From Pseudomonadota bacterium (GTDB lineage: Bacteria; Desulfobacterota; Syntrophobacteria; Syntrophobacterales; Syntrophobacteraceae): DNA of 40,981 nt. Shown here in pieces: positions 1 to 40,981 of the stretch. Below the pieces are notes generated by a model. The model searched no databases. It saw nothing but the letters and a program-made list of their open reading frames with translations, and was not told the DNA's origin. The translations under genes and the position numbers were made by a program. The stretch lies in contig JAEZHY010000019.1 in the NCBI GenBank assembly GCA_023416335.1, positions 1-40,981 on the forward strand. The letters are read 5' to 3'. How positions within the stretch are numbered: position 1 is the first letter of the stretch; every line of letters starts with the position of its first letter.

Positions 1-441
1 AACCGATTTTACGCAGAGGGCTTAACTTCGGGAGGGATCGGGTGAAATGCATTTCTTCGTGCCGCCGTTCATCAGTTGGATTTGACTTTTTCGATCGTGT
101 ATTTGAAGTCGAATTCACTGTCGAGACAAAGAGATAGATACGGTGTACGATTGCAGTCGGGATTTTTCGGGATTGCCGTCTAAGTCGGCTAAACCGCCAA
201 TCGGTTCATTTTACTGACTATTACGCACAAACGTTATAACCTTTGATGAAGCCCGGCACGCGGCAGCATTACACGAGTTCACGCATGACTTGATTTCCAG
301 GCGGCTTCCGTTATTTTCAGTCCCTGTATTCGATGCTATTTTGCTTCCGGCCGTTGAATTGCAGAAAAGCGACATCAGGAATCGGAAATTCCGAGCTTTT
401 TCCTCTATGGAACTCGGGAAATTGAACTCTGGAGGACATTT
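1..441. other. Non-coding left edge, no gene recognised
   Basis: The first ~440 bases hold only short reading frames with no recognisable protein sequence. The minus-strand frame at 211-537 runs into the OPT transporter gene and is best read as its shadow. I saw no tRNA, repeat or terminator here. The stretch is presumably the promoter region of the transporter, but no convincing -35/-10 pair or sigma-54 motif could be picked out. Confidence 0.5.
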
Positions 442-477
442 CTGGAAGATTTCACAGGGATCGACCCCAAAGGCAAG

Positions 478-2289
478 TTGCCTTCCGAAATAGAAGCCGA
501 GTGGTTCGAGAAGGTCTACCGCGGAGATATGCCTCAACTAACGGTCAGGGCCGTCCTCATGGGCTTTCTGCTCGGCGGGGTGATGAGTCTTTCAAACCTG
601 TTCATCGGCCTCAAAACAGGGTGGGGGCTGGGGATAGCCATTACGGCCTGCATTCTGTCCTACACCTTTGGGGCCTTTCTCCGGCGTATCGGCCTGCTGC
701 ATTCGAACCTCTCGATCCTCGAAAACAACTGTATGCAGTCCACTGCCAGTTCGGCCGGGTATTCCACAGGTAGTACGATGGTGAGCGCCGTCAGCGCACT
801 GCTGCTCATTCAGGGGCATCATCTGCCTTTCTGGACCCTGATGTCCTGGACTGTGCTGCTGGCCATCCTCGGCGTTTTCCTGGCAATTCCGATGAAGAGG
901 CAGATGATCAACATCGAGCAGCTTCCTTTTCCCAGCGGCATAGCAGCGGCGGAGACCCTTCGTTCGCTTTACGCGGAAGGAGAGAGTGCCGCCGGGAAGG
1001 CTAAGTCCCTCGGAGGGGCGGCAATCATTGGTGCCCTGGTCGCTTTTATGCGCGAGAACCGCATCGCCTGGTGGCCCGGTTTTTTGAAAATACCCGGGAT
1101 GCTTCAGTTTCCGGGGACGCTCTCCGGCCAGAGTCTGGCATCCTGGACGATTTCCTTCGAATTCAGCGGAATAATGGTGGCGGCTGGGGCAATTATCGGC
1201 ATGAAAGCGGCCTGGAGTATGCTGGCAGGAGGTATTCTCAATTATTTCCTGATTTCCCCTTACATTTACGAGCAGGGAATAATTCGGGAGCTTGGGTTTA
1301 AGAACATTGTGGCCTGGAGCCTCTGGGGAGGCACGGCATTGATGGTGAGTTCGGGGCTGCTGACTTTCGCCTTCCAGTGGAGGACGGTCCTTCGTGCCCT
1401 TGCCGGAACCGGGAAGATGTTCAGGCGCGCCTCCGGGTCGAAAACAGATCCGAAGCTCAAGGGGATGGACGCAATCGAAGTCCCCGGCAGCTGGTTCATT
1501 ATCGGTGTAGCGGTATCGGGCGCCGGAATAGTCGCCGTTCAGGTGCTCGATTTCTCGATATCCTGGTGGATGGGGGCCCTTTCGGTTTTCATGACGTTTT
1601 TTCTTTCCGTGGTTGCATGCCGGGCAACGGGAGAGACCGACATAACCCCGATTGGCGCAATGGGAAAAATCACACAGCTTTCTTACGGAATGCTCGCCCG
1701 TTCGGACATCCAGGCAAATCTCATGACGGCCGGTGTGACGGCAGGCGCCGCCGCTTCGAGCGCGGATCTTCTTACCGACCTTAAATCCGGATATCTCCTG
1801 GGGGCAAATCCGAGAAAACAGTTTATTGCCCAGTTCTTCGGAGTTTTTGCCGGTGCGGCTGTAATTGTTCCCGCTTTCTATCTGCTCGTGCCGACACCGG
1901 ACGTACTCGGCGGAAACGAATTCCCCGCCCCCGGCGCCCAGGTCTGGAAAGGTGTGGCCGAACTCCTCGCCAACGGCCTCACCAGCCTGCACAGTTCGGC
2001 ACGCATTGCACTCGCCGTCGGTGCGGCAGCGGGAATCCTGCTCGCAATCCTCGAACGTTTTGCGCCCGGCCGGGTACGGCGTTTCCTGCCTTCCGCCATG
2101 GGGTTTGGACTCGCCTTCGTGATTCCCTTCTGGAATACGCTATCCATGTTCATCGGAGCCTTGGCGGCATACCTCCTGCGGAATACCGCCGCCGAGGAAT
2201 ACAGAATTCCCGTCGCCTCGGGAGTCATTGCCGGCGAAAGCCTGGTCGGTGTATTCGTGGCGATCTTCTCGGCAGTCGGTGTAGGATAA
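478..2289 (+). CDS. OPT-family oligopeptide/metal-chelate transporter
   Basis: This is a polytopic inner-membrane protein of about 603 residues with roughly 14-16 hydrophobic segments from residue 20 to the end. Family-like stretches include GGVMSLSNLFIGLKTGWG near the N-terminus, PFPSGIAAAETLRSLYAEG near residue 150 and ATGETDITPIGAMGKITQL near residue 385; the last, with its conserved acidic and polar residues, is typical of prokaryotic OPT proteins. Members import oligopeptides or metal chelates, probably driven by the proton gradient; the substrate cannot be told from sequence. The gene is monocistronic by appearance. The start is uncertain. TTG at 478 has only a weak ribosome site, while GGAGG at 431-435 lies 6 bases before an in-frame CTG at 442, which would add 12 residues. 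The frame is open back to a stop at 355-357 and contains no ATG or GTG. Confidence 0.85.
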   Translation: MPSEIEAEWFEKVYRGDMPQLTVRAVLMGFLLGGVMSLSNLFIGLKTGWGLGIAITACILSYTFGAFLRRIGLLHSNLSILENNCMQSTASSAGYSTGSTMVSAVSALLLIQGHHLPFWTLMSWTVLLAILGVFLAIPMKRQMINIEQLPFPSGIAAAETLRSLYAEGESAAGKAKSLGGAAIIGALVAFMRENRIAWWPGFLKIPGMLQFPGTLSGQSLASWTISFEFSGIMVAAGAIIGMKAAWSMLAGGILNYFLISPYIYEQGIIRELGFKNIVAWSLWGGTALMVSSGLLTFAFQWRTVLRALAGTGKMFRRASGSKTDPKLKGMDAIEVPGSWFIIGVAVSGAGIVAVQVLDFSISWWMGALSVFMTFFLSVVACRATGETDITPIGAMGKITQLSYGMLARSDIQANLMTAGVTAGAAASSADLLTDLKSGYLLGANPRKQFIAQFFGVFAGAAVIVPAFYLLVPTPDVLGGNEFPAPGAQVWKGVAELLANGLTSLHSSARIALAVGAAAGILLAILERFAPGRVRRFLPSAMGFGLAFVIPFWNTLSMFIGALAAYLLRNTAAEEYRIPVASGVIAGESLVGVFVAIFSAVGVG

Positions 2290-2323
2290 CCTCTCCGCGT
2301 CAACGAATGGGTGGCCGGGATTC

Positions 2324-2818
2324 TTATCCCGTGGACGTGGGGACTTCAGGAGTTCGAGGCTGCCTGCCCATGAAGATTGCAAAGACCCAGAGCACCAGGA
2401 GGATGATCTCGATTGCACTGTCAAGGAGGTATATCGGCGGGATGATTTTCTGGTAGACGTAGAGTATTTCAATTACGGCAAGCGCTACTGCGGAGCAGAT
2501 TCCGAGAAGATAGAATTCGAAAAGCCGCTTCTTTCGGACGCCCGCAATGAACAAAACCAGACCGATCGAAGCGAGCAAAAGCCCTGTGGTCCGCACAAGC
2601 CAGAGGTCCGTCTTCGGGCCTGTGAACATGATGAAGGATTGCATGTGTGCTGTCGGCCAGATGCCGGTGCCTGCGAAATACAGTCCCTGGAGAATTGCAA
2701 CGTGCTGAAAGCGCAGTCGCTGGATGAGGCCTGAAGCCTTTGGCATGGGAAAATCGCTTTCCAGGTCGAACTTATGATGGCGTGCTGCAGGTTCCTGCGC
2801 ATGCAACACCTTTTCCAT
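2324..2818 (-). CDS. Small four-helix membrane protein, unknown function
   Basis: The 164-residue protein has a hydrophilic N-terminus of about 40 residues and four hydrophobic segments: around residues 43-60, 76-92, 98-120 and 127-150. The stretch GTGIWPTAHMQSFIMFTGPK followed by a W-L-V-R-T turn resembles a recurring motif of uncharacterised small bacterial membrane proteins (G-x-WP-x-x-H ... TGPK-x-D-x-WLVRT). I know no biochemical role for them. It lies between the transporter (convergent) and the MFS gene on the same strand, with ~100 bases to the latter. A start at the internal ATG about 24 codons further in (MPKASG) is possible, because the ribosome site before 2818 is distant. Function is not assigned. 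Confidence 0.65.
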   Translation of the reverse strand: MEKVLHAQEPAARHHKFDLESDFPMPKASGLIQRLRFQHVAILQGLYFAGTGIWPTAHMQSFIMFTGPKTDLWLVRTTGLLLASIGLVLFIAGVRKKRLFEFYLLGICSAVALAVIEILYVYQKIIPPIYLLDSAIEIILLVLWVFAIFMGRQPRTPEVPTSTG

Positions 2819-2917
2819 TTTATAAGAAGTTCCCTTCGGGATGCAATGTCGTGAGTCTCAGAGGGGCGGGGACGCCTGGTCGGAGTGTAAGCTGGAGCTT
2901 CCGTTTCGCAAAGTCCG

Positions 2918-4081
2918 CTAGACGCTCAATTCGGGTTTTGCCGGGACTTTTTCCCGGCGAAAAACGAATACCGCGCTCAGAACCACTGTCCCGGCGGCAA
3001 GAAAGAGGGTCTGGAACCCTGCCAGTTCTCCGATATAGCCAAGGAGGATGGAGCCTACGAATGCCCCGGCATCGATGCTGCCGGTATAGGCTCCGGTGAT
3101 CTTTCCCCGGACCGCCTGGGGTTCACCCCGGATGGCATGGACGTTGAGCGCAGGATAAAGCAGGCCGTGCCCGCATCCGGTTACGAAGCCGGAGACAAAA
3201 AGCACGCCGTTTCCCTTCATGAAGATGAGCGCGAGGAGCCCTCCTCCAACAAAAAACAGCGCGTAGGGTATGATTCTGTTTTCCCCCAGTCGGTCGGCGA
3301 AATTGCCTCCCAGAAAACGCGTTATTATCGCCGCAGCGGAGTAGGAGATGTAATAGAGGGAGATGAAGTCAATTCGCCGGTCGCTCGCGTAAGGCGCAAC
3401 GAACCCATTTACGGCTGCCAGCCCGAATCCGAAAAGCAGGGCGATTGCCGCAACCATGAAAATGCGCTTTTTCTGAAGCACGAGAAAGAAAGAGGAGTCC
3501 GTTGCCCTGAGCACATGGGTGTATGTCTCTTTGAGCGGTTGTTGTGCGAGAAAACCGAGAAAAGCGATCACTGAAGCTGCTATGAAGAGGAGATCGAAAT
3601 CGCTGTTTTTAATCACGAGTTCCGCAATTGCGGGACCGACAGCCGACCCGATCAGGCCGGAGACCCCGAACATCCCGATCCCCTCATTGAGACGTTCTTT
3701 GGGAATAATATCGGCAATATATGTGAATGCCGCCGTAATGCAGATGGCAAACCCGACGCCGTGCACCACGCGCACGACAATCAGGGGAAGATAGAAACCG
3801 TACATATCCCCCCTGAAAAGAAGATAGGTAAGAGGCAGCAGGGTCATTATGATCGACCCGATTGCGTAACTCTTCTTCCTGCCGATCTTGTCTATCATGT
3901 CGGATATCCATGGCCGGCAGAGTACCGATGAGAGGGAAAAGGCTCCCATCACTATGCCCACGTCCACCTGGTCTCCATGATGTGCCGTAATGAACAGGGG
4001 GAAGAGGAAGAACGTGCCGAAACTGGACAGGCACGCGAGATTGGCGACCGCCATTGCGAAAAAAGCGCGAGAATAGAGCAT
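2918..4081 (-). CDS. Major facilitator superfamily transporter
   Basis: The 387-residue protein has about 12 hydrophobic segments in two sets of six. The loop after the second segment carries the MFS motif A-like stretch DMIDKIGRKKSYAIG (residues ~60-75), the signature of the superfamily. Its length is normal for drug/sugar-type MFS carriers. The start MLYSRAFFAMAVANL places the first helix directly at the N-terminus. It is transcribed divergently from the methyltransferase gene across a 207-base spacer that contains an inverted repeat. The substrate cannot be predicted; arabinose-efflux-like drug exporters are the nearest general type I recognise. Confidence 0.82.
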   Translation of the reverse strand: MLYSRAFFAMAVANLACLSSFGTFFLFPLFITAHHGDQVDVGIVMGAFSLSSVLCRPWISDMIDKIGRKKSYAIGSIIMTLLPLTYLLFRGDMYGFYLPLIVVRVVHGVGFAICITAAFTYIADIIPKERLNEGIGMFGVSGLIGSAVGPAIAELVIKNSDFDLLFIAASVIAFLGFLAQQPLKETYTHVLRATDSSFFLVLQKKRIFMVAAIALLFGFGLAAVNGFVAPYASDRRIDFISLYYISYSAAAIITRFLGGNFADRLGENRIIPYALFFVGGGLLALIFMKGNGVLFVSGFVTGCGHGLLYPALNVHAIRGEPQAVRGKITGAYTGSIDAGAFVGSILLGYIGELAGFQTLFLAAGTVVLSAVFVFRREKVPAKPELSV

Positions 4082-4178
4082 TTTAAAAAGCCGAATCCTT
4101 CCAAAATTTTCCGGGTAATCTGGTGCCCGATTGTATATTCGCTTTGCCTTTATGAAAAGAGCTTTTGATAAAAAGGGT

Positions 4179-4208
4179 GTTCCGGCATCTCTCCAGGCAT
4201 GCCGGGAC
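4179..4208. repeat. Inverted repeat in divergent spacer
   Basis: GTTCCGGCAT (4179-4188) faces ATGCCGGGAC (4199-4208) across a 10-base loop, giving a 10-bp stem with one G-T pair. It sits between the divergent MFS and methyltransferase genes with no T-run beside it. An operator for a regulator of one or both genes is possible; a chance hairpin cannot be excluded. Confidence 0.35.
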
Positions 4209-4288
4209 CTGATTCCCTCCGAGCGTGATTAAATTAAGTCCTTCGATAGGGAAGTCTGCCGAAAAACACTCGAATAAACGAGAACGCA

Positions 4289-4954
4289 ATGAGTTGCAGT
4301 CCGCGAAAAACGGGAAACAGGCGGGATTTCTACAGTGTGATAGCTCCGTTTTATGATTGTCTTGTCGGGCCGTTTCTCAGGCGGGTGCGTAAGGACATCT
4401 GTCTGGCTGCGGTATCTGGGACGTGCGGTCGCATTCTCGATATAGCATGCGGGACCGGAGAGCAGGCGGTAATGCTGGCCGGAACCGGATTGCGCGCCGC
4501 CGGACTGGATCTGTCTCCCGCCATGCTTGCAGAAGCGCGCGAAAACAGCCCTCCCGATGTCCCCTATGTTCTTGGGACCGCTGAAAAGATGCCCTTCGGG
4601 CCGGGATCTTTCGATTGCGTCGTAATCAGCCTGGCTCTGCATGAAATGCCGCCCGGAACCCGAATCGGGGTAATTGCCGAAGCGCAGGAGATTTTGAAGC
4701 CCGGAGGGCGGATTTTATTTTTCGATTATATGCGCCCGGACGGGTTTGTTTCAGCTTTTTTCCTGGGACTCTTGGGACTTCTGGAGAAGTGCGCGGGTAA
4801 ACGGCATTTCGAAAACTTCGTCCAGTTCGTCAGGATGGGAGGTCTTGACCGGTTGGTCGGAACCATCCCGATGGACCCCGTTTCGAAGCGTTTTTATTTT
4901 TTTGGCGCTCTTGGCTTAATAGTTATGAGGCCTGGCCGGCATCGGGGAAAATAG
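4289..4954 (+). CDS. Class I SAM-dependent methyltransferase
   Basis: The 221-residue protein shows the Rossmann-fold methyltransferase pattern. Motif I is ILDIACGTGEQAVMLAG (residues ~48-65). The acidic end of strand 2 is AAGLDLSPAMLAEAR, followed by GTAEKMPFGPGSFDCVV, then LKPGGRILFFDYMRPDG. This is the UbiE/Methyltransf_11 layout. The N-terminal FYSVIAPFYDCLVGPFLR resembles the entry helix of UbiE-like and phospholipid methyltransferases, but the acceptor is unknown. Start ATG 4289 has a weak site (GAGAACGCA). The 3' end overlaps the convergent phosphatase-fold gene by 32 bases, so no intergenic terminator exists between them. Confidence 0.8.
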   Translation: MSCSPRKTGNRRDFYSVIAPFYDCLVGPFLRRVRKDICLAAVSGTCGRILDIACGTGEQAVMLAGTGLRAAGLDLSPAMLAEARENSPPDVPYVLGTAEKMPFGPGSFDCVVISLALHEMPPGTRIGVIAEAQEILKPGGRILFFDYMRPDGFVSAFFLGLLGLLEKCAGKRHFENFVQFVRMGGLDRLVGTIPMDPVSKRFYFFGALGLIVMRPGRHRGK

Positions 4955-5789
4955 AATTTTCGCCGCAAAGACAATCAATTCCCTCCGATTCGCCGTTCGA
5001 TGTGATCAACGCCTTGACCGGAAGATGATCCGAAGCCTTACGGCTCAGGTCCGTCTTGTGGGCCGATATGCCCACCAATGCTTCAAGAGGTCTGATCCAT
5101 ATTCTGTCCAGAGAGAGCACGGGCATGAAAGAAGGAAAAGTTCTGAGCGAAGGGGGTTTTCCAAAGAACCGGTTTATCCAGCACAGGGGCGTACCTACCG
5201 GGATCCACTCGTTGAAATCCCCGAGCATGATCTCCATCCGATCGCGCTCGGAACAGAATATGTCGAGCAGGCGCCTGATTTGCCTGCGCCGCTCCTTCGG
5301 GCTCAACCCGAGATGGGCTACTATAACCCGGATCGTCTCACCCTTTACGAGAAGATCGACATCGAGCGCCCCCCTGGGTTCCCGGCCGTATACGCTCAGG
5401 TCGATTCTGCGAACATCTTTGACGGGGTATGATGTGAGCAGGGCATTCCCGTAATGCCCGCTATGGCTGCGGAGTGTAGGCCCCAGGATCACCTCCAGGC
5501 CGGTTAACCTGGAGAGGCTTTCTATTTGATTCCCCTCACTATAAAACTGGGAATCGGTTTCCTGTAGTCCGACAACTCCGGCATCCAGTTCGCGAATGAC
5601 GTTTGCGACACGATCGGGAGCGAACTTGCCGTCAATTCCGATCCAGCGGTGGACATTGTAGCTGGCCACGGAGAGTGTGTCTGAGAGATCCTTCCCAGCC
5701 TGGGAGATTTTTCTGCGCACTGAATCCACTTTCGTTGCGTTTCCGGCAATACTCGATAAAAAGCCGATGACCTGTAAGAATCCAATCAC
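4923..5789 (-). CDS. Endonuclease/exonuclease/phosphatase-fold protein
   Basis: The 288-residue protein carries the ordered motifs of the EEP (DNase I/AP endonuclease-like) superfamily. SYNVH near residue 43, LQETDSQF near 75 (metal-binding Glu), HYGNALLT near 112, VAHLGLSPKERRRQ with catalytic His near 158, LGDFNEW near 189, LDRIW near 227 and SDHLPV near 252 are all present, so it is probably an active Mg-dependent phosphodiesterase. Many relatives act on lipid head groups or nucleic acid; the substrate is open. The N-terminal 16 residues are hydrophobic, perhaps a weak membrane anchor. The start at GTG 5789 is doubtful because its purine-rich site almost touches the codon. The last 32 bases overlap the methyltransferase gene on the other strand. 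Confidence 0.8.
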   Translation of the reverse strand: MIGFLQVIGFLSSIAGNATKVDSVRRKISQAGKDLSDTLSVASYNVHRWIGIDGKFAPDRVANVIRELDAGVVGLQETDSQFYSEGNQIESLSRLTGLEVILGPTLRSHSGHYGNALLTSYPVKDVRRIDLSVYGREPRGALDVDLLVKGETIRVIVAHLGLSPKERRRQIRRLLDIFCSERDRMEIMLGDFNEWIPVGTPLCWINRFFGKPPSLRTFPSFMPVLSLDRIWIRPLEALVGISAHKTDLSRKASDHLPVKALITSNGESEGIDCLCGENSIFPDAGQAS

Positions 5790-6062
5790 ACTCCCTACCG
5801 GATATTTAGTATCGAAGAATAACTCTTTTTAAATTTTGTTCAAAGGTAAATTCAGGAAGAGGGAAGGGAGGAAACAGCCGGTTCTTCCATGCGACGCGGA
5901 AAAGGTCAAATCCGGGTGGCAACTGCATATTCATAACCTGGAAAATACCTGCTCCGGTGCAGGCCGGGAGAGGATGGAGCCTCTTGCGCAACCCATATTA
6001 AGGAGACCCCCCGCGGGTGCGCATTGTATGGGATCTCCTCTTCTGAATGCTTCTTATGACAT
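5790..6062. other. Spacer downstream of fliW
   Basis: No gene is visible in these 273 bases. AGGAGA (6001-6006) and TCTCCT (6034-6039), with CCC/GGG just inside, form a hairpin shortly after the fliW stop. It may act as a terminator for csrA-fliW, although no U-run follows on that strand. The rest should hold the promoter of the phosphatase-fold gene, which I could not identify. Confidence 0.35.
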
Positions 6063-6497
6063 TTATTCCATATCAGGAGGCGGACCGCTCGGGGTGACCA
6101 GGTAGCCCTTCAGTTCTTCGGCTTCCATCGTCCACTGGTATCCGATCCTCGCCGCAACATTAAAGAGCAGGGGACTGCGCACGTGAAAGCGCATGGATCC
6201 CTTTTCCTTATTGAAAGAGACCACATTGAGGATGACCATATCCTCTTTTTGGGCAAGATTTATCATGCTCTTCTTGGACTCCGGCACCGTGTATTCCAGG
6301 CCGAGGAAGTCCGGAGGGCATACCACGAACGCGACCGAGGGTTCTTCGGCCGACTGAAGCCACTGGAACGGACCGTTTTTATATTGGAGGAGGACGTAAC
6401 TTTTCAGTTCTTCAAATCCCGGAATTCCCCACGGGAAATTAATCAGCTCGCCTTCATTCACATCGATGATCCCGAAACGGGTCGTGTTAACCTGCAT
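6063..6497 (-). CDS. fliW: Flagellar assembly factor FliW
   Basis: FliW is a small beta-rich protein that binds flagellin and, when free, binds CsrA and blocks its repression of flagellin mRNA. The 144-residue product has family stretches TRFGIIDVNEGELINFPWGI near the start, PGFEELKSYVLL, and PLLFNVAARIGYQ near the C-terminus. Length agrees with the family (~130-155). The start at 6497 is preferred because AAGGAG lies 5 bases upstream. An in-frame ATG at 6530 would overlap the csrA stop and adds 11 residues not typical of the family. It lies 29 bases downstream of csrA in a two-gene operon, the usual arrangement for this partner pair. Confidence 0.93.
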   Translation of the reverse strand: MQVNTTRFGIIDVNEGELINFPWGIPGFEELKSYVLLQYKNGPFQWLQSAEEPSVAFVVCPPDFLGLEYTVPESKKSMINLAQKEDMVILNVVSFNKEKGSMRFHVRSPLLFNVAARIGYQWTMEAEELKGYLVTPSGPPPDME

Positions 6498-6526
6498 GAG
6501 AACTCCTTGGGCTGGCTTTCCAGGAA

Positions 6527-6781
6527 TCATTCGCTTTCGAATGAGCCGTTTTGTTTGCCCGTGTACAATTCGAGCATGTTATCGAACTCTTCCTTGCCGA
6601 TTGATGCCGCGGCCCTGTTTTCCTGCTGAATCCTTCTATAGAGTTCTTCCCTGTAGATCGGGATGTTCGAAGGACTCTTTATCCCGACTCTTACCTTATT
6701 CTGATCTATTGAGGTAATCGTGACCTCGATATGATCTCCGATCAGAATGGATTCACCGGTTTTCCTCGTCAGAATTAGCAT
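6527..6781 (-). CDS. csrA: Carbon storage regulator CsrA, extended form
   Basis: CsrA is a homodimeric RNA-binding protein that recognises GGA in hairpin loops near ribosome sites. The product begins MLILTRKTGESILIGD and contains the RNA-contact segment PIYREELYRRI, so both binding faces (Leu4/Arg6 and the Arg of REE) are present. At 84 residues it is longer than the ~61-residue enterobacterial form. The additional C-terminal tail (residues ~60-84) matches the extended CsrA proteins found with FliW. The start at 6781 is chosen by family alignment; a frame extension to 6820 adds a basic stretch not seen in CsrA. It is cotranscribed with fliW. Confidence 0.95.
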   Translation of the reverse strand: MLILTRKTGESILIGDHIEVTITSIDQNKVRVGIKSPSNIPIYREELYRRIQQENRAAASIGKEEFDNMLELYTGKQNGSFESE

Positions 6782-6833
6782 GGGTCTCTGCCTCTTTCTT
6801 TTTATCGGTTCGCAAGGCAATCTGCTGAAAGGG

Positions 6834-6876
6834 TTTTCAGGGGGGGCGGACCGCGTTTGGCGCGTCCCCCTGAAAA
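6834..6876. repeat. Strong inverted repeat in csrA leader
   Basis: TTTTCAGGGGG (6834-6844) is the reverse complement of CCCCCTGAAAA (6866-6876), an 11-bp perfect stem. Inner CGCG/CGCG pairs (6852-6855 and 6861-6864) flank a TTTGG loop. T-runs precede and A-runs follow the stem on both strands, the opposite of an intrinsic terminator. With the -10 at 6880-6885, transcription toward csrA would start at about its edge, so the leader RNA would begin with this hairpin. Confidence 0.55.
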
Positions 6877-6879
6877 AAG

Positions 6880-6885
6880 ATTATA
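6880..6885 (-). promoter_or_regulatory. Putative -10 element for csrA-fliW
   Basis: On the minus strand this reads TATAAT, preceded by TAC (TACTATAAT). No good -35 hexamer lies 17 bases upstream; TGTCAT is the nearest. The distance to the csrA start is about 100 bases. It is a plausible sigma-70 promoter by sequence only. Confidence 0.4.
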
Positions 6886-7033
6886 GTATGTCTATTAAAG
6901 ATATGACAGTAAATTTCCGATCACATGTAAATGGGTTGGAAGAACTCTTTGCCGATTGAACGGCTTTTGGTTATCGGCTATTTTGGGTCGCCGGGAAATC
7001 GGCACTTTCAACATCTTGACGGCAGTGTGGGGC

Positions 7034-8212
7034 ATGCCTACCGAAACCTTCTCCGAAGCCGACTTTCGCATACTCGGGCTTGAGCCCGGGGCGGACCGGT
7101 TTGCCGTGAAACAGGCTTATCGCAATCTTGCAAAGAAATGGCATCCGGACCGATTTCACACGAGGCCTTACGAAATTCGCGCCCTCGCAGAGGACAAATT
7201 CAGAGAAATCAACGAGGCCTATGAAAGGATAGCTGCAAGCTGGCAAAAGAAGCCCGCGCAAAAGGCCGGTTCGAAGCCCGGGTTCGACCGCTCGCGCGTT
7301 GCTAAAATAAAGGTCCCGCGTGCCAGGCCTCCGAGACCCGCAGGTCCGGCCTGGAGTTCCCGGTTAGTTCGGATCGCTGCAGGCGGACTTTTCATTCTAG
7401 TCTGCATTGCGGCTCTTATGCAACTGCCTTCCTTTTACTCCGGCCCTGCAAATGAAAACGCTCAGGACCGCGGCTCCGGGGACCATGCGGATTCGGGCCG
7501 CGGAAAACAGGCCGATCAGGAATCAGACGCACCGAATCCCGCCGAGCCCGATCCTGCCCAGGCTCCCGTACCGGCACCTCCGCTCCTGCAGGCTATACCC
7601 GAATCACAGCCCGAATCGGCTCCCCAGTTTTTCACAATTGGCTCAAACGCCTCCGAGGTGCTTCTTATTCAGGGCGCACCTACCAGGGTTCATGGGCAAA
7701 CCTGGGTTTACGGCCTCTCAGAAGTCTTTTTCAAAAACGGCCAGGTCTGGAAATACAACAATTTCGACGGTTCGCTGAAAGTACGCCTCGAACCTCGCCT
7801 CGCCGAAGGCAAATCGCCTCCTTCCCATATCACGCTGGGATCAACGGAAGATGAAGTTCTCGCCGTCCAGGGAACTCCCACCCGTATCGAAGGAGAGAAA
7901 TGGTATTACGGCTTTGCCGAAGTACGGTTCAAAGACGGGCGGCTCAGAGAATACGACAACTATTTCGGAAACCTGAAAATACGCCTCCTGCCTTCGAATT
8001 CCTCCGTTACCCAGCCCAGGCGCTCTTTTACGATCGGTTCGACGCCGGATGAGGTCCTTGCCGTCCAGGGAACACCTACGAGTATTCACGGAAACAGCTG
8101 GACATTTGATTTTTCGAATGTATTTTTTCGCGATGGCAAGGTCCAGCAAGTGAGTAATACTGACGGCGTCCTGCGGTTTGTCCCTCCCATGGAGTCCGCA
8201 GGCAATTCATGA
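7034..8212 (+). CDS. Membrane-anchored J-domain protein with three BamE-like repeats
   Basis: The 392-residue protein starts with a J-domain (residues ~6-65) that keeps the HPD tripeptide (37-39 in KKWHPDRFH), so it should stimulate an Hsp70 ATPase in the cytoplasm. A hydrophobic helix lies at ~110-131, then a Pro/Ala/Glu-rich linker. Three repeats of ~50 residues follow at ~199-254, 266-320 and 332-384, each of the form GS-x-x-x-EVL-x-x-QG-x-PT, then W and V-x-F-x-[DN]G. They resemble the SmpA/OmlA (BamE-like) module. The topology predicted is J-domain inside, repeats in the periplasm. A TTG at 6956 or GTG at 7025 could extend the N-terminus; ATG 7034 fits the J-domain start. It lies 12 bases before the acyl-CoA dehydrogenase gene. 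The client is unknown. Confidence 0.8.
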
Positions 8213-8224
8213 TCGAGAGGACCA

Positions 8225-9889
8225 ATGTTCATCGAGACAATCTATAAAGGCCGGTTCGATTCGGACCTCTTCCGTATTTCCAGTCCCCCCCCTGACCGAA
8301 ACAAGGTGAATCGCATTCTTGAATCGTACCGCAGCATTTTGAAAGACTACTCTCCGGAAACGCTCGAATCGGCGGGCCGCCTGCCGGCGGAATTACTCGG
8401 AAAAATGAGTGCCGCCGGATTTTTCGGCCTGAGTATCGGCAGCGAGTACGAAGGGCAGGGACTCAGCCTGCGTGAATACCTGGAGGTTGTGGAGGGGATG
8501 GTCAAGCTCGACATCTCCATCGCCATCACATTTCTGGCTCACCTCTCCATCGGAGTAAAAGCGATTCAACTCTTCGGGACGGAGGAACAGAAACGTCGAT
8601 ACCTCAAACCTGCCGCTACCGGGGAAATGATATTCGCTTACGCTCTAACCGAACCGCGCATCGGTTCGGATGCGCAGCATATCGAAACAACGGCCGTTTT
8701 GAACGAGGAGGGCACGCACTACATTCTCAACGGCAGGAAGGCCTATATCACCAACGCCAACTACGCCGGAGGCCTCACTGTTTTTGCGCGGCTTGACCCG
8801 GCTCGGCCCGGATTCAACGGTGCATTCATCGTCGAAACCGGCTGGGAAGGCGTCAACGTCGGGCAGGAAATGCCGAAGATGGGGCTGAAGGCGAGTTCAA
8901 CCGCGGCAATCCAGTTCAGAAACGTCCGCATCCCGGTGGAAAACCTGATCGGAAAGCCCGGTGACGGCTTCAAGATAGCCATGTCTGTCTTGAACTACGG
9001 CCGTCTCGGACTCGGAGGAGCATCCGCCGCTCTCATGGAACTCTCCTGCCGGGATATGCTCAAGAGGGCTTCCTCGCGAATACAGTTCGGGGTTCCGATA
9101 AAGAATTTCCAGCTTGTACGGGAAAAAATCGTCCGGGCAGGAGTGAACGCGGCCGTCTGTTCCGCAATGAACCGTTTCATTGCCGGAATGCTCGACAACG
9201 ATCCTCACTTCAGTGCGGCAATAGAGACGTCTCACTGTAAGCTTTTCGGAACCACCCGCGCCTGGGATGCCGCTTATGATGCTCTTCAGGTTGCCGGAGG
9301 CTCGGGGTACCTTGCAACTCATCCCTTCGAGAAAAGAATGCGGGATTTCCGGGTTGCAACTGTATTCGAAGGTACTACCGAGATCCATTCGATCTATCCT
9401 GCGCTTTTCGGCATGCGGCAGATCGGAAAAGAACTGTCGCAATCGGGGAAATCCTTCACAGGGCTCCTGTGTCAAGCGGTGAAACAGGCTGTGAAGCCCG
9501 CGAACTGGCCGGTCACTTTTGAAAACCGGATCATGAGGTCGGCCACGAACGAGGCCAGGCGAAATGCGCGACTGGTGCGCCTGCTCCTGAATGCCGCCGT
9601 TCTGCTTTATGGGAGAACGGTCATGCGGGGAGAAATAGGGGACCGGGAGTTCCTGTTCCGAAGGATAACCACGCTCAGCCTGTACATGTTCGGAATACTG
9701 GCCCTGCTTGCAAAGATGCGGGAAGACGAGGCAGCGGGAAAGCTCAGCCGGGACGACCTGCACGTACTGGAATATTTCGTCCGGGAAGCCCGGGCGGCTC
9801 GCAGGCAGAACAGGCACTTTTTCGATTCAAAGAAGGAAAGACTCGATGCGGTTGTCTTTCGTGATTTGGACGATGCCGTGGGGGAATGA
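8225..9889 (+). CDS. Acyl-CoA dehydrogenase, long (VLCAD/ACAD9-like)
   Basis: This FAD flavoenzyme should oxidise acyl-CoA to trans-2-enoyl-CoA and pass electrons to ETF. Of its 554 residues, ~30-400 form the classical fold: N-terminal helical domain, the FAD-contact stretch FAYALTEPRIGSDAQHIET (~138-156), and the middle beta domain. The C-terminal helical domain includes QVAGGSGY and VATVFEGTTEIHSI, whose Glu in FEGT aligns with the catalytic base of medium-chain enzymes. A further ~150 residues after 410 form an extra helical region, as in very-long-chain and ACAD9-type enzymes that associate with membranes. GAGAGGA precedes ATG 8225. It follows the J-domain gene by 12 bases and is probably cotranscribed, a pairing with no obvious functional link. 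Chain-length preference is not predicted. Confidence 0.9.
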   Translation: MFIETIYKGRFDSDLFRISSPPPDRNKVNRILESYRSILKDYSPETLESAGRLPAELLGKMSAAGFFGLSIGSEYEGQGLSLREYLEVVEGMVKLDISIAITFLAHLSIGVKAIQLFGTEEQKRRYLKPAATGEMIFAYALTEPRIGSDAQHIETTAVLNEEGTHYILNGRKAYITNANYAGGLTVFARLDPARPGFNGAFIVETGWEGVNVGQEMPKMGLKASSTAAIQFRNVRIPVENLIGKPGDGFKIAMSVLNYGRLGLGGASAALMELSCRDMLKRASSRIQFGVPIKNFQLVREKIVRAGVNAAVCSAMNRFIAGMLDNDPHFSAAIETSHCKLFGTTRAWDAAYDALQVAGGSGYLATHPFEKRMRDFRVATVFEGTTEIHSIYPALFGMRQIGKELSQSGKSFTGLLCQAVKQAVKPANWPVTFENRIMRSATNEARRNARLVRLLLNAAVLLYGRTVMRGEIGDREFLFRRITTLSLYMFGILALLAKMREDEAAGKLSRDDLHVLEYFVREARAARRQNRHFFDSKKERLDAVVFRDLDDAVGE

Positions 9890-9993
9890 GGTGAGCAGTG
9901 GGTTCGGTGTGGGCAGGCTTACAGAGGCTGGATCTCTCGCCGCATCCCGGATGCGTTTTGAACGAGAATATAAACTTCCATTTCCGTTTAGTC

Positions 9994-10041
9994 GAAGCAC
10001 GGTTTCCCGACCGCACCGGCAAGGTCGGGAAACCGCGCTTC
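9994..10041. repeat. 18-bp inverted repeat between convergent genes
   Basis: GAAGC-A-CGGTTTCCCGACC (9994-10012) faces its reverse complement at 10023-10041 across a 10-base loop, with a single A/C mismatch. It lies in the 221-base spacer between the convergent acyl-CoA dehydrogenase and ChaN-like genes. It is well placed to end transcription from both sides, but no T-run follows on either strand, so a factor-independent terminator is not proven. Confidence 0.5.
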
Positions 10042-10110
10042 AACGTCTTTGATGAAGTTTCAAAATAGGCTATCCCCCGGCACAAGCATCAGAATCACCT
10101 GAAACCACTA

Positions 10111-11334
10111 TCACCGCCCAATCGTCACCTCGACCGTCACACGCTTTTTCCCCCGTTGAACCACGACCTCATAGTCCGGCCCGCCTTCGGCGAGGATACG
10201 CTGGATTTCTTCTGCGCCGGCGACCGGTCTGTCGTCTATCGACACGATCACGTCTCCCTTGAGGATGCCTGCTTTGGCCGCCGGCATTTCGGGCATGATT
10301 CCAAGTATTTCGGCACCCTTCCCCGAGGCGGCGGGCTGCACGGTAACGCCGAGCCGCGGTCTGCGGACCGGCTCGGATTTATCTGTAAGCATCACGTATT
10401 CCGCCAGGTCGGGGTCAAGAGTGCTGAAAGGGTAGTTGATGGGCACAGGGGCGACGGTCTTGTATTCGGCAGGTACCCGCATGGCGGTCAGGTAAGGCAC
10501 TCCCAGTTGTTCGCTGATGTGTCCTTTCCCGAGAATCACCACGATCCTGCATTGCCCGCCCGTCTGGTTCAGACGGTCTGCGATGGTTTCCGCCATCGTC
10601 TCCTCCCAGCCGAGTTGAGCGGCAAAAAAGGATTCGAAATCCTTTATTTCATGCTTCCCGTGCGCATTATACTCTTCAAGGATTCGAGCCCTGTTTTTCG
10701 GATCGTCCAGGTGAAAATCACGGGCGACCTGTGCCCGTTCCTCCGGGGTAAGTGAAGCGAGCCCCTCATGAGCGATTTTGCGAATCACATTCTGGGGAGC
10801 ATTCAGCCCAAGAATCCGTATATGGTTTTCCCGGGCAAAATCAATCAGAGGGCGATAGAGTCGGTAAGGAAATCCCCAGACCTGATCCCAATGTACTTCC
10901 TTGAGAAACTGTTCCTCAGTCATTTCTCCGCCGACATAACGGTCCAGCACCGGCTGTGCTGTTCTGGGGAACATCTCCATACCCATTTCGATGCACCCGC
11001 CACCGGTTGCGAGCCTCCTCAATATGGAAAGCTGCGCTCCATGGTCCTCCGGGCTGGTGTGGATCTCACCGATGTAGACGACGGATGCGCGCGAAAGCCT
11101 GCCCATCATGTCTTCGAATGTGATCACATCGCCGGAGGATGTATCGACCACGTCTCCAATTTCCAACGTCACCGGACCGGAGGGTGCCCCGGCCACATGC
11201 AGAGCTTGCCCGACCGCGGCACAGCCGGCAGTAGATCCAATTGAGATGCAAGCCAGGAAGACAGCTGCGAGCCGGATAGATCGCATTCTTCCTGTTTGAC
11301 GCTTTTCGAATAACCCGCGAGATGCAGAAAACAT
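10111..11334 (-). CDS. ChaN-family lipoprotein fused to a PDZ domain
   Basis: The 407-residue protein begins with a basic n-region, a hydrophobic core and the lipobox STAGC (Cys38), so it should be a lipid-anchored periplasmic or outer-membrane protein. Residues ~80-300 match the ChaN/Tiki-like fold: YIGEIHTSPEDH, GCIEMGMEMFPR, and VVILGKGHISEQLGVPYLT. ChaN proteins bind haem and have been linked to iron uptake; Tiki relatives are metalloproteases, so either chemistry is possible. Residues ~325-405 form a PDZ domain (RPRLGVTVQP, then AAKAGILKGDVIVSID). The start at 11334 has AAGGA 7 bases upstream. An internal ATG at 11286 would give a shorter signal but its ribosome site is too close. Confidence 0.82.
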   Translation of the reverse strand: MFSASRGLFEKRQTGRMRSIRLAAVFLACISIGSTAGCAAVGQALHVAGAPSGPVTLEIGDVVDTSSGDVITFEDMMGRLSRASVVYIGEIHTSPEDHGAQLSILRRLATGGGCIEMGMEMFPRTAQPVLDRYVGGEMTEEQFLKEVHWDQVWGFPYRLYRPLIDFARENHIRILGLNAPQNVIRKIAHEGLASLTPEERAQVARDFHLDDPKNRARILEEYNAHGKHEIKDFESFFAAQLGWEETMAETIADRLNQTGGQCRIVVILGKGHISEQLGVPYLTAMRVPAEYKTVAPVPINYPFSTLDPDLAEYVMLTDKSEPVRRPRLGVTVQPAASGKGAEILGIMPEMPAAKAGILKGDVIVSIDDRPVAGAEEIQRILAEGGPDYEVVVQRGKKRVTVEVTIGR

Positions 11335-11881
11335 TTATCGGTCCTTATGATTGGAATCGGCTCAGGCGCATGTACCCTCCTCTTGTCCCCACGGGAACAT
11401 TTTAATGAGGTTTGTTGCGAATGCCATGCCGACGATAAATATGACAATAATTTTTTCGGTTTTCCGAGTAGGCCGGGAAAGAGGGGTTGTCAACAATCAT
11501 CCCGGTTCGAATCGGGTGGCCGTTCCTTTTGGCCGGCAAGTATCCATACCGATTCGGGAAAAGGAAAATCTCTCCCCATCAGATATTTTTGCTTTTTGAA
11601 GCCCCCATTCCAATCCAAATCCAGGTTACCGAAACAGTGGCAACCTTTCCGCATTAGGAATGCAATAAGCAGAGTAATAGTCTCCAGGTAAGAATTGGTA
11701 TGCAACTTGCTCAACCCACGGTTTCGCACTGTGACGCGTGATTTCCGATGTCTTCGAAGCAGATAAAAAGCAACCGGCGCCAAATGGAACCGTCCGGAAA
11801 AACATCGAAAAAGCGTACGCAACGGATTGATTCGGGTTCTTGGCAGTATGCCATATTTTTGACCGACTGTTGGGGAACATA
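11335..11881. other. Non-coding spacer between divergent genes
   Basis: About 550 bases separate the ChaN-like gene from the large kinase. Small frames on both strands show no recognisable protein. CCCGGTTCGAATCGGG near 11501 looks like a tRNA T-arm, but no acceptor stem, anticodon arm or D-arm accompanies it. A sigma-54-like motif at 11695-11711 faces the kinase gene and is listed separately. Confidence 0.5.
11695..11711 (+). promoter_or_regulatory. Candidate sigma-54 promoter of the signalling operon
   Basis: TTGGTATGCAACTTGCT fits the sigma-54 layout: GG and GC separated by exactly 10 bases, TTGC-T at -12 and TTGG at -24; the C residues at two -24 positions are T. Initiation would fall near 11722, giving a ~160-base leader before GTG 11882. 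No activator site was identified. Confidence 0.45.
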
Positions 11882-14800
11882 GTGAGTTCCCCGGAAATGG
11901 GCAAAATGGTCGAAGCGGGAAGAAAAAAGCTGGAGCGATTGCTGGGCCGCCTTGTTCAGGTAAAGCCCTGCGCGAGGTCGTTTGGTGCGTCTGTTCTACT
12001 CAAGACAGCCTTGATCGCGGCGGGACACTTCCTCCTTGGATGGATGGCATTGCTGCTTCCCTCTCAGGGATATGCTCTTGCCGTCTGGCCGCCGGCCGGT
12101 CTTGCTCTTGCGGCGGGAATGCTCTGGGGACGCACCGCCTGGCCGGGGATTTTTATCGGAGCCTTTGCCGTAAACCTCTGGTTCTTCCAGTCCGCGGCTG
12201 CCTCTCCGCAGGCTCTGGTGTTCTCGTCGGCGATTTACGCCTTGGGGGTCTGTTTTCAGGCGGGGCTGGGATTATTCCTGGTCCGTCGTTTCGTTGGAAA
12301 ATCGTTCACTCTCGATAATGACCGGGAAGTGATTGCATTCCTGCTTCTATGTTGTCCATTGAGCTGCCTCGTCAACCCGACGGTTGGGGTGTTGAACCTG
12401 AGCCTGGCCGGGATGATTGCGAGGCAGGATCTCTGGTTCAACTGGTTAACCTGGTGGATTGGCGACATGCTCGGGGTGCAGGTGATCGCCCCTGTCATAC
12501 TGAGCCTTGCGGCCGGAAAGGGCGGGATCTGGAGGTCTAGAAGAGCCACGGTTGCCTTGCCCCTGTGCTGTATTTTCTCATTGATGATATGCGTCTACGT
12601 GTTCGTCAGCGTCAAAGAAGCCGAAAACAGCAGGGCCGAATTCAGACGCCATGTCGAAGTCATGGCCGGTTGTGTGAAACATGAATGGGAGTTTTACGTC
12701 GACGCGCTCTACTCTACCGCAGGATTTTTTGCAGCGGACGAAGAGGTTAAGCGTGGGGAATTCGGAGCTTTCGTCGGGTACTTTCTGTCTCGTCATCGTG
12801 GGATTCAGGCATTGGCGTGGGTACCCCGGATCACGGAAGCCGAGAGGACGAATTATGAGGAAGCGGCCGGGAAAGACGGCTGTCCAGGCTTCAAGATAAC
12901 CGGGCTGACGGAGCAGGGGCTGATTGCGGAAAGGCCGCACAGGCCGGAATACTTCCCACTGTATTATGTAGAACCGCGGGAAGGGAACGGGAGGATCCTC
13001 GGTTTCGATCTTTCTTCCGAAACAGAGCGTGCGAAGGCCCTGGAGAAGGCCGCCGGGACCGCCGCTCCGGTTGCAACCGGCCGGATCAGGCTCATGTACG
13101 ACGAGGAGGGCGAAAACGGTTGCCTCCTGTTGCTGCCGCTTTACGATGATCAGTCGTCCGCCTCCGGGGCCGGCGAGTCCCGAATTCTCAGAGGATTCGC
13201 CATGGGTGCTTTTCGTTTTCGCGATGCCATGCAGGCTGCGCTTGCGGGAATTTCCAGACAAGACGTCTATATAACTCTCAATGACGTCAGCGGTGGAGCG
13301 GATGAATGGCAGCCCCTTTACTCTTCAGGTCCCGTCGCTTCTGCCGAGCGCACCGGAGCCGAACTCGTTCCCTGGTTTTCCGAGCCCATCGAAATAGGTG
13401 GACGAAGCTGGAGGCTCGATATCACTCCTTCCACCGAGTATCTCGCAGCTCACCGGTCTCTCAAAGGATGGAGCGTATTGGTCGGCGGACTTCTGTTCAC
13501 GATGATGGCGAGTTCCTTTTTTCTTGTAATTACGGGGCGGACTGCGCGAATCGAAGGACTTGTGAGGAAGAGAACCGCGGCACTCAAAAACGAGATTGGC
13601 GAGAGGGTGCTTGCCGAGCAGGAACTATCGAAGCAGACGACCCTGCTTTTGGGACTCCTTGATTCCATTCCGGACATCATCTCTTTCAAAGACGTCGACG
13701 GTCTTTACCTGGGCTGCAATCCGGCATTTACAGCTCTTAAGGGGATGCCTCGGGAGGAGATCATCGGCAGGACGGACTATGATCTGTTCCCCGGCGAAGA
13801 AGCCGATTCCTACCGGCGAAACGACCGGATTGCGATGGACACGGGAGTGGCCCATCATAACGAAGAGCAACTCGATTATCCTGATGGCAGATGGAGGCTG
13901 GTTGACACGATAAAGGCCCCTCTGCGCAACCAGTCCGGTGAGACTATCGGCGTGCTCGGAGTAAGCCGGGATATTACAGAACGGAAAAGGCTCGAGGAAC
14001 TCCTGTTCGCTCGTGTGCGCCTGGCCGATTTTGCAGGCGGCCACACGGTCGACGAACTCCTTCATCATGCGGCGGAGCAAGCGGCGAGGCTCACCCAGAG
14101 CCGAACAGCTTTCTTTCACATCGTGCAGAAATGCCAAAATACCGCTCTCATGCAAGTCCTGTCCGGTACTTCCCCGGTATGTGAGATATCCGACCGCCTG
14201 AAACAGTGTTCAGGAACCTGCATAGACGACTGCCTGCGGCAAAAATGCCCTGTTATCCGAAATGACCATTCCTGCCGATGCAAGTTGACAGCCGTTCGAG
14301 AGGATGGAGTCACGCGCGAGATGGTGGTACCGGTGTCCCGCGACGACGAAGTAGCTGCCGTACTCGGGGTCGGCAATAAACCTGAAGACTACGGTCAACG
14401 CGATGTGGAAGTGGTCTCTCAGCTTGCCGATCTCACCTGGGACCTGGTCCTGGGTAAACAGGCCGAAGAGAATCTGCGGCTGGCAAAGGAAGAGTGGGAG
14501 CGCACTTTCGACGCAATGCCCGACCTGATCACAATACTTGATACGGAATTCCGCATAGTGCGCGCGAACAGGCAGATGGCCCACAGGGCAGGATTAACGC
14601 CGGAGCAGTGTGTGGGACGCTTCTGCTACGAGGTCATGCATGGGACCGACGGTCCTCCTGAATTTTGCCCGCATAAGAGGCTACTTGGCGAAGGTGAGTT
14701 TCAGTCCGTTGAAGTATATGAGCCGACGCTGAACGCGAGTTTCAGCATTACGACCACTCCCTTGCATGATGCCGAAGGCAAAGTGGCGGGGAGTATCCAT

Positions 14801-16900
14801 GTGGCACGGGACATTTCCGACCGCAAGCGAAACGAAGAGGCTTTGGAACGCTCCCGGACCGATCTCCAGGAAACGAACGAGCAACTGGAAACGGCTATAG
14901 AGCGGGCGAATGAAATGGCTGTGAAGGCAGAGCTGGCCAATGTCGCCAAGTCGGAGTTCCTGGCCAACATGAGCCATGAGATTCGCACGCCTATGAACGG
15001 AGTCATCGGCATGGCTGAGATACTGCTGGAAAGCGGACTGGAGCCGGAGCAGCGCAGATATGCCGAATTGGTGATGTCGAGCGCCGAGAGCCTGCTGATC
15101 ATTATCGACGATATTCTGGACCTCTCGAAGATAGAAGCCCGCAGACTCGAACTGGAAACACTTGAATTCGATCTTGGGGTTCTCCTTGAAGAAACCGTGG
15201 AGATGCTCTCAATTCGGTCCACAGAGAAGGGCTTGGACCTCGTCTGCCTGGTAGAGCCGGATGTCCCGTTGCTTCTGCTTGGAGACCAGGGGCGGTTGCG
15301 GCAGATAATTATCAATCTCGCGGGGAACGCCATCAAGTTTACCGAACGCGGCGAAATACTGATCCATGTGGAACTGATGAGTGGAGACAGTCGGGAAGCT
15401 CTGCTGCGCATTTCGGTTACCGATACTGGGATCGGAATCCCACCCGACCGGCTGAACGGTCTTTTCACTCCTTTTGCACAGCTTGATAGTTCTACCACGC
15501 GTAAATTCGGGGGGACCGGGCTGGGGCTTGCCATTTCCAGACAGCTCTCCGAGATGATGGGGGGGACGATAGGGGGCGAGAGCAGGGAGGGAAGGGGTTC
15601 TACATTCTGGTTCACCGTCGTTTTGAAAAGACAGGAGGGAAAACCGGATGTTCTCGAACGCGTTGCCGGGCTGAAGGGCACCAGGGTGCTCGTCGTGGAC
15701 GAGAGTCGTCTGAACAGGCGAAAGATAACCGGGCTTCTGAAAAACTGGGGATGTCGTTTCCATGAAGCCGCGCAAGCAGGCACGGTGCTCGAAATACTCC
15801 GGAATGCAGTCGCAATGGGCGACCCGTTCCAGATTGCCATCATCGATCTTTCCATTTCAAACGGCAGCGGGGCGGAACTGTGCAGGGATATCTCAGCTGC
15901 TGCTGAATTGGAAAAGATATGTCTGATTTCCATGTCTTCGCTTGGAAAGGGTGAGCATCGGAACGAATCCCGGCAAAGCTTTGCAGCAAAGCTGGAGAAG
16001 CCGGTCCGTCGAAAGCGGCTTTTTGAGTGCCTGCTTTCATGCCTGCATCCGGAATCGCCGGCTCAGGAAAAGAAAATAGAGGAGGGAGCGGATTCCCACG
16101 GTTTGAAGGTACCCCGGTCTGCGCGAATCCTGCTCGCTGAGGATAACGAAATCAATCGGCAGGTCGCTCAGAATTTCCTAAAGAAATACGGTTTCCAGGC
16201 CGATTTCGTCAGCACCGGTCGACAAGCGGTGAAAGCACTGGAACACACTTTCTACAACCTTGTCCTCATGGATTGCCAGATGCCCGAGATGGACGGCTAC
16301 GAAGCAACGGCAATCATTCGTGATCCCCAGTCACAGGTTCTCAATCACCAAGTCCCGATCGTGGCCCTTACAGCTCACTCGATGGATACCGACAGGGAAA
16401 AGTGTCTCACAGCCGGGATGAACGACTATCTCTCTAAACCGTTGCGGTTTGAGACATTCGGGGCAATGGTCGAACGCTGGATTTCCGGTCGGGTTGCGGA
16501 ACCCGGAGCCGAACCGGAACACGATAAAACTGATGAGAAAAAGGCGCCGATCTTCGATGAAGCCGATCTTTTACTGCGCCTGATGGGGGACAGTGAACTT
16601 GCACGGATCCTGATCGACGGCTTTCTCGGTGACGCAGGAAACCAGATTGTGTCCCTGAAAGAGTGCCTGAGTGCCGGTGATCTCCTTTCCACACGAAGGT
16701 TTGCTCACACATTAAAGGGTGCCGCCGCCAACATTGGAGCACCCCGCTTCAGGGCAGTTGCCTCCGAAATGGAAAAGGCGGCCGAGGCGGGCGATGCGGA
16801 GAGAGTGGGAGGCTTGCTCCCGGAGTTGGAAGAACAATTTGTACGTCTTGTGGAAGTGCTCGGGAATTATACCGGATCATCCGGAGAAGCCGAATTATGA
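11882..16900 (+). CDS. Giant hybrid sensor histidine kinase (MASE1-CHASE-PAS-GAF-PAS-HK-REC-REC-HPt)
   Basis: The ~1672-residue protein has these modules. A multi-helix MASE1-like membrane sensor spans ~39-246 (AVWPPAGLALAAGMLWG). A periplasmic CHASE-like domain spans ~253-460, and a last membrane helix ~529-553. PAS is at ~580-703, a cysteine-rich GAF at ~703-860 and a second PAS at ~870-983. HisKA has His1032 in MSHEIRTPMNG, and HATPase_c spans ~1130-1252 with N box and GGTGLGLAIS. REC1 is at ~1266-1387, with D-E instead of D-D in its acidic pair but its acceptor Asp and Lys kept. REC2 is canonical (Asp1464 in LMDCQMPEMDG), and an HPt module has His1609 in AHTLKGAAANIG. All phosphotransfer residues are therefore present. 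GTG 11882 has GGGGAA upstream; TTG 11840 or ATG 11897 are alternatives. Its stop overlaps the next start by 4 bases, making the receiver-phosphatase the likely recipient of its phosphoryl group. Confidence 0.88.
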   Translation: MSSPEMGKMVEAGRKKLERLLGRLVQVKPCARSFGASVLLKTALIAAGHFLLGWMALLLPSQGYALAVWPPAGLALAAGMLWGRTAWPGIFIGAFAVNLWFFQSAAASPQALVFSSAIYALGVCFQAGLGLFLVRRFVGKSFTLDNDREVIAFLLLCCPLSCLVNPTVGVLNLSLAGMIARQDLWFNWLTWWIGDMLGVQVIAPVILSLAAGKGGIWRSRRATVALPLCCIFSLMICVYVFVSVKEAENSRAEFRRHVEVMAGCVKHEWEFYVDALYSTAGFFAADEEVKRGEFGAFVGYFLSRHRGIQALAWVPRITEAERTNYEEAAGKDGCPGFKITGLTEQGLIAERPHRPEYFPLYYVEPREGNGRILGFDLSSETERAKALEKAAGTAAPVATGRIRLMYDEEGENGCLLLLPLYDDQSSASGAGESRILRGFAMGAFRFRDAMQAALAGISRQDVYITLNDVSGGADEWQPLYSSGPVASAERTGAELVPWFSEPIEIGGRSWRLDITPSTEYLAAHRSLKGWSVLVGGLLFTMMASSFFLVITGRTARIEGLVRKRTAALKNEIGERVLAEQELSKQTTLLLGLLDSIPDIISFKDVDGLYLGCNPAFTALKGMPREEIIGRTDYDLFPGEEADSYRRNDRIAMDTGVAHHNEEQLDYPDGRWRLVDTIKAPLRNQSGETIGVLGVSRDITERKRLEELLFARVRLADFAGGHTVDELLHHAAEQAARLTQSRTAFFHIVQKCQNTALMQVLSGTSPVCEISDRLKQCSGTCIDDCLRQKCPVIRNDHSCRCKLTAVREDGVTREMVVPVSRDDEVAAVLGVGNKPEDYGQRDVEVVSQLADLTWDLVLGKQAEENLRLAKEEWERTFDAMPDLITILDTEFRIVRANRQMAHRAGLTPEQCVGRFCYEVMHGTDGPPEFCPHKRLLGEGEFQSVEVYEPTLNASFSITTTPLHDAEGKVAGSIHVARDISDRKRNEEALERSRTDLQETNEQLETAIERANEMAVKAELANVAKSEFLANMSHEIRTPMNGVIGMAEILLESGLEPEQRRYAELVMSSAESLLIIIDDILDLSKIEARRLELETLEFDLGVLLEETVEMLSIRSTEKGLDLVCLVEPDVPLLLLGDQGRLRQIIINLAGNAIKFTERGEILIHVELMSGDSREALLRISVTDTGIGIPPDRLNGLFTPFAQLDSSTTRKFGGTGLGLAISRQLSEMMGGTIGGESREGRGSTFWFTVVLKRQEGKPDVLERVAGLKGTRVLVVDESRLNRRKITGLLKNWGCRFHEAAQAGTVLEILRNAVAMGDPFQIAIIDLSISNGSGAELCRDISAAAELEKICLISMSSLGKGEHRNESRQSFAAKLEKPVRRKRLFECLLSCLHPESPAQEKKIEEGADSHGLKVPRSARILLAEDNEINRQVAQNFLKKYGFQADFVSTGRQAVKALEHTFYNLVLMDCQMPEMDGYEATAIIRDPQSQVLNHQVPIVALTAHSMDTDREKCLTAGMNDYLSKPLRFETFGAMVERWISGRVAEPGAEPEHDKTDEKKAPIFDEADLLLRLMGDSELARILIDGFLGDAGNQIVSLKECLSAGDLLSTRRFAHTLKGAAANIGAPRFRAVASEMEKAAEAGDAERVGGLLPELEEQFVRLVEVLGNYTGSSGEAEL

Positions 16901-18048
16901 ATATACATGGATTTGGGAACAGGCTGCGCGAGCGTAAATCACACGAGGGAGGCGGTGTGAAAAATACGGTCGTGCTCATTGTCGATGACGATCCGACTAC
17001 TACTGTCATGCTGAAGCACATACTGCAGCAGGTGGGATTCCAAACGGCGTGCGCAACGAGCGGGGACGAAGGAATTACCCTGGCGCGCTCTCTGCGTCCC
17101 GACCTGATCCTCCTGGACGTGCACTTGCCGGACAAAAACGGATTCTCCGTCTGCAGGGATATTCGGTCAAATCCCGAGACCGCAGATACACCGATCATCT
17201 TTATTTCGGCAAACGAGGAAGTATCTTCGAAGGTCCTGGGCTTCGAAGCAGGGGGAGTTGACTACGTAACCAAGCCTTTGGCCGGTATCGAAGTGATCGC
17301 CCGTGTGAAGACCCACCTTCGGCTCAAGCACGCATTCGATACGCTGGCACGATTGCAGGCGGAACGCATCGAACGCATTGCGGCCACCCAGCACATGATT
17401 CTCCCTTCGCCGGCAAGTTTTCCATTCGCCCGCTTTGCCGTGTCCTTCAAGCAGATCCAAGGCGCCGGCGGAGATTTTTACGACGTCATCCCCGTCGGAG
17501 ACTTCCTTGTAGATTACGTAATAGCGGACGCGAGCGGCCATGACCTGGAAGCCTCTCTCTGGACTACCGCAATGAAAACTCTGCTCCATGAGCATGCCAG
17601 GCCTCTTTACGATCCGTCGGAAATCTTGCTCGCCATCAATAACTCCCTCTGCAGCGTTATGCCTGAGGGGCTTTTCTTCACAGTGCTCTATGCACGACTG
17701 AACAGGCAGACGGGCAGGTTGACCCTTGTAAACGGGGGCCATCCGCCGGCGATCTGCCTGAAAGGAAACACCGCCACCGTGGTCAGGCAGACAGGGGACG
17801 TCATAGGTTCTTTTTCCGACGCGAGCTTCGAGACAACTGAAATGTTTCTCGAAAAGGGGGACCGCTTCGCCCTGTACACGGATGGGCTTCTGGGCAACGG
17901 AAGAGAAAGGGAAATTATAGATCTGGCTGAAACATGCCGGGCATTTCGGGAGCTTCCCCTGGAAGCCATGGTGGAAAAGACGGCGGCAGCGATGCAGATG
18001 CGGACCGATATCCAGGACGATGTCGTTTTAATGGGGGTTGAGGTGTGA
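16897..18048 (+). CDS. Receiver domain-PP2C (RsbU/SpoIIE-type) phosphatase
   Basis: The 383-residue protein joins a receiver domain (residues ~23-140; acidic pair in VDDDP, acceptor Asp in LLDVHLPDKNG, Lys in YVTKPL) to a short coiled linker and an RsbU-like PP2C phosphatase (~175-383). Metal-ligand motifs are in place: GAGGDFYDV, IADASGHDLEASL, NGGHPPA, LYTDGLLGNG and DIQDDVVLM. Such enzymes dephosphorylate a STAS antagonist under receiver control. It overlaps the kinase gene by ATGA and the HATPase gene by GTGA, so the kinase, phosphatase, switch kinase and STAS genes are translationally linked. Confidence 0.92.
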   Translation: MNIHGFGNRLRERKSHEGGGVKNTVVLIVDDDPTTTVMLKHILQQVGFQTACATSGDEGITLARSLRPDLILLDVHLPDKNGFSVCRDIRSNPETADTPIIFISANEEVSSKVLGFEAGGVDYVTKPLAGIEVIARVKTHLRLKHAFDTLARLQAERIERIAATQHMILPSPASFPFARFAVSFKQIQGAGGDFYDVIPVGDFLVDYVIADASGHDLEASLWTTAMKTLLHEHARPLYDPSEILLAINNSLCSVMPEGLFFTVLYARLNRQTGRLTLVNGGHPPAICLKGNTATVVRQTGDVIGSFSDASFETTEMFLEKGDRFALYTDGLLGNGREREIIDLAETCRAFRELPLEAMVEKTAAAMQMRTDIQDDVVLMGVEV

Positions 18049-18479
18049 GCCTGCAGCCGGAAAATTCCGCACCGTGTGCATTGGTTCGTGAAATCTCATC
18101 CAGCGCAGAGGCTATAGATACTCTCTGTCATGAAGTGAGAACTCTTCTGCGGCGGCTCTCTTTTCCGGGCGAAGTCTTCGCAGTCGAGATGCTGCTGCGT
18201 GAGAGCCTCAACAACGCCATGGTTCACGGGCATCAGTGCGATCCGGGAAAGATCATCCGGCTGGAAATCACGATTGGAGGGAAATGGATCGTTTTGCGCG
18301 TAACGGATGAGGGCGGCGGGTTCGACCACCGGAAGTATTCCATATCGGTTCCCGATCCGGAGAGTACAAGGGGGCGGGGGTTGGTGATCTATTCTTTGTA
18401 TGCTCACCGTTTTTCTTTCAATTCCACGGGTAACGAAGTCTGCCTTTGGCGGGCCGTGACAGGAGATGAGCGATCGTGA
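18045..18479 (+). CDS. RsbW-like HATPase switch kinase / anti-sigma-type factor
   Basis: The 144-residue protein is a stand-alone GHKL ATPase domain of the RsbW/SpoIIAB type. The N box is LLRESLNNAMVHGH (residues ~47-60), the G1 box is VTDEGGGFDH and the G2-like segment is STRGRGLVIYSLY. Such proteins phosphorylate a STAS antagonist on Ser/Thr and sequester a target, classically a sigma factor. The target here is not encoded next door; whether it is a sigma factor or the CheA complex is open. GTG 18045 overlaps the phosphatase stop, and its own stop overlaps the STAS start. Confidence 0.88.
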   Translation: MSLQPENSAPCALVREISSSAEAIDTLCHEVRTLLRRLSFPGEVFAVEMLLRESLNNAMVHGHQCDPGKIIRLEITIGGKWIVLRVTDEGGGFDHRKYSISVPDPESTRGRGLVIYSLYAHRFSFNSTGNEVCLWRAVTGDERS

Positions 18480-18787
18480 AAGAATTCGAGTTGAAACGGA
18501 ATGGTGAATCACTGGGGGTGGTACTCGGGGGAGATCTGACAGCCTCGATGGTTCCCGAACTGAAATCCGCTCTTCAAAAAGCAACCGGGGAGGGAGTGTT
18601 GGAAGTCGATTTCGATTTGAGCAACACCGCTTTTATCGATTCGACCGGAATCGGTCTCCTCATTGCCACTTACAACAGCTTGTCCAAAAAAAACGGGACC
18701 GTGCGGGTCGTTATGGTCTCCGAAGACATTTACGGCCTGCTCCGGAGCATGCGCCTCGAAAAAAGGCTCTGTGTGGTCAGGCGCTGA
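18476..18787 (+). CDS. STAS-domain anti-sigma factor antagonist (RsbV-like)
   Basis: The 103-residue protein is a single STAS domain. The diagnostic stretch FDLSNTAFIDSTGIGLLIAT (residues ~44-63) contains the phosphorylatable Ser in DSTG used in SpoIIAA/RsbV switching. When unphosphorylated, such proteins bind the HATPase partner and release its target; the upstream PP2C would regenerate this form. GTG 18476 overlaps the previous stop (GTGA), with GGAGA 9 bases upstream. The cheA gene begins 11 bases after its end, so the switch and the chemosensory genes form one block. Confidence 0.92.
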   Translation: MKEFELKRNGESLGVVLGGDLTASMVPELKSALQKATGEGVLEVDFDLSNTAFIDSTGIGLLIATYNSLSKKNGTVRVVMVSEDIYGLLRSMRLEKRLCVVRR

Positions 18788-18798
18788 GAGGATAATAC

Positions 18799-21700
18799 AT
18801 GGAAATGCAGGACGACCTCACAAGGGAATTCGTCGCCGAAGCCCGCGAACATCTGGCTGACATGGAGACAGACCTGCTTGCCATCGAGGAAGCGGGTGCC
18901 GATATCGACGAAGAACTCGTGAACAAGGTGTTTCGCGCGGCACATTCCATAAAAGGTGGGAGTGCCTTCTTCGGCCTGAGCAAGATCAAGGAACTCGCCC
19001 ATAAGACCGAGACCGTGCTCGACATGATACGGTCGAGGAAGATGGTTCCGAATCCCGAGATCACGAATATCCTTCTTGCCTCGTTCGACAAGCTCAGGGA
19101 CATGATCAACAATATCGGCCGAAGCGAGGAGTTCGACATAGAAGAAGATGTCGCGAGCCTTTCCGGCCTTGCTTCCTCATACCTCCCGGAAAACCGGAAG
19201 GATTCGCTGAACCGGGTCGCCGTTCTCCATGCAGAAAACGAGCAGGAGACCGTCGGAATTCCTGCCGTCGATCTGGAGCGGGCAAGACGAATCGGCCAGT
19301 TTATCTATCGCATAGACTACGACCTGATTCACGACATCGAGCGGCGCGGAAAAACCGTTCTGCAGGTATTTAAGGAACTCTATGAACTTGGCGAAATCCT
19401 GGGCTGCAATCTTGATTTCTCGGCCGTCGGGACGCTGGACGATCCTGTCTCGAACCAGATCCCGTTAAGCCTGACATTCGCTTCGATCCTCGAACACGAC
19501 ATAGTCGTGAGCCTGTTCGGGGTGGAAAGCGAGAAGGTCCGGCAGCTGCACAGTACGGAAATGGAGGGGCGGGAGTCGGGTGAAGCGACCGAACCCGCGA
19601 GGTCTGTGCCGGAGAGCTTTCAGCCCGATCTTGAACCGGCGGTCGTTACGCCGGCTGCCGAGCAGTTCCGCGAATTCGATGCACCGCAGGGAGCCGTTAC
19701 GGTTTTCCCCGAAAGCAGGGAACCTGAGCCGAAGCCCGTTCCCGGATCGATTCCAAATGAGAGTACACTGCGGGTTGATGTGGGGCTGCTCGAATCGCTC
19801 ATGAACCTGGCGGGGGAACTCGTTCTGAGTCGGAATCAACTGCGCGAAGCAGTTGCCAACAACGATCGCCGGTTGCTCGTGGCCAGTGCCCAGCGGATCA
19901 ATCTCGTCACTTCCGAACTTCAGGATGCCATCATGCAGACCCGGATGCAGCCGATCGGCAACGTATTCGGGAAATTCCCCCGTGTCGTCAGGGACATTGC
20001 CCGTTCTGCAAGCAAGGAAATACAGCTCGACATCCGCGGCAAGGATGTGGAACTGGACAAGAGCCTGATCGAAGGCCTTTCCGATCCCCTGACCCACATG
20101 GTTCGCAACGCCGCGGATCACGGCATCGAAATGCCCGATGATCGCAGCCGCAAAGGCAAAAAACGTTCCGGAACAATCAGGCTGGAGGCCAGGCACGAAG
20201 CCGGCCAGGTAGTGGTGGAAATCGCCGATGACGGAAAGGGACTCGACCCGGAACGCATTGCGGCAAGCGCCGTGAAAAAAGGCCTGATCACCCGGGACAG
20301 GCTGCAGGGCATGTCGGATAAGGACAAGATGGCCCTGGTTTTCCTGCCGGGTCTGTCTACCGCCGAGAAGGTCTCGGACCTCTCCGGCCGTGGTGTCGGA
20401 ATGGACGTTGTCAAAACCAATCTCGACCGGCTTGGCGGGAAGGTTGAAATCGAGTCGGAACCCGGAAAAGGCACCTTATTCCGTATTAAGCTCCCTCTGA
20501 CCCTGGCCATTATTCCATCTCTGATAGTGACGGTCGGAGGAGAACGTTTCGCCGTCCCGCAAATCAATGTTGTGGAACTGCTCAGAATACGGGCCGAGCA
20601 GGTGAAAAGAAGAATAGAAGTGGTCGGCGATGCCGAAGTATTGATCCTGCGCGACCAGATTGTGCCGCTTGTCCGCTTTTCCAGCTTCCTCGGGCTTCTT
20701 CCGACTTACATCGATCCCAATACGGGAAGGGAGGAAATCTCCCGGCGGACAAGACTTGCCGACAGACGTTCGCCTCATTCCGAAGTGCCGGCAATGACCG
20801 GTACCGGAATGAAGCTGGAAGAACGCCGGCAGTCAGAAGGCAGGCGCCACAGTGCTTCGAGCGATATCGAACTGGTGGTCGTGACCACCGGAACGATGCA
20901 GTACGGATTGGTCGTGGACTCGTTCCAGAATAACGAGGAGATTGTGGTGAAGCCCGTCGGCCGCCACCTGAAAGGACTCCAGGAGTATGCCGGGGCCACC
21001 ATTATGGGAGACGGCAAGGTTGCCCTGATCCTTGACGTTGCGGGTCTGGCCGCGAAAGCCGACCTGAAGCACGTCTCCGGGTCCAGGCGAGCACTGGAAC
21101 TGGCGCAGGAGGCCGAAAGGGAAAAGCTCCAGGACACGCATTCGTTTCTTCTTTTTTACAATTCGCCTGAAGAGCAATGCGCAATTCCCCTGGATACGGT
21201 GCTTCGGGTCGAACGTATTTCCTCCCGGCAAATTGAAAAGATAGGCGGCCGAAGAACAATGCAGTATCGGGGCGCTTCACTCCCGCTTGTTACCCTTTCC
21301 GATGCCGCGCAGGTCCAAAATGTAGTGGAGGAGCGGGACCTCGCCGTGATCGTATCCAGTGTGCGCGGCCGTGAAGTCGGTCTGGTTGGGGCGATGCCGG
21401 TGGACGTCGTCGAAAGTCACGCGGAAATCGACCAAATTACGCATCGTCAGACGGGCATCTCCGGATCCGCGATAATCCGCGACAAAACGGTCCTGCTGGC
21501 AGATGTCTATGAACTGGTCGATGCCGTCTACCCGGAATGGGGAATTGTCAGGGAAAAGCAGAAAAAGGAAGAAGACGAGCCCTTAACCCTGCTCCTGGCT
21601 GAAGACTCCGATTTCTTTCGCTCGCAGGTCAGACGATACCTCGAAGAAGGCGGCTACGCCGTTCTGGATGCACCGGACGGTCAGGCTGCCTGGGAAATAC

Positions 21701-21948
21701 TGCTGGAAAACGTCGAATCGATCAAGGCTGTCGTGACCGATATCGAAATGCCGCGCCTGACGGGACTCGGCCTTACGCAGAAAATCCGCTCGGACCCTAT
21801 GGTCTCCGCGCTGCCCGTCATAGGCCTGACTTCCCTGGCCGGGGACGACGACATCGCCAAAGGCAAAGAGGCTGGGATCACGGAATACCAGATTAAAATG
21901 GACCGGGACAAGCTGCTTGGATCGTTGCGAGAGTTCCTTGGCAGATGA
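18799..21948 (+). CDS. cheA: Hybrid chemotaxis histidine kinase CheA with two CheW modules and a receiver
   Basis: The 1049-residue CheA-class kinase has an N-terminal HPt (phosphoacceptor His49 in RAAHSIKGGSAFFG), a linker/P2-like region (~155-260) and a dimerisation domain (~321-380, VGLLESLMNLAGELVLSRNQ). HATPase (~420-565) has MVRNAADHGIE, ADDGKGLDPERI and SGRGVGMDVV. A CheW-like regulatory domain at ~567-775 is interrupted by a charged insertion near 650-690. A second CheW-like domain lies at ~783-915 and a receiver at ~929-1049 (acceptor in VVTDIEMPRLTG). The fused receiver may take the place of CheY or act as a phosphate sink; no separate cheY is nearby. It lies between the STAS and MCP genes. 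Confidence 0.93.
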   Translation: MEMQDDLTREFVAEAREHLADMETDLLAIEEAGADIDEELVNKVFRAAHSIKGGSAFFGLSKIKELAHKTETVLDMIRSRKMVPNPEITNILLASFDKLRDMINNIGRSEEFDIEEDVASLSGLASSYLPENRKDSLNRVAVLHAENEQETVGIPAVDLERARRIGQFIYRIDYDLIHDIERRGKTVLQVFKELYELGEILGCNLDFSAVGTLDDPVSNQIPLSLTFASILEHDIVVSLFGVESEKVRQLHSTEMEGRESGEATEPARSVPESFQPDLEPAVVTPAAEQFREFDAPQGAVTVFPESREPEPKPVPGSIPNESTLRVDVGLLESLMNLAGELVLSRNQLREAVANNDRRLLVASAQRINLVTSELQDAIMQTRMQPIGNVFGKFPRVVRDIARSASKEIQLDIRGKDVELDKSLIEGLSDPLTHMVRNAADHGIEMPDDRSRKGKKRSGTIRLEARHEAGQVVVEIADDGKGLDPERIAASAVKKGLITRDRLQGMSDKDKMALVFLPGLSTAEKVSDLSGRGVGMDVVKTNLDRLGGKVEIESEPGKGTLFRIKLPLTLAIIPSLIVTVGGERFAVPQINVVELLRIRAEQVKRRIEVVGDAEVLILRDQIVPLVRFSSFLGLLPTYIDPNTGREEISRRTRLADRRSPHSEVPAMTGTGMKLEERRQSEGRRHSASSDIELVVVTTGTMQYGLVVDSFQNNEEIVVKPVGRHLKGLQEYAGATIMGDGKVALILDVAGLAAKADLKHVSGSRRALELAQEAEREKLQDTHSFLLFYNSPEEQCAIPLDTVLRVERISSRQIEKIGGRRTMQYRGASLPLVTLSDAAQVQNVVEERDLAVIVSSVRGREVGLVGAMPVDVVESHAEIDQITHRQTGISGSAIIRDKTVLLADVYELVDAVYPEWGIVREKQKKEEDEPLTLLLAEDSDFFRSQVRRYLEEGGYAVLDAPDGQAAWEILLENVESIKAVVTDIEMPRLTGLGLTQKIRSDPMVSALPVIGLTSLAGDDDIAKGKEAGITEYQIKMDRDKLLGSLREFLGR

Positions 21949-22014
21949 TCCGGTTCACAAACATAAATTATCCATTATGGGCGTAACGGGCTTCATAAAA
22001 CGAAGGAGAAGAAG

Positions 22015-23679
22015 GTGAGCGTACTGACAAACATGAAAATCGGAAAAAGACTCGGGCTTGGTTTCGGCATTATGGTGCTGATGCTGCTCGGAATGATGAC
22101 CGCGGCGATCTGGGGACTTGCCTCCCTGGACGACTCGATGGGTCAGATAAGCCGGGAGGCGCACGTTTCCAGGCTGGCCGCAGCAGTCGACTCGGATGTG
22201 CGGGACATAAACACCAGAATGGCTACACTTATCATGTTTCAGGACAAGGCGAAAAAAGAGGAGGTGCTGAGAGGCCTGCAAACGCTGAGAGAACGATACA
22301 AGAAGCGGGTTGACGAACTGAAGTCCCTCACCAAGACCGATACGGGTCGGGAGAAACTGGCGAATCTGGAACAGACCATCGCCAACGGCCGGGATACCAA
22401 TAACAAGGCCACTGAGTTGTCTATGGCGGGCAAAAATGATGAGGCTCTCAAGGTAATGGCCGAGGGAACCCACCTGATGGAGAAGATATACCAGGCTGTT
22501 GATGACCTGGAAGAATGGCGTGGGAAGCGGATGAATGAGATCCAGGAAATGGCGTCGGCCAGCTACTCCAAAATAAGGTTGCTTCTGGTCCTGGTCGGCT
22601 CTCTTGCCCTGGTGATTGCCGTTGCTTTCGGCATCTTCCTGACGCGCAGCATTGTCGGGCCGATTCGAAAAGGTGTTGAATTTGCCGCGGTCATGGCTAA
22701 GGGCGATATGACCCGGAAACTCGATATCATTCAGAAAGACGAAGTGGGACAACTTGCTGAAGCCCTCAATGAAATGGCCGGGAGTATGCGCGGCATGATA
22801 GCCGATATCGACGGCGGGGTGCAAACTCTGGCTTCCTCGTCTGCCGAACTCTCGGCAATATCGGACCAGTTGGCCGGCGGTGTGAAGGAAATGTCCGGCA
22901 AAGCGACAATGGTGGCGGCCGCGGCTGAGGAATCGAGCGCAAATACCAATTCCGTTGCGGCCAGCATGGAACAGATGACCACCAATCTAACTTCCGTTGC
23001 GAGTGCGACGGAAGAGATGAGCGCCACGGTCGGGGAGATAGCGTCCAATTCGGAGAAGGCGAGGGCGATAAGCAGTGAGGCAACGCAGCAGGCCCAGGCA
23101 GTTTCGACGATGATGAAGGAACTGGGTCGGGCTGCCCAGGAGATCGGCCAGGTTACCGAAACCATTACGAGCATATCGGCCCAGACCAATTTGCTTGCCC
23201 TGAACGCAACGATTGAAGCGGCGCGGGCCGGTGCCGCGGGCAAAGGATTTGCGGTTGTCGCAAATGAAATAAAGGAACTTGCTCAACAGACCGCTGCCGC
23301 AACGGAAGACATCAAGGGCAAGATCGCCGGAATTCAGGCATCGACGGGCGGCGCCATGGCTGATATCGAGAAGATATCACAGGTAATCAGGCAGGTGGGC
23401 GAGATCGTTGCGACCATCGCGGCGGCCATCGAAGAACAGTCCGTGGTGACCAGGGATGTGGCTTCCAACATCGCCCAGGCTTCCATGGGAGTGAAGGATT
23501 CGAACGAGCGCGTGGCTCAGACGGCTTCCGTCGCTCAGTCCATTGCTCAGGATATTTCCAGGGTCAATGAGACGATAGGCGAGATCAGCCGCGGTGAAGA
23601 GCATATCCAGGCAAGCTCCAACGAACTCTCGAAGCTCGCCGAGCAGCTCAGAGTGATGGTCCAGAGATTTCAGGTATAG
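22015..23679 (+). CDS. Methyl-accepting chemotaxis protein
   Basis: The 554-residue transmembrane receptor has helix 1 at ~12-37 and a periplasmic four-helix-type region of ~150 residues. Helix 2 is at ~188-208, a HAMP linker follows to ~262, and a long helical signalling domain ends the protein. The signalling tip contains [17 protein letters not shown], the near-invariant CheA/CheW contact hairpin. No C-terminal pentapeptide tether for CheR is present; the protein ends QRFQV. Start GTG 22015 follows AAGGAG. As the only receptor here, next to cheA, cheW, cheB and cheR, it is probably the dedicated input of this array. The ligand is unknown. Confidence 0.94.
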
Positions 23680-23752
23680 AAGCTGGTTGCGGCAGTAAAC
23701 TTCCTCAGGCAGTTGGTCGGCGGTTTCAGGTTAGAGAAGAAAGGATTCTTTC

Positions 23753-24223
23753 ATGGTGGAACACAACGGGACCATCGGGGAGCAGGAGATGCTCGTCTCG
23801 ACATTTTTCCTCGGAGACGCGGCCTTTGGACTGGATACCGAGCAGGTCCAGGAGGTCGTCCGCGTCGGACACATCACTCCGGTCCATCACGCTCCGGGGT
23901 TCGTGCTCGGTGTGATGAACCTGCGCGGCCGTATCTCAACTGTGATCGACCTCGGGGTTAAACTGGAACTCGATCCGACCGAGATAGATTCCGAAAGCCG
24001 CATTTTTATCGTCGACTGGCAGGGGGAGCAAATTGGGTTGCTTGTAGACCGCGTTGCCGACGCGATCACCGTGGATCGCGGCGAACTCAAACCCGCGCCC
24101 GAGAATGTGCGCGGCATCCAGGGCCGGCAGTTCAAGGGGGTCTTTCAGGTCGACGGACTGCTGTTTGCACTCCTGGATATGGCCGAAGTCCTCAACGGAG
24201 AAGCGGGAACCGAAGCGGTTTAG
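23753..24223 (+). CDS. cheW: Chemotaxis coupling protein CheW
   Basis: The 156-residue single CheW domain links receptor tips to CheA. Characteristic stretches are FFLGDAAFGLDTEQVQEVVR near the N-terminus, HHAPGFVLGVMNLRGRISTV in the middle (family N-x-RG) and FQVDGLLFALLDMAEVL at the end. Length is normal for the family. ATG 23753 begins MVEHNG. The gene lies 73 bases after the MCP gene and 13 bases before cheB. It is the only free-standing coupling protein in the window, alongside the two CheW modules inside CheA. Confidence 0.94.
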   Translation: MVEHNGTIGEQEMLVSTFFLGDAAFGLDTEQVQEVVRVGHITPVHHAPGFVLGVMNLRGRISTVIDLGVKLELDPTEIDSESRIFIVDWQGEQIGLLVDRVADAITVDRGELKPAPENVRGIQGRQFKGVFQVDGLLFALLDMAEVLNGEAGTEAV

Positions 24224-24236
24224 TCAAGGAGAGAAT

Positions 24237-25355
24237 ATGCCACTCAGGGTCCTGGTAGCTGACGATTCGGTGCTTTTTCGCCGCATACTTACGGAGGCCC
24301 TCTCCACCCTTCCCGATGTAACCGTCGTGGGAAGCGTGCCCAACGGGAAACTCGCAGTGAGACGTGTCGGTGAACTCAAGCCCGACCTGCTTACTCTTGA
24401 TATGGAAATGCCCGAGATGGACGGTTTAGCGGTTCTCGACGCCCTTCGGCAGGCGGGTGAAGATACCATGGTAATAGTCGTCAGCGCGCTGACGCACCGG
24501 GGCGGACGGCTCACCATGAAAGCTTTGGAAAAAGGGGCTCAGGACTTCATAACCAAACCCGATACGGCCGGCGTGGAACAAAGCCGTGCGGCGATCCTTA
24601 AGGAACTGGCTCCACGCCTGCGCGCACTTGCTCATCGGCGGGACATAAGGAAAATCCTGCGGCAGGCCCCGAAGCCGGGCGTATCCGAGGCGAGTGCGCC
24701 GAAGGCGGCGACAGCCCGGGCGGCCGGGACGCAGAGTCCTGAACCGATTGCCCGACCTGCGCCCCTTCTGAAACCGGAAATGGTGCTGATCGGGGTCTCG
24801 ACGGGCGGACCGAACGCGCTTGCGCAGATCTTGCCCGAAATTCCCGCGACACTTGGTGTCCCGGTGCTGGTCGTGCAGCATATGCCGCCGATATTCACGC
24901 AATCCCTGGCCGAAAGTCTCTCCGCAAAGTGTGCCCTTCAGGTTTGTGAAGCTTCTCATGGGGACAGGGCGGAGGCGAATACGGTTTACATAGCCCCCGG
25001 AGGCAAACAGATGCGGCTGGTCGCAGGGCCGGGAGGGCGGAAGATCATAGAAATCACGGACGATCCTCCCGAGAACAACTGCAAACCCGCTGTTGACTAT
25101 CTCTTCCGATCGGTCGCCAACAACTTTCCCGGGCGTGCAATGGCGGTAATTCTCACGGGAATGGGAAGCGACGGTACCCTGGGGCTCAGGCTTCTCAAGC
25201 GTCGAGGCTGCTACATCGTTGCTCAGGACGAAGCGACCAGTGTCGTTTTCGGAATGCCGAAGGCTGCAATCGATGCCGGTGTCGTCGATGCCGTGCTGCC
25301 TATGGAGGCCATAGCGGGCCGGATAGTCGCCTCGGTTCGGGGATGCTGCCCATGA
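24237..25355 (+). CDS. cheB: Chemotaxis glutamate methylesterase/deamidase CheB
   Basis: The 372-residue protein has an N-terminal receiver (Asp55 in LTLDMEMPEMDG), a linker of ~60 residues rich in Ala/Pro, and a C-terminal methylesterase. The catalytic triad is visible: Ser188 in GVSTGGPN, His215 in VVQHMPP and Asp312 in TGMGSDGT. It removes methyl groups from receptor glutamates and closes the adaptation loop with CheR. Start ATG 24237 has AAGGAGA 5-10 bases upstream; the frame stays open further upstream through cheW but that is a shadow. The stop overlaps the cheR start as ATGA. Confidence 0.95.
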   Translation: MPLRVLVADDSVLFRRILTEALSTLPDVTVVGSVPNGKLAVRRVGELKPDLLTLDMEMPEMDGLAVLDALRQAGEDTMVIVVSALTHRGGRLTMKALEKGAQDFITKPDTAGVEQSRAAILKELAPRLRALAHRRDIRKILRQAPKPGVSEASAPKAATARAAGTQSPEPIARPAPLLKPEMVLIGVSTGGPNALAQILPEIPATLGVPVLVVQHMPPIFTQSLAESLSAKCALQVCEASHGDRAEANTVYIAPGGKQMRLVAGPGGRKIIEITDDPPENNCKPAVDYLFRSVANNFPGRAMAVILTGMGSDGTLGLRLLKRRGCYIVAQDEATSVVFGMPKAAIDAGVVDAVLPMEAIAGRIVASVRGCCP

Positions 25356-26197
25356 GCATTCTCACTTCCGATCAACTCGGCCTCTGGTCGCGTTACGTCT
25401 ATTCCATATGCGGCATCCAAGTGGACAACTCGAAAGGATACCTCATCGAGACGCGCCTTGGCTTTCTGCTTCGGGAAACGGGGAGCACCAACTTTGCTGA
25501 ACTGTACAGCAGGGTGAAAGCCGATCCGACAAATGGATTGAAGCGGAAAGTAATCGATGCCATCACGACTCAGGAGACTTCCTTTTTCCGGGACACTTCG
25601 CCTTTTGAGTTGCTCCAGCACAAGATCATCCCGGATCTTATCGACAAACGCTCAAAAATGCCGGGCAACGCCGGTCGCGTTCCGATCAGGATTTGGAGCG
25701 CAGCCTGCTCTACCGGACAGGAAGTTTACTCGACAGCCATCGTGCTGAAGGAACTGCTTGGGGACCTCAACCGGTACGATATCCGCATACTCGGGACCGA
25801 CATTTCGGATAAAGCGGTTGCGCATGCCAGCTACGGCCAGTACAGCAAACTCGAAATGGATCGGGGCCTGGGGTCCGACAAAGTGCTGAAGTATTTTACT
25901 TCCCAGGGGCAGGTATGGAAGGTTCGCGACGAGATACGCGCAATGGCGGTGTTCAAGACAACGAACCTCCTGGAACCTTTCATGTTTCCGAATAAATTCG
26001 ACATCATTTTTTGCCGGAATGTCGCCATATATTTTTCCGAGCAGGACAAAATAAAACTGTACAGGTCGATTGCAAAAGTCTTGGCCCCGGACGGTTATCT
26101 CATCATAGGCTCGACGGAATCCATCACGGGCCTGTGCCCCGAGTTCGAGCCCAAACGCTACCTGCGGGCGGTGTTTTACCAGTTCAAGGGGGCATGA
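25352..26197 (+). CDS. cheR: Chemotaxis receptor methyltransferase CheR
   Basis: The 281-residue protein has the CheR N-terminal helical domain (~1-80) and a SAM-binding domain. Diagnostic stretches are TTQETSFFRDTSPFELLQ (~70-87), WSAACSTGQEVYSTAI (motif I, ~115-130), ILGTDISDKAVAHAS (~147-161) and DIIFCRNVAIYFSEQ (~215-229). It methylates glutamates on the receptor using SAM. ATG 25352 overlaps the cheB stop by 4 bases, so the adaptation pair is translationally coupled; an ATG at 25343 in the same frame adds three residues. No TPR or sensor domain is appended. It is the last gene of the signalling block. Confidence 0.95.
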   Translation: MSILTSDQLGLWSRYVYSICGIQVDNSKGYLIETRLGFLLRETGSTNFAELYSRVKADPTNGLKRKVIDAITTQETSFFRDTSPFELLQHKIIPDLIDKRSKMPGNAGRVPIRIWSAACSTGQEVYSTAIVLKELLGDLNRYDIRILGTDISDKAVAHASYGQYSKLEMDRGLGSDKVLKYFTSQGQVWKVRDEIRAMAVFKTTNLLEPFMFPNKFDIIFCRNVAIYFSEQDKIKLYRSIAKVLAPDGYLIIGSTESITGLCPEFEPKRYLRAVFYQFKGA

Positions 26198-26515
26198 GGG
26201 GGGAAGGGGCCGAAAGATAATGGGCTGGCGCTGCATCAGACCTGTCCGGAAATCGTCATCCCGAGTTCGCCCTTCCGGATTCCGGCTCAAAGGCGCTGCC
26301 GAAATGACGTTGTGACACCCCGGCCGTCAGGCTGTTTCCTCACTGCCCTTTCTGCAAGAGTTCTATTTCCTCGGTCCTTGCCGGTCATGTTCGGTGTTCA
26401 CTAATCATCCGTAAAAAGGTATTTTATAATTCCATTGTTTGGTCTCTTGTCTTCAATTACCGGTTTTCGATTACCGATCCCTGTTTGGAACCAAATTTCA
26501 CGGAGGAGAAATCGG
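26198..26515. other. Spacer after cheR
   Basis: About 318 bases without a convincing gene. The left half holds an inverted-repeat element (26254-26309, listed separately). The right half should contain the promoter of the reductase gene. GGAGGA at 26502-26507 is its ribosome site. Confidence 0.45.
26254..26309. repeat. Degenerate CGTCAT...ATGACG inverted element
   Basis: CGTCAT (26254-26259) and ATGACG (26304-26309) bound a 56-base unit with internal CCGGATTCCGG. The pattern resembles degenerate short dispersed repeats of the CGTCATTCCGG...CCGGAAT type that I recall from many proteobacterial genomes. There is a single copy here, so its repeat nature cannot be shown within the window. Confidence 0.3.
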
Positions 26516-28177
26516 ATGGCATTGGGAAAACGTATCCTCATCGTCGGCGGCGTGGCAGGTGGTGCTTCCTGTGCGGCACGGGCCAGAAGGCTTTCGGAAG
26601 ATTCTGAAATTATCCTCTTTGAGAAAGGGCCCTTCGTTTCCTTCGCAAATTGCGGATTGCCGTACCATATAGGCGACGTCATCCAAAAAGAAGATTCTCT
26701 CATGGTTGCGACTCCCGGCCTTTTCAAGAAGCGCTTCAACGTCGATGTGCGCCTGAACTCGGAGGTCATATCCATCGACAGGCAGGCAAATGAAGTCGCG
26801 GTCAAGGATTTAACGACAGGCAACGTCTATTCGGAAAAATACGATGCTCTCGTGCTTTCTCCGGGCGCCGCGCCGGTCAAACCACCGATCCCCGGTATAG
26901 ACCTTCCCGGTATCTTCACTCTGAGAAATGTTCCGGATACCCGCCAGATAAAGCAGTGGATTGCCAAGTGCGTATCCAGGCGCGCGCTTGTTGTAGGCGG
27001 CGGTTTTATCGGACTCGAAATGACGGAGAACCTCGTCAAACTCGGGATGAGCGTCACCTTGGTCGAGGCCATGCCTCAGGTAATGCCTCTCCTGGATGCG
27101 GAGATGGTGTCCCCGGTGCATGAGGAACTGAAGAAACAGGGCGTTTCGCTCCGTCTGGGAGACTCCGTGAAATCCTTCGAACAAATGCCGGACGGCTCCA
27201 TCCGCGCCGGTCTGCAGTCGGGGGCGGAGGAAAATGGAGATATCGTCATCCTTTCCATCGGTGTGCGGCCTGAAGCAAAACTCGCGCGGGATGCCGGGCT
27301 TGAGATCGGAGAGCTTGGCGGAATCCGCGTCGATGACGGGATGCAAACGAGCGACCCGAAGATCTGGGCCGTTGGGGATGCCGTCGAAGTTCGCGATTTT
27401 ATCACCGGGCGGTGGGCACTCATCCCGCTCGCCGGGCCGGCAAATCGCCAGGGACGAATTGCCGCCGATGTCATCATGGGCCGGGACCGCCGGTTCAGAG
27501 GGACCCAGGGAACGGCAGTCTGCGGTGTTTTCGAGGTAACGATAGCTTCAACGGGTCCCAGTGAAAAGACCCTGAAAAGATTCGGCATCTGGCGGGAAGA
27601 ATACGAAAAGATTTACCTGCATCCGTCCCACCACGCATCTTATTATCCCGGTGCTGCGCCAATCAGCCTCAAGCTGATTTTTTCCAGGGACGGTGGGAAA
27701 ATCATCGGATGCCAGGCGGTCGGAAAGCAGGGGGTCGAAAAGCGGGTGGACGTCATATCGATGGCAATCCAGAACCACGCCACCGTGTTCGATCTGGAAG
27801 AAGCGGAACTGTGCTATGCTCCGCAGTACGGCTCAGCCAAGGACCCTGTCAATATGGCGGGAATGATCGCTTCCAATGTGCTCCGCGGAGACTCGGCCCT
27901 GGCGCAATGGGAAGAGGTTGCCGATACGCCGGCTTTTGTCCTTGATGTACGGGAACCCAAAGAATTCGAAAGAGGCCACCTGGAACAGGCCGTCAATATA
28001 CCACTGGGCCAGCTTCGATCGAGAATGGACGAACTGCCCAAAGACCGCGAGATCCTGACCTACTGCCTGGTGGGCCAGAGGTCGTATTACGCTTCGAGAA
28101 TGCTCGCTAATCACGGATTCAAAGCGAGGACCATATCCGGAGGGTATAAGACGTTTTCGTCGAGAAAGGCGAAGTGA
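26516..28177 (+). CDS. CoA-disulfide/persulfide reductase with C-terminal rhodanese domain
   Basis: The 553-residue flavoprotein belongs to the CoADR-rhodanese group. An FAD-binding GGVAGGASCAARAR lies at ~11-24. The active Cys46 is in SFANCGLPYH, the single-cysteine signature of CoA-disulfide and NADH oxidase-like enzymes. A NAD(P)H motif is VVGGGFIGLEM near 165, a second FAD contact is IWAVGDAVEV near 285, and a dimerisation domain follows to ~450. Residues ~460-553 are a rhodanese domain with Cys in ILTYCLVGQRS. Characterised relatives reduce CoA disulfide, CoA persulfide or polysulfide with NAD(P)H, so a role in sulfur handling or redox defence is likely. ATG 26516 is preceded by GGAGGA; an upstream ATG at 26435 lacks family support. 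Confidence 0.9.
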   Translation: MALGKRILIVGGVAGGASCAARARRLSEDSEIILFEKGPFVSFANCGLPYHIGDVIQKEDSLMVATPGLFKKRFNVDVRLNSEVISIDRQANEVAVKDLTTGNVYSEKYDALVLSPGAAPVKPPIPGIDLPGIFTLRNVPDTRQIKQWIAKCVSRRALVVGGGFIGLEMTENLVKLGMSVTLVEAMPQVMPLLDAEMVSPVHEELKKQGVSLRLGDSVKSFEQMPDGSIRAGLQSGAEENGDIVILSIGVRPEAKLARDAGLEIGELGGIRVDDGMQTSDPKIWAVGDAVEVRDFITGRWALIPLAGPANRQGRIAADVIMGRDRRFRGTQGTAVCGVFEVTIASTGPSEKTLKRFGIWREEYEKIYLHPSHHASYYPGAAPISLKLIFSRDGGKIIGCQAVGKQGVEKRVDVISMAIQNHATVFDLEEAELCYAPQYGSAKDPVNMAGMIASNVLRGDSALAQWEEVADTPAFVLDVREPKEFERGHLEQAVNIPLGQLRSRMDELPKDREILTYCLVGQRSYYASRMLANHGFKARTISGGYKTFSSRKAK

Positions 28178-28228
28178 TTTGAGTGGACAGGGAACGGCGG
28201 GCAGTGAACTGGAAAATAGTCAAGCGCG

Positions 28229-28253
28229 GTGGGCACTGGATTCAAGTGCCCAC
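28229..28253. terminator. Perfect hairpin between convergent genes
   Basis: GTGGGCACT (28229-28237) and AGTGCCCAC (28245-28253) form a 9-bp perfect stem with a 7-base loop. It lies in the 94-base spacer between the reductase gene and flgL, which converge. No T-run follows on either strand, so intrinsic termination is suggested by position rather than proven. Confidence 0.45.
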
Positions 28254-28271
28254 TGTGCCGTGAAAGCCTGC

Positions 28272-29171
28272 TTAGATAAAGTTCACCAGATTGAGGTCCT
28301 TCATCATTCCCGTCACCTGGAGGGCTGCCTGAAAAGCCGTCTGCTCCTGCTGAATGGTCACGATTGCGTCGGTCAGATCGGTTTCCTGCAGGTCGGAAAG
28401 ATTTGATTTCTCGTTCACTTTGATAGTGTTTATGGCCGATACCTGGTTGTCGTACGAAGCCAGCCTTGTGCCTACTATGGTCGATTGCTTGCCGATCGAT
28501 GTGAAAGCGTCCTGAAGGGTTCCCAGCTTATTGGTTATCGTCGTCGCATCGCCCGTGCGGATTGCTTCCCTGAGGTTCCACATCTCGGTTACGACATTGA
28601 GCGTGGTCCCCCCGCTCGTAAAATCCATCACGTCAGGGCCGGTCTGGTTTATCGTCGAAGTCCCGGTTCCCCCCCGATCCGTTCTCACGCTGATGTGGTC
28701 CGTATCGCCATTGTATGTTATCGTCCCGGAAGTAAAAGTGTAGGGCGGGGTGGAAGTCTTGGTTCCGCTGAACAGGTATTTGTCGCCATACATCGAGTTG
28801 GCCCCGCTTACCGTCTCTTTGATGATTTCGTCCATTTGCGCAACCAATGCGTCTATTTGGTCGGGGGCACTCGGGCTTTGGGAGGATATGGCGGTCTGAC
28901 GCGCCTGGCTCACCAGGTCCGAAAGATGATTGAGGGCGCTGTCGGTTGCATTATTCCACCCCGTCGCATAATTGATATTGCCGAGAATGGCATCGTACTC
29001 TCTCAGACCCTGTTTCACATCCATGGACTGAGCCCATGAGAATGGGTCATCCGACGGGGAATTGAACCGTACGCCCGAAGAAATCTGGTCCGACAGGCGC
29101 ATCATGCTTTCCTGTTTCTGATTAAGAGAAATGAGGGTCGTCTCTTTTTGAATCGCGAATGAAACACGCAT
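28272..29171 (-). CDS. flgL: Flagellar hook-filament junction protein FlgL
   Basis: FlgL (HAP3) joins the hook to the filament and is exported through the flagellar type III system. The 299-residue protein has the flagellin-like N-terminal helix with LSDQISSGVRFNSPSDDP (residues ~26-43), the variable middle with SGTKTSTPPYTF, and a C-terminal helix rich in Gln/Thr (ATIVTIQQEQTAFQAALQ). The length is normal. GAGGAAA precedes ATG 29171. It follows flgK by 18 bases as the last gene of the operon, with a hairpin beyond its stop. Confidence 0.93.
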   Translation of the reverse strand: MRVSFAIQKETTLISLNQKQESMMRLSDQISSGVRFNSPSDDPFSWAQSMDVKQGLREYDAILGNINYATGWNNATDSALNHLSDLVSQARQTAISSQSPSAPDQIDALVAQMDEIIKETVSGANSMYGDKYLFSGTKTSTPPYTFTSGTITYNGDTDHISVRTDRGGTGTSTINQTGPDVMDFTSGGTTLNVVTEMWNLREAIRTGDATTITNKLGTLQDAFTSIGKQSTIVGTRLASYDNQVSAINTIKVNEKSNLSDLQETDLTDAIVTIQQEQTAFQAALQVTGMMKDLNLVNFI

Positions 29172-29189
29172 GGTCTTTTCCTCGCCTGA

Positions 29190-30479
29190 TTATCCCATCT
29201 GAATAACAGTGTTCAATAATTGCGCGACTTTGTCTATTACTTTGGCCGCCGCCTGATAGACCTGCTGGAACTGGAGAAGGTCAACCAGTTCCTCATCGAG
29301 CGAAACCCCTGAAATAGCCTGCTGCTGTGTCTGGAGTTGCGAACGGAGGGCGGTATTGTAGTCGTAAGTCGTATTTGCCTGTTGTGCGTCGGTTCCGATT
29401 TCTTGCTGTATGTCGCTCAGGTAACCTGCCAGTGTCGTTGTCTTCCCGGTAAACGCGATCTGCGTTCCCTGCAGTCCCGCCAGGGCCAGCGCTCGGGTGC
29501 TTTCGTCGCTGGAAGTCACACCGTTCAGGAAGGTCGTTGATGCGACGATATCCGTTGCGTTGGCGCCGGTAAACACCGCCGGGCCGCTGTTTGTGCCGTG
29601 GAGCGAATTCACCTGGGTAATGAGGGTCGAAGTGAATTCATTCAACCGGTTCATATATCCGTTGATGTCGGTCTGTGCTTCCGCAAGGCCGGCAAGCTCG
29701 CCCCCCTGGATCTGCTGGGTGGCGGTATCGATATGCGTAGCGGTTCCGCCCGATACTATCGTGAATGACCCATTTTGATCGGTTGTCGTTATGGTGACGT
29801 GACCGCTTGCGTCTTCCGCATAATGTACCGGCATGATCTGGGCAAGTTCCTGCATTGCCTGGTACCGCGCATCCCGCAGATCGTTTGCCTTGTACTGGCT
29901 CGTTTCAGTATTCGAGATGGCGTTGTTGTATTCCGCTATCTGGTCTATCAGATTATTGGCACGGGTCCCGGCATCCTCGATCCTGGCAGGGATTTCGTTT
30001 GTAGCGATCGTGTTCAACCGGTCGTAGGCGGTCCTAATAGTCTTCGCGAGGTTTTCCGCCGACTTGTAGACATCGGTCTGCGCCGTTGCGTCGGTAGGAT
30101 CCTGGGCCAGTTTGTCCCATGCATCATAAAAGTCCCCGAGCGCCTTCGAAATTCCGGTGGAACCGTCGTCGGCTACGGCAGCCTGTATGTTTTCCAACTC
30201 GGATGCGAGTGCCTTGTATTGCGACTCGTCGGTAACACTTTCCGAAAGCCGCTGTTCGAGGAACTGATCTCTCGCCTGGGTGATTGTGTAAACGTTCGCT
30301 CCCGTCCCGAGCCATCCGTAGGTGGAGCGAATTGGAGGATCGGTCTGCAGGACCGCTTTCTGCCGCGCATATCCCGTGGTCTGGGCATTCGAAATATTGT
30401 GCGAAGCCGTCTGAATCTGGAGTTGTGTATTCAGCAGCGTCTGCTTCGATGTTTCGAGTGTTAGAGTCAATCCGGCCAT
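29190..30479 (-). CDS. flgK: Flagellar hook-associated protein FlgK (short form)
   Basis: FlgK (HAP1) forms the first junction ring above the hook. The 429-residue protein keeps both terminal D0/D1 helices: NTQLQIQTASHNISNAQTTG at ~17-36 and VSLDEELVDLLQFQQVYQAA near the C-terminus. It is about 120 residues shorter than the enterobacterial protein, with the loss in the surface-exposed middle, which varies widely in the family. GGGAGA precedes ATG 30479. Only 2 bases separate it from the flgN stop, consistent with its export chaperone being made just before it. Confidence 0.93.
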   Translation of the reverse strand: MAGLTLTLETSKQTLLNTQLQIQTASHNISNAQTTGYARQKAVLQTDPPIRSTYGWLGTGANVYTITQARDQFLEQRLSESVTDESQYKALASELENIQAAVADDGSTGISKALGDFYDAWDKLAQDPTDATAQTDVYKSAENLAKTIRTAYDRLNTIATNEIPARIEDAGTRANNLIDQIAEYNNAISNTETSQYKANDLRDARYQAMQELAQIMPVHYAEDASGHVTITTTDQNGSFTIVSGGTATHIDTATQQIQGGELAGLAEAQTDINGYMNRLNEFTSTLITQVNSLHGTNSGPAVFTGANATDIVASTTFLNGVTSSDESTRALALAGLQGTQIAFTGKTTTLAGYLSDIQQEIGTDAQQANTTYDYNTALRSQLQTQQQAISGVSLDEELVDLLQFQQVYQAAAKVIDKVAQLLNTVIQMG

Positions 30480-30481
30480 GG

Positions 30482-30931
30482 TTAGATCTCCCGGCAGAAG
30501 GTGAGGCCCCTTGCCGGGGGCTGGGCGGATTTCGTTCCATCGAGGTTCGGTCCGTAACTTGGCGGAGAAAAGACCGAAATAAGATCCTGCCAGTGGGAGA
30601 GGGACCTTTCAATGAAAAGTCTGTTGGATCGATTCATCGCGTCGATTTCTCTCAGCAGGTTTTTCAAAGGGTCCGAAAGCTTGGCATGAGTACCGTCGGC
30701 GCCTTTAAGGACGTTCAGCTGTCTCTGGAGTTCACCGATGGAGAATTCCTTGCGCGGAAGCAGCCGAAGAAGTTCATTTGAAGCAAACCGCTTCAGAATA
30801 TCAGCCTCTTCCTTCAAGATCAGCTGAAGTTCGAGCGCGGCGGCTACGCAATCAGATTCGGTCGAAGCACTTCCATTCCCGAGAGTGTCGGACCGAAGCG
30901 CGCTGTCAGATTCCGGCTGAGCAGATGTCAT
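30482..30931 (-). CDS. flgN: FlgN-like flagellar export chaperone
   Basis: The 149-residue, mostly helical protein fits FlgN: a long helix beginning LQLILKEEADILKRFASNEL, a second helix with RKEFSIGELQRQLNVLKG and a third with LKNLLREIDAMNRSNRLFIE. It ends with a low-complexity tail containing FSPPSYGPNLDG. FlgN holds FlgK and FlgL before secretion. Sequence conservation in this family is low; the position directly before flgK is strong support. GGGAG lies upstream of ATG 30931. No flgM frame exists in the 58 bases before it, although flgM commonly sits there. Confidence 0.8.
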   Translation of the reverse strand: MTSAQPESDSALRSDTLGNGSASTESDCVAAALELQLILKEEADILKRFASNELLRLLPRKEFSIGELQRQLNVLKGADGTHAKLSDPLKNLLREIDAMNRSNRLFIERSLSHWQDLISVFSPPSYGPNLDGTKSAQPPARGLTFCREI

Positions 30932-30989
30932 AATTTTGTCTCCCTGTCTGGACGATTTCAGGGCCGTAAGGCGGTCTGAAAACTCGATC

Positions 30990-31364
30990 CTAGTCGTGCA
31001 GGAAATTCTTTCCCTTTAGGGCAATGTTTTCCGCGAGTTCGTTGGAAATGCTCACCTGTTGTCTCTGCGCCGTTCCCGGATCCGTCTTCATGAGAGCGGA
31101 GAGCCTGGTGTAGAGCATATCGCCGAGTCCCATGGACCCGGTGTTGGCCACTTCTTTGGAGATCTGCCCGTCGAACATTTCCTGGTACATCTGGCCGGCG
31201 TTTTCAGGTTCCTCAGCCGTTATCACGCTTGCCCGCATCGTTTTCATGAGATAGGAAACCATGACGGATTCAAATTCCCGGCAGCTTTCACGAAGGCGTC
31301 TCTTTTTCATGAGTTCCTTCGGGGACGATTCCATTTGGACTATCGGTTTGAGGTTGGTTTCCAT
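30990..31364 (-). CDS. flgJ: FlgJ N-terminal-type rod-binding protein
   Basis: The 124-residue protein matches only the rod-capping N-terminal half of enterobacterial FlgJ: RESCREFESVMVSYLMKTMR (residues ~25-44), then MYQEMFDGQISKEVANTGSM and GLGDMLYTRL. The muramidase domain is absent, as in many non-enteric bacteria, so peptidoglycan cutting for rod assembly must come from another enzyme. AGGGA lies ~9 bases before ATG 31364. It sits 26 bases after flgI, the usual order. Confidence 0.88.
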   Translation of the reverse strand: METNLKPIVQMESSPKELMKKRRLRESCREFESVMVSYLMKTMRASVITAEEPENAGQMYQEMFDGQISKEVANTGSMGLGDMLYTRLSALMKTDPGTAQRQQVSISNELAENIALKGKNFLHD

Positions 31365-31390
31365 TTTGATTATCCCTTCCCTCGATGAGA

Positions 31391-32506
31391 TTAAATCAGC
31401 TCGAGCTCAGCCTGCATCGCTCCGGCTGCCTTGATGGACTGGAGGATGTTGATCAGGTCCCGCGGAGTCGCTCCAATAGCGTTCAGTCCCTGGATCACCT
31501 GTCCGATCGTCACGCCGCCGCCCACCACCGCAAGGGCTCCTTTTCCTTCCTGAACCTGGATACTGGTTTGGGGCGTCACAGTAGTCTGCCCCTGGCTGAA
31601 GGGCAGAGGCTGAGACACGGTGGGCTTCTCGGTGATCTGGACCGTCAGGCTTCCATGAGCGACCGCAACCGGTGAAATCCGGACGTTTTCCCCGATCACT
31701 ATAGTTCCCGTTCTTTCGTTTACGACGACCTTGGCCGCCACTTCAGGCTGGACTTCCAGGTTCTCGATCCGGGTGATCATCGAGACCATTTCATTTCTCT
31801 GGCCTGCCGGCACATCGAGTTTGATGGTTCCCGCATCGACGGCACGGGCGGTTATGCCGGGGACTGCGCCGCTTATCGCAAGCGCCGTCTTGTTGGCGGT
31901 TGTGAAATCGGGAGTCTTGAGCACGAGGTCCAACACGGGGAGTTCGGCATATTGAACCGGGACTTCCTTTTCAACGAGAGCCCCTCCACTGACAAAACCT
32001 ACCGTCGGGTGGTTCTTCTGTACGCTGCTTCCGCTGGCTCCGCCTACCGCGAATCCTCCGGTGGATATGGGGCCCTGGGCAAGTGCGTAGACTTTGCCGT
32101 CAGGCCCTTTGAGAGGAGTCATCAGGAGTGTGCCTCCCTCGAGGCTTTTCGCATCTCCGATCGACGATGCCTCTATGTCGATTCTGCTTCCGCTCCGGGA
32201 AAAGGCAGGCAGCTTGGCCGTAACCATAACGGCTGCCACGTTCTTTGTCTTTGTCTGCGTCGGGTCTACATGAATTCCCATATTGTCCAGGAGGTTAGCC
32301 AGTGTGTTGACCGTAAACTGGGTATTCGTGTTGTCTCCCGTACCGTTCAATCCGACGACGAGGCCGTAGCCGATAAGGGCATTGGAACGGGAGCCCAGGA
32401 AATAGGCAAAATCTTTGATCCTTGCCGAATCCGCAGGTCCGGCCGATGCGAGCAGAACGGTTGCAAGACCGACGCAGGCGGAAAGCAAACGCATTTTCGT
32501 TTTCAT
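31391..32506 (-). CDS. flgI: Flagellar P-ring protein FlgI
   Basis: FlgI forms the periplasmic P-ring around the rod in peptidoglycan. The 371-residue precursor has a signal peptide (cleavage probably after ADSA, ~residue 27). Family stretches are LIGYGLVVGLNGTGDNT, LDNMGIHVDP, NVAAVMVTAKLPAF, and the C-terminal GATPRDLINILQSIKAAGAM. The start ATG at 32506 has GGAGG just upstream; a GTG at 32518 would lie inside that ribosome site. It follows flgH by 18 bases. Confidence 0.95.
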   Translation of the reverse strand: MKTKMRLLSACVGLATVLLASAGPADSARIKDFAYFLGSRSNALIGYGLVVGLNGTGDNTNTQFTVNTLANLLDNMGIHVDPTQTKTKNVAAVMVTAKLPAFSRSGSRIDIEASSIGDAKSLEGGTLLMTPLKGPDGKVYALAQGPISTGGFAVGGASGSSVQKNHPTVGFVSGGALVEKEVPVQYAELPVLDLVLKTPDFTTANKTALAISGAVPGITARAVDAGTIKLDVPAGQRNEMVSMITRIENLEVQPEVAAKVVVNERTGTIVIGENVRISPVAVAHGSLTVQITEKPTVSQPLPFSQGQTTVTPQTSIQVQEGKGALAVVGGGVTIGQVIQGLNAIGATPRDLINILQSIKAAGAMQAELELI

Positions 32507-32524
32507 GTGCCTCCTCACCCTGAC

Positions 32525-33289
32525 CTAGAACGGTGCGACGAAGTCCAGGATCTGACCGAGCCATCCCGGCTTCTGGTGCTGGGATACAGGGCCTTTCCCG
32601 ACCATGAATATTTTGGCCTCGGCAACGTTTTGAGACTGCACCGAGTTGTTCCGGTTGATGTCTACCGGGCGGACGACCCCTTCGAGGATCATCTGCTGCA
32701 TTTCGTCATTGACCTTCGTCCAGCGGGAACCGCGAATGACCAGGTTTCCATTCGGAAGGATATCGACAACGGTTGCGGTCATGTATGCGGTCAAAGAATC
32801 CTGCTTCGTCGTCTGGCCGTTTCCGTTGAAGCCGTTGGAGAACTTGCCGTCATATGGTCCGAGTGCCAGGGCGCCCTTTGGCGACGCAACAGAGGAGCCT
32901 ACCCCGACACCGGAGAAATTGAACTGGCCGGAGAAGGTTTTATCTCTTGTCGCAATGGTTTGCGCTGCTTTGGATGCTTTCGATTCCTCGCTGATCGTAA
33001 TCGTAACGACGTCGCCGATCTTCGCGGCCTTCAGGTCGGCAAACAGAGAACCGCTGGCCGAGGGTGCCCAGAGCGATCCGGTCGGGGCAAGAGATGCAGG
33101 TTGAGGTCCGGGTTCCGGCAGGGGCATGGTTTTTCCGGCCGACACCAGCTTTGGAGGCGTTAATGAAGCCGCCGGAGCATCGCTTTTCGCCTTCGCAGTG
33201 GCACAGCCCGTCAGAAAAATGGCAACCAGTGCGGCTGTCAGGAAGTACAATCCGGTTCCGGAATTTCGGGGAGACCCGTATGTTTTCAT
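32525..33289 (-). CDS. flgH: Flagellar L-ring lipoprotein FlgH
   Basis: FlgH builds the L-ring in the outer membrane, which shows that the organism has one. The 254-residue precursor has a lipobox LTGC with lipid-modified Cys29 and a Pro/Ala-rich linker. The conserved core includes SLFADLKAAKIGDVVTITI (~82-100), NGNLVIRGSRW and a C-terminal IFMVGKGPVS segment. It is slightly longer than the enterobacterial protein because of the linker. GAGGAGG precedes ATG 33289. It lies between flgA and flgI. Confidence 0.95.
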   Translation of the reverse strand: MKTYGSPRNSGTGLYFLTAALVAIFLTGCATAKAKSDAPAASLTPPKLVSAGKTMPLPEPGPQPASLAPTGSLWAPSASGSLFADLKAAKIGDVVTITISEESKASKAAQTIATRDKTFSGQFNFSGVGVGSSVASPKGALALGPYDGKFSNGFNGNGQTTKQDSLTAYMTATVVDILPNGNLVIRGSRWTKVNDEMQQMILEGVVRPVDINRNNSVQSQNVAEAKIFMVGKGPVSQHQKPGWLGQILDFVAPF

Positions 33290-33321
33290 CTTTCCTCCTC
33301 GCGGCAGGCCTGCGCGCGCAT

Positions 33322-34341
33322 TTAGCGCACAGCCCTCACCGTCTGCCCGTCTAAAACCTTGCAGTAGATGGTCTTCTTCGATGCAACGTTCATAACCGCC
33401 AGGGTATCGCCAACCCCTCCATCGGCGTTAACCTGTCCTTTTGCGGTTACTTGAAGCCCGGGCTGGTCATAAACTATGGTTACCGGGTCGCCTCTTTTGA
33501 GCACGAGCGGCTTGTCGAGATCCTTCAGCTCGATCTGCTGATGCACACCGATGTTGCGCAGCACCCGCCGGTTTTCAACCTGCTCTGGGCGAGTTGCGAA
33601 CCGGTCGGCCGAGTCTGTGATGTTCACCTTCTGGATTTCGAGGTCGGCAGAGGTAATCATCTCGTTTTGCTTGAGAGGCCGCGAGGCAAGATAGACCTTG
33701 TCGAAGACTTCAACTTTACCGACTACGCCCAGTGTGCGGACCTTCTCGCCGTTTACAAAGAAGTCCACGCTTACCGTGACGTTCCCAATGTATCTTTCCT
33801 TCGGGGAAGCCTTCACTTCGTAAGTCATTATCCCGGCGGGAAGCACCGGCAGGCCGGAGAAGTGAATCCTCTGGATATTCATGTCCTGCTGCTTCCACGG
33901 GGAATTTTCGGAAATGAACTGTCTGAATATGTCTTCGATCTGTTCCTGGGTGATTTGTATCGATTCCCGTTTCACGATGATCTTGTCGGGGATATCGAGC
34001 TTTACGTCCGAGGCGTTCAGGCCGCGGGAGTCGATGAGTTTTTCCAGGTAAGCGCGGAGTTGGCCGGGATCGATGAACTTCTCCGATCCTGCGGTCGGTG
34101 CATCGCCGATGTTGAGCCCGCTCATGAGAACTTTCCATTCCGGGGGAAGCGATCCGGGATCGCAGATTTCCGCCAGGGAAACTTCTTTCTGCTTCACAGT
34201 GGTGCTTCTCTGTACCCTTATTTCGGTGAGCGGCACAGTGGGGGCACTCCAGGCGGGAGTCGCCCTAAAGTGCGGTACACCCGGCAGGAGCGGAGCCAGA
34301 CAAATAACAGCTGTAAGCGGCACAACCATGAGCAAACGCAT
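33322..34341 (-). CDS. flgA: Flagellar P-ring assembly chaperone FlgA
   Basis: FlgA is a periplasmic chaperone for P-ring formation. The 339-residue protein has a signal peptide (MRLLMVVPLTAVICLAPLLPG) and an N-terminal extension with LSS-type repeats unlike short FlgAs. The C-terminal SAF/ChapFlgA region includes VYLASRPLKQNEMITSADLE, NRRVLRNIGVHQQIELKDL and KRGDPVTIVYDQPGLQVTAK. It is longer than enterobacterial FlgA (~220). ATG 34341 is preferred, with GAGAGGGG upstream; an ATG at 34362 gives a less typical signal. It is 20 bases after flgG. Confidence 0.92.
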   Translation of the reverse strand: MRLLMVVPLTAVICLAPLLPGVPHFRATPAWSAPTVPLTEIRVQRSTTVKQKEVSLAEICDPGSLPPEWKVLMSGLNIGDAPTAGSEKFIDPGQLRAYLEKLIDSRGLNASDVKLDIPDKIIVKRESIQITQEQIEDIFRQFISENSPWKQQDMNIQRIHFSGLPVLPAGIMTYEVKASPKERYIGNVTVSVDFFVNGEKVRTLGVVGKVEVFDKVYLASRPLKQNEMITSADLEIQKVNITDSADRFATRPEQVENRRVLRNIGVHQQIELKDLDKPLVLKRGDPVTIVYDQPGLQVTAKGQVNADGGVGDTLAVMNVASKKTIYCKVLDGQTVRAVR

Positions 34342-34361
34342 GTTCGTTTCCCCTCTCAGCA

Positions 34362-35141
34362 TCAGCCGTTGACGTTGTTGGCCATGCGAAGCATATCGTC
34401 GGCCGTTTTGATTATCTTGGAGTTTGCTTCATAGGCTCTCTGGCTCAGGATCATGTTCACCATTTCCTCAACCACGTTGATGTTCGACGCTTCGAGAAAT
34501 CCCTGGAGCAGGGTACCCATGCCGTCCACTCCCGGCGCCGATTCCACCACGTCGCCGGAAGCGGGAGTGGGAACGAAGTAGTTGTGCCCTATGGCCATAA
34601 GCCCGGAGGGATTCGGAAAATCGAAAAGATGCATGTCAACGCTGGCGACAACCTTGCCTGACGCGTCGGTGGCGGAAAATTTGCCGCCGGGTTCCACTGC
34701 GATCGCTACGGTCGCCTTGGGAATCGCGACTTCAGGCTGGAGCCTGTTTCCTTCCGCGTCGCAGATGTAGCCCTCACTGTCCATCTTGAAACTGCCGGCG
34801 CGCGTGTAGACTTCCTGGGTGCCCCGAAGGACTTTGAAGAATCCTTTCCCTTCGATGGCGACATCGAGATTGTTCCCTGTTTCCGTGAAATTACCTTGTG
34901 CGAATACCTTGTCTACGGAAACGGTCTTTGCGCCCATACCTAACTGGATACCGGTCGGGATCTTGGTGTTGCTGGCCGTATCGGCCCCCGGAGGGACGAT
35001 GTTCTGGTACATGAGGTCCTGGAAATTGCCGCGGCTCTTTTTGTACCCGGTCGTGTTCGCATTGGCGAGGTTGTTGGCTATTACGTCCATATTCGTCTGT
35101 TGGGCCGACATTCCCGTTGCTGCTGTCCAAAGGCTTCTCAT
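34362..35141 (-). CDS. flgG: Flagellar distal rod protein FlgG
   Basis: FlgG forms the distal rod. The 259-residue protein has the rod/hook N-terminal motif MDVIANNLANANTTGYKKSR (~18-37), the middle GFFKVLRGTQEVYTRAGSFK, and the C-terminal LEASNINVVEEMVNMILSQR and YEANSKIIKTADDMLRMANN. All are canonical, and the length equals the family norm of ~260. GGAGGAGGT precedes ATG 35141. It follows flgF by 46 bases and precedes flgA. Confidence 0.96.
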   Translation of the reverse strand: MRSLWTAATGMSAQQTNMDVIANNLANANTTGYKKSRGNFQDLMYQNIVPPGADTASNTKIPTGIQLGMGAKTVSVDKVFAQGNFTETGNNLDVAIEGKGFFKVLRGTQEVYTRAGSFKMDSEGYICDAEGNRLQPEVAIPKATVAIAVEPGGKFSATDASGKVVASVDMHLFDFPNPSGLMAIGHNYFVPTPASGDVVESAPGVDGMGTLLQGFLEASNINVVEEMVNMILSQRAYEANSKIIKTADDMLRMANNVNG

Positions 35142-35187
35142 TCCTTACCTCCTCCGCGCCTGGTCGATCTTGTTCATTCAGCAGGTC

Positions 35188-35877
35188 TTATGAGTTTCCC
35201 GAAAGCTTGGCTATGACCTGTCCGTCGAGGTCGCGATTGTAGACCTGCATTATTTTCTGATATGCTTCAAAGTTCCGAATCGTCTCCACCATCCGGGTCA
35301 TTTCTTCCACAGGATTGAAGTTCGCCCCTTCGAGTGCGGACTGCCGAACTGTGCAGCCCCGGGCCGGCACCGGTGCGGCGTCTTTTGTGTCCGGTTCGAA
35401 ATAACCGTTCCGGACTTTTTTCATGTTGACGCCCTGAGGAAACTGAACAATGTCCAGATCGCCTACAGGGTTGTTTTCGTCAAATATCTGACCGGTTTCC
35501 GTGACTTGGAGTCCATTCGTATTTTCAATCGTGACGGGTTGTCCGCTTTTTGCGAGCACCGGGTACCCGTCCTGCGTGACGAGGTTCCTGGCCCGGTTGA
35601 GCATCAGGTTGCCTGCGCGCGTATAAAGAGTTCCCCGGTCTGTCTGCACTTTGAAGTAGCCGTTTCCGAAGAGGGCGAGGTCCAGTTTGTTTCCGGTATC
35701 CCGAATGGGACCCTGCTCCTGGCTGGTATAGGTGATTTCACCCAGCATATCCTGGAAATGGACACCTTCCTTTTTGTACCCGGGGCTGTTGGCATTGGCC
35801 ATGTTATTGGCAATGACGTCCAGTCTTCTCTGCTGTTCCATCGAGCCGTATGCAGCCGTGTATATTCCTCTTGCCAT
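35188..35877 (-). CDS. flgF: Flagellar proximal rod protein FlgF
   Basis: FlgF is a proximal rod protein related to FlgG. The 229-residue protein has LDVIANNMANANSPGYKKEG (~18-37), then FGNGYFKVQTDRGTLYTRAG and a C-terminal LEGANFNPVEEMTRMVETIR followed by NFEAYQKIMQVYNRD. It is a little shorter than FlgG, as expected. AAGGAGT lies just before ATG 35877. It is the first gene of the flgF-to-flgL operon, directly downstream of a near-consensus sigma-54 promoter. Confidence 0.94.
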   Translation of the reverse strand: MARGIYTAAYGSMEQQRRLDVIANNMANANSPGYKKEGVHFQDMLGEITYTSQEQGPIRDTGNKLDLALFGNGYFKVQTDRGTLYTRAGNLMLNRARNLVTQDGYPVLAKSGQPVTIENTNGLQVTETGQIFDENNPVGDLDIVQFPQGVNMKKVRNGYFEPDTKDAAPVPARGCTVRQSALEGANFNPVEEMTRMVETIRNFEAYQKIMQVYNRDLDGQVIAKLSGNS

Positions 35878-36223
35878 GGGATGACTCCTTCCGTGCCGCT
35901 TTTATTGCAACGAAGATGCCATCTTTGGCAATCCTCTGGAGTGGCGCGCTGGAAGGGTTTCGGCAGTGTGCTCTTTTCTTAATTGAGGAAATTTCTTCCT
36001 GCCTGTCGGCAAGTGCGTGCTTATATTTTGACACTGAGGACTACTCCGGACCGGATCGACAGTCAGTAAAATGGCTCCCGGGCCGCTATGAGCAAATTCA
36101 GTTGACTGGAGATATAAGAGCTATACTTTTGCCTGGCCCTGGAGTATTTACATCTCAAGAGACTATCCGGCGTACCTGCCTGAAACATGTGCCCGGCGCC
36201 CATCCCTTCCTTAAGGAGAAAAG
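35878..36223. other. Divergent control region between flgF and the RRM gene
   Basis: These 346 bases carry no gene. The left end holds the flgF sigma-54 motif (35906-35921). Toward the plus-strand RRM gene, TTGACT (36102-36107) and TACTTT (36124-36129, with TATACT overlapping at 36122) give a plausible but imperfect sigma-70 promoter, spacer 16. AAGGAG at 36211-36216 is the RRM ribosome site. Confidence 0.4.
35906..35921 (-). promoter_or_regulatory. Sigma-54 promoter of the flgF-flgL operon
   Basis: On the minus strand the site reads TGGCATCTTCGTTGCA. TGGCA (-24) and TTGCA (-12) are both present with the exact GG-N10-GC spacing. Initiation would fall near 35895, about 18 bases before flgF. 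Rod/ring operons under sigma-54 control are known in several polar-flagellate proteobacteria. Confidence 0.75.
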
Positions 36224-36604
36224 ATGAACATTTATGTTGGCAATTTATCCCCCAAGACGACTGAGGCTGATTTAAGAGAGGCATTTGAAGCATTCGGTGA
36301 GGTGGACACCGCCAAGATCATAAAAGACAATGTTACCGGGAGATCACGCGGGTTCGGCTTTGTCGAAATGCCGAACCAGGAACAGGCCCAGGCCGCCATA
36401 GCCGGACTGAACGGCCATGATCTGGGAGGATCTGCCCTGACCGTCAATGAGGCGAAGCCTCGGGAAAGCCGCGGTCGCTCCTTCGGAGGTGGCGGTCGTG
36501 GCGGCGGAGGTCGTCCGGGAGGCGGTGGAGGTTTCGGAGGAGGAAGAGGCGGCCGTGGCGGCGGTCAGCGCGGGGGAGGGGGCGGCGGCAGGTATTCGTA
36601 TTGA
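36224..36604 (+). CDS. RRM RNA-binding protein with Gly/Arg-rich tail
   Basis: The 126-residue protein has one RNA recognition motif (residues ~1-78) with RNP2 IYVGNL (3-8) and RNP1 RGFGFVEM near 43-50, both keeping the aromatic residues that stack on RNA. The tail, ~84-126, is almost entirely Gly and Arg with RGG-like units. It resembles bacterial and cyanobacterial Rbp/cold-responsive RNA-binding proteins. It is transcribed opposite to the flagellar genes on both sides and is not obviously part of their operon. AAGGAG precedes ATG 36224. A role as an RNA chaperone is inferred from the fold. Confidence 0.93.
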   Translation: MNIYVGNLSPKTTEADLREAFEAFGEVDTAKIIKDNVTGRSRGFGFVEMPNQEQAQAAIAGLNGHDLGGSALTVNEAKPRESRGRSFGGGGRGGGGRPGGGGGFGGGRGGRGGGQRGGGGGGRYSY

Positions 36605-36629
36605 GCGATATAGCCCTGCTCACCAAACT

Positions 36630-37124
36630 TCATTGAGCGATTTTCTGCAGATTCAGGATCAGCTCGATTTCTCCAACGGGCCTTTTGAGGTTTTTTGCTA
36701 TCTCCGCGGCAGAGAGTCCTTTTTTCGCCAGAAAGAGGACCCTCTGCTGGTCGGTAACCTGAGAACCCGTATTCCCGGAGAATAGTGCTGCAGTTGCAGC
36801 TTTTTCATTATTCGTCTGAATCAGCGCTTCCAGGCGGCTGCACAGGCTTTGAGCTTCAAGAATACGCTGGTCGAGTTTCACGGTTATATTTTGCAGCAGG
36901 TCTTTGCGCCGTTGCAGGTTGGTTTCGAATTCCTTCGAGATGGCATTGGTTTCCTCGATTATCCGCCCGAAGGAATCGAAAATCTCCCGGCTTTTTTTGG
37001 AAATGCCGGGTCTGCGGAATATCAGCACTCCGGCCAGCAATCCCAGTATCAGGATGTCCAGGCCGATCTGGAAAAGACTGCTGAGAGAAGACTGATTTTC
37101 GAAAATTTTTGCTATTAATTCCAT
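36630..37124 (-). CDS. DUF2802-like single-pass protein in the flagellar cluster
   Basis: The 164-residue protein has one membrane helix (~18-37, LFQIGLDILILGLLAGVLIF). A charged, probably coiled-coil segment follows (~42-105). The C-terminal ~35-residue unit, KKGLSAAEIAKNLKRPVGEI and following, looks like a helix-turn-helix and corresponds to the DUF2802 tail found near flagellar genes in other proteobacteria. Its function is not established. AAGGAG precedes ATG 37124. It lies 48 bases downstream of the FliL-like gene and converges on the RRM gene with only a 25-base gap. Confidence 0.7.
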   Translation of the reverse strand: MELIAKIFENQSSLSSLFQIGLDILILGLLAGVLIFRRPGISKKSREIFDSFGRIIEETNAISKEFETNLQRRKDLLQNITVKLDQRILEAQSLCSRLEALIQTNNEKAATAALFSGNTGSQVTDQQRVLFLAKKGLSAAEIAKNLKRPVGEIELILNLQKIAQ

Positions 37125-37172
37125 GGGCTCCTTTCGGATGCTGGTGTTTCAGCTTTTTGCACCATTCCTTTT

Positions 37173-37847
37173 TCAGACGTTTTCGACCTGGGTCAACACT
37201 ATCGAATCCGCCTGAATTTGAGGCAATTGCGCCTTGATATACTCCAGAAGGTTCTTCTCGATTGTTTGATGCCAGACTCTGAAAGTGTTCTTGGCCAGAT
37301 TCTGCTTCAGAAGAAAAGAGTACACCGCATCACGAAACTGTACGTTTTGTTCCTTGAAGTTTTGGTATCGCGTGGGACTCTGGAAACCTACCTCCATTCG
37401 GAATGCCATCAGGGTCTTGCGCCCGTCCACCTCCCCCGGGATGATGAAATTCAGCATCTCACGGTAGTCGGGTATTGGAATGGGGCGCCTGATGCTGGTG
37501 ACTGGTTCTTTTTTCGGTTTGGTGAATCCAAGCAAATCTTTGACGGTATCCAGCTTCAGGTAAACGGTTCCAGATAGGAGGAGCAAAAGCATTATCGGTG
37601 CTCCGATGAAAGCCGTTTTCCTGAGCCACGGCTTCCTGCTGCCCGAACCGACCTTCACCCGCTGTGCAGAATCCTGTTTGGCCTCTTCTTCCTGAACCGA
37701 TTCGAAATCCGCTCCCCGTCCGATTTCGGACGGGTCCTGCAATGCGGAGATATCTTCCTGGGAAACCTTGTCCAGTTCATCCCCGGCTTTTTGTACCTGG
37801 GATGCCGTGGCCGAATCCCTGTTTAGTATTTTCCTCTTCGGTTCCAT
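37173..37847 (-). CDS. Single-pass protein, possibly FliL-like
   Basis: The 224-residue protein has a charged cytoplasmic N-terminus of ~75 residues and one membrane helix (~77-99, APIMLLLLLSGTVYLKL). A periplasmic C-terminal domain follows, with MAFRMEVGFQSPTRYQNFKE and then a helix FRDAVYSFLLKQNL. Size, topology and the pattern of a strand followed by I/F-R-D-x-[IV] helix recall FliL, the stator-associated basal-body protein, but identity is weak and the N-terminus is unusually long. GGAGGA precedes ATG 37847. It sits 22 bases after fliA. I consider the FliL link a hypothesis. Confidence 0.55.
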   Translation of the reverse strand: MEPKRKILNRDSATASQVQKAGDELDKVSQEDISALQDPSEIGRGADFESVQEEEAKQDSAQRVKVGSGSRKPWLRKTAFIGAPIMLLLLLSGTVYLKLDTVKDLLGFTKPKKEPVTSIRRPIPIPDYREMLNFIIPGEVDGRKTLMAFRMEVGFQSPTRYQNFKEQNVQFRDAVYSFLLKQNLAKNTFRVWHQTIEKNLLEYIKAQLPQIQADSIVLTQVENV

Positions 37848-37869
37848 TTACCGTCCTCCAAACTCCGAT

Positions 37870-38724
37870 CTACTTCCCGGCAGCGTTCTGCATCGCCGCT
37901 CTTTTGGCCTGGAGCGGCCTGAGTTCGCTCTGGGGAATGAATCCCGGCAGATCGTCCGGCTTGAGTTTCTTGGACAGTTTGGTTTTGAGCTTCAGAACCG
38001 CCTTCGTGTGGATCTGGGAGATCCGCGACTCCGTGTAGCCCAGCGCCACCCCGATCTCCTTCATCGTCAGTTCTTCGTAGTAATAAAGAGACAGGACGAG
38101 TTGTTCTTTTTCCGAGAGCCCGACGATGGCTTCGGCCAGGTGTTTCTGGATCTCTTTTCTGTACGTGCTGTCAAAGAGTTCCTCGGATCCCGCTGCGAGC
38201 ATGTGGGATTCCCGGTTCTCCTTTATTATCTCGTGAATGTTTTCCGGCAGAAAAGAGATGCCCTTTATCTCGTCGAGCAGCTTGTGGAAATCGTTGATTC
38301 CCACATTGAGTTCGGATGCGATCTCTTCGTCTGTGGGATCGCGCCCGAGCCTTTGCTCCAGGGCGACACAGGCTTTTTCGAGCAAGGCGCTCTTTTGCCG
38401 CAGCGATCTGGGCACCCAGTCCATCGACCGGATCTCGTCGAGCATGGCTCCCTTGATGCGTATCTTCGCGTAATACTCAAAAGGGATGCCCTGGCTCGAG
38501 TCATACTTTTCGATGGCGTCGATGAGGCCCAGTGTCCCGGCGCTCATGAGGTCCTCGATGGAGATGTGATCCGGCAATCTCGAAATGAGCCTCAAGGCGA
38601 TGTACTTGACCAGGTCGCTGTGTTCCAGGACCGATCGTTCCTTCTCACTCTGCGGGGCAAATGCCTCGCTCGACAAATAGGGATTTTTGCGAACCGGATA
38701 AGCTTGTTCCATAAGGTCGTCCAT
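37870..38724 (-). CDS. fliA: FliA/WhiG-family flagellar sigma factor (sigma-28)
   Basis: The 284-residue sigma factor directs RNA polymerase to late flagellar and chemotaxis promoters. Region 2 spans ~30-105 with HISIEDLMSAGTLGLIDAIE and DWVPRSLRQKSALLE. Region 3 follows, and region 4 (~205-265) has YYYEELTMKEIGVALGYTES as the -35 recognition helix. A 20-residue C-terminal tail is an addition. The start ATG 38724 lies 5 bases from the flhG stop without a clear ribosome site, so translation is probably coupled; ATG four codons later is an alternative. The usual antagonist gene flgM was not found in the window. Confidence 0.94.
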   Translation of the reverse strand: MDDLMEQAYPVRKNPYLSSEAFAPQSEKERSVLEHSDLVKYIALRLISRLPDHISIEDLMSAGTLGLIDAIEKYDSSQGIPFEYYAKIRIKGAMLDEIRSMDWVPRSLRQKSALLEKACVALEQRLGRDPTDEEIASELNVGINDFHKLLDEIKGISFLPENIHEIIKENRESHMLAAGSEELFDSTYRKEIQKHLAEAIVGLSEKEQLVLSLYYYEELTMKEIGVALGYTESRISQIHTKAVLKLKTKLSKKLKPDDLPGFIPQSELRPLQAKRAAMQNAAGK

Positions 38725-38729
38725 TTCTA

Positions 38730-39617
38730 TTAGACGTTCAAGAGGCGCTTCCAGAAGAACTGAATCGTGCCCTGATTGACTGCGGGCTGAGTCTTCCGGA
38801 TGTTCTCGGCAACCCGTGCGAAAGCCTTGGAGGCGGGTGCGTCGGGAAACATTTCCAGCAGGGGACGCTGCTGGATTACTGCCTTCGTTACCGCCGGGTC
38901 GTGTGGAATGGTCCCGAGGTAATCGAGCGACAGACCGTCAAGGAAGTGGTCGGCCACTTTGCTGATCTTTGCAAAGATGGATTTGCCGACGGATTCGTTT
39001 GGAGCGGAGTTGACCAGGATACGAAAATGACGCTCGCCGTGTTTCGAGTAGAGCACTTTGATGAGCGCGTAAGCGTCGGTAAGCGATGTCGGTTCCGGAG
39101 TTACGACGATTATCCGCTCATGTGCCGCGAGATTGAAATAGAGGACCGTGTCGGAAATCCCCGCGCTTGTATCGATCATGAGGACATCGATATCGGTTTC
39201 CAACCCGTCCAGAAGTTCGAGGAAGAGCAGTTTCTGGTCGTCGGTCAGCCGGGTAAGCTCCTGAACGCCCGAACTTGCCGGCATGATTTTCAACTTGCCG
39301 GGACCGTTGATCAGCACTTCGTCGAGTCTCTTCTGCCCGCCTAAGACATGGCTAAGGTTGTACCTGGGAGCCAGGCCGAGCAGGACGTCGATGTTTGCCA
39401 GCCCGAGGTCGGCATCCATTATGAGCACCCTCAGCCCGAGCCGGTCGAAAGCCAGCGACAGGTTTATCACTACATTGCTTTTTCCGACGCCTCCTTTGCC
39501 GCTGCCGACGGCCATTACCCGCACCGGCTTTCGTCGCATCGGTATTACGGTGGAAACGAAGGGGCCCATATCCGCCTCGCCGTTCCCGTTCTTCCTCAGT
39601 CCAACCGCCTGGTCCAT
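38730..39617 (-). CDS. flhG: MinD-like ATPase FlhG (FleN)
   Basis: FlhG limits flagellar number and acts with FlhF at the pole. The 295-residue protein has the deviant Walker A KGGVGKSN (41-48), switch regions DADLGLANIDVLLG (~69-82) and MIDTSAGISDTVL (~145-158). Its C-terminal segment (FFWKRLLNV) may be an amphipathic membrane-binding helix. An N-terminal extension of ~30 residues before the fold may carry the FlhF-activating motif seen in relatives. GAAGGGGG precedes ATG 39617. It lies 12 bases after flhF and 5 before fliA. Confidence 0.94.
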   Translation of the reverse strand: MDQAVGLRKNGNGEADMGPFVSTVIPMRRKPVRVMAVGSGKGGVGKSNVVINLSLAFDRLGLRVLIMDADLGLANIDVLLGLAPRYNLSHVLGGQKRLDEVLINGPGKLKIMPASSGVQELTRLTDDQKLLFLELLDGLETDIDVLMIDTSAGISDTVLYFNLAAHERIIVVTPEPTSLTDAYALIKVLYSKHGERHFRILVNSAPNESVGKSIFAKISKVADHFLDGLSLDYLGTIPHDPAVTKAVIQQRPLLEMFPDAPASKAFARVAENIRKTQPAVNQGTIQFFWKRLLNV

Positions 39618-39629
39618 TGTTTCCCCCTT

Positions 39630-40718
39630 CTATGCAATCTGATTCCTTACGGGGAGCAGGAACGAAAGAATCCGTTTCTGAGTTGCCGGTTCGATGTCTT
39701 CGGGAACTCTTTGCCCTGTTCCCATGTACGACACCGGGAAATTGAACCGGATCAGCTGATTCAACATGCACCCGTGATGAATCGTTTCGTCGAGCTTCGT
39801 GAAAATGAGACTGTTGATATCCATGTTGCGAAAATGAATGATGGTCTGCTTGAGGTCCTCGTCTTTTGCTGTCGCGCTCAGGACAAGAAAATGCGTGAAC
39901 TTCTGCCTGCTTTCGAAAAGCGATTTGAGGCGGCTCACATGCTCCGCGTCCAGAAAGTTCCTGCCGGTTGTATCGACCAGGATGGCATCGCAATGTCTGT
40001 ATTCCTGCAGTGCTTTGGCGAGGTCCGCCTTGCTCTGAGCCACGCAGAACGGGATATCCAGGATATTGGCGTAGGTGTTGAGCTGGTCCACCGCGCCGAT
40101 TCGGTACGTATCCAGAGAAATGATTCCCAGATCGAGTTGGCGTTTCAGCTTGAGATATGCCGCCAGCTTGGCGAGGGTGGTAGTTTTGCCCACACCGGTC
40201 GGGCCGAGGAAAGTGAACACATTCCCGGAACCGCTCGAAATGTTTCGAAAAGGCTTCGCAAAATTGATCTTTTCGAGGAACCGCTTGCAGAATGTGTCGA
40301 AAACCTGGCGCATGTCGTCTGCCTGGCCGTTCATGTCCGACACGGCCTTGTGCAGGAGCAGGTAGGCCTGCTTTTCATCTATCCCGCGGCTGAGAAGGGA
40401 GTGGTATATCTCCGCAAGCGGCTCCTTCATCCGGAGATGGGCGAAATGGTCTTTAGATGAGATCAGAAGCGACAGGAAACTTTTTATTTCCTGCAGGTCC
40501 TCCTGAATCTCTGATGAACCCGGGCCGGGAGCGGATGCAGGCGCCGGTTCAGGAGTTGCGGGCGGCTGATCGAATGCCGCGGACACTTCGAATCCGGGTT
40601 CTCCCGTTTCGGACAGCGCCTTCCTGCTGCTCAGGATGATCGCATCCGGACCAAGTTCCTTTTTGACCATCGAGAGTGCTTTTTCCATAGTCGGAGCCCT
40701 GAACGTCTTAACCTGCAT
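39630..40718 (-). CDS. flhF: SRP-type GTPase FlhF
   Basis: FlhF marks the site and number of polar or lateral flagella. The 362-residue protein has an N-terminal B region (MQVKTFRAPTMEKALSMVKK), a Pro/Ala linker (~55-75), a helical N domain and an SRP-like G domain. G1 is FLGPTGVGKTTTLAK near 172, G2/insertion box is LDTYRIGAVDQLNT near 202, G3 is DTTGRNFLDAEH near 250 and G4 is TKLDE near 308. Its ATG overlaps the flhA stop by 11 bases, so the two are translationally coupled. Confidence 0.96.
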   Translation of the reverse strand: MQVKTFRAPTMEKALSMVKKELGPDAIILSSRKALSETGEPGFEVSAAFDQPPATPEPAPASAPGPGSSEIQEDLQEIKSFLSLLISSKDHFAHLRMKEPLAEIYHSLLSRGIDEKQAYLLLHKAVSDMNGQADDMRQVFDTFCKRFLEKINFAKPFRNISSGSGNVFTFLGPTGVGKTTTLAKLAAYLKLKRQLDLGIISLDTYRIGAVDQLNTYANILDIPFCVAQSKADLAKALQEYRHCDAILVDTTGRNFLDAEHVSRLKSLFESRQKFTHFLVLSATAKDEDLKQTIIHFRNMDINSLIFTKLDETIHHGCMLNQLIRFNFPVSYMGTGQRVPEDIEPATQKRILSFLLPVRNQIA

Positions 40719-40981
40719 GTTCCATCCTGATTATTCCAACCGAGCGAATCTCAAGCGAATTACTCAGCTCGTTGTGGCTGATCACGGCCACATCGGGCAG
40801 AAAACGTTCCAGAAGTTTCCTCAAGTGCCGTCTTACTACGGGCGAGCAGAGCAGGACGGGATGGTACCCGAGGCTGACGACGCGTTTGACCTCATTGCTG
40901 GTGGCTTGTATGAACTGTTGTAGGAAACCGGGATCGAGGCTCAGGAAAGTTCCGTGGTCCGATTTCTGGATTCCCCGCGCG
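40708..40981 (-). CDS. flhA: Flagellar export protein FlhA, C-terminal part only
   Basis: The last 90 codons of FlhA are present; the gene continues past the window edge. The translated segment includes LSLDPGFLQQFIQAT, HPVLLCSPVVRRHLRKLLER, then SHNELSNSLEIRSVGII. These match the end of the cytoplasmic domain of the FHIPEP family, which docks export chaperones and substrates. The stop (40708-40710) lies inside the flhF start region. Confidence 0.93.
   Translation of the reverse strand, partial: ARGIQKSDHGTFLSLDPGFLQQFIQATSNEVKRVVSLGYHPVLLCSPVVRRHLRKLLERFLPDVAVISHNELSNSLEIRSVGIIRMEHAG

Follow-up and report, generated by a model that had tools for sequence, protein, structure and literature searches.

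The F5 class of chemosensory systems is known from flagellar chemotaxis. Che clusters that also encode a Ser/Thr partner switch have already been published for another class, F7, and their occurrence in F5, judging from the sequences discussed here, appears to be the new part. Stage 1-2 F7 clusters are described as holding an anti-sigma factor antagonist and a serine phosphatase (PMC7184735), and Shewanella oneidensis Che1 occurs with CrsR/CrsA, a partner switch on RpoS on which Che1 is thought to act (PMC9855816). In these accounts the F7 clusters contain cheY and cheD, and proteins of the CrsR/HsbR type have receiver, PP2C and HATPase on one chain. In the Pseudomonas aeruginosa HptB-HsbR-HsbA pathway, hybrid kinases act through a receiver-PP2C protein on the phosphorylation of a STAS-type antagonist, with FlgM/FliA, RpoS and HsbD as outputs (PMC6482189). 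CheS of Sinorhizobium/Agrobacterium is a STAS-only protein encoded in a che cluster, which according to a review binds CheA. In the open-licence literature searched, no paper was found that places a partner switch in an F5 operon, most subscription papers lying outside that search.

The locus described here lies in the window, a stretch of 40,981 nucleotides, and consists of nine genes spanning 11882..26197 on the plus strand, as read from Pfam matches and the sequence itself (Table 1). The genes, their order on a single strand, the overlaps of 4 bp between stop and start codons (16897, 18045, 18476) and the 11 bases that separate the STAS gene from cheA (start 18799), all named in the initial annotation, were borne out. 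Further on, cheA and mcp are 66 bp apart, mcp and cheW 73 bp, and cheW and cheB 13 bp, while cheB and cheR overlap by 13 bp. The annotation's claim that cheY, cheC, cheD, cheZ and a sigma gene are absent likewise held: Pfam found none among the nine genes and, since the widest gap is only 73 bp, none can fit between them. The hybrid kinase frame is open from 11840, with a GTG start at 11882; its full domain string, together with the three CheW-matching stretches and the receiver of CheA, goes beyond what had initially been noted.

Table 1. The nine genes of the block, with positions in the window.
Feature	Position	Strand	Evidence
Hybrid histidine kinase, MASE1-CHASE-PAS-GAF-PAS-HisKA-HATPase-REC-REC-Hpt; accessory input	11882..16900	+	Pfam
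Receiver + SpoIIE/PP2C phosphatase (RsbU-like)	16897..18048	+	Pfam; conserved sites
RsbW/SpoIIAB-like HATPase (anti-sigma kinase type)	18045..18479	+	Pfam; best solved relative SpoIIAB; N-box
RsbV-like STAS protein with Ser56	18476..18787	+	Pfam; only solved relative at the limit is RsbV
CheA, assigned to F5: Hpt, dimerisation, HATPase, two CheW, C-terminal receiver	18799..21948	+	Pfam; tree
Methyl-accepting chemoreceptor, 4HB + HAMP	22015..23679	+	Pfam
CheW	23753..24223	+	Pfam
CheB (receiver + methylesterase), ATG at 24237	24237..25355	+	Pfam
CheR	25343..26197	+	Pfam

The block is flanked on one side by csrA-fliW (6063-6820, minus strand) and on the other by a flagellar run from flgL to flhF that includes fliA (28272-40718, minus strand). 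A scan for sigma-70 promoters returned 12 sites (6.6 +/- 2.8 in shuffled sequence) and one for terminator-like sites 17 (17.8 +/- 4.4 in shuffles). A sigma-28-like pattern, allowing at most three mismatches, matched 36 times against 24.9 expected, a count attained in 2 of 100 shuffles, and the matches are spread over the window. The nine genes may share one transcript; the promoter and terminator counts speak neither for nor against it.

Several features argue that CheA of the window is of the F5 class. In a tree with few reference classes it falls in a clade of 29 with the CheA of Azospirillum (support 100/99), outside which lies the E. coli protein that represented F7 in this tree; the latter has a single CheW, includes a domain for CheY binding and lacks a receiver. 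Duplicated CheW domains are reported for 99% of F5 CheA proteins (PMC10782961). Pfam, by which the CheW domains inside CheA were counted (the stand-alone CheW profile missed them), matches CheW to the window CheA in three stretches, corresponding to two domains of which the first is split, as described for Desulfobacteraceae; the Azospirillum CheA has two such stretches. A C-terminal receiver is also present; two relatives, L115 and L179, lack it. The alphaproteobacterial F5 system of Azospirillum resembles the window in the architecture of its CheA (two CheW and a receiver) and in the order cheA-cheW-cheB-cheR, but its cheW and cheB are separated by a single-domain cheY, and the stretch read contains no gene for a PP2C, HATPase or STAS protein. 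Compared with the F7 clusters, the window likewise has che genes, an anti-sigma factor antagonist and a serine phosphatase in one cluster, but it differs in its CheA class, in having neither cheY nor cheD, in encoding phosphatase and HATPase separately and in the phyla concerned.

The switch proteins of the window and of its relatives carry the conserved residues expected of an RsbU/W/V-type partner switch. The initial annotation had proposed searching for the same gene order, and the neighbourhood turned out to be conserved: the order REC-PP2C/(RsbW)/STAS/CheA was found in 21 other genomes from six phyla. In all 22 loci the phospho-accepting Asp of the receiver (Asp74 in the window), the five metal-site Asp of the PP2C domain and the phospho-serine of STAS (Ser56 in the window) are kept, as are E and N of the kinase N-box in 20/20. 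CheA follows STAS in every cassette. The RsbW gene between REC-PP2C and STAS is missing in both Fibrobacterota cassettes, and the L001 locus additionally carries CheX and a CheY-like receiver. Conservation does not extend to the hybrid kinase, which is absent beside most cassettes that could be read far enough upstream. A plasmid search, which supplied CheA reference sequences, gave no close REC-PP2C (24-31% identity among the matches listed). By activities, folds and residues the switch appears to correspond to RsbU-RsbW-RsbV and SpoIIE-SpoIIAB-SpoIIAA of Bacillus, from which the window differs in the receiver on its phosphatase, the attached che genes and the lack of a sigma gene in the block.

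A comparison of F5 operons sets the switch against CheY. Six others encode CheY as a single-domain protein and lack the switch genes, whereas 15 cassettes that could be read as far as cheR have the switch and no single-domain CheY in between. Among F5 loci, six carry STAS next to cheA but not the remaining switch genes, and seven carry neither. Three genomes (G004, G009 and G688) combine an F5 operon that includes CheY with a second F5 operon that includes the switch. Two proteins in which HisKA-HATPase-REC-SpoIIE-HATPase_c_2 are fused precede STAS and an F5 CheA, with a third read in part; such fusions of histidine kinase, receiver, PP2C and HATPase support the proposed relay. Natural HATPase-STAS fusions also occur. 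That of L004, folded with 45 natural homologs, gave domains matching SpoIIAB and SpoIIAA/RsbV, with no reliable docking between them (mean pLDDT 79.2, pTM 0.57). A sigma-STAS protein, P0244, was set aside: its contig, 3.1 kb long, splices half a STAS domain to region 2 of a sigma factor, which looks like an assembly chimera.

These observations make it slightly better than an even bet that the nine genes form a chemosensory operon of the F5 class, without a single-domain CheY, whose output runs through the Ser/Thr partner switch. We infer that phosphoflow and output would take the following form. Chemoreceptors, CheW and F5 CheA would phosphorylate the receiver of REC-PP2C, on which the membrane hybrid kinase would also act in the organism of the window, and the activated phosphatase would then strip phosphate from Ser56 of STAS. 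Dephosphorylated STAS would bind the RsbW-like kinase and make it let go of its target, while without signal the kinase would re-phosphorylate STAS and keep hold of the target. Adaptation would fall to CheB and CheR, and the CheA receiver is probably a phosphate drain. This scheme resembles HptB-HsbR-HsbA in its hybrid kinase, receiver-PP2C and STAS-type antagonist, but that pathway, as described, has no che genes, a separate Hpt protein and a HATPase on the HsbR chain. The path from kinases through receiver-phosphatase to STAS, proposed at the outset, is favoured by the conserved neighbourhood, the active sites, the presence of CheY in six F5 operons that lack the switch, the fusions and the history that STAS shares with REC-PP2C; it fits less well with a hybrid kinase outside the conserved core and with G740 and G913, related F5 loci whose switch phosphatase has SpoIIE and no Pfam receiver, so that another input must act there. 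Also counting against the favoured reading are the missing RsbW gene of the Fibrobacterota cassettes, the CheX and CheY-like receiver of L001, the F5 loci with STAS alone or with no switch gene at all, and the differing histories of CheA and REC-PP2C.

Could the operon instead house two separate pathways, one in which the hybrid kinase drives the switch and one in which CheA serves CheB and an unlinked motor CheY? The HisKA-containing fusions do provide a kinase other than CheA for such a switch, the hybrid kinase gene overlaps that of REC-PP2C in the window, REC-PP2C relatives without che genes in the stretch read exist (L013, L017, L073 and L077), and cassette genomes have additional che genes. 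However, most cassettes that extend far enough upstream have no adjoining hybrid kinase, yet CheA always follows STAS, and the association of CheA with the switch extends across six phyla, which makes such a separation rather unlikely. That the neighbourhood is a matter of chance is scarcely credible: every part does come from a large family (6037 REC-PP2C relatives among 7999 scored), but the same order in 22 loci from six phyla, with conserved active sites, rejects it.

The proximity of STAS and CheA allows a third view, in which STAS acts like CheS, binding CheA and tuning phosphoflow, so that the switch would regulate the array instead of being its output. The STAS gene adjoins cheA even in six F5 loci with no phosphatase or HATPase nearby, and CheS is, like the window protein, STAS only. 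However, the cassette STAS retains its phospho-serine throughout, whereas this residue is lacking in STAS of the Leisingera and Xanthomonas che operons (S. meliloti CheS was outside this comparison), and STAS appears to travel with the phosphatase: REC-PP2C and STAS have been exchanged against the che genes with gene order preserved, and the history of STAS matches that of REC-PP2C, not that of CheA. The window REC-PP2C resembles that of L001 more closely than those of the loci with the closest CheA, so CheA and its supposed partner were not kept together. In AU tests of the window with L081, L082 and L085, a grouping picked after the identities had been seen and with p values that are accordingly descriptive, RsbW did not discriminate (p 0.29); for CheA, a grouping of the window with L001 was not rejected (p 0.07). 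A CheS-like role is improbable. Hardly less so is a bolder version of the favoured reading, prompted by STAS beside cheA where the rest of the switch is missing: the switch would replace CheY in a large non-alphaproteobacterial F5 branch, array and hybrid kinase would converge on it, and unphosphorylated STAS would also bind CheA, making the switch both output and feedback. If true, a chemosensory array would be read out through serine dephosphorylation.

What an output through the switch would control is suggested by its hosts. FliM was found in 20 of the 21 other cassette genomes, which points to flagellated hosts, and every one of the 21 has at least two CheA. Together with the published relatives acting on RpoS and FlgM/FliA, this makes control of flagellar or lifestyle genes, by way of a sigma factor or other regulator held by the kinase, the best guess; the block has no sigma gene, and fliA lies in the adjoining flagellar run. 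Given its recurrence in 21 other genomes, the arrangement probably serves gene expression or lifestyle, not direct motor control. These loci suggest that chemosensory arrays coupled to Ser/Thr partner switches are not peculiar to gammaproteobacterial F7 systems but extend to F5 in six phyla, and there where CheY is absent. The question of what such arrays control becomes testable, with STAS phosphorylation as a measurable output and the HATPase as bait for the target, and the paired F5 operons of G004, G009 and G688 lend themselves to comparing how arrays of one type serve two different outputs.

The nine genes that the initial annotation listed between 11882 and 26197 are all present at those coordinates, on a single strand and with the stop/start overlaps that it described, and Pfam assigns each of them recognizable domains (see the table). 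Among solved structures, RsbV was the single relative of the STAS protein at E <= 0.001 and SpoIIAB the best relative of the HATPase, while no NCBIfam match among those listed (for every protein except CheB; the best 25 for three of the eight) reached its curated cut-off.

Features of the gene block, its surroundings and related loci (positions without a locus name are in the window)
Feature	Coordinates	Strand	Content
Hybrid kinase			MASE1-CHASE-PAS-GAF-PAS-HisKA-HATPase-REC-REC-Hpt
Phosphatase (REC-PP2C)			receiver, SpoIIE
RsbW-like protein			HATPase_c_2
Antagonist			STAS
CheA			Hpt, dimerisation, HATPase, CheW in three stretches, C-terminal receiver
MCP			4HB, HAMP
CheW, CheB, CheR			each named by Pfam
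Left of block	6063-6820	minus	csrA, fliW
Right of block	28272-40718	minus	flagellar run flgL to flhF, including fliA
Interval between these two (~21 kb)			cassette, DnaJ-domain gene, acyl-CoA dehydrogenase, ChaN/PDZ gene, pyridine nucleotide-disulphide oxidoreductase with rhodanese domain
Kinase-phosphatase-HATPase fusion ahead of STAS and F5 CheA	L179:10829-14857; L180:3680-7429		PAS, HisKA, HATPase, receiver(s), SpoIIE, HATPase_c_2
Fibrobacterota cassette	L003:16827-17676		two hemerythrin-domain genes among che genes
Downstream of cheR and hybrid kinase, same direction	L084:5845-6777		receiver-GGDEF protein
Xanthomonas sacchari plasmid	L118:4728-7146		cheA and several mcp, immediately preceded by a serine-less STAS gene (DATG)
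Beside F5 che operons without full switch	L161:3844-5493; L171:4331-5986		HEAT-repeat protein with C-terminal receiver

The initial annotation had proposed seeking the same gene order in genomes; its core, REC-PP2C followed by STAS and CheA, was found in 21 cassette genomes besides the window: three Hydrogenedentota, five Verrucomicrobiota, five Acidobacteriota, two Fibrobacterota, one Bacteroidota and five from the class of a Syntrophobacterales MAG, that MAG included (groups assigned by record title or by the group of the centre genome). Among the closest relatives in a protein search with REC-PP2C, the two that are named of those exceeding 60% identity come from MAGs of Syntrophobacter (69%) and Syntrophobacteraceae (64%). 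Scanning contigs with an 11-sequence REC-PP2C alignment gave 66 loci, the first 19 of which were read for neighbouring genes, the other 47 being more distant (mostly 24-51% identity over part of the query). STAS and CheA follow REC-PP2C in 15 of these 19 and are absent after it from the stretch read in L011, L013, L017 and L018; whole-genome searches contributed G053, G061, G062, G065, G379 and G688. At E <= 1e-90, REC-PP2C was found in 5/55 genomes of the class of G014, 2/288 of the phylum of G008 (in one of them, G200, the stretch read shows no CheA), 3/297 of the phylum of G004 and 3/68 of the phylum of G001, all lower bounds since scoring was confined to a few top candidates in each genome.

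Catalytic residues are conserved throughout an alignment of 22 cassettes, window included. The REC-PP2C receiver invariably has Asp74, Lys126 and the second residue of its acidic pair (22/22), the first being D in 19 and E in three, and its phosphatase domain retains five aspartates in 22/22 and the sixth (D196) in 18/22. The N-box E and N of the RsbW-like kinase are present in 20/20, two Fibrobacterota having no such gene there; the STAS serine and the Hpt histidine of CheA in 22/22; the CheA receiver aspartate in all 21 that were readable; and the D, S and H of CheB in 14/14. When 12 STAS proteins from other F5 loci are added, the serine is found in 33 of 34, the exception being L170, a STAS-only locus. 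A serine-less STAS also occurs on the plasmid in the table. P0244 (163 aa, from a 3099 bp contig), in which half a STAS domain is spliced to sigma-70 region 2, was set aside as probably an assembly chimera.

To which chemosensory class does this CheA belong? According to the portions of Berry and colleagues (PMC10782961) drawn on here, CheW is duplicated in 99% of F5 CheAs, a receiver on CheA is mostly a feature of F3, F5, ACF and Tfp, and the first CheW is split by a 50-residue insertion in Desulfobacteraceae; the window CheA agrees on all three points. In a 49-row tree of the CheA core, the 22 cassette proteins form one clade (95/96) nested in a clade of 29 (100/99) that also includes three paralogs encoded in cassette genomes and sequences from Azospirillum (two), Rhodovastum and Microvirga, with E. 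coli CheA (a single CheW and a CheY-binding domain but no receiver) outside. Two CheW stretches plus a receiver are seen in each of the Azospirillum CheAs, and one stretch plus a receiver in that of Rhodovastum; the receiver is weak and below cut-off in L104 and L107 and missing from L115. Few classes are represented in this tree, and the probable F5 label of the window CheA therefore rests on architecture and on the grouping with Azospirillum.

Within F5, six operons that fall outside the clade of the cassettes (L121, L122, L123, L094, L120 and L119) have a single-domain receiver, identified by Pfam in three of them and lying behind cheR in L123 and divergent beside cheA in L119, and the stretch read in all six gave no PP2C, HATPase_c_2-like or STAS match. 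The genomes of L121, L122 and L123 (G009, G004 and G688) contain the cassette as well. Conversely, no single-domain receiver lies between REC-PP2C and cheR in the 15 cassettes readable over that span (window, L003, L004, L009, L010, L012, L014, L015+L091, L019, L081, L082, L083+L084, L085, L087 and L089+L090), the receivers of L084 and L091 being located behind cheR. The other seven are truncated short of cheR; among them, L001 does have such a receiver. The one further match, in L083, is the start of cheB at the edge of the stretch. HEAT-repeat receiver proteins adjoin two F5 operons (see the table), and L163, L173 and L176 have receiver proteins of similar size.

Because the first loci had been found through the phosphatase, the search was repeated with CheA. 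In the phylum of G014, 29/257 genomes matched at E <= 1e-200: six have a full switch beside CheA (G014, G740, G913, G935, G902 and G860), six STAS only (G856, G882, G764, G921, G963, read 1.5 kb upstream only, and G822) and seven neither (G900, G848, G880, G805, G965, G803 and G884), the remaining 10, where the contig ended or the stretch read was just 1.5 kb, being left out of these classes. In that of G004, 7/297 matched at E <= 1e-150: three are window-type cassettes, G515 and G454 encode a single PAS-HisKA-HATPase-REC-SpoIIE-HATPase_c_2 protein followed by STAS and CheA, G625 has SpoIIE and HATPase_c_2 fused (partial read), and G395 was assigned to no class. This search reached four members of the window CheA clade (G014, G004, G379 and G017), all of which have the switch. 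In a 66-row CheA tree, presence and absence of the switch require at least five changes, several states being scored from 1.5-kb flanks and L130, whose contig stops a short way upstream, being scored as STAS-only.

Trees of the single proteins point to exchange of modules within the cassette. The window CheA groups with L081, L082 and L085 (96/96), as do CheB (95/90) and CheR (82/82), and REC-PP2C groups with L001 (100/98). A tree constrained to keep the window with L081, L082 and L085 is rejected when built from REC-PP2C (p 3e-54) or STAS (p 2e-4) and not when built from RsbW (p 0.29). Identity between L081 and the window is 39% for REC-PP2C, 39% for RsbW and 35% for STAS versus 67% for CheA and 71% for CheB, and distances correlate at 0.95 for CheA-CheB, 0.89 for REC-PP2C-STAS, 0.84 for CheA-STAS and 0.81 for CheA-REC-PP2C. 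Judging from these trees and distances, STAS shares its history with the phosphatase.

Gene order also varies. RsbW and STAS are fused in L004, as in 84/117 database relatives of that protein by our own count (mostly Terracidiphilus among those with a named organism), and the predicted fold of the fusion matches SpoIIAB, SpoIIAA and RsbV/RsbW. CheX and a CheY-like receiver lie between RsbW and STAS in L001. The hemerythrins of L003 may link that cassette to oxygen sensing. A hybrid kinase stands next to the switch in two cassettes, those of the window and L015, and after cheR in L084 and L091, and most other cassettes have no adjoining one; the receiver-GGDEF protein of L084 is a possible second-messenger branch.

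How might the parts work together? CheA and the hybrid kinase would converge on the receiver of REC-PP2C, phosphorylation of which would activate the phosphatase, by analogy with HsbR as presented in the sections of PMC6482189 consulted; the STAS serine would be the read-out, and the receiver on CheA might, at a guess, drain phosphate. CheA is the constant neighbour of the switch in cassettes, and the fusions show that a histidine kinase, a receiver-phosphatase and a HATPase can form one machine. Alternatively, the hybrid kinase alone would drive the switch and CheA would act separately. The phosphatases of G740 and G913 are SpoIIE proteins without a Pfam receiver (G935 looks alike in a partial read), which weakens the hold on CheA as an input; for this reason we regard convergence on REC-PP2C, taken as a whole, as just on the probable side, and independent pathways as unlikely but deserving some weight.

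The flagellar surroundings of the block invite comparison. In G379, an Acidobacteriota cassette genome, fliW adjoins flgL and the cassette lies ~31 kb off on the same contig; since the two genes adjoin there, the window block may be an insertion between fliW/csrA and flgL, on the basis of this one comparison. FliM is present in 20/21 cassette genomes (not independent of one another; the exception is G004), including 5/5 titled Verrucomicrobia or Opitutae, against base rates of 29/288 in the phylum of G008, 70/297 above cut-off (78/297 at E <= 0.001) in that of G004 and 46/68 in that of G001. It is also present in G012, G016 and G200, where no CheA was seen beside REC-PP2C. No cassette genome has fewer than two CheA dimerisation domains, and in G008, G013, G015 and G053 a further CheA is encoded some 25 kb or less from fliM, so a separate motor system is likely there.

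Partner switches beside che genes have precedents in class F7. The text of Ortega and colleagues available to us (PMC7184735) describes stage 1 clusters of class F7 in which cheY, cheA and other che genes are flanked by a serine phosphatase and two anti-sigma factor antagonists, and regards it as unclear what stages 1 and 2 do; that of Fortier and colleagues (PMC9855816) deals with che1 of Shewanella oneidensis, where CrsR and CrsA form a partner switch on RpoS, and proposes that Che1 acts on it. Compared with these systems as so described, the cassette of the window belongs to another chemosensory class and other phyla, has no CheY, and carries kinase and phosphatase on separate proteins. F7 che clusters with a partner switch are thus known already, and what is new relative to these accounts is the window-type arrangement without CheY in another class. 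Within F5, gene neighbourhoods indicate that the link between switch and CheA is old or recurrent, not universal.
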